From an uncultured Myxococcales bacterium (lineage in GTDB: Bacteria > Myxococcota_A > UBA9042), in NCBI GenBank assembly GCA_937910235.1, contig CALENB010000232.1, positions 1 to 62,115 on the forward strand: a stretch of 62,115 nt of DNA. Reading direction: 5' to 3'. Each line of letters opens with the position of its first letter. The stretch's first letter is position 1. Shown here in pieces: positions 1 to 62,115 of the stretch. Below the pieces are notes generated by a model, which saw only the letters and a list, made by a program, of their open reading frames with translations, was not told the origin of the DNA and made no database searches. Made by a program: the position numbers and the translations under genes.

Positions 1-76
1 ACAACCACGACTGGGCCAGACAACCACGACTGGGCCAGACAACCACGACTGGGCCAGACAACCACGACTGGGCCCA
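1..76. repeat. 19-bp tandem repeat, four copies
   Basis: Four head-to-tail copies of acaaccacgactgggccag fill the first 76 bases; the last copy diverges at its final base. The array starts at the window edge, so the true copy number may be higher. It lies in the non-coding stretch upstream of dnaA. Function unknown. Confidence 0.93.
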
Positions 77-90
77 GCCGCGGCTGGGCC
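71..90. other. Perfect 20-bp palindrome
   Basis: ggcccagccgcggctgggcc is identical to its reverse complement. It begins inside the last 19-bp repeat copy and shares its CTGGGCC core. It could be a hairpin or a dimer-binding site upstream of dnaA. No T-tract follows directly, so a simple terminator is unlikely. Confidence 0.75.
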
Positions 91-111
91 AAGCAACCTG
101 CGTCAACGCTT

Positions 112-165
112 GCGAACTTGATCTCAAGTCTAGGTCCTCAAAGTTCGCGTTTCATGTTTTTTTTT
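112..165. other. Dyad GCGAACTT/AAGTTCGC followed by nine T
   Basis: GCGAACTT (112-119) and AAGTTCGC (141-148) form an 8-bp inverted repeat. A small CTTGA-TC-TCAAG hairpin lies inside it, and nine T residues follow at 157-165. This could be the terminator of a gene before the window, a dnaA operator, or an easily melted element near the origin. The sequence does not decide between these. Confidence 0.4.
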
Positions 166-227
166 CGACGTCACGAGAGGCGTCGCCACAAGTCGCACCG
201 CCACACTGGCAAGTAGAAGCTCCCATC

Positions 228-1619
228 ATGCAAGAGATCTGGTCCAGAGCGCTCGAAGACCTACGAGCGACGACCGATCGACCGGCTTTCGAGTCTTGGT
301 TGTCGCCGATACAGCTCGTTGGAGAGCACGATGACCAACTCGATCTCGGCGTGCCCGACCCGTATTTTCTCGACTACGTGACCAGCAATCTGTTCGACCG
401 GATCTGCCGCTCCGTGGACCGCGTCGCCCACCGACCCATGCAGGTGCGCCTGCTCGTCGCCGATCCGAGTTTGATGGCGCCTGAGCCACCGACGCCGCAA
501 GCCACCGCCTCGCACCGGCCCCACCCACCGCAGGTCTCGCTTGATTTCGGTGACGCCGGCGACGCGATCCCACCGTCACGGCCGCGCGATCGGGACTACC
601 TCGTCCGCAGCCTCGATTTTGGCAGCTTCGTGGTCGGTCAACCCAATCAACTCGCCCATGGCGCCGCGCAGGCCGTGGCGGAGTCGGATCCGCCAACCTT
701 CAACCCGCTGTTTCTCTACGGCGGCGTTGGCATCGGAAAGACACATCTGCTGCACGCCATCGGCCACGAGGTTCGGCAGCGCCATCCGGAACGCAGGATC
801 TTGTACGTCGCTGCAGCCAGCTTCATCGACGACTTCCTCAACGCCATCCGCAGCAAAGATCCCGACGATCGTTCGCGTCTGCGCGATCGATACCGCAGCG
901 TCGATCTGCTGCTGGTCGACGATGTGCAGTTTCTCCAGGGCAAGAAGAAGACGCAGGAAGAGTTCTTTCACACGTTCAACGCCCTGCACCAGGCCGGCAA
1001 GCAGATCGTGCTCGCCTCCGATCGCTTCCCCTCAGAGCTCTCCGATTTTCAAGATCGACTGCGCAGCCGTTTCGCCTGGGGTCTGGTCGCCGAGATCGAC
1101 GCGCCCGATCGCGACATGCGCGTGGCCATCCTCCACCGCAAAGCCGCGGCGCAGGGCATGAACCTGTCTATGGACGTGATCCACTACCTCGCCGATCACC
1201 TCCGCAACAACGTGCGGGAGCTCGAAGGCGCGCTCCACAAGCTGGCGCTTCACGCGCGCATCAGTCAGCGCGAGCTGGACCTGACGCTCGCGCGCGAAGT
1301 CATGGGGCCCGTCATCGAGTTGCCCAGCCAACGGTTGACGATCGATGCCATCCAACGCACGACCGCCAAGCACTTCTTGCTCAAGCTGACCGACCTCAAA
1401 GGCAACAAACGCCACAAAGCCGTCGTGACGCCGCGCATGATCGCGATGGCCCTCGCGCGCAAACACACCGAGTCGAGCTACCCCGAGATAGGTCGCCTGT
1501 TTGGTGGCCGAGATCACAGCACCGTGATCAGCGCCTGCAAGCGTGTAAAGTGGTGGTTGTCGAGCGACTCGCGCGTGCAGGCGGACGTGCAAGCCATCGA
1601 AGAGCTGCTAGGCCGCTGA
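228..1619 (+). CDS. dnaA: Chromosomal replication initiator DnaA
   Basis: DnaA is the ATP-dependent initiator that binds DnaA boxes at oriC, opens the DNA and helps load the replicative helicase. The 463-aa length is normal. An N-terminal helicase-interaction domain (about 1-80) is followed by a Pro-rich linker (about 85-120). The AAA+ module has Walker A GGVGIGKT at 165-172 and Walker B LLLVDD at 227-232. A C-terminal DNA-binding domain carries the DnaA signature around GGRDHSTV. The ATG at 228 has only a weak ribosome site upstream. A cluster of DnaA boxes and then dnaN follow, which is the usual order at a bacterial origin. Confidence 0.98.
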   Translation: MQEIWSRALEDLRATTDRPAFESWLSPIQLVGEHDDQLDLGVPDPYFLDYVTSNLFDRICRSVDRVAHRPMQVRLLVADPSLMAPEPPTPQATASHRPHPPQVSLDFGDAGDAIPPSRPRDRDYLVRSLDFGSFVVGQPNQLAHGAAQAVAESDPPTFNPLFLYGGVGIGKTHLLHAIGHEVRQRHPERRILYVAAASFIDDFLNAIRSKDPDDRSRLRDRYRSVDLLLVDDVQFLQGKKKTQEEFFHTFNALHQAGKQIVLASDRFPSELSDFQDRLRSRFAWGLVAEIDAPDRDMRVAILHRKAAAQGMNLSMDVIHYLADHLRNNVRELEGALHKLALHARISQRELDLTLAREVMGPVIELPSQRLTIDAIQRTTAKHFLLKLTDLKGNKRHKAVVTPRMIAMALARKHTESSYPEIGRLFGGRDHSTVISACKRVKWWLSSDSRVQADVQAIEELLGR

Positions 1620-1975
1620 CGGCTGCCTGACCCGCTCGCCCCGCCCACCGACGTCTAATTGCAGCGCCCGCCAAGCGCCGTCAGCTCGGGCTAGGCAGCG
1701 ACGATCAGGCCCGAACTCTGAGCCACAGCCCGCAGCCCGTCAGCCGTCCGCTCCGCGTGAGCCGGAGGCGGCCCGAGAGCGACGTCCGCTTGCCCAGGCG
1801 GCTGTGGCGCCCCGACGACCAGGGTCCGCGGCAGCCCTTCGCGCCTCTCCAGCCGAAGATCGGGCTTACCCGCTCCGCCACGCCCTCACCCGACACGGAC
1901 CTAAGTAGGCGACCTCTGGTGTGCGCCAGATCGTTTCGCGATCCGCGTAACCCCCCGCAGCGTGGTCGGGTGGCA

Positions 1976-2290
1976 GATTATTTTTCTGACATCAGTTTTT
2001 TTTTGACTACCCTTTTCCTTGTGGGACGCTCCAGTCGTGCCCGGTGCAGGCGCTTGAAGTTATCCACAGGTCTGTGGACACCGACTCGCAGTGTCACGTT
2101 TGCTGATCTGTGGAGCGCTGGGTGATCCGACGTGGATGGCCGTGGCCGCGACAGGGGCCTGTGGACAACTCGGCGGTGGTGCACATTTCTCCCCGCTTGC
2201 GTCCACACCGAGATCGCCACCAAGGGACCAAGATCAGGGCACTGCCTCCGTTCCCCCCCAACGTCCACAGACACCACTGCTGCTACCTTG
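1976..2290. other. Putative oriC: AT-rich tract plus DnaA-box cluster
   Basis: The 797 bp between dnaA and dnaN hold no convincing gene. An AT-rich, T-tract-rich stretch (about 1976-2020) is the likely unwinding element in otherwise GC-rich DNA. Next come a consensus DnaA box TTATCCACA (2060-2068), a near-box TGTGGACAC on the other strand (2073-2081) and TGTGGACAA (2160-2168). Weaker TCCACA-core sites lie near 2201 and 2262. The first two boxes face each other. Position, order and content all fit an origin. The flanks (1620-1975 and 2291-2416) show nothing else recognisable. Confidence 0.8.
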
Positions 2291-2416
2291 ATCCCAACTT
2301 CTTGTGCGCTGCAAAAACAGCAGGCGAGCGGAGCGAGCGGCAGGGGCTTGGCGCGGATCGCTAAGGGCGGTAGAACCCGGTGGTCAACGGTTTTGGTTCT
2401 TGACGAAGGAGTGGCC

Positions 2417-3544
2417 ATGAAGGTTCGCATCGACAAAGGCGCGCTCATCACCCCGCTGTATCGCGCGCAAGGCGTCATTGACCGCAAGGCGTCCACCAAC
2501 GTCCTCGCCTGTGTGCACATGGTCGCAGGGGACGGCGGGTTGACGTTCACCGCGACCGACTACGACGTGACGATGACCGCGGATGTCAGCGCGGAGGTCT
2601 TGGAGCCAGGCGCGGCCTTGGTCAACGGTCGCGCGCTCTTCGACGTGGTGCGCGCGCTGCCGGATGGCGTGGACGTCCTGATGACCTGCGACGACAGCCA
2701 CCGCATTCGCATCGAGGCCGGTCGGGCCTACTACCACCTCAACGGTCTCGCGCCGGAGGAGTTCCCCGACGTCGTGGAAGAAGGCACCGGCAAGCGCCTC
2801 CACCTAGACAAGGAGGAGGTCAGCGGCATGTTGCGCCGCACGCTGTTCTCGGTGTCGGCGGATGAGAGTCGCCCTGCGCTCAACGGTGTGCTGCTGGAGA
2901 TCGAGCCCGCCGGCCCTACGCAGGCCCTGTTGCGCATGGTCTCTACGGATGGTCATCGTCTCAGTCGGGTTGAGCGCACAGTCGAAGCCACGGACTACGA
3001 TGGATCGAGCTACCGCTGCATCGTTCATCGCCGCGGCGCCGCTGAGCTGCAACGCATCTTTGAGGGCAGCGATCTCGGCGTCGTAATCGAGTTCCTGGGC
3101 CGAAACGTCGTCTTCAGCAGCGACCACGCCCGTCTCCAGGTGCGCCAGATCGAGGAGGCCTTCCCCGAGTACCAGCGCGTGATCCCTGACCGTGGCGATG
3201 CCTCCGTCTCGCTGAGCAAGACCGCGCTCGTCAACGCGATCCGTCGGGTTTCCTCGCTTGCGAGCGGCAAACACAACCTGCTGCGCATGGACTTGGAGCC
3301 TGGTCGCATCAGCCTTGAGATGGTTCACGCCGACTTCGGCGACGCCCACGAAGAGATTGAAGTGCCCGAGTACGAAGGCCACAACGTCTCGGTTGGGTTC
3401 AACCCACGCTACTTGATGGACGTCTGCGGTGTGTTGGACGTAGAGACCGTCACGCTAGAGATGAGTGACCAGTTCTCGCCTTGTTTGATCAACGCTGAGG
3501 ATGAGCAAGGTTCGACGTTTGTGGTCATGCCGATGCGGCTCTGA
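2417..3544 (+). CDS. dnaN: DNA polymerase III beta sliding clamp
   Basis: The beta clamp encircles DNA and tethers DNA polymerase III. From the ATG at 2417 the protein is 375 aa, close to the usual 366-380. The reading frame is open upstream to 2132, but AAGGAG at 2406-2411 fits the 2417 start. The protein begins MKVRIDKGAL and ends with VVMPMRL, the typical clamp C-terminus. Motifs such as DGHRLSR (an R-rich clamp signature) and repeated three-domain architecture are visible. recF follows after 7 bp, so the two are probably co-transcribed. Confidence 0.97.
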   Translation: MKVRIDKGALITPLYRAQGVIDRKASTNVLACVHMVAGDGGLTFTATDYDVTMTADVSAEVLEPGAALVNGRALFDVVRALPDGVDVLMTCDDSHRIRIEAGRAYYHLNGLAPEEFPDVVEEGTGKRLHLDKEEVSGMLRRTLFSVSADESRPALNGVLLEIEPAGPTQALLRMVSTDGHRLSRVERTVEATDYDGSSYRCIVHRRGAAELQRIFEGSDLGVVIEFLGRNVVFSSDHARLQVRQIEEAFPEYQRVIPDRGDASVSLSKTALVNAIRRVSSLASGKHNLLRMDLEPGRISLEMVHADFGDAHEEIEVPEYEGHNVSVGFNPRYLMDVCGVLDVETVTLEMSDQFSPCLINAEDEQGSTFVVMPMRL

Positions 3545-3551
3545 TTGATCC

Positions 3552-4736
3552 ATGCACCTCGAGCGAGTCTGGGCGGACGGGTTCCGCAACCTGAGCGGCG
3601 TTGAACTGCTGCCGCATGTGCGCTTCAACATCGTTGAGGGCGACAATGGCCAGGGCAAGACCAACCTGCTTGAGGCGATCTACCTCCTAGCTGGCCTGCG
3701 CAGCTTTCGCACCACGCGACTGGCGGAGTGCGTGCGCTTTGATCAGGATCGCGCCGAGGTGGCGTGCCGCGTGGTTCGCCGTGGGGTCGCCTCCGATCTG
3801 GGCATGGAGCTCGGCGGACGTCGTACCGGCAGCGGCCCGCGCTCCAAAGTGTGGGTGGACGGCAAGGTCGCGTCGCGTGCCACAGACTACCTGGGTCGTT
3901 TGGTGGTGGTGCTGTTCACACCAGACCACTTGCGCCTGCCGTTTGGCGAGCCGGACGCGCGGCGGCGCTATCTCGACCGCGCCTTGTTCAATCATCAGGC
4001 CGGTTGGCTGGCGACGCTGCGGCGCTACGATCGCACCTTGTCGCAGCGCAACGCCTTGTTGCGGGCCGTCTCGGCCGGTGACGCCGATCGCACGATGCTG
4101 GCGGTGTACGACGAGCTGCTGGCCACAGCGGGCGCGGAGATCTCATTTGGCCGCGCCTCGTTCGCCGCCGAGCTGAGCGAGGGGGTCGCCGCTGAGTTCT
4201 CAGCGTTCGCGGCGCCGGGGCTGGTCGCGGCGCTCAGCTATAAGGCGCGGGGCGCGATCACGGCTGGCATGGACGAAGCGGCCCGCAAGGACGCGCTGCT
4301 CGGTGGTCTAGCCGACAAGTTGGACCTCGATTTGCGCCGCGGCTACACGTCCATGGGTCCGCATCTCGATGATTTGGTGCTGACGATCGACGGTCGCCCG
4401 GCGCGAGTGCACGCCAGCGCCGGTCAGTGCCGCGCCTTGGTGCTCGCGATGAAGATCGCCGAGATCAGAAGCCTCGAGCGCCACCTTGGCGAACCCCCCG
4501 TGTTGTTGATGGATGATGTCTCCAGTGAGCTCGATGCCGACCGCAATCAAGCGCTTATGGCCCACCTCGACGCGCTGGGCGGTCAGGTCTTCCTGACGAC
4601 GACGGACGCCGCCTTCATTCGACTGACCGCACCCCGACAAGTGGTCCGTATCCGCGGCGGCGAGCTCGATTCATCGCCATCGCCGTCGGCGTCGACCGAC
4701 TCGCCAGCGGGTGACGATCCCGGATCGATGGCGTAG
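3552..4736 (+). CDS. recF: DNA replication and repair protein RecF
   Basis: RecF is an SMC-like ATPase that helps load RecA at gaps, together with RecO and RecR. The 394-aa protein has Walker A GDNGQGKT (30-37). An ABC-type signature region lies near SAGQCRALVLA, and the C-terminal Walker B/D-loop is LLMDDVSSELD. These are in the standard RecF order. It starts 7 bp after dnaN. The Ser/Asp-rich tail (SSPSPSASTDSPAGDD) goes beyond the conserved fold. Confidence 0.96.
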   Translation: MHLERVWADGFRNLSGVELLPHVRFNIVEGDNGQGKTNLLEAIYLLAGLRSFRTTRLAECVRFDQDRAEVACRVVRRGVASDLGMELGGRRTGSGPRSKVWVDGKVASRATDYLGRLVVVLFTPDHLRLPFGEPDARRRYLDRALFNHQAGWLATLRRYDRTLSQRNALLRAVSAGDADRTMLAVYDELLATAGAEISFGRASFAAELSEGVAAEFSAFAAPGLVAALSYKARGAITAGMDEAARKDALLGGLADKLDLDLRRGYTSMGPHLDDLVLTIDGRPARVHASAGQCRALVLAMKIAEIRSLERHLGEPPVLLMDDVSSELDADRNQALMAHLDALGGQVFLTTTDAAFIRLTAPRQVVRIRGGELDSSPSPSASTDSPAGDDPGSMA

Positions 4737-4794
4737 AAGTTCAAGCGAAGGCGCCGCGGCCGAGGGAACCAACGACAGCACCGAGGGGGCAAGG

Positions 4795-6075
4795 GTGGAG
4801 GCATTTCGCATCGAGGGAGGGGTACCGCTTAGCGGACGTATTCGGGTTTCTGGCAATAAAAATGAAGCGCTACCGGCGCTGGCCTGTTCGCTGCTCACCG
4901 ATCAGCCCGTCGTGCTCAACAACGTGCCGGACATCATCGATGTACGGGTCATGCTCGACATCATGCGGCATCTCGGCACCACGGTGACGTACGAGGGCCC
5001 CAACCGGCTGCATTTGCACACCCCCAAACTCAAGACAACCAAGGTCCCGGTCGCGCTCGGTCGCCGCGTCCGCGCCTCAATCTTGTTTCTCGGTCCCTTA
5101 TTGGGCCGCGCCGGCAGCGTCGATCTGCCGCCGCCCGGTGGTGACGTGATCGGTCGCCGGCGCGTCGACACCCACCTAGATGGTCTCGAGCAGCTCGGCG
5201 CACGCTTTCAGCACGGCGATACCTATCGCCTCAACGCCTCGAAGCTCGTCGGTATCGACATGTTCCTCGATGAGGCCTCCGTCACCGCGACCGAGAACCT
5301 GCTCATGGCCGCCGCCACCGCCGAGGGCACCACGACGCTGCGCAACGCCGCTTCGGAGCCCCATGTGCAGGGCATCGCGCGGATGTTGGTGCAGATGGGC
5401 GCCCAGATCGACGGCGTCGGCAGCAACTGCATGTCCGTCACCGGCGCGAAGGTGCTGACCGGGTGTGAGCACACGATCGGCCCGGATTACCTGGAGATTG
5501 GCAGCTTCGTTGGCCTCGCTGCGGTGACGGGTGGCGATCTGGTGATCGAAGACGTCGTCGCCGAAGACCTGCGCATGGTCCGGATGGTGTTTGACCGAAT
5601 CGGCGTGCGAACCAAGATGCGCGGCACCGAGTTGCACGTTCCCGGCCGACAGAAGCTGGAGATTCGCACCGACTTGTCGGGTCATGTGCCGAAGATCGAC
5701 GACGCGCCCTGGCCGCAGTTCCCCACAGACCTGATGAGCATCGCGATCACGGTGGCGACGCAGAGCCGCGGTACGGTGCTGTTTTTCGAGAAGATGTTCG
5801 AAGGCCGCATGTTTTTTGTCGACGCGCTGATCGGTATGGGCGCGCAGATCATCTTGTGCGACCCGCATCGTGTCGTGGTGGTCGGGCCGAGTCAGCTGTA
5901 CGCCAGCCGGCTGGAGAGCCCGGATGTGCGGGCTGGCATGAGCTTGTTGATCGCGGCGCTATGTGCCCGCGGCACGAGCGTCATCCACAACATCCGCCAG
6001 ATCGATCGGGGGTATGAGCGGATCGAAGAGAAGCTGCGTAGCCTCGGCGCTCGCATTGAGCGGATTCAGGAGTAG
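4795..6075 (+). CDS. murA: UDP-N-acetylglucosamine 1-carboxyvinyltransferase (MurA), Asp in place of the active-site Cys
   Basis: MurA transfers enolpyruvate from PEP to UDP-GlcNAc, the first committed step of peptidoglycan synthesis. The frame is open from 4711, inside recF, but homology begins at EAFRIEGG. A GTG at 4795 preceded by GAGGGGG is the best start, giving 426 aa (E. coli 419). The substrate-binding stretch SGNKNEALP is present. In the flexible active-site loop the usual PGGCxIG is PPGGDVIG, so the Cys equivalent to E. coli Cys115 is Asp117 (GAC at 5143-5145). In other bacteria that swap keeps activity but blocks fosfomycin alkylation. proB follows after 6 bp. Confidence 0.95.
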   Translation: MEAFRIEGGVPLSGRIRVSGNKNEALPALACSLLTDQPVVLNNVPDIIDVRVMLDIMRHLGTTVTYEGPNRLHLHTPKLKTTKVPVALGRRVRASILFLGPLLGRAGSVDLPPPGGDVIGRRRVDTHLDGLEQLGARFQHGDTYRLNASKLVGIDMFLDEASVTATENLLMAAATAEGTTTLRNAASEPHVQGIARMLVQMGAQIDGVGSNCMSVTGAKVLTGCEHTIGPDYLEIGSFVGLAAVTGGDLVIEDVVAEDLRMVRMVFDRIGVRTKMRGTELHVPGRQKLEIRTDLSGHVPKIDDAPWPQFPTDLMSIAITVATQSRGTVLFFEKMFEGRMFFVDALIGMGAQIILCDPHRVVVVGPSQLYASRLESPDVRAGMSLLIAALCARGTSVIHNIRQIDRGYERIEEKLRSLGARIERIQE

Positions 6076-6081
6076 GACGCC

Positions 6082-7239
6082 ATGGCCTCCCAAGACGCGG
6101 CTCAGAGCGTCGCCCGTGCGCAGCTCGTCAACGCCAAACGGGTGGTGCTCAAGGTCGGCTCGCAGGTGCTGTGCCAGGCCGACGGCCGGGTTGATGAGAC
6201 CGTGTTGGGTCGACTCTGCGCCGATATTGCGGCGCTGATGGCAGAGGGGCGGCAGGTCGTGCTGGTCTCGTCTGGCGCCGTCGCCATGGGTCGCGGTGAG
6301 GTAGGGCAAGTGCTCGGCGCCGCAGATCATGGCCTCGGCAGCCTAGGTAAACAGGCGCTGGCGGCGGTTGGGCAGGGGCTGCTGATGAGCCGCTATCGGG
6401 CTCATCTGAGCGGTCACGGGATTCACACCGCTCAGATGCTGCTGACCCATGGCGATCTGGGCGAACGAGGTCGATTCCTGCACGCGCGGCGGGTCGCGGC
6501 GGAGCTGCTGAGCGCCGGAATTCTACCGGTGGTGAACGAAAACGACACCGTGAGCGTGGAGGAGTTGCGTTTTGGCGACAACGACGCCCTCGCCGCGCAG
6601 TTCGCCCAGGCCGTCGGCGCGGATGTGCTGATTTTGCTGACAGAGGTCGATGGTCTCTACACCGCCAACCCGCACCTCGACCCCACCGCGCAGCTGCTGC
6701 ACAGCGTCGCCAGCCGAGACGACACGGCGCTGGCGCGGGCTGGCAGCGGCACGTCGCGATTTGGCACGGGCGGCATGCGATCCAAGGTGCTCGCGGCGCG
6801 CAAGGCCGGCGAGGTGGGGATCGTCACGGTGGTGGCGCACGGTCGCAGGGAAGGTGTGGTCGCGCGTGTGCTGGCGGGTGAGTCGGAGGGCACGATCTTT
6901 GTGCCGCCGCGGCGCCGTCTGACCGCGCGGCGCAAGTGGTTGACCATGTCACCGCGCGTGCGTGGCACGGTGGTGGTGGACGCGGGCGCGGCGCACGCGC
7001 TGGCGGTCGGCGGTCGCTCCCTGCTGCCGGTTGGCGTCACGCAGGTCGAGGGTCGTTTCGGCGTGGGTGATGCGGTGCGTGTGGTGGGTCCGGACGGCGC
7101 GCTGCTCGGCCGCGGTTTGGTGCGCTACGCCAGCGAAGACGCGCGTGAGGCCGCAGGGCTGCGCACGGACGAGATCGCCACGCGCCTGGGCTGGTTGCCG
7201 GCGAAGGAGCTGGTGCATCGTGATGACTTCGTGTCCTGA
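6082..7239 (+). CDS. proB: Glutamate 5-kinase with PUA domain
   Basis: ProB phosphorylates glutamate in the first step of proline synthesis. The 385-aa protein has an N-terminal amino-acid-kinase domain (KVGSQVL, VSSGAVAMGRGE, NENDTVSVEELRFGDND, GTGGMRSKV). A C-terminal PUA domain (from about residue 290) has VDAGAAHAL and KELVHRDDFV. It is 6 bp downstream of murA. The stop codon lies inside the first copy of a 15-bp tandem repeat that runs into the next gene. No proA is present nearby. Confidence 0.95.
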   Translation: MASQDAAQSVARAQLVNAKRVVLKVGSQVLCQADGRVDETVLGRLCADIAALMAEGRQVVLVSSGAVAMGRGEVGQVLGAADHGLGSLGKQALAAVGQGLLMSRYRAHLSGHGIHTAQMLLTHGDLGERGRFLHARRVAAELLSAGILPVVNENDTVSVEELRFGDNDALAAQFAQAVGADVLILLTEVDGLYTANPHLDPTAQLLHSVASRDDTALARAGSGTSRFGTGGMRSKVLAARKAGEVGIVTVVAHGRREGVVARVLAGESEGTIFVPPRRRLTARRKWLTMSPRVRGTVVVDAGAAHALAVGGRSLLPVGVTQVEGRFGVGDAVRVVGPDGALLGRGLVRYASEDAREAAGLRTDEIATRLGWLPAKELVHRDDFVS

Positions 7240-7275
7240 GCCGATGTGTCCTGAGCCGATGTGTCCTGAGCCGAT
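7231..7275 (+). repeat. 15-bp tandem repeat, three copies, over the proB stop
   Basis: gtgtcctgagccgat occurs three times without mismatch (7231-7245, 7246-7260, 7261-7275). The first copy contains the last codons and the TGA stop of proB. In the next frame the array offers ATG codons at 7244, 7259 and 7274. All three are in frame with the following lipoprotein. Confidence 0.95.
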
Positions 7276-8776
7276 GGCTCCAGACCCGGTGCACCGAATC
7301 GACCGATTACGCTGGTTTTGCGGGCGCTGTGCGGCGATCGTCGTCTGGGCGACCGGCTGCGTGACCGGGCTTGGCTGTGGAAGCGAGGCCCCCGCCAAGA
7401 CGCCCGCCGCGCCAGTGGTGCTGACGGGCGGCGTGCAGCTGCATGTGGTCGCCCCGACGCTGTGGCCGCCCGCGGCTGGGTCGCGGGTGCGTGTCTCGCG
7501 TGGACTCGCTGGCGCTCCTGGTGTGCAGGTCGCCGCCTATACGACGCCGCCAGCGCCGTTCCGTGTGGTGCCGCACCCCGATCAGGCCGCCTGGATCGGC
7601 GTTGAGCTCGTCGATGCGGCGGGAACTGTCATCGCCGCCGGCCAGACACCGGCGCTGATCGTGGCGAGCGACGCGCCCGATCGCGAGGTGCCGTTGTTTT
7701 TGGTGGCGCGTGGGCAGGCGCTCGCCGTGCGCGACGTCTCGGCCAAACCCGTCACGTTGGCCGCGCGGGTCGGCAGCTCGGCGACAGCGCTGCCCGACGG
7801 TAGCGTCGTGATCGCGGGCGGCGGCGCGCCGACGGCGGATGGGATCCCCTGCGCTGGCGGCGCGCCCGCGCAGCTTGACGCCGCCGTGCGCCAGCTCGAT
7901 CCGTTGCGACACGATCTGACGGTCATCGCACAGCTGGCGGCGCCGCGCGCCTTCCACGCGGCGGCGGCGTTGCCGGGTAATCGGGTCGCGTTGACCGGCG
8001 GCTACCTGGGCGCGCCGGCGGCGCCGGGCGCCAGCGTGGAGCTGCTCTCGGCGAATCAGGCGACGATCAAGACCGCACCTTTTGGATTGAGTCAGGCCCG
8101 CGCCCGCCATTGCGTGGTCGCGCTCGGTGGGCGCCTGCTCGTGGTTGGCGGCGATGGCCCGGGTGGCGGGACCGCGGAGCTCTGGGATCCAGGCACCGGA
8201 ACGGTCGCCACGGTGGCGTTGCTGGGCGTGCGCCGCCGGCCGAGCTGCGAAGCCGTCGTCGATCCAACCACCGGCGCGCAGCTGGTCTTTGTGGTCGGCG
8301 GCGACGTGGGCGGCGCCGCGGTCGGCACCGACGTCGCGCTCCAGGTCGACGGCAGCAAGCTCACGCTGTCAGGCACGTTGCCGCCGATCGCCCAGGCGCA
8401 TCGCTATGAAGCCGTCGCCGCGACCCTGGCGCCCCTCGGTGTGCTGCGAATCGGCGGATTGGCCGCCAATGACGCGGGACATGAGCAGATCAGCTGGCTG
8501 CAGCTGCCCGGCGCCGCCTACGCCGCCCTCGGCAGCCTGAGCGAGGCCCGAGGTTGCGGCGCCAGCGCGGTGGTGGGTCACACGTTGGTGCTCGCCGGCG
8601 GCGTCAGCGGCGCGGGTCGCTCTGCGGCGTTGGCGATGATCGATTTGGTCGAACGCAAGGTGATCAGCGTCGCGATGCCCGTCGCCCGCGCAGGTGGCTG
8701 GGTGGTCGCGACAACGAACGGCGCCGCGCTCATCGGTGGTGGCACCGCGGACGGCGTGGTGGCGACGCTGCCCTAG
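7244..8776 (+). CDS. Secreted Kelch-like beta-propeller lipoprotein
   Basis: Role unknown; it is probably an envelope-anchored beta-propeller used for binding. A hydrophobic N-terminal segment ends near VTGLGCGS, a candidate but imperfect lipobox. The mature part has repeated blades with paired Gly and a preceding hydrophobic strand (VVIAGGGAP, VALTGGYLG, LLVVGGDGPG, LVFVVGGDVG, LVLAGGVSG), as in Kelch/galactose-oxidase-like propellers. Starts at 7244, 7259 and 7274 are all possible because of the 15-bp repeat. From 7244 the protein is 510 aa. It starts almost on the proB stop, which suggests translational coupling. Confidence 0.75.
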   Translation: MCPEPMCPEPMAPDPVHRIDRLRWFCGRCAAIVVWATGCVTGLGCGSEAPAKTPAAPVVLTGGVQLHVVAPTLWPPAAGSRVRVSRGLAGAPGVQVAAYTTPPAPFRVVPHPDQAAWIGVELVDAAGTVIAAGQTPALIVASDAPDREVPLFLVARGQALAVRDVSAKPVTLAARVGSSATALPDGSVVIAGGGAPTADGIPCAGGAPAQLDAAVRQLDPLRHDLTVIAQLAAPRAFHAAAALPGNRVALTGGYLGAPAAPGASVELLSANQATIKTAPFGLSQARARHCVVALGGRLLVVGGDGPGGGTAELWDPGTGTVATVALLGVRRRPSCEAVVDPTTGAQLVFVVGGDVGGAAVGTDVALQVDGSKLTLSGTLPPIAQAHRYEAVAATLAPLGVLRIGGLAANDAGHEQISWLQLPGAAYAALGSLSEARGCGASAVVGHTLVLAGGVSGAGRSAALAMIDLVERKVISVAMPVARAGGWVVATTNGAALIGGGTADGVVATLP

Positions 8777-8819
8777 GGCTGCGGGGCCAGCTGCGCGCAG
8801 CAACAGAGAGGAAGCAGCG

Positions 8820-9740
8820 ATGACAGCTCAAAAACCGGCCGCCTCGTCGGCACGGGGACTGATAGTAGGCGCCATCTTCGCGATCGTCGTCTTGGCCGGA
8901 GCCTGGGCTACGGGCGTCTTCGACACCGGACCTTCGTCGGACGCCGCGGGGACGTCCGACCTCGCGACCGGTGCAGCCGCGGGGGTGGCGGCGGCTGATC
9001 CGGCGGCGCGCTCCGCCCCGCCGCCCGCTCCTTCAGCGGCGTCCCCCTCAACCCCGGTGACGTCGGGGCAACCCAGCGCGACGCCCGGGACGGCGCCGGC
9101 GGACGGTGGCCCGCGCCGCCCGGTGTGGGTCGACGTTCCCGCACGCACGGCCGCGACCGCTGGTGGACCGCTGGTGATCGGGCTGCATGGCCGTGGCGAC
9201 AGCGCCGCCAACTTCGCCCGGCTCGCGCCGCGTTTTCCGGCCGGTCTGGCGTGGCGCTTCGTGCAGGCCAGCGCGCCTTTTTCCGGCGGATTTGCGTGGT
9301 TTTTGCGCGGTTCTGGCGGTCGACCGGAGGGCATCTCCGCGAGCGTCGCGGCCATCCATGTGCAGGTCCTCAGCGCAGGCGCCGGGCGTCCCGTGGCGCT
9401 GTTTGGGTTCTCCCAAGGCTGCATGCTGATCGTGCACTACCTCATCGCCCATCCCGAGCAGATCAAGGCGGCCGTCTGTGTGGGCGGCAGCGTCGTCGGC
9501 CCGTTGGGTACCCCTACGCTGGGCTCACCGGCGGCCCCCGCTGCGCGACCTCCGGTGCTGTTTGTGAATGGCGTCGAAGACACCATCGTGCCGGCGCAAG
9601 ACACCCGCGCGGCGATGCAAGCGCTGGAGGCGCACGGCTTTCCGACCGAACAAATCGAGCATCCCGGCGGCCACATCGTGCCGAGCGAGGAGATGGGTCG
9701 AATCGGCGCCTGGTTGGTGCGAAAGGTCGCCGCGCCGTAG
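8820..9740 (+). CDS. Membrane-anchored alpha/beta-hydrolase (phospholipase/carboxylesterase type)
   Basis: Predicted serine esterase. From the ATG at 8820 (behind gaggaagcag) it is 306 aa. One hydrophobic segment (about 13-34) anchors it or acts as a signal. A low-complexity Ala/Pro/Ser linker (about 35-100) follows, then the hydrolase fold. The oxyanion region is LHGRGDSAAN, the nucleophile elbow GFSQGC (Ser198), with an acid in NGVEDTIVP (Asp254) and a histidine in HPGGHIVP (His285). This spacing matches the phospholipase/carboxylesterase family. The substrate cannot be told from the sequence. It lies between the Kelch-like lipoprotein and an acyltransferase on the same strand. Confidence 0.82.
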   Translation: MTAQKPAASSARGLIVGAIFAIVVLAGAWATGVFDTGPSSDAAGTSDLATGAAAGVAAADPAARSAPPPAPSAASPSTPVTSGQPSATPGTAPADGGPRRPVWVDVPARTAATAGGPLVIGLHGRGDSAANFARLAPRFPAGLAWRFVQASAPFSGGFAWFLRGSGGRPEGISASVAAIHVQVLSAGAGRPVALFGFSQGCMLIVHYLIAHPEQIKAAVCVGGSVVGPLGTPTLGSPAAPAARPPVLFVNGVEDTIVPAQDTRAAMQALEAHGFPTEQIEHPGGHIVPSEEMGRIGAWLVRKVAAP

Positions 9741-9774
9741 GTCGTCCCCCTGGTCCACCTCGCGTCGCCGCGGC

Positions 9775-11223
9775 ATGATGGACCCCGCCATGCTGTACCA
9801 AACTTTGCTGTACCAAGCCGTCCAAACCGCGATCCGCTTCGCCCTCACGGTGTTTTTTCGTCGCGTTCGTGTCGCAGGCTCGCATCTCGTGCCAGCCACG
9901 GGCGAGGGCGGCGTCATCTTCGTCGGTAATCACCCCAACTCCCTCATCGATCCGGCGCTCCTCATCGCTTGGGGTGGTCGCCGCGTCAGCTTCGCGGCCA
10001 AGGATGTGTTGTTTCAGTCCGCGCTGCTGCGGCCTGTGCTGCACGCCGTGGGCGCCGTGCCGATTCGTCGGGCCAAGGACCACGGCGGCGGCAGCGTCGA
10101 CAACCAAGACGCGTTCGACGCGCTCTTTTGTCGACTGGCTGACGGTGGCGCGGTGGGGATCTTTCCAGAGGGCATCAGCCACGACGAAGCGCAGCTACAA
10201 CCCCTGAAAACCGGGGCCGCACGCATCGCCTTGGGGGCCGCCGCCAAGACGGGTGCGCGCGTGTGTATCGTCCCCGTCGGGCTGAACTACAGCCGCCCTG
10301 GCCGTTTTCGGTCTTCGGTGCTGCTGCGATTTGGCGAACCCATCCTATTGGATACCCAGCCCGACCACGGCGCCTGGCTGAGCCGCGCCGCCGCTGACTC
10401 GCGCGAGGCGTGCCGCGCGCTCACCACGGTGATCGACGGCGCCCTGCGTGCGCTGACGATCAACGCCGAAGATTGGGACACCCTGCGTGTGCTGGACACG
10501 GTGCGCCGGCTCTATCAACCGCCCGGCCTGAGCGTCGAGGCGCGCATCGAGCTGTCGCGCCGTTTCTCGGAGGGCTACGAGTCCGTCAAGGATGCGCCCG
10601 ACGTCGCGCAGCTGCTCTACGGCGTGCGCCATTTCCGCGATCGCCTCGACGCCATCGGCCTGTCTGAGCGCGATCTGGTGCAGAGCTGGGGGTGGAGCGA
10701 CATCCTCGCCCGGTTCTGGCAGCGGACGGGTCGCGCGCTGCTGTGGCTGCCGCTGGCGCTGCCAGGCGCGGTGATTCACCTGCCGCTGGCGGTGGTGGCG
10801 GGCATCCTCGGCGCGCGGTTGACGCCGCGCTCCGACGTGATCGCGACCACCAAGCTCATCGTCGGCGCCGGTCTGTCCGTGACGACCTGGATCGCGCTCA
10901 CGGCGCTGGCGGTGCGCGCTTGGGGGCCGGTCGGACTCAGCGTGCTGCTGCTGTTGCCTCTGAGCGCCTGGGCCACACTTCGGGTGGTGGAGCGCTACGC
11001 CAGCGGGCGGGAGCTGGCGCTGAGCCTCGCGAGCTTCTGGCGCTTTCGGGTCGAGGTCGCGGCGCTGCGTCGCGAGCGAGAGCGGCTCCAACATGAAGTG
11101 CTGGACGTGGTGGTGCGCCACCTTCCTGCCGGTATGGAGCCGCTGTTTCTCGAGCAGAGCCAAGCCCAGGTCGGCAGCGCTCAGGCCGGCAGCGCTCAGG
11201 CCGGCGACTCGGTGCCTAGCTGA
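9775..11223 (+). CDS. PlsC-family glycerolipid acyltransferase with C-terminal membrane segments
   Basis: The N-terminal half is a lysophospholipid/glycerol-phosphate acyltransferase. It has the catalytic block NHPNSLID (52-59), the block PIRRAKD and the phosphate-binding FPEGISHDE. The HPN variant is typical of the GPAT-like subfamily. The C-terminal half (from about 320) has hydrophobic stretches (LLWLPLALPGAVIHLPLAVVA, VTTWIALTALAV, LSVLLLLPLSAW), so it is membrane-bound. Two ATGs, 9775 and 9778, are adjacent; the longer form is 482 aa. The 3' end carries a short tandem repeat and overlaps a convergent gene by 28 bp. Confidence 0.85.
   Translation: MMDPAMLYQTLLYQAVQTAIRFALTVFFRRVRVAGSHLVPATGEGGVIFVGNHPNSLIDPALLIAWGGRRVSFAAKDVLFQSALLRPVLHAVGAVPIRRAKDHGGGSVDNQDAFDALFCRLADGGAVGIFPEGISHDEAQLQPLKTGAARIALGAAAKTGARVCIVPVGLNYSRPGRFRSSVLLRFGEPILLDTQPDHGAWLSRAAADSREACRALTTVIDGALRALTINAEDWDTLRVLDTVRRLYQPPGLSVEARIELSRRFSEGYESVKDAPDVAQLLYGVRHFRDRLDAIGLSERDLVQSWGWSDILARFWQRTGRALLWLPLALPGAVIHLPLAVVAGILGARLTPRSDVIATTKLIVGAGLSVTTWIALTALAVRAWGPVGLSVLLLLPLSAWATLRVVERYASGRELALSLASFWRFRVEVAALRRERERLQHEVLDVVVRHLPAGMEPLFLEQSQAQVGSAQAGSAQAGDSVPS
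11167..11205 (+). repeat. 15-bp tandem repeat at the end of the acyltransferase gene
   Basis: caggtcggcagcgct is followed by caggccggcagcgct and a partial third copy. It encodes a Gln-Ala-Gly-Ser-Ala repeat in the acyltransferase tail. On the opposite strand it overlaps the end of the radical SAM gene. Confidence 0.8.
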
Positions 11224-12368
11224 ATCGGCAGCTCGCCCCGCCACACGTCCACGCCGTTCGCCTCCAAGGCCGCCACCACTGCGGCGTGCTGCTGTCGCTG
11301 CCAGTCCGGGGCCGCGGCGTCTGCGAGATCTCCGACCGCGAACTCGCTCGCCGCGCCGTAGCTCCCGTGCAGGGTGTCCACCGTCGCCGAATTGACCACC
11401 GCCGCTACCGCTGCGGCCAGACGCTGCGGATCGCCCGGCAATACGGGCTGAATCACCACGAACGTGCGCACGCCGGCGTCTCGCAGCGTGGCGAGGGTCT
11501 CCAGCCGCTGCTGGATCGTGGCCGCGCCGGGCTCAAGGCGCTGGCGAACCGCGTCATCGAGCCCCGGGATGCTCATCCCCACCCAGACCTCGGGCAGCGC
11601 CCGCAGCAGCGCGAGGTCGTCCAGCACCACCTCGCTGCGCGTCAGCACGATCACAGGCGGCGGCGCCGGCCGCGCGACCAGCACCTCCAAGCACTGGCGG
11701 GTGATGCGCCGCTGCCGTTCGATCGCCTGGTACGGATCGGTGACCAACGGCGACAGCTTGATCGGGAGCGGCGGCAGCGTGTCGAGTTCGGCGGCGAGCA
11801 CGGCTGGCGCGTCTTCACGCACATCGACCCAGCTGCCCCAGCGGGCGTCGCGCAGACCGAGCAGGCGGCGCCAAGCTTGGGCGCGGCCCTGCGCATAGCA
11901 GAACCGACAACCGATGAGACAGCCGATGTAAGGATCGAGGCCGTAGAACGCCTCAAAGCCGTGACCCATCCGAGTCAGGAGCGGGCCACCGCGCACCGAG
12001 CGGATGCGGGTGTCGCCGTGGTGCCGCTGTAACGCCGAGATCACGGTCGATTCGTGCTGGCCAATGCGCACGGCCACAGCTTCGCACAGGCGCTTGCCCA
12101 GGGCCGGCGGCATGGTATCGAGCCCGCGATAAGACAGCCCCAGCAGCGTGGTGTGGGCCGCGGCGCGCTGCGGTCGGTCGGCGCCGGTGGCCTCGAGCGG
12201 GTAGACGTCAACGCGCACATCGCCATGTGGGCCCGCCAACCATAAGCTGAGGCCGCCCGCCGTGCCGACGCTGCGCAGGATATGGCGCGGCACGCCGGCG
12301 CAGTCCAACGGTTCGCCGAGGCGCCAGGGGCCGAGCAGGTCCGCCAAGCTGGGTTCGATGGGTGTCAT
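11196..12368 (-). CDS. SplB-like radical SAM protein
   Basis: The 390-aa protein has the radical SAM motif CLIGCRFCYA. Cys150, Cys154 and Cys157 would hold a [4Fe-4S] cluster that cleaves S-adenosylmethionine. Later motifs (SPLVTDPYQ, VLTRSEVVLDDLALL, MSIPGLDD) fit the SPL/Rv2578c-like family. True spore photoproduct lyase is unlikely here because the family has many non-sporulating members of unknown substrate. The N-terminal 130 residues are family-specific. It converges on the acyltransferase gene, and the two coding regions share 28 bp. Confidence 0.85.
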   Translation of the reverse strand: MTPIEPSLADLLGPWRLGEPLDCAGVPRHILRSVGTAGGLSLWLAGPHGDVRVDVYPLEATGADRPQRAAAHTTLLGLSYRGLDTMPPALGKRLCEAVAVRIGQHESTVISALQRHHGDTRIRSVRGGPLLTRMGHGFEAFYGLDPYIGCLIGCRFCYAQGRAQAWRRLLGLRDARWGSWVDVREDAPAVLAAELDTLPPLPIKLSPLVTDPYQAIERQRRITRQCLEVLVARPAPPPVIVLTRSEVVLDDLALLRALPEVWVGMSIPGLDDAVRQRLEPGAATIQQRLETLATLRDAGVRTFVVIQPVLPGDPQRLAAAVAAVVNSATVDTLHGSYGAASEFAVGDLADAAAPDWQRQQHAAVVAALEANGVDVWRGELPIQLGTESPA

Positions 12369-12493
12369 GATCCTGCGGGTGGTTGTCGTCGAGTTGGGGC
12401 AGCGTCGCGAGGCGAATTGAGCTTAGACCAAATGTGCCGCGTCGTGCACGCTGGCGTCCTCGCGATTCTCCGCGCTACCCGGGAGCCTGGCCT

Positions 12494-13189
12494 GTGATTG
12501 TTGATTCCACTCGCGTCGACCCAGCCGCAGTCGACCCAGCCGCAGTCGACCCGACCCCCGTCGTGCTCCTGCACGGCCTCGCGCGCACGCAGCTCAGCAT
12601 GGCCGGGATGGCGCGTTTTCTCCGCCAGCATGGCTTCACCACGTGGATGCGGACGTACCCGTCGCGGCGCCTTCCGGTCGTGCAGTTGGCCGAGATCGTC
12701 GCCGAGTGGATCCGGGCAGACCACGGCGATCAGCCCGTGCACGTCGTCACCCACAGCCTGGGCGGCATCCTGGTGCGCCACATGGCCGAGCGTGTGCCGC
12801 TCTCCCGGGTGGTCATGCTCGCCCCGCCCAACACGGGCAGCGCGTTGGCGGGCGCGTTGCGGGACTTCGGACCGTTTTCGTTGCTGTACGGCCCGGCCGG
12901 GCAAGACGTCGCCACGGCGCAACGCCGACCCGTGCCCAGCGCGCCGACGGCCGTCATCGCGGGCACCCGCGCCACCAGCTTTGGCAACCCGATCAGCTGG
13001 CTCTCGGGTGGTTTGCAGGTGTTCGGCGCCGACCGACCCAATGACGGCACCGTCGCCGTCGACGAGACGCACTTGCCAGGCATGACGGATTTCGCCGAGG
13101 TAGATACGAGCCACACCTGGATCATGAACGACCCGCGGGTGCGCGCCATGACCCTGCGCTTTTTGCGCGAAGAGCGGCTGATCGCGTAG
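12494..13189 (+). CDS. Lipase-like alpha/beta-hydrolase
   Basis: About 231 aa from a GTG at 12494. The frame is open from 12383, but the upstream part is Arg/Pro-rich and not hydrolase-like, so the start is uncertain. The core has VVLLHGLART (oxyanion region), the nucleophile elbow THSLGG (Ser88), APPNTGSALA and DTSHTWIMND with a plausible catalytic His. This layout resembles class-2 lipases and PGAP1-like esterases. No signal peptide is visible. The N-terminus contains a short VDPAA repeat from 15-bp DNA repeats. Confidence 0.78.
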   Translation: MIVDSTRVDPAAVDPAAVDPTPVVLLHGLARTQLSMAGMARFLRQHGFTTWMRTYPSRRLPVVQLAEIVAEWIRADHGDQPVHVVTHSLGGILVRHMAERVPLSRVVMLAPPNTGSALAGALRDFGPFSLLYGPAGQDVATAQRRPVPSAPTAVIAGTRATSFGNPISWLSGGLQVFGADRPNDGTVAVDETHLPGMTDFAEVDTSHTWIMNDPRVRAMTLRFLREERLIA

Positions 13190-13229
13190 CCGGCGCCTGT
13201 TATGCTGCCGGCACCCCCAGGAGGCCCCG

Positions 13230-15881
13230 ATGGATCGTCCCAGTCGCTTTTCGCCCAGCTCATCCGTGTTTCAGCCAGCGTCGCCCACCGCCGCGCGGCC
13301 GCTTTGGACCGCCGCGCGCGGCTTGACGCTCGCCTTGGCCGTCGCGTTGCTCGCGATCGGCTGCACCGAGGCGACGAGCTGCACGCCCGGCGCGACGCAG
13401 AGCTGCACCTGCATCGACGGCGCGAGCGGCGCCCAGACCTGCAACAGCGGCGGCGGTGGCTTTGGAGGCTGCGTCTGCGCGGGTGGCGCCGACACGAGCG
13501 GCAGCGACACGAGCGGCGCCGACACGGGCGTGGCCGACGCCGGGGCGACGGACGCGGCTGCCGCGGACGTCAGCGCCGTCTGTGATTGCGCCAAAAACAA
13601 CGCCAAGTGCGGCTTCATGCCGGGCTGCGCGAAGCCGTGCGGCGCGTGCCCGGCGGGGTCGACCTGCACCAGCAACCAGTGCGTGAAGAAGGTCGTCGTC
13701 AAAAAGGTCGCGTTTGGCGGCGCCTGTGGCCCGAACAAGGACTGCGTGTACCCCGGCAGCTCGGCCGCGCAGACGCTGAAAGACGCGTACTTCGACTGCC
13801 TCGATGACCAGTGCGAAGACGCACGCTGCCGCAACGGGGTGTGCATCAAGCAGTGCATCATGAGCAAAGACGCGGTGCACAACGGCAGCGGCAAGCCCGG
13901 CGCGGATGGCGTGGAAGATCCCGACAAGTCGAGCGAGTGCGATGACGCCATCGACGGCCCGTACGGCGACAAGTGGCGCTGCGTTGAGTTCCGAGACCCG
14001 AGCGACGTGCAGAACGGTCAGTCGAGCGCCTACTGCTACCCCGGCCACACCTGGAAGCCTTGCAAGGGCGATCCGGAGTGCAGCGCGGGCGACAGCTGTC
14101 AGATCCGCTACGTGTTTGGCCAGTACGGCACCTACTGTGTGCCGATGTTGAAGGCGCCCGCGGGCACCACACACGTTGCGTTGGGCGGCGCCTGCAACTC
14201 CGACAAGTTCGCGGGGGACGTCAAGATCTGCGCCAGCAACTGGTGCGGCGGCAGCTGGGGATGCCGGGCATTTTGTGGTCAGGACAGCGATTGCGTGACC
14301 GATCCAGGCGCCTGCAAGGCCGGAAAATGCGACAATCAGCCCGCTGGCGCCGCGGAGAAGACGTGCAAGACCGACAGCGACTGCTCCTCGTTGCAGTGCA
14401 AAACCGGCCTCAAGTACTACTCCAACCTCGAGCAGACGTTTGGCATGTGCTACCCGAAGACCTGCGAGCTGACGGCCGATTGCGGCAAGCACTACGGCTG
14501 CCGGTTGAACTGGAATGGCGTCGCCTCGGCCGATGGTGATCCCGATCCGCTCGACCCGAAGAAGGTGATCTTGCCGGGCTGGAGCCACCTGTGTCTGCCG
14601 CACACCGAGGGCGGCGTGAAGGCGGGACAGCTCTGCGACATCTACCCGAACGACACCAACGGCGATGACCCGCTCTGCGAAAACAGCAGCTTTTGCCGCG
14701 ATGGGTTCTGCGGGAATCTGTGTAAGGGCGACAAGGACTGCACGGCCAACATGAAGTGTGGCACCACCGAGTTCGGCTTCGATGGCGATGATGACGGCTG
14801 GTACGACTACCGCATCACATCCGACCACTGCGTCGGCCTGCCAGGCGCGACGACGGCCTGCACCGCCAACGACGGCTGCGGCAGCGCGCAGGTCTGCAAG
14901 CCCTGGGTCCACAAGACCGGCAACGACTTGCCGAAGCCCGTGGGCAGCACGCAGCCGGCTAAACCTGAGTACACCGCCAGCGGCCTGTGCATCGACAAGA
15001 TCCCTGGCCGCGCCCAGTTCGCGGCGTACTGCGGCACCGAGAAAGACGGCGTGCAATGCCAGACCAACATCTGCCTCGAGGTCTTCACCGGCAAGGATTA
15101 CGGCATCTGCACCGACGCGTGTGACAGCCGCAGCGACTGCCCCGGCAAGATCAAGATCGGCACCTACACCTACAAGAGCGTGTGTTCGAGCCGCTACATC
15201 ATGAGCAACCAGACGCTGCTCGACCCCACGGACGACGTCTACACGCCCGTCTGTTGGCCCTCCAGTGACGGCAACAGCCTGGAGGACTGCAGCAAGACGC
15301 GGACGTGCGCGCTGAAGGGCGAGGCCTGTTTCCCGCGGGTCATCACCCGTGGCCCGGACACCGCAGCGAAGGTCGAGTACTGGTGCATGCAGGTCAACGG
15401 CAGCAGCGAGCCCGCGCCGAGCAACAAGGCCGGGACGGCGTGCGACCCGGAGGCGACGGTGAACCCGTGCTTGGGTGGCTACTGTCTCGAGGACGCGGAG
15501 ACCGGCAAAGGCTACTGCTCGAAGCTGTGTTTGAAGGACGGTGACTGCGACGGCAACGCTGGTGTCGACGGGCTGTTCTGCAACGTCGAGAGGCAGCAGA
15601 TCCCCCGCAAAGACAAGGCGAAAGCTGCGATCGTGCCGCTGTGCATGAAGGCGAAGGCGTGCATCCCGTGCGCCAACAACTTCCAGTGCACCGGCAACCG
15701 GCTGTGCAGCAACATCGGCGGCACGGGCAAACTCGTCGACCGCCGCTGCACGCCGGCGTGCAGCACCGACGCGGACTGCGCGGGCTCGTCGGACAAGAAG
15801 GTCGGCGCGACCTGCGTCGATCGCCGTGATCGCTTTGGCAAGAAGACGGGCGACAAGGTCTGCGCGCTGAGCTGCGGTTGA
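13230..15881 (+). CDS. Large Cys-rich secreted lipoprotein (883 aa)
   Basis: Function not recognised. The ATG at 13230 follows a good ribosome site (ccaggaggcccc). A signal segment (about 25-43) ends LLAIGC, a candidate lipobox, so it should be lipid-anchored. Early on there is a Ser/Asp/Thr-Gly linker (DTSGSDTSGADTG). The rest is a long chain of small Cys-rich modules with patterns such as CKGDPECSAGDSC and CTANDGCGSAQVC, reminiscent of Dickkopf/EGF-sized disulfide knots. Expect an extracellular, disulfide-rich, probably metal-binding or adhesive protein. It is followed without a gap by another Cys-rich lipoprotein (TGATG stop/start). Confidence 0.8.
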   Translation: MDRPSRFSPSSSVFQPASPTAARPLWTAARGLTLALAVALLAIGCTEATSCTPGATQSCTCIDGASGAQTCNSGGGGFGGCVCAGGADTSGSDTSGADTGVADAGATDAAAADVSAVCDCAKNNAKCGFMPGCAKPCGACPAGSTCTSNQCVKKVVVKKVAFGGACGPNKDCVYPGSSAAQTLKDAYFDCLDDQCEDARCRNGVCIKQCIMSKDAVHNGSGKPGADGVEDPDKSSECDDAIDGPYGDKWRCVEFRDPSDVQNGQSSAYCYPGHTWKPCKGDPECSAGDSCQIRYVFGQYGTYCVPMLKAPAGTTHVALGGACNSDKFAGDVKICASNWCGGSWGCRAFCGQDSDCVTDPGACKAGKCDNQPAGAAEKTCKTDSDCSSLQCKTGLKYYSNLEQTFGMCYPKTCELTADCGKHYGCRLNWNGVASADGDPDPLDPKKVILPGWSHLCLPHTEGGVKAGQLCDIYPNDTNGDDPLCENSSFCRDGFCGNLCKGDKDCTANMKCGTTEFGFDGDDDGWYDYRITSDHCVGLPGATTACTANDGCGSAQVCKPWVHKTGNDLPKPVGSTQPAKPEYTASGLCIDKIPGRAQFAAYCGTEKDGVQCQTNICLEVFTGKDYGICTDACDSRSDCPGKIKIGTYTYKSVCSSRYIMSNQTLLDPTDDVYTPVCWPSSDGNSLEDCSKTRTCALKGEACFPRVITRGPDTAAKVEYWCMQVNGSSEPAPSNKAGTACDPEATVNPCLGGYCLEDAETGKGYCSKLCLKDGDCDGNAGVDGLFCNVERQQIPRKDKAKAAIVPLCMKAKACIPCANNFQCTGNRLCSNIGGTGKLVDRRCTPACSTDADCAGSSDKKVGATCVDRRDRFGKKTGDKVCALSCG

Positions 15882-17404
15882 TGGCGAACGTGCCGCGTCG
15901 GCGCTGGCTGGTCGCGCTGCTGAGGCTGGGTGCGCTGCTCAGTCTGGTGGCGTGTGGCCAAGCGGATCCGAGCGGTTCGTCGCCGGCCGACACCACCGGC
16001 TTTGGTGGCGGCGTGTTTTTTGGCGGTGACGCCGCCGCCCGATCTCTAGGGGATGTGGGCGCCGGGGCCGTGGATGCCGGCGTCGCGGCGCTGGACGCTG
16101 CGGTTGGCGACGTCAGTCAGGCGGCCGACGCCCTCGACCTGGACAGCGGCGACGGCGCGGACGCGGACACCGCTGGCGGCGTGATCGGCTGGGACGCGAC
16201 GGCGCCGTTCGACGCGGCCGGCGCGCCAGATGCGCTCTGCGCGTGCGATGATGGCGACTCGTGCACGCAGGATGACTGTAAAAACGGCGTCTGCTCGCAC
16301 GTCATCACGGTGGACTGCAGCCCGCTGAACGGCCCGTGTACGGCCGGCGTCTGCCAACAAGGCAGCTGTGTGGCGGCGGCCAAGAGCGATGGTGGACCCT
16401 GTGATGACGGCGACGCTTGCTCGGTACAAGACGCCTGTTTGGGTGGCCAGTGTTTCGGCAAAATCAAGGACTGCAGCGGCTCGGCGGGGCCTTGCCAGAC
16501 GGCGACGTGCAGCGGCGGGGTGTGCGGCGCCGTCGTGAAACCGACCGGCAGCGCGTGCAGCGACAACGACCCGTGCACCACGGGCGATGGCTGTTATGGC
16601 GGGGTGTGCAGCGCTAAGCCCATGGATTGCAGCGATAAAGCCGGGCCTTGCACGCTGGCGGCCTGCAAAAACGGGGCGTGCGCCACCAGCTTCGCCGCTG
16701 TGGGCAGCCTCTGCCAGGACGGCGACGCGTGCACCACCGGCGACGCGTGCACAAGCAAGGGGGCCTGTGTCGGCAAGGCGTTGAACTGCAGCGCCAAGAA
16801 CGGCGTGTGCAAGGTCGGGACCTGCCTCGGCGGCACGTGTATCGCCAAGGCGAGCCCTGACGGCTCCACATGCAGCGACGGCGAGGCGTGCACGCTCAGC
16901 GACGCCTGCAAATCCGGGGTCTGCGTAGGCAAGGCCGCCCAAGATCCCTACGAGCCCAACGCCTCGCCACCCGGCAAGAACCTCGGCGCCAAGTCGGACT
17001 GCGACGCCGCCAGCACCTTCACGGCGAGCATCTCGCCCAAGAGCGACGTGGACTGGTACAGCTTCAAGGTCACCGACAAATCGTTTTGCACGCTGCAGCC
17101 GGAGGTGAAGATCAGCGGCATGACCGCCGACCTGCAGATGTGCATCTACATGACCTGCGACAGCGGCTGGGTCGGCAGCAACACCGTCACCTGCGCGGCG
17201 GGCAGCCTCGACGACGGCGGCCCCGGCGGCGCGTTTGGCTGCTGCTCACATGTGGCCGGGACACTCACGGAGTTCGCCAAGATCAAACCGAAATGCTCTA
17301 CCCTCAGCGCGGGCAGTGAGTCGGGGACCGTGTTTGTCTCCGTGCGGTCCAACGGCGCGTTTGCCTGCAGCGGCTATACGATGACGTGGGGCGCGGCCAA
17401 GTAG
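15881..17404 (+). CDS. Cys-rich repeat lipoprotein with pre-peptidase-like C-terminal domain
   Basis: The start ATG (15881) overlaps the previous stop by one base, so the two genes are probably translated together. The 507-aa protein has a signal ending SLVACGQ (lipobox) and an Ala/Asp-rich linker (about 30-115). About ten Cys-rich units follow in the form CDDGDxCTxxDxCxxGxC, like the CTDC repeats of slime moulds and myxobacteria. A C-terminal domain begins at DPYEPNASPPGKNLG and contains SDVDWYSFKV, resembling bacterial pre-peptidase C-terminal domains. Probably surface-exposed; no enzymatic motif seen. Confidence 0.8.
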   Translation: MANVPRRRWLVALLRLGALLSLVACGQADPSGSSPADTTGFGGGVFFGGDAAARSLGDVGAGAVDAGVAALDAAVGDVSQAADALDLDSGDGADADTAGGVIGWDATAPFDAAGAPDALCACDDGDSCTQDDCKNGVCSHVITVDCSPLNGPCTAGVCQQGSCVAAAKSDGGPCDDGDACSVQDACLGGQCFGKIKDCSGSAGPCQTATCSGGVCGAVVKPTGSACSDNDPCTTGDGCYGGVCSAKPMDCSDKAGPCTLAACKNGACATSFAAVGSLCQDGDACTTGDACTSKGACVGKALNCSAKNGVCKVGTCLGGTCIAKASPDGSTCSDGEACTLSDACKSGVCVGKAAQDPYEPNASPPGKNLGAKSDCDAASTFTASISPKSDVDWYSFKVTDKSFCTLQPEVKISGMTADLQMCIYMTCDSGWVGSNTVTCAAGSLDDGGPGGAFGCCSHVAGTLTEFAKIKPKCSTLSAGSESGTVFVSVRSNGAFACSGYTMTWGAAK

Positions 17405-17430
17405 CCCGGCGCGCCGCTGATCTGGTCTGA

Positions 17431-18468
17431 TCAGGCCTCGCCAAACAGCCTGCGCAGGTCGCCGACGAGGCGGGTGTTGGCCGCTGCCGCCGCGTCGATC
17501 GCGCCGTCCATGTTCATGAACCCGTGCACCAACGCCGGCTCACAGCGCAGCGATACGGGCACACCGGCGTCGCGGAGCCGATGGGCCCAGGCCTCGCCTT
17601 CGTCGCGCAGCGGATCGAAGCCACACGTGATGACCGCCGCGGGTGGCAACCCCGCGACCGAGTCGGCGAACCAGGGCGAGGCGTTGGGGTGGGTCGGGTC
17701 GGCGCCGCCCAGGTAGTGCTGGAGGAAGAACGCGATCATGGCGTCTTCGAGGAAAAATCCCCGCGCAAACTCGGTGTGGGAGGTCATGGCGCACGTCAGG
17801 TCGATGCCCGGGTAGATCAGCAATTGGCCCAGCGGCACGGGCTCTCCGGCGTCACGCGCGCGCAGGCAGGTGATCGTCGCGAGGTTGCCGCCGGCGCTGT
17901 CGCCGCCGATGACGACCCGCTTGGGATCGGCGCCGAGCTGGTCGGCGTGCTGCTGCACCCACCGCCAGACCGCCAGCAGGTCGTCGGTCGCGGCGGGGAA
18001 GGGGTGCTCCGGCGCGAGGCGGTAGTCGACCGCCAGCACGTGGCAGCGGGCGTCGCGGGCGAGGAGGCGACAGCTCAGGTCGTGGCTGTCGAGATCACCC
18101 ACCACAAAGCCGCCACCGTGGGCGAACAGCAGCAGGGGGGCGCCGGCGGGCAGATCGCCGGGATCGTAGTGGCGCAGCGGCAGGTTGGTGCCCGGCAGCC
18201 GCAGGGCGTGTACCGCCGCCATGGCGGGCGGATCGATGCCGATGAGCGCGGTGTCATCGATGGTCTGTTGGCGGGCTTGGGCGACGGGCAGCGTGTGCAG
18301 GCGCGGGATCTTGAGGCGCAGCGACACCGAGAGCAGCGCCTGGGTCTGCAAGTCGAGCGTATCGCCACGCGCGTTGCGCACGATCGGCCCGGCGATCCGG
18401 CGTAGCAGCGGCTTGGGCAGGCGCAAGATGAAGCGCAGCGCAGCGCGCTGGAGCGTCGATGAGGTCAT
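17431..18468 (-). CDS. HSL-family alpha/beta-hydrolase (acetyl-esterase-like)
   Basis: The 345-aa serine hydrolase belongs to the hormone-sensitive-lipase (alpha/beta hydrolase fold-3) family. The oxyanion motif is HGGGFVVGD and the nucleophile elbow GDSAGGN. The acid lies in CGFDPLRDEG and the catalytic His in ALVHGFMNM. YRLAPEHPFPAA is a strong family marker. No signal peptide, so probably cytoplasmic, acting on short acyl esters. It is divergent from norC and shares its 214-bp upstream region with that operon. Confidence 0.9.
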   Translation of the reverse strand: MTSSTLQRAALRFILRLPKPLLRRIAGPIVRNARGDTLDLQTQALLSVSLRLKIPRLHTLPVAQARQQTIDDTALIGIDPPAMAAVHALRLPGTNLPLRHYDPGDLPAGAPLLLFAHGGGFVVGDLDSHDLSCRLLARDARCHVLAVDYRLAPEHPFPAATDDLLAVWRWVQQHADQLGADPKRVVIGGDSAGGNLATITCLRARDAGEPVPLGQLLIYPGIDLTCAMTSHTEFARGFFLEDAMIAFFLQHYLGGADPTHPNASPWFADSVAGLPPAAVITCGFDPLRDEGEAWAHRLRDAGVPVSLRCEPALVHGFMNMDGAIDAAAAANTRLVGDLRRLFGEA

Positions 18469-18567
18469 GGCGGGGTCCGTCCTGCGAGCCGGGATGGCTG
18501 GCCCCAGTCTGACGGAGGAGGTGCTGCCGGGTCCAATGCTGGTGGCGGGGCTCTTTCGGCGCGGCAG

Positions 18568-18600
18568 TTGACCGGCATCAAGCGGTCTGATCTAGGTCAA
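18568..18600 (+). promoter_or_regulatory. Two tandem FNR/NNR-type boxes upstream of norC
   Basis: TTGACCGGCATCAA (18568-18581) matches TTGAY-N4-RTCAA perfectly. CTGATCTAGGTCAA (18587-18600) matches at all but the first base. The centres are 19 bp apart, about two helical turns. A possible -10 element (CCTAAT, 18607-18612) lies downstream, about 70 bp before the norC start. This suggests oxygen- or NO-responsive control by the FNR-family protein encoded at 58810-59556. Confidence 0.8.
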
Positions 18601-18682
18601 TCGCATCCTAATGTAGTGCGCTTTCTTACTCCCGCTACGGTCTCCAGCGCGCTCGGCGCGTCGCCGTAGGGGAGGAATCAAG

Positions 18683-19390
18683 ATGCTGTCAAAGTCAGCT
18701 GCCAAGGCCTTTTTCATCGGCGGCACCGTCATCGTCTCGGCGGTATTCGTAGGCCTCACGGTCGACACCCTGAGTCAGGTCCCAGCGCGCAGCAACGCGG
18801 CTGAGATGACCGAGGCGGTCAAGCGTGGGCACGATCTCTGGACCGATAACAACTGCATGGGGTGCCACACCATCCTTGGTGAGGGGGCGTACTACGCGCC
18901 CGAGCTGACCAAGGTCGTGGAGCGGCGCGGCGCGGCCTGGATGAAGGTGTTCATCAAGGACCCGCAGGCGATGTATCCCGGTCGTCGCAAGATGGTGAAG
19001 TACGACTTCAACGACGGTGAGATCGACGACCTCATCGCGTTCTTCACCTGGATCGGCCGCATCGACGCCAACGGGTTCCCGCCCAAGCCCGACATGGTGC
19101 CCGGCGTGGCGCCTGGTGCGGCGGTCGTGGACGCCAAGACCGCGCATGCCGGCTCCCCAGAGACGTTCACGACCCTGTGCGTCGCCTGTCATGCCATGGC
19201 CGGCAGCGGTGGCAACGTCGGTCCTGCGCTCGATGGCGTCGGCGATCGCTACGACGCGAAGACCCTCGACACTTGGCTGCGCGACCCGCCAGCGGTCAAG
19301 CCGGGCACCAAGATGCCCAAGCTGCCGTTGACGGACGCTCAGCGCGCCGCACTGGTGACATACCTGCTCACCAAAAAAGCGAAGAACTAG
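18683..19390 (+). CDS. norC: Nitric oxide reductase subunit C with a second cytochrome c domain
   Basis: NorC is the membrane-anchored cytochrome c that feeds electrons to NorB. A GGAGGAA ribosome site precedes the ATG. An N-terminal membrane helix (about 9-27) is followed by the NorC domain with CMGCH (58-62) and the family stretch LGEGAYYAPELT. Met104 is a candidate axial ligand. A second haem motif, CVACH (166-170), is followed by GNVGPALDGVG and a ligand-type Met in GTKMPKLP (Met211). The protein is 235 aa, against about 150 aa for ordinary mono-haem NorC. The extra domain may replace a soluble donor. Confidence 0.93.
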   Translation: MLSKSAAKAFFIGGTVIVSAVFVGLTVDTLSQVPARSNAAEMTEAVKRGHDLWTDNNCMGCHTILGEGAYYAPELTKVVERRGAAWMKVFIKDPQAMYPGRRKMVKYDFNDGEIDDLIAFFTWIGRIDANGFPPKPDMVPGVAPGAAVVDAKTAHAGSPETFTTLCVACHAMAGSGGNVGPALDGVGDRYDAKTLDTWLRDPPAVKPGTKMPKLPLTDAQRAALVTYLLTKKAKN

Positions 19391-19448
19391 CCGGAAAATC
19401 AAGCCCAAAGCCCGCGCGCCCTCCTGCGCGCAGGGTGCCCAGCCCCAG

Positions 19449-20906
19449 ATGGAGGCCGCCGTGACCGTCCCAACCGACACCCTCAGCCCAGGCAGCAGCG
19501 CGGGCAACCCTGCCAGCAGCGCGGGCGCCACCTTCAACCGCAGCGGCTCTCAGATGCTCGCCTGGGCGTTCTTCGCCACGTGCATGGGCTTGCTTGCGCT
19601 GCAGCTCGTCTACGGCTTCATCATGGGTTTCGCCCATATGGGCTACGACGGCCTGCACGAGTGGCTACCCTTCAACACCGCGCGCGCCAGCCACACCAAC
19701 CTCCTGGTCGTGTGGTTGCTCGCCGGGTTCATGGGCGCCGCCTACTGGATCATCCCCGAGGAGTGCGAGCGAGAGCTCTATAGCGTCAAGGCTGGCTGGC
19801 TGCAGTGGGGTTCGCTGGTGGTGGTCTCGGTCATCGCGCTCGTTGGCTTTCACTTCAACTGGTGGGAGGGCCGCAAGTTCCTCGAGATCCCGCGCCCGCT
19901 CGACTTTCTCGTCGTGGTCAACGTGCTGCTCTTCATCGGCAACATCGGCCTCACGATCTGGAAAGCGCCGCGCATGACCACGACGTCCATCGTGCTGTAT
20001 TTCGGCCTCTTCGCCGCCGCGCTGCTGTACCTGCCGGGCATGATCCCGTTCGACAATCAGGTCCACGACTCCTACTTCCGCTGGTGGGTGGTGCACTTGT
20101 GGGTGGAAGGGGTCTGGGAGCTCATCATGGGCGCCATCCTGAGTTACCTGCTGATCAAGATGACGGGCGTGGATCGCGAGATCTTGGAGAAGTGGCTCTA
20201 CATCATCGTCGGCGTCACGTTCCTCAGCGGCGTGCTCGGCACCGGACACCACTACTACTACATCGGCACCCCCCGCTACTGGCTCATGATCGGCGGTATC
20301 TTCTCCGCCCTTGAGCCGCTCGCCTTCCTCGGCATGGCGATCTGGGCCATCGGCGTCGCCCGCCGCGGTGGCCGGCAGCATCCCAACTCCATCGCGCTGA
20401 CGTGGTCGGTCGGTTGCGCCGTCATGAGCTTCGTCGGCGCCGGTTTCCTGGGCTTTGCGCACACCCTGCCACAGGTCAACATCTGGACACACGGCACCCT
20501 CGTCACCGCGATGCACGGTCACATGGCCTTCTGGGGCGCCTACGCCATGATCGTCCTGTCGCTCATCGCCTACGCCCTGCCGGAGATGACGGGCCGCAAG
20601 CTCTACGCCGGCTGGCGCGCGACTTGGGCCTTCTGGGTCAGCAACATCGGCATGATCGCGATGACGGGCGCTTTTGCGGTCGCTGGCATCGCGCAGGTCT
20701 ACTTGGAGCGCAAGGCGGGCCTGGATTTTCTGGTGGTGCAGGAGAGTCTGGAGGTGCATTTCCTCGGCCTGATCCTCGCCGCGACGCTGTTCTCGACGGG
20801 CCTGGGCCTGTTCATGTGGGATTTTGTCCGCTACGGCTTGCCGCGTCCCTCACCGGATAAACCCGTGACCGGACAGGTGACTGAGGCGGTGAAGGCCGCA
20901 GCATGA
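19449..20906 (+). CDS. norB: Nitric oxide reductase subunit B (cNOR catalytic subunit)
   Basis: NorB reduces two NO to N2O at a haem b3/FeB centre in the inner membrane. The 485-aa, roughly 12-helix protein keeps the key ligands: His82 and His358 for haem b, His356 for haem b3, His216, His267 and His268 for FeB, with Glu220 near the site. Motifs are HLWVEGVWEL and GTGHHYYYIG. There is no quinol-oxidising N-terminal extension, so it is cNOR, consistent with norC upstream. The ATG at 19449 has no clear ribosome site. A GTG at 19461 preceded by GGAGG may be the real start, 4 codons shorter. Confidence 0.97.
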   Translation: MEAAVTVPTDTLSPGSSAGNPASSAGATFNRSGSQMLAWAFFATCMGLLALQLVYGFIMGFAHMGYDGLHEWLPFNTARASHTNLLVVWLLAGFMGAAYWIIPEECERELYSVKAGWLQWGSLVVVSVIALVGFHFNWWEGRKFLEIPRPLDFLVVVNVLLFIGNIGLTIWKAPRMTTTSIVLYFGLFAAALLYLPGMIPFDNQVHDSYFRWWVVHLWVEGVWELIMGAILSYLLIKMTGVDREILEKWLYIIVGVTFLSGVLGTGHHYYYIGTPRYWLMIGGIFSALEPLAFLGMAIWAIGVARRGGRQHPNSIALTWSVGCAVMSFVGAGFLGFAHTLPQVNIWTHGTLVTAMHGHMAFWGAYAMIVLSLIAYALPEMTGRKLYAGWRATWAFWVSNIGMIAMTGAFAVAGIAQVYLERKAGLDFLVVQESLEVHFLGLILAATLFSTGLGLFMWDFVRYGLPRPSPDKPVTGQVTEAVKAAA

Positions 20907-21721
20907 GCGCCAGCGTCACCACCACCAAGAGCAGCGAGCCGGGCGTGGTGGACTTGCCCTGGTATCACGCGGTTGGAGACGAGGTCGCGGTCTTTGAGGC
21001 GTGCGTGGGTCGTGGCCTACCGCTGCTGCTGAAGGGGCCGACGGGCTGCGGTAAATCACGGCTAGTGGCGCATATGGCGGCCAAGCTGGGTCGCCCCCTC
21101 ATCACGGTCGCGTGTCACGACGACACCTCCGCGGCTGATTTACTGGGCCGCTGGCTGGTGCAGGGCGGCGACACCGTGTGGCAGGACGGTCCCGTGACCC
21201 GGGCGGTGCGCACCGGCGCGCTGCTCTATCTCGACGAGATCGCCGAGGCGCGACCCGACGTGGTCGTGGTGCTGCATCCGCTGACAGACCACCGCAAAGA
21301 GATCTTCCTCGATAGCCATGACGAGACGGTGGTCGCCGCGCCGGGCTTTGCCCTGGTCGCCAGCTTCAACCCCGGCTATCAGCGCGGACTGAAAGAGCTG
21401 AAACCCTCGACCCGGCAGCGTTTTGTGGCGCTGAGCATGGGGTATCCGGACGCCGTCGTCGAAGCCCGGGTCGTGGTCGCCGAGAGCGGAATCGACGAGC
21501 GTCGCGCCAAGCGCATCGTCTCGCTGGGCCGCAAGCTGCGCGGGCTGGAGGAGCTGGGGCTCGCCGAGCCCGCATCGACCCGGCTGCTGGTCGACGCTGC
21601 GCATCTGATGGTCGGGGGGATGGAGCCGCGGCTGGCCTGCCGGGTCGCCCTGGCCGAGCCGTTGAGCGACGACGTCGAGGTCATCGAAGCCCTCAATGAT
21701 GTGATCGCCCTGGCATTTTAG
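20903..21721 (+). CDS. norQ: NorQ/CbbQ-type AAA+ ATPase
   Basis: This MoxR-related AAA+ protein activates or assembles NOR, probably inserting the non-haem iron, together with NorD. The 272-aa protein has Walker A GPTGCGKS (45-52) and Walker B LLYLDE (107-112). SFNPGYQRGLKELKPSTRQRF is the family-specific region around the sensor. The start codon overlaps the norB stop by 4 bp (ATGA), so translation is coupled. Cytoplasmic. Confidence 0.95.
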   Translation: MSASVTTTKSSEPGVVDLPWYHAVGDEVAVFEACVGRGLPLLLKGPTGCGKSRLVAHMAAKLGRPLITVACHDDTSAADLLGRWLVQGGDTVWQDGPVTRAVRTGALLYLDEIAEARPDVVVVLHPLTDHRKEIFLDSHDETVVAAPGFALVASFNPGYQRGLKELKPSTRQRFVALSMGYPDAVVEARVVVAESGIDERRAKRIVSLGRKLRGLEELGLAEPASTRLLVDAAHLMVGGMEPRLACRVALAEPLSDDVEVIEALNDVIALAF

Positions 21722-21779
21722 GGCGTCGTCCGGCTGGCATGCCACGGCGCGATAACGCCGGCATTCTGGGATGTGAGCG

Positions 21780-23573
21780 ATGGACGACGAAGCCCCCAAA
21801 TTCGATCTCGACTTTGAAGAGCGCATCTTCGGCCGCATGTGGCGGTGGTGGACGACCCGTCGCGCCGCGCCGCCGCCGACCGGCGCCGTGTCTTGGCAGA
21901 CCATGGCGCGCCGCCTGAGCATCATCGCCAGCGTCTTTGCGGGTCGCCCGGTGCAGGTCAAACCCGCCGAAGGCGTCGGTGGATCGCGCGGCGCGAGCGT
22001 GCTGGTGCCGCAGCCCTTTGTCCTGCCGATGGTGGCGCCAGAGGGTGGCAGTAACCCCGAACACGCGGCCTCCCACGAGCGACTGACGGCGGAAGCCTTG
22101 GTGCTGCGTGTGGTGGTAGGGGGCGCCATGCTGGCTAGCGAAGAGGACGGCAGCGGCACCAACGCGCCGCCCGGTGACGCGCCCAGTGACCCGGTGGCCT
22201 GGCGCGCCCATCTCGACCGCACCCTGGCCGCGTTGGACGCCGCGCTCGCTGGGTTCGCCGCGCGCCGCGCCGCGATCGCCGCGCAATTACCGCCTGATTT
22301 CAAGCTGTGGGGTGGCCCGCTGAACGCCGACGCCGGCGCGAGCGCGGCGGCTGGGGACCTGCCCGAGACCGAGCCGCCGCCGCCCGTGGCCGGTGGCGAT
22401 GAGATCGACGGTGGCGCGCGGGATGACGTGCAGATCGTGCCCTTCGATGAAAACGCCGACGCCGACGGCGTGGCCATGCCGGCTGTCGAGCAGGTGCAGA
22501 CCCTCGACAGCTACAAGGGCGGGCGGCGCACGCTCGATGGTCACGATGAGCTGGAAGACCACCAAGACGCGCTCGAAGAGGTCGACATGCGCGAGATGTT
22601 TCGCGGTGGCGCGGGCGTGAGCGGCGTCTATCGGGTCGATGTGGACGGGCTGCTCGGCATCCCAGACGTCGACGGCGAAGCGGACGGCGGCGTCGCCTAC
22701 GACGAGTGGGACGTGCGCCGCGGCGCCTATCGCAAAGACTGGGTGCGGGTGTTTCCGATGCGGCACACGTTGACCGATCCGGCGTGGGCGAAGGACGCCC
22801 TGCATCGTCGTCGCCGCGAGGTGCGGCAGGTGTTGCGGGAGGTCGACGAACGGCTGCGGCGCCGCCGTCGGCGCGGGCGGCAGCTCGACGGCGCCGAGAT
22901 CGACCTCGCCGCGGTGGTCGCCGGCCACGCCGATCGCGCCGCGGGTCGCACCCCGGACCCGCGGATGTATGTGGCGCCGCGGCCCCGCGAACGCGACCTC
23001 GCCGTCACTGTGCTGATCGACCGCAGCCTCTCATCGGGCGCCTGGCTGGAGGGCGAGCGGGTGCTCGATCTTGAGCGGGACGCCTGTCTGGTGCTGGGCG
23101 AGGTGGCCTGGCAGCTCGGCGATGACCTGCAGGTCTTGGCTTTTGCCAGCCACACCCGCCATCGCTGCGAAGTCGTGGAGGTGAAGGGCTGGCGCGACAC
23201 CTGGCCCGCCGCGCGCGCCCGCCTCGGAGGTCTGGCGCCGCGGGGCTACACCCGCCTGGGCCCGGCCTTGCGCCACGCCACGGCGGGGCTCCGTGCCCAC
23301 CCGGCCCACGATCGGCTGCTGCTGCTCATCACCGACGGCAAACCCACCGACCACGATCGCTACGAAGGCCGACACGGCTTGGCTGATGTGCGGCAGGCCG
23401 TGCGCGAAGCCGCGCGCGACGGGGTCTCTGTGCACGCCCTGTGCATCGCCGGCAGCGCCGCGACGGTGCTCACCGCCCAGTTTGGCGCGGGTCGATGGAC
23501 GCTGTTGCGGCACGGCGGCGAGCTGCCAATGGCGCTCGGCTCGGCCTTGGCGCGATGGCATGTCGCCAGTTGA
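21780..23573 (+). CDS. norD: NorD-type von Willebrand A domain protein
   Basis: NorD partners NorQ in NOR maturation. The 597-aa protein has a long N-terminal region with an acidic, low-complexity middle part. A C-terminal VWA domain (from about 400) has the metal-adhesion motif DRSLS in VLIDRSLSSG, then TRLGPALRHA and LLLITDGKPTDHDRYEG. The last block is strongly conserved in NorD/CbbO proteins. It lies 58 bp after norQ and ends the operon. The next gene is convergent. Confidence 0.93.
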   Translation: MDDEAPKFDLDFEERIFGRMWRWWTTRRAAPPPTGAVSWQTMARRLSIIASVFAGRPVQVKPAEGVGGSRGASVLVPQPFVLPMVAPEGGSNPEHAASHERLTAEALVLRVVVGGAMLASEEDGSGTNAPPGDAPSDPVAWRAHLDRTLAALDAALAGFAARRAAIAAQLPPDFKLWGGPLNADAGASAAAGDLPETEPPPPVAGGDEIDGGARDDVQIVPFDENADADGVAMPAVEQVQTLDSYKGGRRTLDGHDELEDHQDALEEVDMREMFRGGAGVSGVYRVDVDGLLGIPDVDGEADGGVAYDEWDVRRGAYRKDWVRVFPMRHTLTDPAWAKDALHRRRREVRQVLREVDERLRRRRRRGRQLDGAEIDLAAVVAGHADRAAGRTPDPRMYVAPRPRERDLAVTVLIDRSLSSGAWLEGERVLDLERDACLVLGEVAWQLGDDLQVLAFASHTRHRCEVVEVKGWRDTWPAARARLGGLAPRGYTRLGPALRHATAGLRAHPAHDRLLLLITDGKPTDHDRYEGRHGLADVRQAVREAARDGVSVHALCIAGSAATVLTAQFGAGRWTLLRHGGELPMALGSALARWHVAS

Positions 23574-23604
23574 TTGGGCCGCGCCTCTCGTCAGTGTGAG
23601 CGTC

Positions 23605-24792
23605 TCAACCGACCGTCAGGGTCACGGTCATGCTGCCGTCGTAGCCCGTCAGCCCAGCCGACGCCTTCTCCAGGCTCACAGCGCCGGACTTGGTCGTGCA
23701 GCGCGCTTGCAGCCCATAACTCCCGGCCGTTAGCGCCTGCCAGTCGTAGTGCCAGAGCGTCCAGATATCGGCGCCAGGCGCGTAGTCGAGCACCGCTGGC
23801 TGCCAGGCGCCGGCGTCGATTCGCACATCCACGGCCACCACCGGGTCAGATCCTGCAAACGCCGTACCCTGCAGCCGCACCAACCCCAGCGGCAGCTTGG
23901 CGCCCGTGGCAGGCGAGCGCACCAGCGTGTTGGGTTTGTAGGAGGCGTCATCCGACCACCCCGTCTCTTCCCAATAGCCGACGAAGGCGGTGTCGAGGAA
24001 CTCAAGGCTGGTGAGCCATTTTGGGTTCTTGGTGCCATACCGACCAGGCAACAGCAGGCGCGCTGGGTAGCCGTGATCGAGCGGGATCGGCGCGCCATTC
24101 ATCTGCCAAACCAGCCAAATCGGGCGCTGCAGGTCGGTGACGGGGACGGCGGTGGCGTAGCCGTCCGCCGCGCCGAGCTTCAACGTCGTCACGCCCTTGG
24201 GCACCTGCACGCCGAGCTTCGCCAAGATGTCGACCAGCGGCAGGCCGGTCCAGATCGCGTTGGAGATGGAGCCGTGATACGGGCTGGCGCTGATGCACTC
24301 CAGCGTGTGCTCCTTCTCCTTGGCTTGCAGCGATCCGAGCAGCTTTGCGGTGATGGTCCCGAGCGGCTTGCCGCGATCGATGAGCGCGATCGACCACGTC
24401 GAGATGTCGATGTGCGGCGTCGTGCAGCAGCTCGTGACGAAGTGATCGGCGTTGGGCGTGATGGGTGGAATCGGCGCCGGGAGGCCCGTCGCGACATCCA
24501 TCGTGGCATCTGTCGCGGCATCTGTCGCGGCATCTGTCGCGGCATCCGTGGCGGCGTCTATCGCCGCGTCCGGGGCCGCCGTCGCATCGAGACTCGCGGC
24601 GTCTGCCGCCCCCCCGTCGGTGGTCACGCCGGCGCCCCCGCTGGGCACGTTGCCGCCGTCCGAACCGCCGCCGCCCGTCACGTCCGATGGGCTTTGCCCC
24701 TGTTTTTCCGGGCCGCACGCCGCCAAGGTCGCCACCGCGCCGAGGCCAAGGAGGAGGTTGCGTCGGGAGATTACCGGGGTGTCATCAGTCAT
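23605..24792 (-). CDS. Sulfite-oxidase-family molybdopterin oxidoreductase, Tat-type lipoprotein
   Basis: The 395-aa protein begins with SRRNLLLG, a twin-arginine signal, and a lipobox LAAC (Cys26). It should therefore be exported folded with its cofactor and lipid-anchored. A low-complexity linker of DAAT repeats (about 65-102) follows. The oxidoreductase molybdopterin-binding domain has TLECISASP with Cys166 as the likely Mo ligand, then NAIWTGLPLVDIL, PLDHGYPARLLLPGRYG and WLTSLEFLD. A C-terminal Ig-like dimerisation domain is present. Substrate unknown: sulfite, methionine sulfoxide and other S/N-oxides are all possible. No haem or partner subunit is adjacent. It converges on norD. Confidence 0.87.
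   Translation of the reverse strand: MTDDTPVISRRNLLLGLGAVATLAACGPEKQGQSPSDVTGGGGSDGGNVPSGGAGVTTDGGAADAASLDATAAPDAAIDAATDAATDAATDAATDATMDVATGLPAPIPPITPNADHFVTSCCTTPHIDISTWSIALIDRGKPLGTITAKLLGSLQAKEKEHTLECISASPYHGSISNAIWTGLPLVDILAKLGVQVPKGVTTLKLGAADGYATAVPVTDLQRPIWLVWQMNGAPIPLDHGYPARLLLPGRYGTKNPKWLTSLEFLDTAFVGYWEETGWSDDASYKPNTLVRSPATGAKLPLGLVRLQGTAFAGSDPVVAVDVRIDAGAWQPAVLDYAPGADIWTLWHYDWQALTAGSYGLQARCTTKSGAVSLEKASAGLTGYDGSMTVTLTVG
24487..24570 (-). repeat. 12-bp tandem repeats encoding the DAAT linker
   Basis: Imperfect 12-bp units related to cgcggcatctgt repeat about six times inside the Mo-oxidoreductase gene. They encode the Asp-Ala-Ala-Thr linker between the lipid anchor and the catalytic domain. 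Such repeats are prone to length change by slippage. Confidence 0.8.
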
Positions 24793-24845
24793 GGCTCACG
24801 ATAGCACGCGACAGGATTGCGCGAGATCGCAAAGCGCACGCGCCG

Positions 24846-24885
24846 GCACCCAACCGCATCGCGCCGCACCCAACCGCATCGCGCC
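24846..24885. repeat. 20-bp direct repeat, two copies
   Basis: gcacccaaccgcatcgcgcc occurs twice in a row in the 122-bp gap between the M28 peptidase and the Mo-oxidoreductase genes. No other feature is visible in that gap. Confidence 0.9.
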
Positions 24886-24914
24886 GCGCGCACACGCACC
24901 GATCGAGCCGGCGC

Positions 24915-26747
24915 CTACGGCAAGCAATGACCTAGGCCCGGCGTGGCGCTGTACGGATCCATCACGCAGGTGCCAGCTGTGCACGCATGTGTGGCATCAC
25001 ACGGCGCGCGACACGCGGCGGCCTCGCTCGTCGGCCCATAGATGCAATCCAACCCTGCCGTACATTGGCCCCAAGACATCGGCTGGCAGGCGGCTCCTTC
25101 GCCGATCTTGCCTAGCGCCATGCAGGTGTGGGTGTCGCGCAGCTTCTCTGTGTCGACAAACCCGCCAGCGCACATCAGGCCAGCGCCGCAGCTGGTCGCC
25201 GCGAACGGATCGCACGCCTTGAGGCATAAGCCGACGTTGTGGGGCGCGACGCTGCCGCCGTAGATGCGACGTCCCATCGCGACGCACGCTTCGTCCTTGG
25301 CGCAGACGGCCTTCGTGGCGCAAGGCCGCAGGCAGTGTCGCGTGGTTGGCGTGACAGGCACGACGCCCCACGGCGAGCAGAACAGCCCCGCGCCGCAGGT
25401 GTCATCGCCGAGCTTGTTCTTGGTGCGGGTGCAGGCTGCATAGAGCCCGGCGGGTTTGTCGAAGACCGGCATACACGTCGGCATCCAACGCTGCCCCTCC
25501 GCCCACGGCGTGCACTTCTTGCCGGCAGCACAGTCTTGGTTGTCGAGGCTGCAGACCGGCACCTCGGGCGCCACCGCCTTGCCACCATCGGCTTTGAGCA
25601 GCCCAACCACCGCCGTGACGGTGGCTTTGACGATGCCCAAAGCGAACGAGTGGTCGAGTCGGTCGACCGTGTCGCTGCCCCCGGTGCAGTGGTAGTGCGT
25701 GTTTCGAAAGTTGGCGGTGTCCGTGATCATGATCCCCGGGTAGCCCTCTGCCCAGTACGAGGTGTGGTCGGAGCGGCGCAGGTCGGCGAACGTTGACGAC
25801 TCCATGAACTCCGCCGACAGCTCAACTGGCAGCGCCGGCACGCCGAGCTTCACCGAGGCCGCGATGAACGCCTCCGCCGCGGCCTTGCTCTTGTCGCCGA
25901 AGATGACCGCGATGAAGTCGCCCGCCTTCTTGTTGGCCCACCAGTACTTGCCAGCCTCGGCGAAGATGACGTCAAATCCCGCAGGAAGCGCCTGTGTGTC
26001 GGGCTTCTTGCTCGCAAACCCGATCATCTCGTAGTCCATCACAGCGACGACGCTGCGCCCGGCCTTGGCGAGCTGCACCGCGTGGTGGAACGACCCCGTC
26101 AAGCCGCGCTCCTCTTCGTCCCAAAACACGATCTGCAGCGTGCGCGCGTGGTCGTAGCGCGCCAGGGCGGCCGCGGCCTGCAACGCGCCCGCGACGCCGG
26201 TGCCGTTGTCGTCGGCCGCCGGGCACTTGGGCACGCCGTCGTAGTGGCCGCCGATGATGACGATCTCGTCGGCCTTCGCGGTGCCGACTCGCTCACCGAT
26301 GACGTTGGTGCCGATGCCATACGACTGCTCCGTCACCTTGAATTTCAGGGCTGTCAGCCGCTCGACCAGCATCTTTCGCACCGCCGCGTGGTGCGCCGAA
26401 CCCGTCGGTCGTGGTGCGGCGATGAACGTGAGGTCCTTCAGGTAGCCGGCCTGGTCGACGCAGGCGGCGGCGCTGGCGGGGTCGCCGTCCGTGCACACCG
26501 CCGCAGCGGCCGTATCGTCGCAGCCCGAATCATCGGCGCATCCCGCGTCGCTCGCCGCCCCGTCCTCGTTGCGTGCGTCGTTGTCTGCGGTTGTGCTCGT
26601 GTCCTTGGCGGGCGGCGTGGTCTTGGTGTCGCAGCCGAGCAGCGACGCCGCGCCGAGCAGCACCGCCGCGCCGAGCAGCCACGTCACGGCGGGCAGGCGC
26701 CGCGTGGCGGCGTGTGCGGTGTGTCGAGGGGGGCTAAGTCGATCCAT
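24915..26747 (-). CDS. M28-family zinc peptidase lipoprotein with Cys-rich C-terminus
   Basis: Predicted secreted aminopeptidase. The 610-aa protein starts after a GGAGAG ribosome site. The signal ends ASLLGC (lipobox), and an Asp/Thr-rich linker follows. The M28 domain (about 90-380) keeps the metal and catalytic residues: His and Asp in GGHYD, Asp in ADDNGTGVA, the Glu pair in WDEEERG, Asp in MDYEMIG and a late His in RNTHYHCTGG. After about residue 390 comes a disulfide-rich tail of repeated CxxGxxC-like modules (CGAGLFC, CGAGLMC, CTAGLDC), as in the other lipoproteins here. Function is probably peptide scavenging outside the cell. Confidence 0.9.
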   Translation of the reverse strand: MDRLSPPRHTAHAATRRLPAVTWLLGAAVLLGAASLLGCDTKTTPPAKDTSTTADNDARNEDGAASDAGCADDSGCDDTAAAAVCTDGDPASAAACVDQAGYLKDLTFIAAPRPTGSAHHAAVRKMLVERLTALKFKVTEQSYGIGTNVIGERVGTAKADEIVIIGGHYDGVPKCPAADDNGTGVAGALQAAAALARYDHARTLQIVFWDEEERGLTGSFHHAVQLAKAGRSVVAVMDYEMIGFASKKPDTQALPAGFDVIFAEAGKYWWANKKAGDFIAVIFGDKSKAAAEAFIAASVKLGVPALPVELSAEFMESSTFADLRRSDHTSYWAEGYPGIMITDTANFRNTHYHCTGGSDTVDRLDHSFALGIVKATVTAVVGLLKADGGKAVAPEVPVCSLDNQDCAAGKKCTPWAEGQRWMPTCMPVFDKPAGLYAACTRTKNKLGDDTCGAGLFCSPWGVVPVTPTTRHCLRPCATKAVCAKDEACVAMGRRIYGGSVAPHNVGLCLKACDPFAATSCGAGLMCAGGFVDTEKLRDTHTCMALGKIGEGAACQPMSWGQCTAGLDCIYGPTSEAAACRAPCDATHACTAGTCVMDPYSATPGLGHCLP

Positions 26748-26958
26748 GATGAGACTCTCCGCCGCTGGCGCATCGCGCGCGTCGCGGCTGTTGTGTGCGT
26801 TGGGGGTGCTCGGCTGAGGCCGCGGCTACTATCCTGATGGGGGCCTTGAGCATCGCAGACCCGTTCGTCGGCTGGCAACCGCCAGCAGACTCGGTGGCCA
26901 GCGTTGACCCAAGCAGCTAGTGTCTGTTTGGGGGCAGCGCTCAACTCTGGAGGACATC

Positions 26959-27765
26959 ATGTCGCAACACGTACATCGGTCGCCACCAATGGCCCACACA
27001 ATTTGGCGATCGGTACGGCTGATAGCCCTGCTTTTCGGCCTTTGGCTGACCATGGTCGGCTGCACCCAAGACAACGGTAGCGGCGGCGTCGATGCCAACT
27101 TGCAGCAGGACACGGGCGGTCAGATCTCAGACACGGTCGCCCAGGGTGACACGGTGGCGACCGACGCCGCCAAGGTCGACACCGGCGCGGCGGACATTGG
27201 TGTACTAGACACTGGCGCGGCGGACACTGGCGCGGCGCAGCTGCGCTGGTTCACCACCTGCGGCGACCCGGCTTGTCACGGTTACAAAACCAAACCGAAC
27301 GTGCCCCTCTGCACTAGTGAGCAGGTCGGCGCGGCGTGCAGCGCCGCCGCCGCCACCTGCGATCCCAAGAGCAGCTGCAATGCCCTGCTCGTCTGCGCCA
27401 AGACCGATCCGAAGCTGAATCCGGGTGGCTGTCCGATCTCGTCGCGGCGTTTCAAGGCGGCGATCCGGTACCTCGACGCGTCCGCCGAAGCGGGGCTGCG
27501 CGACGACCTGCTCCAGCTGCCGTTGGCGACTTGGCAATACCGAGATTCACCCCGAAAGCGCCGCAACTTGGGCTACATCCTGCAGGACGCACCGCAGCTG
27601 CCGTCGTCTGATCTCGGCCGCGAGCGGGTCGATCTCTATGCGCTCTCGACGATGACCGTCGCCGCGATCAAGGCGCAACAGCGCGAGATGCAGGTCTTGC
27701 GCGCCCAGATCGCCGCGCTGCAGGCGCGCTGTGCCAAGCCGGTGGCCTCGCCCGCGCTAAAGTAG
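26959..27765 (+). CDS. Lipoprotein with peptidase S74-like (tail-spike chaperone) C-terminal domain
   Basis: The 268-aa protein has a signal ending LTMVGC (lipobox, Cys35) and an Asp/Thr/Ala-Gly linker with DTGAAD repeats. A Cys-rich segment follows (CGDPACHGY...CDPKSSCNALLVCA). The C-terminus resembles the self-cleaving chaperone of phage endosialidases: SSRRFKAAI has Ser161 and Lys166 at the spacing of the S74 Ser-Lys dyad. NLGYILQDAP and VDLYALSTMTVAAIKAQQ follow, then a coiled coil to the end. Such domains trimerise. Whether this one cuts itself is unknown. The ATG at 26959 follows ggaggac; it is divergent from the M28 gene. Confidence 0.8.
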   Translation: MSQHVHRSPPMAHTIWRSVRLIALLFGLWLTMVGCTQDNGSGGVDANLQQDTGGQISDTVAQGDTVATDAAKVDTGAADIGVLDTGAADTGAAQLRWFTTCGDPACHGYKTKPNVPLCTSEQVGAACSAAAATCDPKSSCNALLVCAKTDPKLNPGGCPISSRRFKAAIRYLDASAEAGLRDDLLQLPLATWQYRDSPRKRRNLGYILQDAPQLPSSDLGRERVDLYALSTMTVAAIKAQQREMQVLRAQIAALQARCAKPVASPALK

Positions 27766-27777
27766 GGTCACCGCGCG

Positions 27778-29991
27778 CTATTTTCCGGTGCAGGGCGCGC
27801 CTGCGCAGGGGTCGATGATCTCGCCGGTCGCGAAGAAATGCAGCATCAGCTTGATAAAACGGGGATCTTTGCGCGGTTTGCCGTGGGGATCGCCGAGGTT
27901 GTCGTGCGGCGGGTTGGGCCCTGGCGCGGCCCAGGCGTTGCCGTAATCCCAGCTGACCAGCCCTGAGCCGATGTGCGGGTAGGGCTGCGGCGGGACGTTC
28001 CAGAGCGGCCTGCCGTAGTGCGCCATCAGCTTCACGCCGAGACCGCTGCGGGCGGTGATCTCATTGGTCAGCGGCGCGACCTGCCAGTCACCCTTGGCCT
28101 GCGCGAGGATGACGTGGTGGCTGGGTGTGTTCGCGAAAGGCGCCTCGCTCATGTGGCGGTAGTAGCTGATCGGATCGACCTGATCCCACAGGATTTGACC
28201 GATCTGCAGCATCACCGCGCGGTCCATGACGCCGGTGTACTGGCTCCGCATCAGCAGAAAAAACGGCACAAAGTCGGTGGAGCGGCGCAGCAGCAACGAG
28301 TAGTTCTGCCCGGGCACGCCGAGCACAGCCCGGGTCACCTCCTGCGAGAGCGCCACATACGTCGCGCCGTAGATGCCGCCCTGGCTGTCGCCCGTGTAGT
28401 GCTGCCGCTTCGGATCGATCTTCAGCTTGAGCGCACCCGTGAGGCCGATCTTGGCGCGCGCCGCGGCGTCGAGTTTGCTGTCGATCGCCGCGCTCAGCTC
28501 GGTCATGCGCTCCCGCACGCCGCGCGCCACCGCCAGCTGCTCCAGCATGCCCTGGTGCAGGTGCTCATTGATGATCGCGAAGTGTTTGAAGTCGAACACC
28601 ATCTGGCTGATCGCGCCGATCTCATCGTGGGACATCCCCGTCCAATTCGCCGAGAATCCAAGGCGCTTGTCGTCCAGCAGCAGCTGGCGGGTGTGCCCGG
28701 CGCCGAGCTGGCCCCCCGTTCCCAGCAGACCGTGGCCGTATTGGATGAGGCCGTGCACCTCGCCGCTGATCGCGGAGCGTGGGATCAGCAGCCAGAAGTT
28801 CGCGTCGCGCCAGCCGTCTTGCTTGGGGGTGCCGGTCGTGTCGCGCACTAAGCGGTAGCCGGTGTCGTCGCCGATCTGTACCGGTGTCACGTAGTTCGGT
28901 ACGCGAAACGTGCCCTCGACGCTCAGGGCGATGCGCGGATCTTGCTTGGCCGTAGACGCCATGACCTTCAGCACCGTGAAGACCGGCCCCTTCGGGCCGA
29001 GGATCTGCAGGCCTTCGTCGCGCATGTGCAGGATGTCGCCGTGCAGCGCCTCGTGGCTCGACGTCACCCAACCCCAGGCCAGCTGCGTGCTCTCGCGCTG
29101 CACCCCCGCCGCCTTCAAGGCCGCAAATACGGCCTCAAAGTTGGCCTGCCGCGGCGCGAGCCACGGGTCGGTCACGGTCTTGTCGCGCAGCTGTTTGAAG
29201 GCGGGCGAAGGCAAAAACGCGGCGCCGTCCTTCGTCTTGAGGCCACGAAACGCGATGACGTATCGCGTCGCCTCCCGCGGGATCACCAGCGGTCGCACCA
29301 TCAGCGCGCGCTGCGTCGGCTTGTCGATGTCGACGTCGTCGTCGAGCTCCACAAAATACGGGATGCGCGTGACGCTGCCGTCCTTGGCCACCTCCAGCAG
29401 CACCACGTTGGCGTCCGCCGCCAAACAGCCCGCAGGCGTTGTCTCCGACGGTAGGCCGGTGGTGTCGACGTCCGGAAATGAGGCGATCGCGGCCCAGCCG
29501 ACACCATAGCCATCCATGCGATTCCACGCCGCCGGATCGACCCGCACCCCCGCCGCGTTGGCCGGCATGCCCGCCTGCTGGAGCGCGAGGCGGAAGCCTG
29601 TGGGCGACGCGGTATCGACCTTCAGGAACTTGCTGCTCGGGTAGGGCAGCAGGCAGTGGCCTTCGTCGAGCGGGTCGCAAGCTGGGGTCGGGTCGGCGTT
29701 GGTGTGCCCGTCCAGCGCGGCGCTGTCTCCACTGGCAGCGTCCGGCTGGACGTCGCCTGCGCTCGCATCCGCCAGGGTCGCGGCGTCGGTCACGGTCGCG
29801 GCGTCGGTCACGGTCGTGTCGGACGAGTCACCCGTCTGACCGTCGTCGCTGCACCCCCCGGAGATGAGCCACAGGCCGCACAGCACCGCACCGCCGACGG
29901 CGTATCTGACGCGGAGGCTGAGCGTGCTGCGGGACGCGAGAACACGGTGTGATGTGAGAACACGGTGCGATGTGAGACCACGGATCGGCAT
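27778..29991 (-). CDS. Large alpha/beta-hydrolase-like lipoprotein
   Basis: From the ATG at 29991 (ribosome site gagg) it is 737 aa; the frame is open further upstream, through DNA repeats. The signal ends LISGGC (candidate lipobox), followed by an Asp/Ala/Thr linker. The N-terminal half (about 90-380) has Ig/beta-like character and no family I can name. The C-terminal half has an alpha/beta-hydrolase pattern with LIQYGHGLLG, the nucleophile elbow GDSQGG, and late Asp/His candidates. It probably hydrolyses an ester or amide outside the cell; substrate unknown. Its 3' end is 12 bp from the convergent S74-domain gene. Confidence 0.75.
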   Translation of the reverse strand: MPIRGLTSHRVLTSHRVLASRSTLSLRVRYAVGGAVLCGLWLISGGCSDDGQTGDSSDTTVTDAATVTDAATLADASAGDVQPDAASGDSAALDGHTNADPTPACDPLDEGHCLLPYPSSKFLKVDTASPTGFRLALQQAGMPANAAGVRVDPAAWNRMDGYGVGWAAIASFPDVDTTGLPSETTPAGCLAADANVVLLEVAKDGSVTRIPYFVELDDDVDIDKPTQRALMVRPLVIPREATRYVIAFRGLKTKDGAAFLPSPAFKQLRDKTVTDPWLAPRQANFEAVFAALKAAGVQRESTQLAWGWVTSSHEALHGDILHMRDEGLQILGPKGPVFTVLKVMASTAKQDPRIALSVEGTFRVPNYVTPVQIGDDTGYRLVRDTTGTPKQDGWRDANFWLLIPRSAISGEVHGLIQYGHGLLGTGGQLGAGHTRQLLLDDKRLGFSANWTGMSHDEIGAISQMVFDFKHFAIINEHLHQGMLEQLAVARGVRERMTELSAAIDSKLDAAARAKIGLTGALKLKIDPKRQHYTGDSQGGIYGATYVALSQEVTRAVLGVPGQNYSLLLRRSTDFVPFFLLMRSQYTGVMDRAVMLQIGQILWDQVDPISYYRHMSEAPFANTPSHHVILAQAKGDWQVAPLTNEITARSGLGVKLMAHYGRPLWNVPPQPYPHIGSGLVSWDYGNAWAAPGPNPPHDNLGDPHGKPRKDPRFIKLMLHFFATGEIIDPCAGAPCTGK

Positions 29992-30054
29992 GACAACCTC
30001 CAAGACACGACAACCTTCAGGACACGACAACCTTCAGGACACGACAACCTTCCG
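29938..30054. repeat. Two adjacent tandem arrays (18-bp x3 and 17-bp x3)
   Basis: gagaacacggtgtgatgt and two close copies (29938 to about 29988) encode the LTSHRV repeats at the start of the hydrolase-like lipoprotein. gacacgacaaccttcag is then repeated three times (30004-30054) in the intergenic DNA. Both arrays lie over and just upstream of the start codon at 29991. Confidence 0.9.
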
Positions 30055-30080
30055 AACTGGGCGCCCCTCGCGGGCCGATC

Positions 30081-32333
30081 TCACGGCGCGGCGTCTACAA
30101 ATGGCCGACCGAAATGCTGCGTCACGGTGCAGCCCGCCGCTCGCAAGAGGCCGGTCGGCAGCGTGCCACCGACGCAGATCACGACGTCGTCCGCGCCGAG
30201 CCGCTCGCCGCCGTCGAGCACCACCGAGTCGAGCTCGATGCGCGCCGGGTTTCGCTCCAGGTGCAGCTGGATCCGCCCCTCCGCCGCGGCCTCATCGAGC
30301 AGGGTGCGGTTGCGGGCCTTGGCTCGGTCGAAGTTGGAGCGTCGGTAGACCAGATGCACCAGCGTCGCCCCCGCCTCGGCGCAGGCGAGCGCAGACTCCA
30401 GCGCCGAGTCACCGCCGCCGACCACGACCACACGTCGGCCGGCGTGTTGATCGGGCTCAAGCACGGTGTATGCCACGTGCGATTGATCCTCCCCGAGCAC
30501 ACCCAATCGCCGCGGCGCACCCCGCCGACCGACCGCGATCATCACGCGGCGCGCGGTGAAGCGCAGCTCCTCAAAGCCCGGCATTCCGGGCCGTAAGCCG
30601 ACGGGCACCCCGCTGACCTCAAACCCGTCACGGTCGGTGAGGGGGGTGATGCCGTTGACGCTGACGCCGTGTGCGACGTCCAACCCGGTCTTGGTCTGCA
30701 CCTCCTGCCACAGCGCCACCAGCTCCTCTTTGCGCGCGTCCCAGAGCTTGATTTTACCAAAGCCGCGCAGGTCCATGGGCGCCAGCATCACCAGCTTGCG
30801 GCGCGGGTAGTGGTTCACGGCGCCGCCGAGGTTGGGCTCCTGCTCCAACGTCACCGTGGTGAGGCCGGCCTCCTGGCAAGCGAGCGTCGCGGCGATGCCC
30901 GCCGGTCCCGCACCGATGATGCAGACGTCTGCGATCTTCGGCCCTTGCGGCGCAGGTTTGTCGCGCTTGGCTTGGCGTGCCAGGTGGTCCACGGCTTGAT
31001 TGGCCTGTCGCACCGCGTTGCGGATCAGGCCCATGCCGGTGATCTCACCAATGAGGTAGATGCCGGGCACGTCAGACTCGAAGTAGCGGCTGACATCGGG
31101 GATATCGACGCCGCGCTTGGAGGTGCCAAACACCAAGGTGATCGCGTCGACAGGGCAGTTGCGCGCGCACTCGCCGTGGCCGACGCAGTGGCTGGGTTCG
31201 ATGAGCCGCGAGCGACCGTCGAGCAGATCGAGGATGTCGCCCTCGGGGCAGGCCGCGACACAGGCGCCGCTGCCCATGCAGATGTTGGGATCGATGTAGG
31301 GGTGCAGGGTGGCGGGGGGCTCCGGTGGTGGTCCGTCACCGACGAGAACGCTGACTTTGCGGCGTTTTCGCACCATGCGCAGCCGAATCTCGAGGCCCAC
31401 GGCGATCGCTGGCAAGGCCAGGGCGGCGGCCAGCCACAGCGGCCAGGAAGGCGGCACCTGCCAGCCGTAGCCCTGCTCAAACGCGCTGGCGATGTGCAGG
31501 TAGGCCGACCACCCCATGATGAGGGCCGCGACCAGATGCACCGGTCGCCACGACCGCAAGATGCGGGCGGCGACGCCGGCGAAGGCATAGGCGGTGCCGA
31601 ACCGCACCGTCTCGACCGCGGCGCCGCGCACGGTTTGCCGTTTGGCGCTGTCAAAGGCATGGCGTTGGTTGGCGCGCCTGAGCGCCAGCTGCACCCGCGC
31701 CGCAGCCACCACACGCCGCAGCGGCTCCAGCGGCAGCCGCACCAGGGCGCGGGCGAGGTTGCGCTCGGGCGGACGACCCAACCCGGCGAGGCTCCGCAGC
31801 TGGCCGACCAGCGGATCGTCACGGCCGACCACCGCAGCCACTTGCGCCAACGACTGCTCGGCGCGCCCGGCCAAGCCCTCCGGCTCCTCTTCGCCCGTGG
31901 CGGTGTGCGGCACCAGCGCGTAGAGGTAGCGACCGATGATGCCGGTGGCGATGAGCACCACGACGCTCAGGGCTGAGAGCCGCGCCGCCTCGCTGGTCAT
32001 CCGGAACACCGCGTGGAGCGCGATGAGCCCGCCGCCTAGCAGGCCGAAAAATACGTGCGCGCTCATCCAATGGCGCAGGCTGCCGAGTCGGTGCAACACC
32101 CGCATTCGGCGGCGTGGCAGGTAGAGCATGTTGAACAGAAACAACGCGACGGCGACGGTGCCCAGCAGCTTGCCCATGTGGCCAGCCGAGCGGAAGTTGT
32201 CGTATTGCGGGTGGTCGACCAGCGCCTCGTGCGGCGCCTCATAGAAGCCACCGGACTGCTCATAGATCCAGAGCACGGTCGCGGCCGCCAGCAGGATGAG
32301 CAGCAGGTCTAACAAGTTCCGGCGCTGGTTCAT
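30081..32333 (-). CDS. Inner-membrane fusion: haem-b-like membrane domain, ferredoxin domain and thioredoxin-reductase-like flavoprotein
   Basis: This 750-aa, three-part protein is probably the electron entry or exit point of the operon. Residues 1-320 hold about six membrane helices with well-placed His (88, 93, 107, 266, 280), suggesting haem b. Residues 345-400 are a two-cluster ferredoxin, but each motif lacks its second Cys: C352-x2-S355-x2-C358-x3-C362-P and C383-x2-H386-x2-C389-x3-C393-P. From 468 a flavoprotein domain has GAGPAG (474-479) for FAD and VVVVGGGDSA for NAD(P)H. No redox CxxC is obvious. The parts imply transfer between NAD(P)H and the periplasmic cytochromes. It is the last gene of the operon, 59 bp after the barrel gene. 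Confidence 0.85.
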   Translation of the reverse strand: MNQRRNLLDLLLILLAAATVLWIYEQSGGFYEAPHEALVDHPQYDNFRSAGHMGKLLGTVAVALFLFNMLYLPRRRMRVLHRLGSLRHWMSAHVFFGLLGGGLIALHAVFRMTSEAARLSALSVVVLIATGIIGRYLYALVPHTATGEEEPEGLAGRAEQSLAQVAAVVGRDDPLVGQLRSLAGLGRPPERNLARALVRLPLEPLRRVVAAARVQLALRRANQRHAFDSAKRQTVRGAAVETVRFGTAYAFAGVAARILRSWRPVHLVAALIMGWSAYLHIASAFEQGYGWQVPPSWPLWLAAALALPAIAVGLEIRLRMVRKRRKVSVLVGDGPPPEPPATLHPYIDPNICMGSGACVAACPEGDILDLLDGRSRLIEPSHCVGHGECARNCPVDAITLVFGTSKRGVDIPDVSRYFESDVPGIYLIGEITGMGLIRNAVRQANQAVDHLARQAKRDKPAPQGPKIADVCIIGAGPAGIAATLACQEAGLTTVTLEQEPNLGGAVNHYPRRKLVMLAPMDLRGFGKIKLWDARKEELVALWQEVQTKTGLDVAHGVSVNGITPLTDRDGFEVSGVPVGLRPGMPGFEELRFTARRVMIAVGRRGAPRRLGVLGEDQSHVAYTVLEPDQHAGRRVVVVGGGDSALESALACAEAGATLVHLVYRRSNFDRAKARNRTLLDEAAAEGRIQLHLERNPARIELDSVVLDGGERLGADDVVICVGGTLPTGLLRAAGCTVTQHFGRPFVDAAP

Positions 32334-32392
32334 GCGCGTCCTGGCTGTCGGTGGGGGGGCCGAGCGGGTAGTGGGTCGAGCGGGCTGCGAGG

Positions 32393-34234
32393 CTAGAGTC
32401 GGCGGCGCACGAGCAGCGTCACGTCGACCCAGTCTAGCTTGTAACTGCCCGGGGTGGGATCGGCCGCGAGCAGGGTGTCATTGCCGACTTGCAGGGCGAC
32501 GAGCCAAGGCCCGCTCAGCCACTCCAGGCTCGCCGAAGACCGCAGCCGCAGCGCGCCGTTGTGGATGGGCAGGATCTGATCGTAGCGCACACCGGCGCGA
32601 CCTTGCAGGCGCCAGACGCGATTGAGCGCGTAGCCCGTGCCCAGCCAGCCGCCCACGCCGCGCGTGGGACCCGCGGCGCGGCCATCGTCGGTGAAGGCGA
32701 GGCCGGTCTCGGCGTGGACCGCGGCGTGCGGCGACCAGCGCTCGCCCCGCAGCCCCGCGCGCAGCGCCACGGCCAGGCGCAGGCCATCGTAAGGCTCAGG
32801 GCTCGTCAGCCACGCCGCGTTGAGGCTCGGGCGCAGCCACCAGCCACGGGAGGCGGCGCGGTCGGCTTCCAGCGAGAGCAGGTGGCTGCGGCCATCGACC
32901 CAGACGTCCCACGGCAGCGTGCGGGCGATCAGGCGATCGGCGGTTGGCCGGTGGTAGCTGTACCGCGTCCGCAGCAGCCACCCGCCCGCGCCGCGGCGGG
33001 TCGCCGCCGACAACCAGAGGCGCGCGAGCGCCGCGCTCGGCGTGGTGAGGTGCGCCAGCGCGGTGCCGCTCAGGTCGGCGCTGCCCACGGCCACGGTCGC
33101 CGCGGCGTCGATCTCGCCGCGCTGGTCGTGCTCCAGGCGCAGCCACGCGTCGAGTCGATGTGGATCGAGGTGGCCCTCGACGAGCTGGCCAGCGTAGCCC
33201 AGCGACCAGCGGGTCTGCAGGTTGCCGCGCCGGTGCGCCGCTCGCCAGCCGACGCCGAAGCGGCCGGCGTCGAGCTGCAGCGCCAGACTCACTGGATCTG
33301 CCGCGGTGCCGCCCCAGGCGCTCACTGTGCCCCAGGGGCCGAGGTTGACGTGGGCGCTGGCGCCGTCGATGAGGCGGCCGCTGGCGCCTGTGGCCATCAC
33401 CAGGCGACCCGCGCCGAGCTCGCCCCAGCCCGTGCGCCAGCCGAGCCGCGCGCGGCGGACGGCGACGGCGCTCCGCGCCCGCGCGCCACCTTGGCTGCGG
33501 CCGGGCTCTGTGGAGATGCCGTCGTAGCGCAGGCTCAGATCATGCGACCAGCTCAACGGCGTGCCGCCGACGCTGCGCACGGCCAGGCGGCTGCGCAGGG
33601 TGGCGAATGTCCAGGTTTTACGGCCTTTGAGGTCGATGAGGCCGATCCCGACGAAGGCCAGATCGCCCTTCACGTTGGTCGCCGCGCCCGCCAGCTGCCG
33701 GCCGCGCTTGGAGACCACCAAGCTGCGCGGGTCGTCGCGCAGTCGCGCCCACGCCGCCTCCGTGAGCGAGGTCGGCGCCCGGCCGATGCGAGCTCTGCCC
33801 ACCCGCCAAGGCGCCGCAGGGGCGCTGCTGCTGACGCCGCCGGCCTTGCCCGCCGCGCCCGGCGCCGACTGGGTCGCCAGCGCCGCGCCCGCGTCACCGC
33901 GCCGTGGCAGGGGACCGTCGACGAGGCGCGCCCGCGCGCGTCGCCCCACCACCTCAAGGATCTTGACGCGCCAAGCCCGTCGGCTCCGCCCCGCGGGCTT
34001 TCCCCGCAGCTCTTGCCCGACCCGCACGCGCTCGGTCGGTTCGAGCCGCAGATACACCTCTGCCGCCTCGCCATGCGTCGTGCCGCGCACCTCTGCCGCG
34101 TCGGCGGTCGCTGCGACGCCACTGAGCACCGCCACAAGCCAGCCGCCCAGCAGCAGCGTGCCAGCCCGAAGCAGGCGATCGCGCGCAGCCGACCCAGCGG
34201 GACGCGGCGGCGACGGTTGGCGGCCGAGTGCCAT
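32393..34234 (-). CDS. Outer-membrane beta-barrel protein, possible porin of a porin-cytochrome conduit
   Basis: The 613-aa protein has a signal peptide (hydrophobic about 24-45, ending ATADAAEV). After a mixed 150-residue region come many alternating amphipathic strands rich in Trp, Tyr, Arg and Gly (for example LRTRYSYHRPTAD, WRLQGRAGVRYDQ). This is typical of an outer-membrane barrel. It has no CXXCH. ATG 34234 has AAGGAG 8 bp upstream; a GTG at 34243 overlapping the previous stop is the alternative. Lying between two multihaem cytochrome genes and a membrane oxidoreductase, it could be the sheath of a trans-outer-membrane electron conduit. The family is not recognised by sequence. Confidence 0.72.
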   Translation of the reverse strand: MALGRQPSPPRPAGSAARDRLLRAGTLLLGGWLVAVLSGVAATADAAEVRGTTHGEAAEVYLRLEPTERVRVGQELRGKPAGRSRRAWRVKILEVVGRRARARLVDGPLPRRGDAGAALATQSAPGAAGKAGGVSSSAPAAPWRVGRARIGRAPTSLTEAAWARLRDDPRSLVVSKRGRQLAGAATNVKGDLAFVGIGLIDLKGRKTWTFATLRSRLAVRSVGGTPLSWSHDLSLRYDGISTEPGRSQGGARARSAVAVRRARLGWRTGWGELGAGRLVMATGASGRLIDGASAHVNLGPWGTVSAWGGTAADPVSLALQLDAGRFGVGWRAAHRRGNLQTRWSLGYAGQLVEGHLDPHRLDAWLRLEHDQRGEIDAAATVAVGSADLSGTALAHLTTPSAALARLWLSAATRRGAGGWLLRTRYSYHRPTADRLIARTLPWDVWVDGRSHLLSLEADRAASRGWWLRPSLNAAWLTSPEPYDGLRLAVALRAGLRGERWSPHAAVHAETGLAFTDDGRAAGPTRGVGGWLGTGYALNRVWRLQGRAGVRYDQILPIHNGALRLRSSASLEWLSGPWLVALQVGNDTLLAADPTPGSYKLDWVDVTLLVRRRL

Positions 34235-34239
34235 CAATC

Positions 34240-35157
34240 TCACTCCTTACCGTTTGGGTGACAGGAGAGGCAGGCGCTCGCCTTGTAGACGTAGCCGCTC
34301 ACCTCGCCGAGGTGTTTGTTGTCCATCTGATTTTTGGGATGACAACCGCTCGACATGCACGAGAACACCTTGAAATCATCAGGGTTCGTGTGACACGTCG
34401 CGCACGCGATGTTGGTGTGTTTGCCCGACGTGATGGGAAAGGCGTGGTCGGCCATGCCCGCTGGCTGCCAGCCCGCCGGCGTGTGGCAGCTCTGGCAGGT
34501 CTTGGGGTAGCTGCCGGCCTGATGATCCGGGCTTTTCGCGGCGTTGTAGTCGGGGAGGTGGCAGCCGTCGCAGTCGCGCGGCGGCTTGACGATCCGGTTC
34601 GGCGCCGTGCTGTGGCACCCAGCACAGGTCGCCTGCTGATGTTTGCCGACCAGCGGCCAGGTCTTGTGGTCAAACTTCGCAGGCTTCCAGGCCGCCGTCG
34701 TGTGGCAATCCTGACAAGTGTTCGGATACTGGTTCGCGCTGTGATTGGGCGCCGTCGTCGCGGCGTAGTCGGGCATGTGACAGCCGTCACACGTACGCGG
34801 CGGCTTGTTGACGCGGTCGGGCGCGGCCTTGTGGCACTGCGCGCACGTCGCCTCGATGTGTTTACCCGTCAGCGGCCAGGTCTGGTGATCCCACTTCGCC
34901 GGATGCCAGCTCACCTTGGTGTGGCAAGTTTCGCACGCGGTCGACAGCTTGGCGCCGACGTGATCAGGCGATTTTGCGACGTTATAGTCCGGCTTGTGGC
35001 ACCCGACACACGTCACCGTCTCCGTCTCGCCGACATGCACAGCGGGATCGGACGTCGCCAACCACTCCTGGCAGCCGCCCAGCAGCAGCACGGTGACGAT
35101 TGGCGTGCCGACGATCAACCGCACCGTGTTCGTGTTGTGCCGGAGCGTACGTCTCAT
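34240..35157 (-). CDS. Lipoprotein multihaem cytochrome c, about 11 haems
   Basis: The 305-aa protein has a signal ending LLLGGC (lipobox, Cys29), so it is lipid-anchored. It has ten CXXCH motifs (first CVGCH, last CLSCH) plus one CX4CH (CMSSGCH, about 267-273). A repeated block of about 70 aa (CDGCH-xPDY...CxxCHTxAxWxPAxxDHxxWP) shows internal duplication. The many extra His residues can be second axial ligands, as in cytochrome c3/c7 folds. Its ATG overlaps the stop of the 36-haem gene by 4 bp (ATGA). Expect a periplasm- or surface-facing electron carrier. Confidence 0.9.
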   Translation of the reverse strand: MRRTLRHNTNTVRLIVGTPIVTVLLLGGCQEWLATSDPAVHVGETETVTCVGCHKPDYNVAKSPDHVGAKLSTACETCHTKVSWHPAKWDHQTWPLTGKHIEATCAQCHKAAPDRVNKPPRTCDGCHMPDYAATTAPNHSANQYPNTCQDCHTTAAWKPAKFDHKTWPLVGKHQQATCAGCHSTAPNRIVKPPRDCDGCHLPDYNAAKSPDHQAGSYPKTCQSCHTPAGWQPAGMADHAFPITSGKHTNIACATCHTNPDDFKVFSCMSSGCHPKNQMDNKHLGEVSGYVYKASACLSCHPNGKE

Positions 35158-38100
35158 TTGTCGCCCTTCGGGTGGCAGCTCATGCACGCGCCGTTGTCCC
35201 ACACGTAGCCGCCCACCTCGCCTGCGTGTTTGCTGTCCATCTTGGCCTTGCTGTGCTCGCCGTCGTGGCAATGCACGCAGTCGAACTTGCCTTTGCCCAC
35301 ACCCGCGGGGTGGCAGCTGGTGCAGCTGCTGCGATAGCGGCTGTGGTCGCCGTTGCTGATCGGAAACGCCTTGTCGTGCCAAGTCGACTTCAACGCAGAC
35401 CAGGCCGTGGGTGTGTGGCAGCGCTCGCACGTGGTGGTCAGGCCCAGCGTGCGGTGGTCTGGATGGGTCTTGCCGGCGGTGACCAAGCCGCCATGGCACG
35501 ACGCGCAGCTGCGGCTCAGGCCGGCGTACGTGTCCTTGCTGTGGCACTTGCCACACTGGGTCGCGATGGTGGCGTGGGAGCCCAAAAGTGGCCAGAACGC
35601 GGCGTGGTCGAAGCGGGCCGGCGCCCAGGCAAACGTGGAGTGGCATTGGTTGCAGCCCATGCGCAGGGGGCGATGGTCAAACGAGGTGATGGCGAGCGCG
35701 GTCGTCTTGTGGCAGGCGTCGCAGGTGCTCGGCGTGCCGCGGAACTGATCGCGGGCCTGCGTGCGATGGCACGACGCGCAAGCGACGACCGCGTGCACCC
35801 CGGAGAGCGGGAAGCGGCCAACGGCGTGTGGCGTGAACTGGCGTGGACGCTGCCAGCTGCGTGAGGTGTGGCAGCTCTCGCACTGGCTGCCTTGCTCGCC
35901 GCGGTGGGTGTCGGTGTGGCAGGACAGGCAGGCGCGTGGCACCCGCGTCGACCGCGCTGTCGAGGTCTGCTGCTTGTGGCAGCCGACGCACGGCGCGGTG
36001 GCGTGGGCGCCCGTCAACGGCACGCCGGTGCGGTCGTGGTCGAACGCCACCCGTTTCGGGATCACCTGCCAACCTTCGGGGACATGGCAGAGGTTGCACG
36101 ACCAGCTCGATCCTGCGCCTGAGGTCTTCGCCGTCGCCGCCGGCTTTTCTCCTGTCGTCGGCGGCTTTTTCCCCGTCGCCGCCGGCTTTTCCTTTGTATT
36201 TTGGCCCTCGCGGCCGGCGTTCGTCGCGGCCACCCCGCGTAGGCGCTCGTGTGGATTGCTGTGGCAGCGGCCGCACGCCAGCGCGCCCAAACGGTAGTGG
36301 ATCAGGCCGCGGGTCTTGGCGTCGGTCTCGGTGTCGGTCTTGGCGCCGGTCTTGGCGTTGGTCTTGGTGACGGCTCCGGCGTCGATCCTGGCGCCAGGGG
36401 CGTCGCCACCCGGCCCGGCGACCTTGGTGTGGCAGCGCGCGCAGTCGACGGTCCCGTGTTTGCCGCGGAGCGGAAATCGGGTGTTGTCGTGGGCGAACTT
36501 CTCAATCACGAAGTCCTTGACGACCTGATGGCAGTCTTCGCAGGTGCGTTTGGGACCATCGCTCAGGAACTGCCCCGCGTGCACATCGCTGTGGCAGCTC
36601 GCGCAGGCCGTCGCGACGCCAGCGAAACGCACCGGCGCCCCCGCCGACGGGCGTTGGTGGCAGCCGGCACAGGCGGTCTTGGCGTGGGGTCCGGTGAGCT
36701 TGAACGTTGTCTTGTCGTGATCGAAGCGCTCGGCGGGTCGAAAGGCGCGTTCGGTGTGGCAGGCGGTGCACGTCAGCGGCGGCTTGCGGCCATCGAACTG
36801 GCCGGCGTGGGCGTCTTTGTGGCAGTCGACGCAGGTCTGCGGGGTGCCCACTAACCGCGCGACTTGTCCGGGCGCGCGGGCGTTTACCTTGCCTCGTGAA
36901 CGCGTCTTGGGCGTCGGACTTGGCGTGTGGCAGCCCTGGCACGGCACGACCCGATGGGCGCCGGTGAGCGCGACCCGAGCGCCCTCGTGCTCGGTGATGC
37001 TGAAGTTGGCGGGCGCGAAGCCGCCTTCGCTGTGGCAGGTCTGGCAGGCGTCGGCGGTGCTTTTTGTCGGCTTTGTAGACTTGGGGATCACGGACTTGTC
37101 GGTCGCCACGGTCCTGAACGTGCCGACGTGCACGTCACCGTGGCAGTCGCCGCAGGTGTCGTGGGGGATCTGTGTGTATTGTCTCTTGTACGATTTGGCA
37201 GGCGCGTGGCAGCGCTCGCAGCGCACAGCGCGGTGCCGACCGCGCAGGGCGAAGCTGGTGCGATTGTGGTCAAACCCCCGCTGCGAACGCTTGGCGTCCC
37301 AGCCAGCGGTCGTGTGGCAGTCCTGACAGCGGTCGCCGAACTGGCCCTTGTGCACGTCCTTGTGGCAGCTGACGCACGTGCCGCGCAGCCCCTCGAACGC
37401 CTGCAGACGCGCCCGCGCGGCGCCCGCTGTCATCGACGTATTGGCCACCGCGCGGCGCCGCGGCGTGTGGCAGGTCGCGCAGGCGACGACCGCGTGCTTA
37501 TTGGTCAGCTTGAAGGGCAGCAGCGTATGCAGGCGCAGCCCGGAGTCCTTACGGGTGCGCCGCCAGGAGCGCTCGGTGTGACACGTCTCGCAGGCCTCGC
37601 CGCGGCTGTGATCCGGCGTCGGATCGGCGTGGCAGCTCACGCAGGACGCGAACGACAGCCCACGAAAGTGCAGCGCCGACGCCCCGCGCTTGGCAGGCGT
37701 CCCTTGCGCAGATCGTGGGGCGCTGGCGTTTGACGTGTGGCACTTGCCGCACTGCACCTCGCGGTGTTTGCCGCGGAGCTGAAAGCGCGCGCGATCGTGA
37801 GAAAACCGGGGCGCTGGCGCGAAGCGCTGCTGCGAATGGCAGTTGGCGCAGTCCGGGCCGAGGGTCGGTTTGTGGGTGTCGGCGTGGCAGTTCACACACT
37901 TGCTGCCCAGCCCCATCCAGCGCTGTGGCGTGGTGTGACAGCCCTTGCAGGCCAGCTTGGTGTGGCGACCCTGCAGCTTCCAGCCGGTGAGGCCGTGATC
38001 GAACACGCGCGGCGCCCGCCATCGCACCATCCGAAAGCCTCGGCCTTGATGATCGCGGTGGCACTTGGCGCACGCTTTTCCGGCGTCCTGGGCCATCTTC

Positions 38101-38357
38101 CAATGGTAGCGCGAGGTTTTTGCGGTCTTGTGGCACTCGAGGCAGCGGTCGTCGCTCACGCCTTTGCCGGCGACGTGACAGGTCTCGCAGCGGTTGTCCC
38201 ACTTCTTGTGCGAGGTCGCGAGCGGCCCGGGCGAGGTCGACTGGCCAAGCGCGATCGCCGACCAGCCACAGGTGACGCCCAGCACGCCGATCAACGCAGC
38301 GGCCGCGCCGACACGCGCGGCCGGCCCTGTCGGCATCGTCAACCACCTGCGCGTCAC
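35154..38357 (-). CDS. Giant multihaem cytochrome c with 36 CXXCH motifs
   Basis: The 1067-aa exported protein contains 36 CXXCH haem-binding motifs by direct count, about one per 30 residues. They are spread over almost the whole chain (first CETCH, last CMSCH). An N-terminal hydrophobic signal (about 16-37) ends near IALGQS. Many units have the form FDHxxTxFxLxGxHxxxxCxxCH, giving distal His ligands as in cytochrome c3-like folds. A Lys/Thr/Ala-rich linker (KPAATGKKPPTTGEKP) splits it at about two-thirds. The GTG start at 38357 is preceded by GAGGAGG; an ATG 7 codons later is possible. First gene of the operon. Likely a periplasmic or trans-envelope haem wire. Confidence 0.93.
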   Translation of the reverse strand: MTRRWLTMPTGPAARVGAAAALIGVLGVTCGWSAIALGQSTSPGPLATSHKKWDNRCETCHVAGKGVSDDRCLECHKTAKTSRYHWKMAQDAGKACAKCHRDHQGRGFRMVRWRAPRVFDHGLTGWKLQGRHTKLACKGCHTTPQRWMGLGSKCVNCHADTHKPTLGPDCANCHSQQRFAPAPRFSHDRARFQLRGKHREVQCGKCHTSNASAPRSAQGTPAKRGASALHFRGLSFASCVSCHADPTPDHSRGEACETCHTERSWRRTRKDSGLRLHTLLPFKLTNKHAVVACATCHTPRRRAVANTSMTAGAARARLQAFEGLRGTCVSCHKDVHKGQFGDRCQDCHTTAGWDAKRSQRGFDHNRTSFALRGRHRAVRCERCHAPAKSYKRQYTQIPHDTCGDCHGDVHVGTFRTVATDKSVIPKSTKPTKSTADACQTCHSEGGFAPANFSITEHEGARVALTGAHRVVPCQGCHTPSPTPKTRSRGKVNARAPGQVARLVGTPQTCVDCHKDAHAGQFDGRKPPLTCTACHTERAFRPAERFDHDKTTFKLTGPHAKTACAGCHQRPSAGAPVRFAGVATACASCHSDVHAGQFLSDGPKRTCEDCHQVVKDFVIEKFAHDNTRFPLRGKHGTVDCARCHTKVAGPGGDAPGARIDAGAVTKTNAKTGAKTDTETDAKTRGLIHYRLGALACGRCHSNPHERLRGVAATNAGREGQNTKEKPAATGKKPPTTGEKPAATAKTSGAGSSWSCNLCHVPEGWQVIPKRVAFDHDRTGVPLTGAHATAPCVGCHKQQTSTARSTRVPRACLSCHTDTHRGEQGSQCESCHTSRSWQRPRQFTPHAVGRFPLSGVHAVVACASCHRTQARDQFRGTPSTCDACHKTTALAITSFDHRPLRMGCNQCHSTFAWAPARFDHAAFWPLLGSHATIATQCGKCHSKDTYAGLSRSCASCHGGLVTAGKTHPDHRTLGLTTTCERCHTPTAWSALKSTWHDKAFPISNGDHSRYRSSCTSCHPAGVGKGKFDCVHCHDGEHSKAKMDSKHAGEVGGYVWDNGACMSCHPKGDK

Positions 38358-38855
38358 ACTGCCTCCTCAAAGCCCGGCCGCCATGCTAGCGAAGGTCCCC
38401 ACCGGTGACCATTGCATCGGACCACGGGTGTCCATTGGAGGCCATGGACGGACGTTCAGATCAAAGTGACGACCGACGACAGCAAGCGCGCCGCACTGGC
38501 GGTGTCGGCGCCGCTGGTGCTGCCAGCGCTGCCAGCCCAAGGGCCCAGCGAGTGACCCGACTTGCGCCGTGTTCCGCATCATCGCACATCTTCACAGACC
38601 CGAACAGACTTTCCACATTCTATGTAAACACGCGTAGCTATTGCGTACGTGATCGAGCCCGCGGCGCATCCAGCCGTGCGTCTGGCGGTCGCCGCGCGGG
38701 ATCGCGTGGTGATGACGTGCGGACGGGCGACGTAGCGTCGCGCGGTACCGGTAGGGTGACGATGCGCACCGTAGACGGACGTCATGTCAGTGAAGCGGCT
38801 GCAGTCCCTTGCTCACCTCGCCGAGCCCAGTTGGCTGACGAAGGAGTTCTGAGTC
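38358..38855. other. Intergenic region between divergent cytochrome operon and giant lipoprotein gene
   Basis: These 498 bp hold no convincing gene. An AT-richer island (about 38575-38645) may house promoters for one or both directions. AAGGAG sits upstream of the ATG at 38856. One half-site ATCAA near 38460 lacks a matching partner, so I do not call an FNR box. No repeats or RNA genes seen. Confidence 0.5.
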
Positions 38856-41800
38856 ATGAACACGATGCTGTCGCCCCGCTGCTTGTTGCCCCGTTCGCTT
38901 GTGCGCTTGATCTTGCTCAGCGTGTGTGTCGTGTCGACGGCGTGCGGCGGTGACGACGCGGTGGTCAACGGGCCGATCACGGCCGGACAGAAAGACGGCG
39001 GCGCCGCTGACGGGAAGATCGAGTCAGACGCAGCGGCGGATATCACCACGAAGGACACGGGCGGATCGGCGGACGCGGTGGCCCAGGATTCGGTTGATAG
39101 CGACGAGGCTGGCGTTGTCGACGGCGGCGCCCCCGACGTCACCTCGCCGGACGGCGGCTCCCCCGACGTCACCTCGCCGGACGGCGGCGCCCCCGACGTC
39201 ACCTCGCCGGACGGCGGCTCGCCTGACGGCGGCTCCCCCGACGTCACCTCGCCGGACGGCGGCTCCCCCGACGGCGGCTCCCCCGACGTTACCTCGCCTG
39301 ACGGCGGCTCGCCTGACGGCGGCTCGCCTGACGGCGGCTCGCCCGACGGCGGCACCACCTGTCAGAGCGCGGCGGACTGCGACGACAGCGATGTGTGCAC
39401 CGACGACGCCTGCGACGCGGCGACGGGCGCCTGCAGCCACGCCGCGATTCCGAACTGCCCAGCGACCACGACCTGCACCAAAGCGGCCGATTGCAGCACC
39501 GACGTTGTGTGTGCGATCGCGGCCTGCGTCTCCAACAAGTGCCAGACCTTCGCGGCTCCCGACGGTGTGAAGTGCGACGATGGCAGCAAGTGTAGCGTTG
39601 GCGGCGCCTGCGCGGCCGGCGTCTGCGGCGGCGGCACGCCTGTGGCCTGCGACGACGGCAACCCCTGCACCGATGACACCTGCAAGGCCGGTTTGGGCTG
39701 CGTGGGTGTGCCCGGTGGCAAAGACTGTAGCGACGACAACCTCTGCACCGAGGGCGACAGCTGCGCGGGCGGCACATGCGTGGCTGGCGCGACGCAGAAG
39801 GCTTGTGACGACAACAACCCGTGCACCGATGACAGCTGCGATCCAAAGACGGGCTGCCAGCACGCCGCCAACTCGGCCGCGTGTGATGACGGTAGCGCCT
39901 GCACCACCGGCGATACGTGCACCGGCGGCGTGTGCAAAGCGACCAAGCCAGCGCCGTGTGATGACAACAACCCCTGCACCACCGAGACGTGTGACAGCGG
40001 CGGCGGCTGCAAAAGCGCGAACAATACGGCGCCGTGTGATGACGGTGACCCCTGCACGAGCCCGGATGCGTGTGACGCTGGCAGCTGCAAGGGCGCCGGC
40101 GCCAAGGCGTGCGACGACGGCGACCCCTGCACGACCGACAGCTGTGACCCGAAGACCGGCTGCGTGACCGCGCAGAACACGGCTGCGTGCGACGATGGCA
40201 ACACCTGCACCACCAAGGACACCTGCGCCGGTGGCAAGTGCGCTGGCACGGCCGTGTCGTGCGATGATGGCAACCCTTGTACGATCGACAGCTGCAACCC
40301 GACCACCGGCTGCGCGACGGCCCCGGCGACGGGTGGGTGCTCGGACGGCAACGCGTGTACCGGTAAGGACGCTTGCGCAAAGGGTGCGTGTGTCGGCGGC
40401 GCCGCGGTGAACTGCGACGACGGCAACCCGTGCACGACCGACAGCTGCGATCCGAAGACCGGCTGCAAGTCGGCGGCGACGGACGGCAGCTGTGATGACG
40501 GCGACGCGTGCACGACGAAAGACTTGTGCAGCGGCGGGACCTGCAAGGGCGGCGCCACGGTCACCTGCGACGATGCGAACCCGTGCACCGATGACAGCTG
40601 CGACGCCAAGACGGGCTGCGTGACGAAGAACAACTCCTCTACGTGTGATGATGGCAGCGTGTGCACGACCGTGGACGCCTGCAAAGACGGCATCTGCGTC
40701 GCGGGTAAGCCAGCGCCCTGTGATGACGGCAACCCCTGCACCACCGAGACCTGCGACGCCAAGGGTGGCTGCACCAGCGCGGCGAACACCTTGCCTTGTA
40801 ACGACGGCAACGCCTGCACGCTGAAGGACGCCTGCAAGTCGGGCGCCTGCGCGGGCGGCGCGGCGCCGCAGTGCGACGACGGCAACCCCTGCACAGCGGA
40901 CGCCTGCGACCCGAAGACCGGCTGCACCAACGTTGGCACCAGCAAGCCTTGCGACGATGGCAACGCCTGCACGGCCGGCGAGACCTGCGCCGCTGGCAGC
41001 TGTGGTGGCGGTAAGGCCGTGCCATGTGATGACGCCAACCCCTGCACGACCGACGCGTGTGACCCCAAGGGCGGCTGCAGCAACACCAACAACACCGCGC
41101 CCTGCGACGACGGCAGCGCTTGCACGACGGACGATCTCTGCAAGGCGGGCGTCTGCACGGCCGGAAAACCGGCGCCCTGCGACGATAAGAACCCCTGCAC
41201 GACGGAGACCTGCGACGCGGCGGGTGGCTGCAAAAGCGCGGCGAATGACCTGCCCTGCAACGACGGCGACGTCTGCACGACGAAGGATGTGTGCGCCGGT
41301 GGCGCGTGCAAGGGCGGCGCCGCCGTGACGTGTGACGACGGCAACCCGTGCACGACGGACAGCTGCGATGCGAAGGCTGGCTGCAAGGTCGTGGCGAACA
41401 CGGCGGTCTGCAACGACGGCGACGCCTGTACGACGAAGGATGTGTGCGCCGGTGGCGCCTGTATGGGCGGCGCCAAGGTGGCCTGTGATGACGGCAAGAT
41501 CTGTACAGACGACGCCTGCGACCCCAAGAGCGGCTGCACCGCGACCAACAACATCGCGTCCTGCAGCGACGGCAGCGGCTGCACCGAGAATGACGCGTGC
41601 AGCGGTGGCGTCTGCAAGGGCGGCGCCGCGCTGAAGTGCGACGATGGCAAGCCCTGCACGACGGATACGTGCGACGCCAAGGCCGGCTGCGTGCACACGC
41701 CCAACAGCGGCGCGTGTGACGACGGCAACCCCTGCAGCACGGGCGACACCTGCGCCAATGGCGGCTGCGCGGGCGCGGGCGTGACTGACTGCGACGACAA

Positions 41801-44800
41801 GAACGCCTGCACGACGGACAGCTGCAGCAGCACCGCGGGCTGCGTGCACACCGCGAAGAGCGGCGCGTGTGATGACGGCAACCTCTGCACCACTGGCGAG
41901 ATCTGCACGGCCGGCAAGTGCGGCGGCGGCCAGCCGAAGAGCTGCGATGACGGCAACCCCTGCACAACCGACAGCTGCAGCGCCACAGGCGCGGGCGGCA
42001 CCACCGGGTGTGTGAACGCGAACAACACGGCGCCCTGCGATGACGGCAGCGTCTGCACCACCGGCGATGTCTGCAAGGGCGGCGCCTGCACGGCCGGAAA
42101 ACCGGCCCCCTGCGATGACAACAACCCCTGCACGACCGAGATTTGCAGCGCGAGCGGCGGCTGCAAGAGCGAGCCGAACACGGCGAAATGCAGCGACAAC
42201 AACGCCTGCACCGTCGGCGACGCCTGCGCCGCTGGCAAGTGTGTGGCTGGCAAAACGCAGAGCTGCGACGACGGCAAGCCGTGCACGCTCGACACCTGCG
42301 ATCCGGTGAAGGGGTGTGTCAACACCAACACCACCGCGAAGTGTGATGACGGCGACGTCTGCACGGAAGCGGACGCCTGCGCCGGTGGCGTCTGCAAGGG
42401 CGGCAGCCCGAAGGTGTGCGACGATCAGAACCCCTGCACCGCGGCCTCTTGCGACCCCAAGACCGGCTGCGCCTTCAAGGTTGTGGCGGGGCAGTCCTGT
42501 GATGACGGCGACCTGTGCACGGCCGGTACCGTCTGCCTGCTGCCCAGTGGCTGTGGCCAGGGCAAGGCGACCAATTGTGACGACGGCGAGGCCTGCACCA
42601 CGGACAGCTGCGACCCGAAGAAGGGCTGCGTACACACAGCAGTGAGTGGTGTCTGCAGCGACGGTGACGCCTGCACGGTTGGCGAGGCCTGCAGCGGCGG
42701 CACATGCGCGGGCGGCAACGCGCGGAACTGCGACGACGGCAAGGTCTGCACGGCGGACAGCTGCAACAAGACGTCGGGCTGCGTCAACGGCGCAAATACG
42801 GCGTCCTGCGACGACGGCGACGCCTGCACCCAGAAGGATGTGTGCAGCGGCGGCCTCTGCAAAGGCGGCAGCGCCACGGTCTGCGACGACGGCAACCTGT
42901 GCACGACCGACAGCTGCGACGCCAAGTCCGGCTGCAAGGTCGCCAACAACACGGCGAGCTGCTTCGACAGCAAGCTCTGCGCCGCGGGGACCTGCTCAGG
43001 CGGCGCCTGCAAGGTCAGCGGCGCGGGCTGCGACGACAAGAACCCCTGCACCGTCGACACCTGCGTCGCGGGCAAGGGATGTCAGTCCGTTGCCGCCGCC
43101 GACGGCCTGAAATGCGGCGACGGGGACGCCTGCACGGCGGCCTCGACCTGCAAGGCTGGCAAGTGCACCGTCGGTCCGGCGAAGAGCTGCGACGACAGCA
43201 ACGCCTGCACCAACGACAGCTGTGACGCCAAGACCGGCTGCGTGAACGCCAACAACACAGCGCCGTGCGACGACGGGCTGCTGTGCACCGCGAAGGACGC
43301 GTGCGCGGGTGGCAAGTGCGCCGGCGCCCAGACGGACTGCAACGACGGCAACGTCTGCACCGATGACAGCTGCGACGCCAAGACCGGCTGCGTCCACGCC
43401 GCGAACACGGCGAAGTGCGACGACGGCAGCACGTGCACCAGCGACGAGACGTGCACCGCGGGCAAGTGCGTGTCAGCGACGAACAAGTGCGACGACGGCA
43501 ACCCCTGCACGGTGGATGGCTGTGCGTCGAATGGCGACTGCACGTTTGTCATCACCAGCGGGCCTTGCGACGACGGCAACCCGTGCACGACCAGCTCGAC
43601 CTGCTTCGGCGCGACCTGCAAAAACGGCACCGCGGTGAAGTGTGATGACGCAGACCCCTGCACGATCGATGCCTGCGACAGCAAGACCGGCAAATGCGTG
43701 ACCACACCGGTCGCCAACAGCGCCCAGGTCGCGTGTGACGACGGCGACGCCTGCACCAGCGGCAGCGTGTGTTTCGACGCGAGCTGCGTGGCGAAGGTGG
43801 GCAGCGGTAAGGTGTGTGACGACGGCAACAAGTGCACCGACGACAAGTGTGACCCGAAGACCGGCAAGTGCGGCACCACCAACAACGTGGCGCCTTGCGA
43901 CTCGGGTGACGCGTGCACCTACGGCGACACCTGCTTCAACGGCGTCTGCAAGACCTCAACGACGAAGCTCTGCGACGACGGCAACGACTGCACAGTGGAC
44001 GCGTGTGACAGCAAGACCGGCAAGTGCAGCACGAAGTTGGTGGCGGATCAGAGCCCTTGTTCGGATGGCTTGGCGTGCACGACGGGCGACGCCTGCAAAG
44101 CTGGTCAGTGCGTGGCCGGCGCGTTTAGCTGCGCGCTCTTTGAGGACGGCTTTGAGTGCGGCGACGCGGGCGCGGGCTGGACGCTCGACAAACCGGCCAA
44201 CAAGCAGGTGATCTGGGCAGTGGACGCCTCGCCGGCGCTGCCAGATCAGGCGAACTACGCCTGCACGCTCAACTTCAACAATGGGACGAACTACTGCGAC
44301 GCGCAGGGCAACGGCTGCCAGACCCCCTCGGGCACAGCGCGCTCGCCGACCATCGACGGCACCAAGGCGTTTGGCCAGACGCGCCTGAAGTTCGACTCGT
44401 TTGTGCAGGTGGACGGCGGCTTCTCTGACCGACCGCGGGTGCTGGTCCGCCGGGCCGACACGAACGCTGTGCTGCACAGCTTCTACCTGAGCAAGGCGAA
44501 CAACAACATGAACGTCTGGCGACCGCAGAACATCCAGATCAACAACGTGGTCGGCGTGAAGTTCTACCTGGAGTTCTTTCTGCAGACGCCGAGTGGCCAG
44601 GGCAACAACGACGGCAAGGGCTGGGCGATCGACAACATCGTGATCGACCAGCAGCCCGTCGCGGAGAACTGCACCGACGGCATCGACAACGATGGCAATG
44701 GCAAGGTCGACTGCGACGATCCGGTCTGCATCGCGAAGGGCGGCTGCGTCGAGCTCTGCGGCAATGGCGTCGATGACGACTTCAACGACAAGATCGACTG

Positions 44801-45428
44801 CGACGACGACGCCTGCAAGGGCACGCTGGACTGCGTCGAGCCGACGCTGAAGTGGGATTTTGACTGTGGTGACGCGGGCTGGACGTATACCAAGGGCGCC
44901 AACAACGTCTCGTGGAACATCGACGCCACCCCCGTCACCGTGAAGCCGTACACCGGTGGCTGTACCTTGAACTACAACAACGGCGTCAATTACTGTGGCA
45001 CGTCGACCTGTAGCGGACAGTTCAACTGGTCGGCCGGCCTCGCGACGCTGGACCAGGTCATCGACGCCACGGGGTTCAAGGCGCTGAAGGCGACCTATTG
45101 GGCCTACGTGGACGTGTCGAGCTACGGCAGCCTGAACACCGACAACGGCTACTTGCAGGTCTCGACGAGCGACTTTGCTGGTTGCTGCGGCGCGACGAAC
45201 CAATGCACCGCGGCCGAGCCGAACGAGTGCAACAAGGGTGGTACGGAGACCTTCACCACGCCAGAGCCTTCGGGCGGCGCGAAGAAGTGGGCGCAGGTCT
45301 CGGTTGATTTGAAGAGTTATGTCGGGAAGAAGTTCAAGCTGCGCTTCCGCTTTAACAGCGCGGGCAGCGGCTCCAACAACTTCCCGGGCGTGTTTGTGGA
45401 CGATCTGCGTCTGTACGGCACAAAGTAA
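38856..45428 (+). CDS. Giant CTDC-repeat lipoprotein (2190 aa)
   Basis: The signal ends VVSTAC (lipobox, Cys30). Low-complexity linkers follow (about 50-165), including PDVTSPDGGSPDGG repeats. Residues about 170-1760 comprise about 60 Cys-rich units of about 25 aa by count. They alternate between CDDGNPCTTDSCDPKTGC and CDDGSACTTGDxCxxGxC forms, like Dictyostelium CTDC repeats. Asp density suggests Ca2+ binding. The C-terminus has two related beta-rich domains (ECGDAGAGWTL... and DCGDAGWTYTK...). Between them are CTDGIDNDGNGKVDC-type Asp-rich linkers. Probably a long, disulfide-stiffened surface fibre for adhesion. A related gene follows. Confidence 0.88.
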   Translation: MNTMLSPRCLLPRSLVRLILLSVCVVSTACGGDDAVVNGPITAGQKDGGAADGKIESDAAADITTKDTGGSADAVAQDSVDSDEAGVVDGGAPDVTSPDGGSPDVTSPDGGAPDVTSPDGGSPDGGSPDVTSPDGGSPDGGSPDVTSPDGGSPDGGSPDGGSPDGGTTCQSAADCDDSDVCTDDACDAATGACSHAAIPNCPATTTCTKAADCSTDVVCAIAACVSNKCQTFAAPDGVKCDDGSKCSVGGACAAGVCGGGTPVACDDGNPCTDDTCKAGLGCVGVPGGKDCSDDNLCTEGDSCAGGTCVAGATQKACDDNNPCTDDSCDPKTGCQHAANSAACDDGSACTTGDTCTGGVCKATKPAPCDDNNPCTTETCDSGGGCKSANNTAPCDDGDPCTSPDACDAGSCKGAGAKACDDGDPCTTDSCDPKTGCVTAQNTAACDDGNTCTTKDTCAGGKCAGTAVSCDDGNPCTIDSCNPTTGCATAPATGGCSDGNACTGKDACAKGACVGGAAVNCDDGNPCTTDSCDPKTGCKSAATDGSCDDGDACTTKDLCSGGTCKGGATVTCDDANPCTDDSCDAKTGCVTKNNSSTCDDGSVCTTVDACKDGICVAGKPAPCDDGNPCTTETCDAKGGCTSAANTLPCNDGNACTLKDACKSGACAGGAAPQCDDGNPCTADACDPKTGCTNVGTSKPCDDGNACTAGETCAAGSCGGGKAVPCDDANPCTTDACDPKGGCSNTNNTAPCDDGSACTTDDLCKAGVCTAGKPAPCDDKNPCTTETCDAAGGCKSAANDLPCNDGDVCTTKDVCAGGACKGGAAVTCDDGNPCTTDSCDAKAGCKVVANTAVCNDGDACTTKDVCAGGACMGGAKVACDDGKICTDDACDPKSGCTATNNIASCSDGSGCTENDACSGGVCKGGAALKCDDGKPCTTDTCDAKAGCVHTPNSGACDDGNPCSTGDTCANGGCAGAGVTDCDDKNACTTDSCSSTAGCVHTAKSGACDDGNLCTTGEICTAGKCGGGQPKSCDDGNPCTTDSCSATGAGGTTGCVNANNTAPCDDGSVCTTGDVCKGGACTAGKPAPCDDNNPCTTEICSASGGCKSEPNTAKCSDNNACTVGDACAAGKCVAGKTQSCDDGKPCTLDTCDPVKGCVNTNTTAKCDDGDVCTEADACAGGVCKGGSPKVCDDQNPCTAASCDPKTGCAFKVVAGQSCDDGDLCTAGTVCLLPSGCGQGKATNCDDGEACTTDSCDPKKGCVHTAVSGVCSDGDACTVGEACSGGTCAGGNARNCDDGKVCTADSCNKTSGCVNGANTASCDDGDACTQKDVCSGGLCKGGSATVCDDGNLCTTDSCDAKSGCKVANNTASCFDSKLCAAGTCSGGACKVSGAGCDDKNPCTVDTCVAGKGCQSVAAADGLKCGDGDACTAASTCKAGKCTVGPAKSCDDSNACTNDSCDAKTGCVNANNTAPCDDGLLCTAKDACAGGKCAGAQTDCNDGNVCTDDSCDAKTGCVHAANTAKCDDGSTCTSDETCTAGKCVSATNKCDDGNPCTVDGCASNGDCTFVITSGPCDDGNPCTTSSTCFGATCKNGTAVKCDDADPCTIDACDSKTGKCVTTPVANSAQVACDDGDACTSGSVCFDASCVAKVGSGKVCDDGNKCTDDKCDPKTGKCGTTNNVAPCDSGDACTYGDTCFNGVCKTSTTKLCDDGNDCTVDACDSKTGKCSTKLVADQSPCSDGLACTTGDACKAGQCVAGAFSCALFEDGFECGDAGAGWTLDKPANKQVIWAVDASPALPDQANYACTLNFNNGTNYCDAQGNGCQTPSGTARSPTIDGTKAFGQTRLKFDSFVQVDGGFSDRPRVLVRRADTNAVLHSFYLSKANNNMNVWRPQNIQINNVVGVKFYLEFFLQTPSGQGNNDGKGWAIDNIVIDQQPVAENCTDGIDNDGNGKVDCDDPVCIAKGGCVELCGNGVDDDFNDKIDCDDDACKGTLDCVEPTLKWDFDCGDAGWTYTKGANNVSWNIDATPVTVKPYTGGCTLNYNNGVNYCGTSTCSGQFNWSAGLATLDQVIDATGFKALKATYWAYVDVSSYGSLNTDNGYLQVSTSDFAGCCGATNQCTAAEPNECNKGGTETFTTPEPSGGAKKWAQVSVDLKSYVGKKFKLRFRFNSAGSGSNNFPGVFVDDLRLYGTK
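39118..39357 (+). repeat. Tandem repeats encoding PDVTSPDGGSPDGG linker
   Basis: Units built from ggcggctcccccgacgtc and gcctgacggcggctc repeat many times inside the 2190-aa lipoprotein gene. They encode an Asp/Gly/Pro linker between the anchor and the first Cys-rich unit. Copy number is likely to vary between strains. Confidence 0.88.
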
Positions 45429-45512
45429 CGGGGTAGGTGAGTTCGGCGCGGCCTCGTTGGGGGGAGCGCGCTACGAGATGTCGCCGTGAGCGGCCTAGGT
45501 GGGGAGAAAGTC

Positions 45513-48500
45513 ATGCGGAAGATGCGCTGTTGTTTGGCACTACTGGTGGTTGCGAGCCTTGCGGCCTGCGGGACGGACGAAGGGGTCGAGAAGGGGCCGA
45601 CGATCGGCGCTGGTGACACGTCCGTCGACGCTGGCCAGCTCGATATTGCCGCGAGCGATGCCACGGAGGACGCCAGCACGGTGGACACCACGACGTCTGA
45701 CACGACGGCCAGGGCAACGGACACGACGACGGTCGACCCCGACACGGCCGTGGCGCCGGATACGACGGTGGTCGATCCGGACGTGGCGACTCAAGATGGC
45801 GGTCCGGCCGACAGTGGTCCGGATGACGGCGGCGTTACAACTGACGGCGGCACGCCTGACGGCGGCGCGCCTGACGGCGGCACGCCTGACGGCGGCACGC
45901 CTGACGGCGGCACGCCTGACGGTGGCAGCACGCCAGACACGTCGGGCGGTTGCGTCGACAACAGCGACTGCGACGGCAAGATCGCGCTGCAGCCCTGCTT
46001 TGTCGCGGTCTGCAAAGAGAGCAAGTGCACCGTCGCCCTCTCCCCGGCCGGCAGCCCGTGTGACGATGGCGACGCCTGCTCGAAAGACGAGACCTGCTCA
46101 GCCGGCACCTGCGGCGGCGGCAAGAACGCCTGCGGCTGCAAGGATGACGCAGCGTGTGACGACAAGAACCCCTGCACCACCGACGTGTGTGGCGCTGATG
46201 GCAAGTGCGCGTACAACGCTCAGGACGGCGCGAAGTGTGACGATGGCGACGGCTGCACCGAGACGGGCATCTGCGCGGCGGATGGGACCTGCAGCAAGGG
46301 CGTGGCGAAGGACTGCGACGACAATAACCCCTGCACCGACGACACCTGCGATCCGGCGACGGGCTGCTCCAGCGCGTCGAACACGCTGACGTGCGATGAC
46401 GACAACGCCTGCACGGACAAGGACGTCTGCGCGAACGGAAAGTGTGTCGCGGGCACGAAAAAGGTCTGCGACGACGGCGCAGTGTGCACCGACGACGGCT
46501 GCGACCCGAAGACGGGCTGCACAACCAAAGCCAACACCGCTAAGTGCGACGACGGTGATGGTTGCTCCAAGGATGACGTGTGTAAGGCCGGCAAGTGCGC
46601 CGGTGCGAGCCAGCTCGACTGTGACGACAAGGACCCCTGCACGATCGACACCTGCGACAAGGTCGCCGGCTGCAAGTCGACGCCCGCCAAGGACGGCGGC
46701 GCGTGTGACGACGGCAACGCATGCAGCGAAAAGGACGTGTGCACGGGCGGAAAGTGCGCCGGCGCCGCTGTGAAGACCTGCGACGACGGCAACCCGTGCA
46801 CCGACGATGTGTGCGACAGCAAGACGGGCTGCGTGGCCAAAAACAACACCGCGAAGTGCGCGGATGACAAGACCTGCACGTCGGGCGCCTGCGCCGCGGG
46901 CAAATGCGTGCTTGGCACGACCAAGGGTTGCGACGACAACAACGCGTGCACGACGGACACCTGCGACGCGACGAAGGGCTGCGTCTACGCGGCCGTGAAG
47001 GCTGGCGCAGCGTGTGACGACGGCGACAAGTGCAGCGACGCGGACGTCTGCACTGCGGGTAAATGTGTCGGCAAACCGGTCGACTGCGATGATGGCAACG
47101 CCTGTACGACGGACGCCTGCGGCGCGACGACCGGCTGCAGCTGGACTGCGAACAGCGCGAACTGCGATGACGGCAACAAGTGCACCGACGGCGACAAGTG
47201 CAAAGGTGGCAAGTGCGCCGGTACGACGACGGCCGATCCGAAGGTCGCGTGTGATGACAAGAACGCGTGCACTGACGATACCTGCGAGGCGACGACGGGC
47301 TGCGTGCACAAGCCCAAGGCGGCGGCTGCCACGTGTGATGGCAAGTTGGTGGGCGACCACTGCTACCGCGCCTTCACCGGCAACGCGAACTGGGGCAACT
47401 CGGAGAACGCCTGCAAGACCTGGGGTGGTCATTTGGCCAGCATCAGCGACGCCACCGAAGACGCCGCTGTGCGACAGTTGGTGCAGGCTACCTGTGGCAA
47501 TAACGCCTCGGCGATGCTAGGCGCGAGCGACGCGACCACCGAGGGCACGTGGCTCTGGAATGACGGCACGCCTTGGAAATACACGCATTGGGACAGCGGC
47601 CAGCCTAGCAACTCGGGTGGCGGCGGCGGTCAGGACTACCTGATGTTACGGCCCAATGGCGCGTGGAACGACTTGGCGGCCAACGACGTGTTGGGCTGTC
47701 GGATCTGCGAGCGCGTGATGCCGAAGGCCGCGTGCGACGACGGCGACAAGTGCACCAAGGACGAGTTCTGCACCGGTGACAAGTGCGGCGGAGGTGTGCT
47801 GGCGGGCTGCGACGACGGCAAGCCTTGCACCATCGACAAGTGCGACGCCAAGACCGGCGCCTGCTCCTGGGCCGGAAAGACGGGCACCTGCGATGACGGT
47901 GACGTCTGCACGACGGGTGAGGCCTGCAAGGCGGGCAGCTGCGTCGGCGGCGCGGCGGTGAACTGCGACGACAAGAACCCCTGCACGACCGACAAGTGCG
48001 ACCCCAAGACCGGCAAGTGCGCCAACACACCCAACAGTGACCCTTGCTCCGACGGCAGCGCGTGTACCACCAGCGACGCCTGCGGCGCGGGCAAGTGCGC
48101 CGGTGTGGCCAAGGATTGCTCGGACGGCGACCCGTGCACCAACGACGCCTGTGACGCGAAGACCGGCGCCTGCACCCACAGCAAAATCGCCGGATGTTCG
48201 GGCTGCAAGACGGCTGCGGACTGCGATGACGCCAACCCCTGCACCGACGAGGCGTGTGATGGTTCCACCGGAAAATGCAGCACGACGTTCAACAAGAAGA
48301 CCTGCGATTCCGGCGATCCGTGCACCTACGGGGACCTGTGTGACGGCGCAGGCAAGTGCATCGTCGGCAAGAACAACGCGTGCGACGACGACAACTCGTG
48401 TACGGCGGACAGCTGCGACAAGGCCACGGGCAAGTGTCTGCACACCAACGCCGCGGACGGCGGCAAGTGCGACGACGGCAAGGCTTGCACGACCGGCGAC

Positions 48501-51197
48501 GTCTGCAAGGCCGGCGTTTGCGCGCCGACGGCGGACAGCTGTGACCTGATGTTCGAGACGTTCGACTGTGGCGCTGCCCTCTCGGGCTGGTCGCTCGGCA
48601 CCAACGGCGGCAACCCCGAGCTGCGCTGGTCGGTGGACAACGCCCCGGCGATTGGACCGGCGGGCAAGGGCTGCAACCTGAACTACAACGACGGCACGGA
48701 CTACTGTCGCCCGCTGTTTGGCAACAACTGCTACACGCCGAACCAGAGCGCGTATACGCCAACGATCAACGCCTCGGCCGCCACTGGCACGCCGCGCTTG
48801 AGCTTCATGACGTACTACGACCTCGATGGCGTCGACAGCACCACGACCGACTTGCCCCGCGTGCGGGTCTACGCCGGCAACCAGACGCTCTACCAGTTCA
48901 CCTTGAAGAAGGACGCCGCGAGCATGAAGGTCTGGCGGCAGATCGACGTGGCGGTGCCGAACATCAAGGGTCGCAACAACGTGCGGGTGCGCTTTTACCT
49001 GGAGCCTGCCAGCGGAGCGAATGGCAACGCCGGCAAGGGCTGGTTCATCGACGACCTGCGCTTGACCCGCTCCGGCAACCAAGTGCCGGAGGACTGCGGC
49101 GATGGGATCGACAACGACGGCGACGGCAAGATCGACTGCGCTGACGCGGACTGCAAGGCTGAGGCGGCGTGTGTGGAGAACTGCACCGACGGCAAGGACA
49201 ACGATCTGGATGACCAGGTCGACTGTAAGGACGCGGACTGCGCGCAGGCGCCGAGCTGCTTGTGCCTGTCCTTGAACTGCGACGACAAACAGGCCTGCAC
49301 GACCGACAGCTGTGACGACACGACCGGCAAGTGCGTGCACATCGACAACAAGCTGACGTGTGACGACGGCGACGCCTGCACCAGCGGCGACGGCTGTGGT
49401 GGCGGCAAGTGTGTGGGCGCGGCGAAGGACTGCTCCGATGGCGATCCCTGCACCACCGACAGCTGCGACGCCAAGACCGGCACCTGCGCGCACGCCAAGA
49501 TCGTGGGCTGCGGCGGCTGCAAGACCAGCGCTGATTGTGGCGATGGCAACGTGTGCACCGACGACAGCTGCGATGTGTCGACCGGCAAATGCGCCAACAC
49601 CAACAACACCAAGGCGTGCGATGGCGGCGACGTCTGCTCGTACGGCGACGTCTGCGACGGCACGGGCAGCTGCAAGACGGGCACGTCGAAGACCTGTGAA
49701 GATGGCAACGTCTGCACCATCGACAGCTGTGACAGCAAGACCGGCGCCTGCAGTTACGCGCACACCAAGGACGGCACGACCTGTGACGATGGCAAGGCCT
49801 GCACGACGGGCGACGCCTGCAAGGCCGGCTCGTGTGTGCCTGCGAAGGCGGATTGTCCGCTCCTGAGCTACGGGTTTGACTGCGGCTCCTCCACCTCGGG
49901 CTGGTTCTTGGGCTCCAACGGCGGCAATCCGGTGCTGGCGTGGGCGGTCGACAACACGCCGGCCAACGAGAGCCCGAAGGCGAGCGGGGCGAGCGGCGGC
50001 TGCAACCTGAACTACAACGACGGCACCGACTACTGCCGTCCCGCGTTTGGCAACAACTGCTACACCCCGAACCAGAGCGCTTACAGCCCGACTTTCTCGG
50101 GTGTTGGCGTGACGGGGACGCCGAAGCTGACCTTCTGGACGTACTACGACCTCGACGGCCCTGGGAGCAACAACACGGACCGGCCGCACGTGGTCATCTA
50201 CAGCGGCAACACGGCGCTGCACGATTTTGCGTTGGGCAAAGCGACGTCTGACATGAAGAACTGGCACAAGCTGACGTTCGACGTGCCCAACATCAAGACG
50301 CGCACCAACCTGCGGATTCGCTTTGTGTTGAACCCGGCGAGCGGTCAGGGTGGCAACACGGGTAAGGGCTGGTTCATCGACGACCTGCAGATCAGCAGTC
50401 CTGGCGACGCGGGCCCGGCGCTCAAGGAGATCTGCGGCGACGGCAAGGACAACGACGGCAACAAGCTCATCGACTGCGCGGATACGGCGTGCAAGGCCGA
50501 AGCGAGCTGCCAGGAGGTCTGCGACGACGGCAAGGACAACGATCTGGACGACAAGATCGACTGCGCCGACCCGGATTGTGTGGGCCACCTGAGCTGCACG
50601 ACGCCGTTTATGGCGGCCAACATGGACTGCGGCGACAAGAGCTGGGTGGCGAGCAAGGCGAAGAACAACGTGATGTGGGCGATCGATGCGACCCCGTCGA
50701 GCGTCAAGCCGCAGACCGGCGCTTGCACCTTGAACTTCAACAACGGCTACACCTTCTGCGGCACGCCGAACTGCGCCGGCACCAGCAACGCCACGGCCGG
50801 CACGGCGACCTACGACCAGACGATCGACGCGACGGGCTACAAGGTGCTGCAGGCGTCCTACTGGTCCTACATGCATGGTCAGGACCCGGCGGGTACGGGC
50901 ATCTACCTCGACGTCGGTATGTTGCAGGCGTCAACGGATGATTTTGCCGGCTGCTGCAACGCCGACAACATCAGCTGCCAGTGGAGTGCGGTGAACTGCA
51001 ACACGGCGAACACCAAAACGTTCTTGGCGCCCAAGGAGGCGGCGTCTTGGAAGAAATGGGTGAAGACCTCAGCCGACCTGAAGGACTTCGCTGGCAAGAA
51101 GTTCAAGCTGCGCTACCGTTTCTCAAGCCAGGGCACAGACGCGAACAACCTGCCCGGTTGGTTTGTCGACGATTTGGCGCTGATCGGCACCAAGTAG
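45513..51197 (+). CDS. Giant CTDC-repeat lipoprotein with C-type lectin domain (about 1894 aa)
   Basis: ATG 45513 has gggag upstream; a GTG at 45486 would add 9 residues. The signal ends VASLAAC (lipobox). A Thr/Asp linker and GGTPDGG repeats (45837-45920) precede CTDC-type Cys-rich units. Among these sits a C-type lectin-like domain, encoded at about 47335-47710 (GDHCYRAF, ACKTWGGHLASI, NDGTPWKYTHWDSGQPSN, CRICERV). Three paralogous beta domains follow (FDCGAALSGWSL, FDCGSSTSGWFL, MDCGDKSWVA), each after or between Asp-rich DGIDNDGDGKIDC linkers. Likely a surface adhesin with carbohydrate-binding potential. A strong terminator follows. Confidence 0.88.
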   Translation: MRKMRCCLALLVVASLAACGTDEGVEKGPTIGAGDTSVDAGQLDIAASDATEDASTVDTTTSDTTARATDTTTVDPDTAVAPDTTVVDPDVATQDGGPADSGPDDGGVTTDGGTPDGGAPDGGTPDGGTPDGGTPDGGSTPDTSGGCVDNSDCDGKIALQPCFVAVCKESKCTVALSPAGSPCDDGDACSKDETCSAGTCGGGKNACGCKDDAACDDKNPCTTDVCGADGKCAYNAQDGAKCDDGDGCTETGICAADGTCSKGVAKDCDDNNPCTDDTCDPATGCSSASNTLTCDDDNACTDKDVCANGKCVAGTKKVCDDGAVCTDDGCDPKTGCTTKANTAKCDDGDGCSKDDVCKAGKCAGASQLDCDDKDPCTIDTCDKVAGCKSTPAKDGGACDDGNACSEKDVCTGGKCAGAAVKTCDDGNPCTDDVCDSKTGCVAKNNTAKCADDKTCTSGACAAGKCVLGTTKGCDDNNACTTDTCDATKGCVYAAVKAGAACDDGDKCSDADVCTAGKCVGKPVDCDDGNACTTDACGATTGCSWTANSANCDDGNKCTDGDKCKGGKCAGTTTADPKVACDDKNACTDDTCEATTGCVHKPKAAAATCDGKLVGDHCYRAFTGNANWGNSENACKTWGGHLASISDATEDAAVRQLVQATCGNNASAMLGASDATTEGTWLWNDGTPWKYTHWDSGQPSNSGGGGGQDYLMLRPNGAWNDLAANDVLGCRICERVMPKAACDDGDKCTKDEFCTGDKCGGGVLAGCDDGKPCTIDKCDAKTGACSWAGKTGTCDDGDVCTTGEACKAGSCVGGAAVNCDDKNPCTTDKCDPKTGKCANTPNSDPCSDGSACTTSDACGAGKCAGVAKDCSDGDPCTNDACDAKTGACTHSKIAGCSGCKTAADCDDANPCTDEACDGSTGKCSTTFNKKTCDSGDPCTYGDLCDGAGKCIVGKNNACDDDNSCTADSCDKATGKCLHTNAADGGKCDDGKACTTGDVCKAGVCAPTADSCDLMFETFDCGAALSGWSLGTNGGNPELRWSVDNAPAIGPAGKGCNLNYNDGTDYCRPLFGNNCYTPNQSAYTPTINASAATGTPRLSFMTYYDLDGVDSTTTDLPRVRVYAGNQTLYQFTLKKDAASMKVWRQIDVAVPNIKGRNNVRVRFYLEPASGANGNAGKGWFIDDLRLTRSGNQVPEDCGDGIDNDGDGKIDCADADCKAEAACVENCTDGKDNDLDDQVDCKDADCAQAPSCLCLSLNCDDKQACTTDSCDDTTGKCVHIDNKLTCDDGDACTSGDGCGGGKCVGAAKDCSDGDPCTTDSCDAKTGTCAHAKIVGCGGCKTSADCGDGNVCTDDSCDVSTGKCANTNNTKACDGGDVCSYGDVCDGTGSCKTGTSKTCEDGNVCTIDSCDSKTGACSYAHTKDGTTCDDGKACTTGDACKAGSCVPAKADCPLLSYGFDCGSSTSGWFLGSNGGNPVLAWAVDNTPANESPKASGASGGCNLNYNDGTDYCRPAFGNNCYTPNQSAYSPTFSGVGVTGTPKLTFWTYYDLDGPGSNNTDRPHVVIYSGNTALHDFALGKATSDMKNWHKLTFDVPNIKTRTNLRIRFVLNPASGQGGNTGKGWFIDDLQISSPGDAGPALKEICGDGKDNDGNKLIDCADTACKAEASCQEVCDDGKDNDLDDKIDCADPDCVGHLSCTTPFMAANMDCGDKSWVASKAKNNVMWAIDATPSSVKPQTGACTLNFNNGYTFCGTPNCAGTSNATAGTATYDQTIDATGYKVLQASYWSYMHGQDPAGTGIYLDVGMLQASTDDFAGCCNADNISCQWSAVNCNTANTKTFLAPKEAASWKKWVKTSADLKDFAGKKFKLRYRFSSQGTDANNLPGWFVDDLALIGTK
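45837..45920 (+). repeat. 15-bp tandem repeats encoding GGTPD linker
   Basis: Units of ggcggcacgcctgac repeat about five to six times with few changes. They encode Gly-Gly-Thr-Pro-Asp near the N-terminus of the second giant lipoprotein, the same design as the linker in the first. Confidence 0.88.
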
Positions 51198-51215
51198 GCA
51201 GTCTTATCAAGAGCT

Positions 51216-51260
51216 TCGGCCCCGGCGAGCGCTTTGCTCGCCGGGGCCGAGGTGTTTTTG
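51216..51260 (+). terminator. Rho-independent terminator
   Basis: A perfect 15-bp stem (51216-51230 with 51236-51250), loop gcttt, is followed by gtgttttt. It lies 19 bp after the stop of the second giant lipoprotein. It faces the convergent pyruvate kinase gene. Confidence 0.92.
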
Positions 51261-51301
51261 CGGGGAGGCTGTGTCTGCCGACGTCGCTGGTGGCGGGGCG
51301 T

Positions 51302-52798
51302 CTAGTCGTCGTCGCCCCTGTCACGCTCGCCTGGCGCCGTGAGCACGGTGACGGTGGGCGCCCAGCCGTCGTCGTGCCACGCGGTGTCCCACACCAGGAG
51401 CACGTTGGTACCTGGCGGGGCGAGGTCCATCTCTTGGACGACTCGCAACGCGAGCGCGGGCGGGACGTTGAGCGCGTCTGGGTCGACCAGACGCGGGCTG
51501 CAGCCCCAGAACAAGGCGAGGCGACGCCAGATTTGGCGGTCGGCGCAGACCGGCACGATGGGCGCCGCCGGACGATGGCCGCTGACGGCTTGCGCTGTGC
51601 GGCCGCTGCCGGTGACCACGACGATGGCGCGTACGCGCAGGTCTCTGCTGAGGCTGGCGGTGGCGCGGGAGAGGGCGCGATCGACCTCGTCGCCGACATC
51701 GTCGCGTAGTCGGTCCAGCTTGCCGAACTGGCCATGTCGCCATTGCCAGCCTTCGACGAGGCGCAGCACCCGGTCCATGGTCTGCACCGACTCGACGGGA
51801 TAGCGACCGGCGGCGGTCTCGCCGGAGAGCATCACCGCGTCGGTGCCCGATGCCGCGGCCCAAGCGATGTCGCTGACCTCAGCCCGTGTCGGTCGAGGCG
51901 CGTCGATCATGCTCTCCAGCATCTGCGTCGCCACAATAACTGGGCGATTCGCGCGCACGGCGGCGGCGACGAGCTCCTGCTGGATGATCGGCACCTCCTC
52001 GGCTGGCAGCTCCACGCCGAGATCGCCACGCGCGACCATGATGGCGTCCGAGGCCTGCAGGATGGCCTCGATGTCGTCGAGCGCCTCGGGCTTCTCGATC
52101 TTGGCGACCAAGGCCGGCAGCGTCGCGCCAGGCTCGGCGCCCTCCGTTAACAGCGCGCGCAGCTGCAGCATATCGTCCGCGGACCGCACAAAAGACAAGG
52201 CGAGATAGTCCACACCGAGCGACGCGGCGAAGGTCGCGTCGCGCCGGTCCTTGTCCGTCAGCGAGGGTGTCGACAGGTTGACGCCGGGCAGGTTCATCCC
52301 CTTTCGATCGGTGAGCTGCCCGCCGTGGACGACGCGCGCTTCAATCTCGCTGACGCCGTCGCTCGACAGGACCTCAAGCATCATGGCGCCATCGGCGAGC
52401 AAGATGCGATCGCCGCGCGTCACGTCGCGCGCCATCGCTTCGTACTCCGATGGGATCAGCCCCTGCCCCCCCACGACGCGGCGGGTCGTCACCGTCACCA
52501 CCGCGTCGGCCACAAGCGCGATCCCGCCTTCCGGAAACCGGCCGACTCTGATCTTCGGGCCGCAGAGGTCGGCCAGCACCGCCACGGGCCGGCGCACGTC
52601 TGCGGTGACCTCACGAATCCGCTGGTAGGTGCGGCCGTGGCTGGCGTGGTCGCCGTGGCTGAAGTTGAGGCGGAACACATTCACGCCCGCTGCCACCAAG
52701 GCGCGCAGGATCTCTTTCGAGTCGGACGCGGGCCCGATCGTCGCTACGATGCGGGTTCTGCGGTGTTTTAGCGCGACACGCGACAGGTCAATGGCCAT
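51302..52798 (-). CDS. pyk: Pyruvate kinase
   Basis: Converts PEP and ADP to pyruvate and ATP in glycolysis. The 498-aa protein has RTRIVATIGPAS, NVFRLNFSHG, DLCGPKIRVG, the active-site block ALVAKIEKPEAL, MVARGDLGVELP and ATQMLESM. GTDAVMLSGETAAGRYPVE closes the catalytic barrel. A C-terminal domain (from about 385) with RAIVVVTGSGRTAQAVS completes a normal type. GAGGAG precedes the start. It is divergent from nirK and shares a 135-bp upstream region that contains an FNR/NNR-type box. Confidence 0.97.
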   Translation of the reverse strand: MAIDLSRVALKHRRTRIVATIGPASDSKEILRALVAAGVNVFRLNFSHGDHASHGRTYQRIREVTADVRRPVAVLADLCGPKIRVGRFPEGGIALVADAVVTVTTRRVVGGQGLIPSEYEAMARDVTRGDRILLADGAMMLEVLSSDGVSEIEARVVHGGQLTDRKGMNLPGVNLSTPSLTDKDRRDATFAASLGVDYLALSFVRSADDMLQLRALLTEGAEPGATLPALVAKIEKPEALDDIEAILQASDAIMVARGDLGVELPAEEVPIIQQELVAAAVRANRPVIVATQMLESMIDAPRPTRAEVSDIAWAAASGTDAVMLSGETAAGRYPVESVQTMDRVLRLVEGWQWRHGQFGKLDRLRDDVGDEVDRALSRATASLSRDLRVRAIVVVTGSGRTAQAVSGHRPAAPIVPVCADRQIWRRLALFWGCSPRLVDPDALNVPPALALRVVQEMDLAPPGTNVLLVWDTAWHDDGWAPTVTVLTAPGERDRGDDD

Positions 52799-52845
52799 GC
52801 GAGACTCCTCAAGATGTGACGTCCAGCAAAAGGCTCGACCTAAAC

Positions 52846-52859
52846 TTGATCCAGGTCAA
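52846..52859 (+). promoter_or_regulatory. FNR/NNR-type box upstream of nirK
   Basis: TTGATCCAGGTCAA matches TTGAY-N4-RTCAA perfectly. A -10-like TCTATG (52884-52889) lies about 31 bp downstream of the centre. That puts the box near -42, the activating position for FNR-family proteins. It is also 48 bp upstream of the divergent pyk start. Confidence 0.85.
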
Positions 52860-52933
52860 ACTCGGATACCCGCGGGGGGCTTTTCTATGACCGGATTTCG
52901 CGCCTTGTGGCGCCACTGTGTCCAGGAGGACTG

Positions 52934-54517
52934 ATGAACAACTCTCGAATGCTGGGGCGCAACGTCGCCGTGGCTGTCATCGTTCTGGTCGGCGGCAGCT
53001 GCACGCAGACTGCAGGTCTGAGCTCGGCGGAGGTCGATAGGCGCGTTGGAGTGCGGGTCGACGCCGCTGTGAAGGCCGCGTTGGCGAAGGCCGCGCCTGC
53101 CATCGCGGCGCCGACAGCGGCACAGGTGGCCCATCGTGTGCCGGCAGACGTCGCCCGCGAGATGAAGATCGTCGGAGAGGAGGTCGCGACCCTGACCCCG
53201 CCGCCGCTGGTGCCGCCGCCCATCACTCGCACCCACGCGACGAAGGTGACCATCAAGCTTGAGGTCAAAGAGGAGGTTCGAGAGATCGCCGACGGTGCCA
53301 AGTACACGTTTTGGACCTTCGGTGGCTCGGTGCCGGGCAGCTTCATGCGCATTCGGCAGGGCGACCTCGTCGAGTTTCACCTCTCGAATCATCCCGACAA
53401 CAAGATGCCGCACAACATCGATCTGCACGCTGTGACGGGCGCCGGCGGTGGCGCTGCTTCGTCATTCACGGCGCCCGGCAAGACGACGCAGTTCTCCTTC
53501 CGCGCCCTGAATCCGGGCATTTTCGTCTATCACTGCGCGACCGCTCCGGTGGGCATGCACATCGCCAACGGCATGTACGGCTTGATCTTGGTGGAGCCAG
53601 TCGGTGGCCTGCCAAAGGTCGATCGCGAGTACTACGTCATGCAGGGCGAGTTCTACACGACAGGCAAGTATGGCGAGAACGGCGAGCACGGCTTCGACAT
53701 GGCCAAGGCGCTCCAAGAGATCCCCGACTACGTGCTGTTTAACGGCCGCGTCGGCGCGCTGGTCGGCGACAACGCGCTCACCGCGAAGAAAGGCGAGACT
53801 GTGCGGCTTTTTGTCGGTAATGGCGGGCCGAACCTCGTCTCTAGCTTCCACCTCATCGGCGAGATCTTCGACCTCGTCCATGTCGAGGGTTCCTTGGGCG
53901 CGCCGGCGGAGAACGTACAGACCACGCTGGTGCCCGCGGGCGGCGCGACCATGGTGCAGTTCAAGGTGGAGGTGCCCGGCACCTTCATCCTGGTCGACCA
54001 CAGCATCTTCCGTACCTTCAACAAGGGCGCGCTGGGGATGCTGAAAGTCACGGGTGACGCCGAAAAGGAGCTCTACTCCGGCAAGCAAGACGAGCGGGTC
54101 TATCGCGCCGAGGGCAGCGCCGTGCAGACGATTCCGGCCAAGCCGGCCGCGCCGATGGTCGAGCGCTCCAAGGCCGAACGCATGGTCCAGGGTGCGCGGC
54201 TCTACGGCGCCAACTGCGCCGCTTGCCACCAGCCCGCGGGTACGGGGCTCGCCAGCGCGTTTCCACCGTTGGCGAAGTCGGACTTCCTGATGGCCGACCT
54301 CAGCCGCGCGATCAACGTCGTGCTCAAGGGTAAGGTCGGCAAGATCACCGTCAACGGCCTGGACTTCAACGGCGTGATGCCGGCGGTGCGTCTGACGGAC
54401 GACGAGGTGGCCTCCGTGCTCACGTATGTGCGCAACAGCTGGGGCAACCAAGGCGGGCTGGTGAACGCCGCCGATGTCGCCAAGGTCCGCAAGGGCGGCG
54501 GCGGCGGCGGGCACTGA
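52934..54517 (+). CDS. nirK: Copper nitrite reductase fused to cytochrome c (class II NirK/AniA type)
   Basis: Reduces nitrite to NO in the periplasm. ATG 52934 follows AGGAGG; the frame is open from 52907. The 527-aa protein has an N-terminal signal or lipid anchor (GGSC, imperfect lipobox). Two cupredoxin domains have type 1 Cu ligands His160, Cys201, His209 and Met214, and type 2 ligands His165, His200 and His356. Catalytic Asp163 and His306 are present. Blocks such as [17 protein letters not shown] and [12 protein letters not shown] are nearly those of neisserial AniA. After about residue 410 comes a cytochrome c domain with CAACH (428-432). This gives an enzyme with a built-in electron donor. 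Confidence 0.96.
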
Positions 54518-54603
54518 GCCTGCTTGGAACGGAGTCTCCTCGTCGCAGACCGGACACCTGCGGCGAGGCGCACGCTGGGCCCAACCGCCTGGCAGGAGGA
54601 GCG

Positions 54604-55584
54604 ATGCGGGAGTGGCGACTCCACTGCTGCGAGGTGAGGTTCGCGGTCGGTTTATGGAGCGTCTCGCTCTTGATCGGATGCATGCAGGAACCTCCTCCCC
54701 AACTCGTGGCACCCATTCGAGTCACCCCCCGCACCGCCTCTCCGCACGACGATGTCATCGCCGTGGCGTTGCCGGCGCCACGCACCCCGACCGCAGCCGT
54801 TCCGACGTCAGCCGCTCCGACGTCAGCCGCCCCGACGCCGGCGGCCGGGGCCGCGCTGGATAGGCTGGGGATGGTCCTCGTACCTGCCGGGCGCTATCGG
54901 CCCTTTTTTCCGGGCAAAGACGAACCTGAGCAGCGGTTTGTGGCTGCGTTTGCGCTCGATGTGATGCCCGTCACCGTCGGCGCTTATCAGCGGTTCTTGC
55001 AGGCCACGCCGGCCTGGCGACGCGGCGCAGTGCCGCGGATCTTTGCCGACCCGGACTACTTGCGGTCGTGGCGGACCGATCTCGACGCGGGTGTGCCGGC
55101 GAACACCGTGCTGACCCATGTCTCCTGGTTTGCGGCGCGGGCCTACTGTTTGGCCCAGGGCAAGCGGCTGCCGACCGTAGCCGAGTGGGAGCGCGCCGCG
55201 TTGGCCAGCGCGGTCGCCGCGGATGGTCGCAAAGATCCCGCCTTCAACGCGCGCATCCTGCGTTGGTATGGCCACCCCGCGCGCGGACGCGCGGGTCCAG
55301 TCGGGCGTAAGGCGGCCAACTTCTTTGGCCTGAGAGACCTGCACGGGCTGGTGTGGGAGTGGGTTGACGACTTCAACTCGGCCCTCGTCACCGGTGAGTC
55401 ACGCGCAGACGCCGCCCTCGAACGTGGCCTATACTGCGGCGCCGGCTCGATCGGTGCCGCCGACCCCAGCGACTACGCAGCGTTCATGCGATTCGCCCTG
55501 AGAAGCAGCTTAAAAGCCGCGTACACCACCGGCAGTTTGGGGTTCCGCTGTGCTGCTGACGCCCCCAAAGGAGCCACGCCATGA
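54604..55584 (+). CDS. SUMF1/formylglycine-generating-enzyme-like lipoprotein of the nirK cluster
   Basis: The 326-aa protein starts after AGGAGGAGCG. The signal ends SLLIGC (lipobox). After a PTSAA-repeat linker comes an FGE-sulfatase (SUMF1) fold: MVLVPAGRY, DVMPVTVGAYQRF, VSWFAARAYCLAQGKRLPTVAEWERAA, NFFGLRDLHGLVWEWVDDF and GSLGFRC. It has few Cys where true formylglycine enzymes bind copper, so catalysis is doubtful. SUMF1-like and SCO proteins are often found beside nirK, suggesting a role in copper-enzyme maturation. It overlaps the SCO gene by 4 bp. Confidence 0.85.
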   Translation: MREWRLHCCEVRFAVGLWSVSLLIGCMQEPPPQLVAPIRVTPRTASPHDDVIAVALPAPRTPTAAVPTSAAPTSAAPTPAAGAALDRLGMVLVPAGRYRPFFPGKDEPEQRFVAAFALDVMPVTVGAYQRFLQATPAWRRGAVPRIFADPDYLRSWRTDLDAGVPANTVLTHVSWFAARAYCLAQGKRLPTVAEWERAALASAVAADGRKDPAFNARILRWYGHPARGRAGPVGRKAANFFGLRDLHGLVWEWVDDFNSALVTGESRADAALERGLYCGAGSIGAADPSDYAAFMRFALRSSLKAAYTTGSLGFRCAADAPKGATP

Positions 55585-56288
55585 GCAACCGAAACCGACG
55601 CTGCGGCCCTCTCTGGTGGCCCGCGGCGATGGGCCTGGCCCTCGCCGCCACCCTGGCCGGCTGCGGACGCGCGACGCCGCCCGCTGCGGCCCCGGCGACG
55701 CCTCATGGCGTGCTCCCGGCGGTGCAGCAGCCTGCGTCACCACCCGTGACCGCAGCGGCGGCCCCGTTGCCGCGCGAATCGGTCTATCTCGTGACTAGCG
55801 CGTGGCGCGACCAGGGCGATCGCCCGGTCGTGCTGGCCGAGCTGCGTGGTCGCATCGTCGTCGTGTCGCTGGTGTTTACGCACTGTAAGTACGCTTGCCC
55901 GCGGATCGTCGCCGATATGCAGAAGATCGAGCGGCAGCTCTCGGCCGCCGAGAAGGCAGACGTGCGATTTCTCCTGGTCTCGATGGATCCCGAGCGCGAT
56001 ACGCCGAAACGCCTCACCACCTTCGCCGCCGAACACAAGCTCGATCTTGAGCGATGGACGCTGCTCACCGGGCCACCAGGCGACGTGCGGGTGCTGAACG
56101 CGGTGCTCGGTGGCCGGTACAAAAAGGCGCCCAGTGGTGATTTTGCCCACAGTAACCTCGTGCTCGTGTTGGATCGTGACGGTCGCATCGTCCACCGGCA
56201 GGAGGGCCTGGAGATCGCGCCGACCGAGGCGCTCGCCTCGATCCGCAAGATTGGCGCCGCCGCCGCGGCTGCGCGCGCGCAGCCGTGA
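55581..56288 (+). CDS. SCO1/SenC-family copper chaperone lipoprotein
   Basis: SCO proteins deliver copper or reduce thiols at copper sites. The 235-aa protein has a signal ending ATLAGC (lipobox) and a thioredoxin-like domain. VFTHCKYACPRI supplies the CxxxC copper-binding pair, and DFAHSNLVLVLD the conserved His ligand. LLVSMDPERDTP is another family block. The ATG overlaps the previous stop (ATGA), so it is coupled to the SUMF1-like gene. A likely job is loading copper into NirK. Confidence 0.94.
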   Translation: MSNRNRRCGPLWWPAAMGLALAATLAGCGRATPPAAAPATPHGVLPAVQQPASPPVTAAAAPLPRESVYLVTSAWRDQGDRPVVLAELRGRIVVVSLVFTHCKYACPRIVADMQKIERQLSAAEKADVRFLLVSMDPERDTPKRLTTFAAEHKLDLERWTLLTGPPGDVRVLNAVLGGRYKKAPSGDFAHSNLVLVLDRDGRIVHRQEGLEIAPTEALASIRKIGAAAAAARAQP

Positions 56289-56325
56289 CCTGCCCTCGTT
56301 GGCGTGTCAGCGCGACGCAGGCGAA

Positions 56326-57480
56326 TCAGCCGGGCCGCCCGTCGCGCCGGGCCCTGAGCAGCATCGGCGCGTACTCCAGCGCGAAGATCGCCCAGCCTAA
56401 CGCCCAGGCGCTCCCGGCGGGGACGATCGCGGCGCGGCCACCCACGACCCGCAGCAGCGCGCCACCCAGCACCAGCACGTAGCACAGCACCGTGATCCGG
56501 CTCGCCACCAGCGGCAGGCCGGCGTGTCCGCGCGCGGCGCGGCTCGCGATCGCCATGATCATGCCGCCGATTCCGCCGGCGGTGAGCGCGTGCAGCGCCG
56601 CGAAGGGGTCGATGCCGATGTCGACGCCGAGCGGCTTGCTGAGCGCTACCGCTCCGGTCAGGGCGAAGCCCAGGGGCACAAACCACCACGCCGCGTGCAT
56701 CACCCAGACGATGGGCCAGCGCAGCGTGGCGCCGAGCCCCCATCGCCGCGCGCGCCAAGCCAGCACCGCGGCCGCGACCAGCTCGGCGATGCCGGTAGGA
56801 ACGCTCAACGGGGCGACAAGCTCCAGACCAGCGGCGATCACCACGATCGGCACCGCGGCGCGGTCGGCGAGGTCATCACGCTGGACACGGTCGCCATCCC
56901 CACCGGCTGCGATGATGGCGTTGCGGGTGAACCCGGGGATGATTCGCCCGCCAATCAGGGCGATCAGCGCGACGACCATCATCGTCGTGGCGCGCAGGCT
57001 CTCGCTCTCGTAGCCCAGGTGCCACGCGACGTTGAGCCCGGTCAAGGCCGCGATCATCCCAGCGATCTGGTAGTTGCGACGGTTGCTCGCGCGCAGCAAC
57101 CGGTGGAACACGGCGACGCCCATGATCGGCAGAAACAGTAGATCGATCCACGTCGCCACCTCCACCCACATGGCCACCCGACCGGCGAGCCACACCGCAA
57201 AAAGCGCCGCTGCCGGCGCGCCGGCGAACAGCTTGGAGTTGGTCCACTTCGGCACAGCGGCGGTCAGAAAGCCGCCGATCGCCGCCGCCGCGAAGCCAAA
57301 CAACAGCTCGTGGCCATGCCACGCCGCGCGCAGCGGCAGCTTGCCCTGGTAGGCGAGCAGCCAAGCCACCAGCGACAACGCCGCGTACACGCTGGCGCCG
57401 AGGAAGAACAGCCGATGGCCTGATCGCAGGATCGGCAGCCCGGACGGGGGGCGCATGCGGGCTTCGAGGGTGGTTGTCAT
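56326..57480 (-). CDS. nnrS: NnrS family membrane protein
   Basis: NnrS proteins are haem-copper membrane proteins linked to NO tolerance in denitrifiers. The 384-aa protein has about 12 hydrophobic segments and family-typical stretches: WHGHELLFGFAAAAIGGFLTAAVPKWTN, NVAWHLGY, IGGRIIPGFTRN and HALTAGGIGGMIMAI. The conserved His in these are likely metal ligands. It converges on the SCO gene and is divergent from another membrane protein gene. Confidence 0.94.
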   Translation of the reverse strand: MTTTLEARMRPPSGLPILRSGHRLFFLGASVYAALSLVAWLLAYQGKLPLRAAWHGHELLFGFAAAAIGGFLTAAVPKWTNSKLFAGAPAAALFAVWLAGRVAMWVEVATWIDLLFLPIMGVAVFHRLLRASNRRNYQIAGMIAALTGLNVAWHLGYESESLRATTMMVVALIALIGGRIIPGFTRNAIIAAGGDGDRVQRDDLADRAAVPIVVIAAGLELVAPLSVPTGIAELVAAAVLAWRARRWGLGATLRWPIVWVMHAAWWFVPLGFALTGAVALSKPLGVDIGIDPFAALHALTAGGIGGMIMAIASRAARGHAGLPLVASRITVLCYVLVLGGALLRVVGGRAAIVPAGSAWALGWAIFALEYAPMLLRARRDGRPG

Positions 57481-57595
57481 GGGTCGTTCCAGGGCACGTA
57501 GGTTGGCTACAGGAGAGGTCGCGGCGAAGACCGCGGCGAAGACGGCAGCGACGCATGCACCTTCACCGGTCGGGCGGGCCTAGTCCAGGCGGGGA

Positions 57596-57609
57596 TTGAC
57601 CCCGCGCAA
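57596..57609 (+). promoter_or_regulatory. Degenerate FNR/NNR-type box
   Basis: TTGACCCCGCGCAA keeps the left half-site but has CGCAA instead of RTCAA. It lies in the 205 bp between nnrS and the divergent membrane gene. A -10-like TATGCT is at 57645-57650. A weak or inactive relative of the perfect boxes nearby. Confidence 0.35.
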
Positions 57610-57685
57610 GGTCCGATGAGGTACACGTGTCGCCGAACGCAAACTATGCTACGGCGACGACGGAACTACTTGGAGGCGTGTAGGC

Positions 57686-58729
57686 GTGCAGCAGAGCCGA
57701 ACCGACCAGCTCATCGCAGCGAGCCTCGTCGCGACCGTCGTCCTCGGCGCCGTGCTGCGGGCCTGGCTCGGCGGCAGCGGCTGGCTGCCGATCGACTTTC
57801 GTCACCTGCGCCACGCGCACACCCATATGGGCTGGTACGGCGCGATCTTTCCGTTGGCGTTTGCGGTCTGGCGTGGGCGCGGCTGGTGGACGCCGGGCTC
57901 GCGCGTGATGGCGGGCTACTGGGTCGCCGTCGCGCTCTCGACCGCTGGGTTCTTGCGGGCTGGCTACGGCGTTGAGGCCATCATCGGCTCGACGGTGGTG
58001 CTGGGCGTGTGGCTGCTCGTGGTGTTTCACAACCGCGCGCAGCTGCACTGGCGGCGCGAAGATTGGCTGGCGGCGGTCCCGGTGTTGGTCGTGTTGGCGG
58101 CGGCGAGCATCCCGCCCTTGGCGATGACCCTGCGCCCAGATCCGGCCCTGTCAGCGCGCTGGGTGCGGACGTTTCTGACGCTGCTGCTCTTTGGCGCTGG
58201 CGTGCCGGCCGCCCTCGATCGTGCCCGTTTTCGGGCGCCGCCCGGGGCGCTGTGGGGCTTCGCCGTGGTCTGCTGTGCGTTATGGGTAGGCGTGCTGCAA
58301 CACCCTTGGTTGCTGCCCGGCACGCTGCTCCTGGGCGGCCTGCTGGCCGGATCGGCGGCGGTCTCAAGGGCCGCTCGCTGGGATCTGCGTTTGGGCGTCG
58401 GGCTCATGGGCGGGGGGCTGCTGGCGGTGGCCGCTGGTGTCCTGCCCTTTGACCCAAGCGTGGCGGTGGCCGGGGTGCATCTCGCGGTGTTGGGCCCGGT
58501 TTTGCACGGTCTTCACGGCGACCCGGCGCGCACCACACCGACGTCGGTCGGCCTGCTCGGGCTGGTGTTAGTCATGTGCGGCGCGATCGTCGCGACGACC
58601 GCGTGGCCGACCGCGCCGGGGGCTGTCATCGCGGCCTGGAGTGGCGGGATCCTTGCGTTTGGCACGGCCGTGTGGGCGGTTGTACCAGGCGAGCGCGCTG
58701 CGGCTGATCGGGAAGTCTCAGCCAGCTAG
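57686..58729 (+). CDS. Polytopic membrane protein of the denitrification block, function unknown
   Basis: The 347-aa protein starts at GTG 57686 with GGAGG upstream. It has about nine or ten hydrophobic segments. A short His-rich motif (RHLRHAHTHMGWYG, about 39-52) follows the first helix. It resembles the ligand-bearing helices of haem-copper or NnrS-type proteins but matches no family I can name. VFHNRAQLHW and HLAVLGPVLHGLH add further His. Its position between nnrS and the FNR-type regulator suggests a role in NO or haem handling. The stop codon lies in the first unit of an 18-bp repeat array. Confidence 0.7.
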   Translation: MQQSRTDQLIAASLVATVVLGAVLRAWLGGSGWLPIDFRHLRHAHTHMGWYGAIFPLAFAVWRGRGWWTPGSRVMAGYWVAVALSTAGFLRAGYGVEAIIGSTVVLGVWLLVVFHNRAQLHWRREDWLAAVPVLVVLAAASIPPLAMTLRPDPALSARWVRTFLTLLLFGAGVPAALDRARFRAPPGALWGFAVVCCALWVGVLQHPWLLPGTLLLGGLLAGSAAVSRAARWDLRLGVGLMGGGLLAVAAGVLPFDPSVAVAGVHLAVLGPVLHGLHGDPARTTPTSVGLLGLVLVMCGAIVATTAWPTAPGAVIAAWSGGILAFGTAVWAVVPGERAAADREVSAS

Positions 58730-58803
58730 GCGGTCTCAGCCAGCTAGGCGGTCTGGGTCAGCTAGGCGGTCTGGGTCAGCTAGGCGGTCTGGGTCAGCTA
58801 CGG
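58715..58803 (+). repeat. 18-bp tandem repeat, five copies, over a stop codon
   Basis: Two copies of gtctcagccagctaggcg are followed by two of gtctgggtcagctaggcg and a shorter fifth. The first copy contains the TAG stop of the membrane protein gene. The array fills the gap to the end of the convergent regulator gene. Confidence 0.95.
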
Positions 58804-58809
58804 CTCCAG

Positions 58810-59556
58810 CTAAACGGGTTCGTCCAGCTCGTCGAGCAACAGATCTAGATCCTGAATCACGACGCGACGTCCGTGGAACATCGCGACGCCGTCTTTCTGC
58901 AACGCGCTGGTCGTGCGGGCGATGGTCTCGGGCCGGGTGCCGAGCAGGTCGGCGAGGTCTTGTCGGCTGATCGGCAGCGTCAACGTCAGCACGCCCTCAT
59001 CGTCGACGACGCCGTGGCGGTCGCGGAGCTCAAGCAGCGCGTGGGCGAGGCGGGCGCGCATGGACCGGCGCGTCGCCATCAGAAAACGCTCCTCAGCCGC
59101 GCCGAGATCTGCCGCCATTCGCTGCAGCATCCCGCGCATCACGCCCGGGTTGCTCGATAACATCTGCTGCACCAAGTCACCCTCAAGATAACACACCCGC
59201 GACGCCTCAAGCGTCTCAGCCTGGGCCTGATAGCGCCCGCCGTTGAAGAAGCAGCGGTAGCCGATTGCGTCGCCAGGGAGCACCAAACGCAGCAACACGC
59301 TGCGGCCGCTCTCGTCGAACTTGCGCACCGCGACGGTGCCCGACTGCACCACGTACAGCCCATGACAGGTGGTGCCCTGGTGGTAGAGCACATGACCAGG
59401 CTCAACCCGCTGCACAATTTTGTTGCGGTCGAGGTGATCGAGCGCCGCGCCTTCCACAGCGCCCCATACGGAACCACATCGCGCCGCGCAGGTGTCGCAG
59501 TGCAATCCATCTCTGCGCCGGTGGCTTGCCGGGCCAAGAGCCTGTCGCGCGTCCAT
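58810..59556 (-). CDS. CRP/FNR-family transcription regulator with N-terminal cysteines
   Basis: The 248-aa protein has an N-terminal CDTCAARC segment (Cys20, Cys23, Cys27). A cyclic-nucleotide-like beta domain follows (about 30-140; Cys64, Cys102). After a long helix comes a winged-helix domain with ISRQDLADLLG and recognition helix RPETIART, whose Glu and Arg fit TTGAY half-sites. FNR holds its [4Fe-4S] cluster by four Cys, but the spacing here differs (CX2CX3C). It is therefore uncertain whether it senses O2 by a cluster or NO by haem, as DNR does. Perfect boxes upstream of norC, nirK and this gene make it the likely denitrification regulator. Confidence 0.9.
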   Translation of the reverse strand: MDARQALGPASHRRRDGLHCDTCAARCGSVWGAVEGAALDHLDRNKIVQRVEPGHVLYHQGTTCHGLYVVQSGTVAVRKFDESGRSVLLRLVLPGDAIGYRCFFNGGRYQAQAETLEASRVCYLEGDLVQQMLSSNPGVMRGMLQRMAADLGAAEERFLMATRRSMRARLAHALLELRDRHGVVDDEGVLTLTLPISRQDLADLLGTRPETIARTTSALQKDGVAMFHGRRVVIQDLDLLLDELDEPV

Positions 59557-59609
59557 CAGGTGCCTCCGGGAGCCAGCCTCCGTGTCTTCGGTCTCGACAC
59601 GGATGCGCC

Positions 59610-59623
59610 TTGACCTCGATCAA
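59610..59623. promoter_or_regulatory. FNR/NNR-type box between regulator and porin genes
   Basis: TTGACCTCGATCAA is a perfect TTGAY-N4-RTCAA site. It lies 53 bp upstream of the regulator start and 173 bp upstream of the porin ATG. It may give autoregulation, porin control, or both. A -10-like TCTAAT (59643-59648) points toward the porin. Confidence 0.85.
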
Positions 59624-59708
59624 CTTTGCTCCCCTCGTTCCGTCTAATCAATGCCTAGGTATTCGCCGGGGGGGGCCTCTCCGATTCTCGGTGCTTGGTC
59701 TTCGCGCG

Positions 59709-59773
59709 TGGCGTCGTTGAGTGGCGTCGTTGAGTGGCGTCGTTGAGTGACGTCGTTGAGTGACGTCGTCGCG
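59709..59773 (+). repeat. 13-bp tandem repeat, five copies
   Basis: tggcgtcgttgag occurs three times exactly and is then followed by tgacgtcgttgag and tgacgtcgtcgcg. The array lies in the leader between the FNR-type box and the porin ribosome site, and ends 24 bp before the porin ATG. Confidence 0.93.
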
Positions 59774-59796
59774 TGGCAAACAGTGGAGGTCCTTCT

Positions 59797-61377
59797 ATGT
59801 CTGATCCAGCCCAAACTCGTAGATTCTCAACCATCTCGCCAGTGTTGAACCTGCTTGGCGCGGCCCTGATTGGCGCGACGTTGGCACCGTCGACGGTCTA
59901 CGCCGTCCCGCCACCGGCGGCCGTCACCAAGGCTGACGCCGACGCCTTTAAGGTCGACGTGCACGGCGCCTACAGCGTCTGGGGTCTCAATCAGCACGGC
60001 TTCTTTCTCGGCAAGGACGTCGCGCTCAACGACGCCGACTACGTCGTACAAAACCTCCGCCTCAAGGCCAAGATAGGCACCAAGGTCCTCGGTGCGGTGT
60101 TGCGTCTCGACGCGGCCCAGGGCTGGTGGGGCGTGGACAACAGCCCGAACACCAGCACGGTCGTGAGCACCGACGCGACGACTGGTGCGGTGTCGGCCGG
60201 CGCCGGCTACAACCAGAACTTGCTGTTCGGCAACAAGGACACCAACTACGGCGTCCACGTCGACCGCGCCTTTCTGTACTTCGACGCGCCGTGGGATCTA
60301 CCGCTGCAGGTGCGTGTCGGTCGTCAGCTCTACGCCGCGGGTAACAAGCTGGTGATCGATCAGGCCTACGAGGGCGTGCAGTTCACGCTCAAACCGATGC
60401 CCACGGTGGCGATCGATGGCTGGTGGGCCAAGGTCGCCGAGGGCAAGAACAGCATCAAGAACCCCGTCGGCGCGCTGATGAACGACGAAGATGGTTTTGG
60501 TGACGCGGACTTGTTTGGCGCGCAGGTGCACTTCACCCAGGGCGCCCACAAGGTCACGCTGTTTGGCCTGCTTTACCGCGACAATATCAAGGGTTTCACG
60601 CATCTGCCAAACGGCTTGGGGTACTTCCACAGCCGCTTTCAGAGCGAGATGAGCAGCGCCATCGTCGGTGGTCTGCACGCCACCGGAAAGCTCAACGTCG
60701 CGGGCGGGCTGCTCTACAACGTCGAGTTCGACTACCTGACGGGTCAGGATGACAACGACAACAAGGACCACAAAGGCAACCTCGTCGACATCAATGACGG
60801 CACACTCGCCGGCTTCAACGTCTACGCCAAGATCACGCAGAAGCTGAACGTCGGCGTGCCGATCGACATCTCGCTCGTGGGCGGCATGGGCTCGGGTGAC
60901 GATGATCCGACCAGCGGCAAGGGCAACATCAACCGTATCCAGACCATGGGATTTTTCCCGCTGACCAACGTCTGGGAAGATTCGGTGATGCCTGACGTGG
61001 AAGGCATCAGCCCCCAGGGCCTCGGCTCGCCGGCGTCGCGGGGCTATCGTGAGCTGGAGAACACCACCGTGGCGCAGCTGGCGATCGGCGCGAATGTGCA
61101 CAAGAGCCTGCGTCTGGAGACGAGTTTTACTTACCTGCAGGCGACCCAGCCCATCTTCGCTTGGAACGGCGCGGGGCCCGATTTGAAGACGTCGTCCTCG
61201 GACATCGGCCAGGAGATCGATTTCAACTTCAAGTGGACGATCCGCAAAAACCTCAAGCTGGTCGGCCTCTACGGCGTGTTCCTGCCCGGCGATGGCGCGG
61301 CGTATCTCATCAACGGCACCGCTGATCACACCGCCATGGCGTGGGAAGCGAAACACGTGCTGCTCTACAACTTCTAG
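59797..61377 (+). CDS. Outer-membrane porin-like beta-barrel
   Basis: ATG 59797 has GGAGG 8 bp upstream; a GTG at 59773 is less likely. The 526-aa protein has a signal peptide (LGAALIGATLAPSTVYA). Amphipathic strands typical of a 16-18-strand barrel follow, and the chain ends in LLYNF with the terminal Phe of outer-membrane proteins. Segments such as LPLQVRVGRQLYAAGNKLVID and YRELENTTVAQLAIGANV recall the alginate-export/porin superfamily. Adjacent to an FNR-type box and the nirK block, it may admit nitrite or nitrate, but specificity is not visible. Confidence 0.82.
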   Translation: MSDPAQTRRFSTISPVLNLLGAALIGATLAPSTVYAVPPPAAVTKADADAFKVDVHGAYSVWGLNQHGFFLGKDVALNDADYVVQNLRLKAKIGTKVLGAVLRLDAAQGWWGVDNSPNTSTVVSTDATTGAVSAGAGYNQNLLFGNKDTNYGVHVDRAFLYFDAPWDLPLQVRVGRQLYAAGNKLVIDQAYEGVQFTLKPMPTVAIDGWWAKVAEGKNSIKNPVGALMNDEDGFGDADLFGAQVHFTQGAHKVTLFGLLYRDNIKGFTHLPNGLGYFHSRFQSEMSSAIVGGLHATGKLNVAGGLLYNVEFDYLTGQDDNDNKDHKGNLVDINDGTLAGFNVYAKITQKLNVGVPIDISLVGGMGSGDDDPTSGKGNINRIQTMGFFPLTNVWEDSVMPDVEGISPQGLGSPASRGYRELENTTVAQLAIGANVHKSLRLETSFTYLQATQPIFAWNGAGPDLKTSSSDIGQEIDFNFKWTIRKNLKLVGLYGVFLPGDGAAYLINGTADHTAMAWEAKHVLLYNF

Positions 61378-61476
61378 CGGCACGGTTCAGATCTCCATCT
61401 GCTGCTCGCCGCCAGCGACCTCTGACCTTGCGACCCTGCGACATCCTCGCCACCCTGGCGGCCTCCCGGGGGTGTC

Positions 61477-62115
61477 ATGCTTGGTTTGAAGTCGCACGTT
61501 GTTGTTGTAGCCCTGATTGGCAGCCTCTTTGGCGGATGCGGCGCCGACGCGGGGCCGGCTGACACGGCGACAGCGGCCGCGGCGACCACCGATGCGGCCG
61601 CCGACGCCGGCGCCGCAGACACGGAAGGCGCTGACACGGAAGCCACCGATCCCGCCGTCGCCCCCGTGGCGCTGCAGGTCCTTGACCTCGCCGCGGAGGT
61701 CGATCCCATGATCGGCACGGGTGGCAGCGGCAACGTCATCCCGGGCGCTCTGGTGCCCCACGGCATGGTCCGCGCTAGCCCCGACACCGTCCGGCGCGAT
61801 CGGCGCGTACCACCACGGCAGCGCCGCCCTGCGCGGCTTCTCGCACACGCACCTCGAGGGACCGGGCGGCTCCAATAACGGCTACAGCCAGGTGTTGGTG
61901 ATGCCCTACAGCGGCACGATCACCACCGCCCTACCCGGCCACGCAGAGCCCTTCTCACACAGCGACGAGACCGCAAAACCGGGCTGCTACGCTGTCACGC
62001 TGGGCGACTCCAAGATCAAAGTGGAGCTCACCGCCACCGCCCACGCCGCGGTGCATCGCTAGGCCTTGGTCATCGTTTCGTCCACCACGAAAAAATCAGC
62101 GACCGAACAGCAGCA
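61477..62115 (+). pseudogene. GH92 alpha-mannosidase-like lipoprotein, frame-disrupted and cut by window end
   Basis: From ATG 61477 there is a signal ending GSLFGGC, an Ala/Asp/Thr linker, then VDPMIGTGGSGNVIPGAL and HGMVRASPDT, the start of a glycoside hydrolase family 92 domain. At about 61785-61800 the frame fails. The continuation, GAIGAYHHGS, GFSHTHLEGPGG and MPYSG, is in the frame of the 61721-62062 open stretch. That frame then stops at TAG right after AAVHR, where GH92 proteins go on. Either the gene is broken twice or the sequence has indel errors near its end. The intact family hydrolyses alpha-mannosides outside the cell. Confidence 0.75.

Follow-up and report, generated by a model that had tools for sequence, protein, structure and literature searches.

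Genes and features at the locus

The window (the whole stretch of DNA analysed, 62,115 nucleotides from an uncultured Myxococcales bacterium) contained a complete operon resembling porin-cytochrome c complex 3 (PCC3), in which the genes for a 36-haem cytochrome, a lipoprotein with 11 haems, a barrel of 22 predicted strands and an inner-membrane protein stand together:

38362..38368, minus strand: Shine-Dalgarno sequence GAGGAGG, ahead of the GTG of the 36-haem gene
35154..38357, minus strand: 36-haem cytochrome with a GTG start and twelve triheme modules (from the CXXCH count, conserved non-motif His and modules)
38241..38357, minus strand: Sec-type signal peptide spanning about residues 1-39, as assigned by eye
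36249..38240, minus strand: 23-haem part, residues 40-703, a gene of its own in several relatives, ending at the spare His H703
36099..36248, minus strand: seam, residues 704-753, a low-complexity K/T/P linker inside module 8
35157..36098, minus strand: 13-haem part, residues 754-1067, a gene of its own with a signal peptide in relatives
34240..35157, minus strand: 11-haem lipoprotein cytochrome with ten CXXCH, one CX4CH and the lipobox LGGC
32393..34243, minus strand: outer-membrane beta-barrel of 22 predicted strands (residues 191-615) with a small N-terminal beta domain (AlphaFold)
31329..32333, minus strand: inner-membrane domain with hydrophobic helices, two WX3HX13H (residues 89 and 262) and TGIIG (residue 130), similar to the PCC3 IMP
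30084..31328, minus strand: cytosolic half of the same protein, with Fe-S motifs CMGSGACVAACP and CVGHGECARNCP and an FAD/NAD(P) oxidoreductase

The 36 CXXCH in 1067 amino acids reported in the initial annotation were borne out in one uninterrupted minus-strand open reading frame, exactly at 35154-38357. The motifs accounted for 72 of the 73 cysteines, the remaining one lying inside the signal peptide, and neither CX3CH nor CX4CH occurred in the 36-haem protein. Residue shuffling (n = 2000) produced on average 0.35 CXXCH and at most 3. The calculated mass was 111.4 kDa for the apoprotein and about 133.6 kDa with the 36 haems. A scan for promoters and terminators found nothing.

Third-position GC was 0.81-0.88 over the full length of the gene, and fused orthologues aligned with the protein throughout, keeping each of the 36 motifs in register; together these ruled out a frame error. 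The initial annotation had allowed for a frame error concealing two genes. This did not hold for the window, where there is one frame, but separate 23- and 13-haem genes were found in close relatives. A false joining of two genes, through an assembly or frame artefact, would agree with the separate encoding of the two proteins in two genomes of the same genus (G001 and G003), but is extremely improbable given the continuous codon bias along the gene and the recurrence of the fused form in a second operon copy (contig C249), in G007 and G009, and in the more distant G029.

Haem modules and haem number

The twelve triheme modules had a mean pairwise identity of 33% and the order His-His-haem-haem-His-haem (HHccHc). 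The 36 conserved non-motif His are candidate distal ligands, one per haem; across four fused orthologues 35 were invariant and H250 was shifted by one. Recurring FDHxxxxFxLxGxH-like units, as first described, stood ahead of most triads. The motifs were evenly spaced, as had been stated, only roughly: they formed triads, and at the 23/13 junction two of the gaps were long, at 56 and 59 residues.

Pfam Cytochrome_C7 matched the 36-haem protein over seven stretches (E 2.7e-40). The module duplication suggested earlier is supported by this match and by the twelve related triheme units, its c3/c7-like nature only in part. The nearest solved sequence, Geobacter GSU1996 (3OV0), was a weak match (profile E 4.3e-6), and phmmer with the single 36-haem protein against the PDB gave no match. 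As the 3OV0 sequence has HHc(M)cc in place of HHccHc, the protein is not simply a c3/c7 chain. The AlphaFold model, computed with the four fused orthologues as alignment, had pLDDT 30 and pTM 0.20.

The Geobacter nanowire cytochromes include GSU1996, GSU0592 (12 haems) and GSU2210 (27 haems) (PMC10138318). GSU1996, like the 36-haem protein, has its triheme modules strung in one chain. The ligand order of the GSU1996 type is HHc(H/M)cc, whereas the conserved HHccHc of the 36-haem protein implies all-His ligands, and the 36-haem gene, in contrast to that type, is in an operon with a barrel, a lipoprotein and a reductase.

The haem number, placed initially at the high end for one polypeptide, exceeded the 21, 24 or 27 given for the PCC3 periplasmic subunit of Gallionellaceae (PMC10734462), but not the 86 of a giant MHC of Desulfuromonas acetexigens (PMC12133095) or the >100 of one of activated-sludge Bacteroidota (PMC11495043), and a record for the 36-haem protein was rejected. 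These giant MHCs also carry very many haems per chain and are set beside the 36-haem protein by haem count, not by module homology. Two Bacteroidota loci (L062 and L063) encoded 23 + 64 and 23 + 73 haems.

Operon partners, PCC3 and the proposed electron path

The gene for the 11-haem lipoprotein, a paralogue of the 13-haem part, overlapped the 36-haem gene at ATGA. The barrel model had pLDDT 76 overall, mostly 80-96 within the barrel, and matched barrel folds with Z up to 19.6; MtrB was absent among the barrel matches listed (VIA-align). With phmmer, the barrel had no match in the proteobacterial and Bacteroidota PCC3-like loci checked, nor in Emticicia, which weighs against the PCC3-type reading. 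Six hydrophobic segments preceded the Fe-S domain of the inner-membrane protein.

PCC3 was proposed by He et al. in 2017 as a hypothetical conduit in Fe(II) oxidisers, and is described with an inner-membrane protein carrying two WX3HX13H, SGXXG and five helices (PMC5566968). PCC3 occurs in many proteobacteria, neither a function nor an electron partner being proven in the literature consulted. The window, like PCC3, combines a barrel, a large periplasmic MHC, a second MHC and an inner-membrane protein with two WX3HX13H. The HHccHc His/haem string was identical in 15 21-haem and 13 24-haem homologues (seven or eight modules), which have in common with the 36-haem protein dense haem packing and in proteobacteria adjoin a double-WX3HX13H membrane protein, in the order membrane protein, 21/24-haem protein, large MHC and putative barrel.

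The window differed from PCC3 in having 36 rather than 21-27 haems, corresponding to a 23-haem plus a 13-haem protein, in having TGIIG instead of SGXXG and an extra hydrophobic segment, in its small (11-haem) lipoprotein MHC, in its occurrence in Myxococcota-type genomes, and in the Fe-S/FAD/NAD(P) reductase carried by its membrane protein. The fusion of the inner-membrane protein to this reductase is new here; the available portions of published PCC3 descriptions make no mention of such a reductase. The system is probably of PCC3 type, as judged from shared signatures and homologous proteobacterial loci. In the paper collection searched, nothing linked PCC3 with Myxococcota, and PCC3-like systems are now extended to Myxococcota-type bacteria. 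MtrCAB, MtoAB and PioAB share with the window the plan of a periplasmic MHC, a barrel and, putatively in the window, an outer-surface MHC, but the membrane partner of the window differs. Membership of the MtrA/DmsE decahaem family was rejected (64.2 bits for the 36-haem protein against the NCBIfam TIGR03508 cut-off of 192.2).

Operon order and gene overlaps were kept in relatives. The cytochrome match and the reductase were found in the same 11 of 22 family genomes, and the other 11 had no strong match to either. Of 80 loci, 52, from several phyla, had a reductase homologue ≤6 kb from the cytochrome, and 55 had the membrane protein at ≤3 kb. The host genome had no strong reductase homologues besides those of the two operon copies. 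In the cultured Emticicia oligotrophica DSM 17448 (pEMTOL02, EMTOL_RS21090-21110), separate co-linear genes encoded the membrane protein (homologue E 7.6e-17), the reductase, a pair of cytochromes and a protein the size of a barrel.

The 36-haem protein probably serves as the wire through the periplasm in a porin-cytochrome conduit of PCC3 type. Its role is most likely to carry electrons between NAD(P)H and an acceptor outside the cell, for which we infer both direction and acceptor. Electrons would pass from NAD(P)H to the FAD and two Fe-S centres of the reductase, cross the inner membrane by way of two b haems and traverse the periplasm on the 36 c haems, reaching the barrel and the putative surface lipoprotein; the final acceptor would be extracellular, for example a mineral, another cell or a humic substance. 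The first 23 haems, at the N-terminus, would span the periplasm and the last 13, at the C-terminus, would enter the barrel; in several relatives these parts are two proteins. The junction of a PCC3 membrane protein with an NAD(P)H-type reductase provides PCC3 with a defined biochemical end that can be assayed.

Outward electron flow is favoured, and the conduit may be reversible. Inward uptake, in which Fe(II), Mn(II) or another donor outside the cell would be oxidised and the electrons passed to the quinone pool, to denitrification or to the reduction of NAD(P)+, is rather unlikely, although PCC3 was put forward for Fe(II) oxidisers (PMC5566968) and norCB, norQD and nirK are on the same contig as the 36-haem gene. 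In Sideroxydans lithotrophicus ES-1 the two PCC3 clusters were both down-regulated on Fe(II) (PMC8788666), which argues against uptake and also counts against the conduit reading in general. FNR/DNR-like boxes were present ahead of norC and nirK, but none was detected in the interval that separates the 36-haem gene from the next gene upstream; a search for co-regulation of the gene with denitrification found none. RuBisCO was not found in the genome, which also counts against uptake, and RuBisCO-based autotrophy was rejected. Reduction of NAD(P)+ from Fe(II) is uphill, a further point against an inward direction. The protein could instead store electrons as a periplasmic capacitor, as is thought of GSU1996-type cytochromes (PMC10138318), 3OV0 being its nearest solved relative; this is quite improbable, as the tight operon linkage to a barrel, a putative surface lipoprotein and a membrane reductase goes beyond the needs of a store.

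Fusion of the 23- and 13-haem parts

The fusion form of the 36-haem gene is new here. Split relatives had 23 + 13 haems, and the break fell within a module. By parsimony, the tree of fused and split forms was best read with five changes, only one of them forced by well-supported branches, so recurrent fusion or fission of the 23- and 13-haem genes, in either direction, is likely, not proven, and a single origin of the fused form doubtful.

The 23-haem chain of relatives had 24 conserved distal His for its 23 haems, the spare one being C-terminal, and the 13-haem chain had no distal His ahead of its first haem, which would make haem 24 a site of ligation in trans. In OmcS filaments, one haem is ligated between subunits (PMC6584659). 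A single chain whose 36 haems form an unbroken path from the NADPH end of PCC3 at the inner membrane, over the periplasm and into the barrel, replaced in relatives by two chains sharing the haem 24 site in trans, is put forward only tentatively. The split inside a module provides a direct test of a shared haem joining separate haem chains. In Bacteroidota, a His equivalent to H703 was present where the second chain begins, and ligation in trans is not forced there. In the family of the window, an extra His, H1035, was conserved in the 13-haem part, giving 13 His for 13 haems; it was located at the chain end, far from haem 24.

The 36-haem chain and its modules

The minus-strand frame at 35154-38357 encoded a single cytochrome of 1067 residues with 36 CXXCH, as counted in the initial annotation, and zero variant haem motifs. 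All but one of its 73 cysteines lay within CXXCH (72/73), the remaining one in the signal peptide, and shuffling of its residues gave at most three CXXCH. Third-position GC was uniform over the whole gene, and fused orthologues from other genomes aligned full-length with all 36 motifs in register; the frame was therefore one gene, and a frame error joining two genes was rejected for this window, which belongs to a fragmented assembly (593 contigs). The earlier observation was real and sound, and the haem number is not its surprising feature.

The motifs grouped into 12 triads (mean identity between modules 33%; in the mature chain, one haem per 28.6 residues). The proposed recurrence of FDHxxxxFxLxGxH units held, similar stretches preceding most triads. 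In an alignment of four fused orthologues, 35 His outside the motifs were invariant and H250 was displaced by one residue in one sequence, which makes these 36 conserved His candidates for the 36 distal ligands. Module order was HHccHc (c, CXXCH; H, candidate distal His), the first module differing slightly; proteobacterial homologues had 21 His with 21 haems and 24 His with 24 haems in identical order. The interpretation as a duplicated c3/c7-like module was partly right: Pfam matches were Cytochrome_C7 and Cytochrom_c3_2, and the closest solved sequence, though a weak match, was the Geobacter c7 nanowire GSU1996 (3OV0), whose printed sequence, in contrast, reads HHc(M)cc. The window module is thus related to the nanowire module and laid out otherwise.

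Operon partners and a putative PCC3-type conduit

Features of the operon, in order of transcription
Ahead of the GTG start of the 36-haem gene: strong Shine-Dalgarno sequence
Downstream of the 36-haem gene, overlapping: 11-haem lipoprotein (10 CXXCH plus CX4CH; lipobox LGGC)
Downstream of the 11-haem gene, overlapping: 616-residue protein
Shortly after the barrel gene: 750-residue membrane protein-reductase

The model of the 616-residue protein was an outer-membrane barrel of 22 predicted strands (pLDDT 76 for the whole protein, mostly 80-96 within the barrel); its matches to known barrels reached a Z of 19.6. The 750-residue protein began with hydrophobic helices carrying two WX3HX13H and TGIIG, continued with two Fe-S motifs (the second is conserved as CxGHGxCxxxCP) and ended in an FAD/NAD(P) oxidoreductase without the CxxC disulphide. 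In this reductase part (30084-31328), the second motif has His in place of the expected second Cys, as it does in 33 of the 34 homologues that carry both motifs; at that place the first motif has Cys or Ser. An unusual cluster ligation is possible.

The operon was present again in relatives. Of the 22 genomes of the family, 11 had a cytochrome match and the same ones had the reductase, and neither gave a strong match in the remaining 11; in G005 the cytochrome match was a lipoprotein-type gene on a contig stopping short of any 36-haem gene. Screening of GTDB species genomes yielded 104 relatives, of which 80 were retained; they are named in their records as Myxococcales/Deltaproteobacteria, Bdellovibrionales, Bacteroidota, Nitrospinota, Alpha-, Beta- and Gammaproteobacteria and others, most being uncultured Myxococcales or Deltaproteobacteria. 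A double-WX3HX13H protein lay within 3 kb of the cytochrome at 55/80 loci, a reductase homologue within 6 kb at 52/80, and both together at 40/80. The common proteobacterial order was reductase (divergent), membrane protein, 21-/24-haem cytochrome, large multihaem cytochrome and putative barrel.

Barrel, membrane protein and periplasmic multihaem cytochrome, three of the parts by which porin-cytochrome c complex 3 (PCC3; He et al., PMC5566968) is recognised, were found in the window system; from these signatures and the homologous proteobacterial loci it can be assigned as a putative PCC3-type conduit. The main-text passages on PCC3 that were consulted made no mention of the reductase as a component; supplements or figures may have it. 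Three features would interest specialists: a PCC3-type membrane protein fused to a reductase, homologues of this reductase close to the cytochrome across phyla, and a putative haem wire that is whole in some genomes and cut within a module in others.

Parts, order, motifs and linkage were read from the sequence, and localisation from signal sequences. The inner-membrane protein would hold two b haems; electrons would enter from NAD(P)H, pass through the 36 c haems and exit via barrel and lipoprotein. Periplasmic PCC3 subunits of Gallionellaceae are given as having 21, 24 and 27 haems, and subunits of this size are thought long enough to span the periplasm (PMC10734462). The 23-haem part of the chain is close to them in size; the 13-haem part would then take the role of MtrA inside the barrel. 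Three points favour outward electron flow: oxidation of NAD(P)H is downhill, RuBisCO was not found in the window's genome, and PCC3 of Sideroxydans lithotrophicus ES-1 was not induced by Fe(II) (PMC8788666).

The whole operon had a diverged second copy (about 62-83% identity) on another contig of the same genome (C249, locus L035, 2-9527), with a fused cytochrome interrupted by the start of the contig, the 11-haem, barrel and reductase genes and a 750-aa lipoprotein. The latter corresponded (76% identity) to a lipoprotein-like protein of 750 aa downstream of the window reductase (27778-30030), for which there was no Pfam or NCBIfam match. No counterparts of the genes that lie beyond it in the window were found next to this copy. 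A co-linear cluster was also seen in a cultured bacterium, on Emticicia oligotrophica plasmid pEMTOL02 (NC_018749.1, 3604-15402), in the order CcsA, membrane protein, reductase, 23-haem, 40-haem and a barrel-sized hypothetical protein.

Whole and divided chains

Within the window's family and class, the cytochrome was fused in G007, G009, G029 and the C249 copy, which is truncated at the contig end, and split into 23- and 13-motif genes in G003, G006, G010, G013 and G019; two further split cases had defects (G001, N part truncated; G016, frame break). The total was 36 haems in all complete cases, fused or split. By parsimony the tree required five changes of state, only one of them forced by well-supported branches, and the window and C249 copies were sisters (99/94) in a group otherwise of split, same-genus members.

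The cut fell within module 8, where the window protein has a low-complexity linker (residues 704-753). In split forms the 23-haem chains had 24 conserved distal-His candidates, the last in a CHxNPH tail, and in the 13-haem chains no His came before the first haem of the mature protein; haem 24 may then be ligated in trans if all haems are bis-His. Against this, the window's family has an extra conserved His, H1035. The cut in Bacteroidota was one His earlier, so that this His stays on the same chain as its haem. Bacteroidota splits were 23 + 64, 23 + 73 and, in Emticicia, 23 + 40, each sum divisible by three. In G050, a single open frame (L049, 3-3989) had 47 CXXCH, apparently the 36-haem plus the lipoprotein-type cytochrome; its matches switched frame near 2680, a possible assembly frameshift.

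Other genes in the window

18568-18581: FNR/DNR-like box, one mismatch, just upstream of norC
52846-52859: FNR/DNR-like box, one mismatch, just upstream of nirK
59610-59623: FNR/DNR-like box, one mismatch, between the Crp/Fnr gene and 59773
38856-45428: huge Cys-rich lipoprotein-like protein (2190 aa), divergent from the cytochrome operon
45486-51197: the same type (1903 aa), also divergent

FNR/DNR-like boxes with at most two mismatches numbered 13 in the window against 4.7 expected; none was found ahead of the cytochrome operon, whereas norC and nirK each had one. Denitrification genes occupied 18683-23573 and 52907-59556 (norC, norB, norQ, norD, Sco1-like, NnrS, a Crp/Fnr regulator and a copper nitrite reductase that carries a cytochrome c domain at its C terminus). 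The 2190- and 1903-aa proteins were built from repeats of CDDGNPCTTDSCD (Pfam Dicty_CTDC, matched over 25 stretches of the 2190-aa protein), and similar repeats lay close to the cytochrome operon in several relatives. By eye, dnaA, dnaN, recF, murA and proB-like genes stood in a row at 228-7239, probably a replication-origin region.
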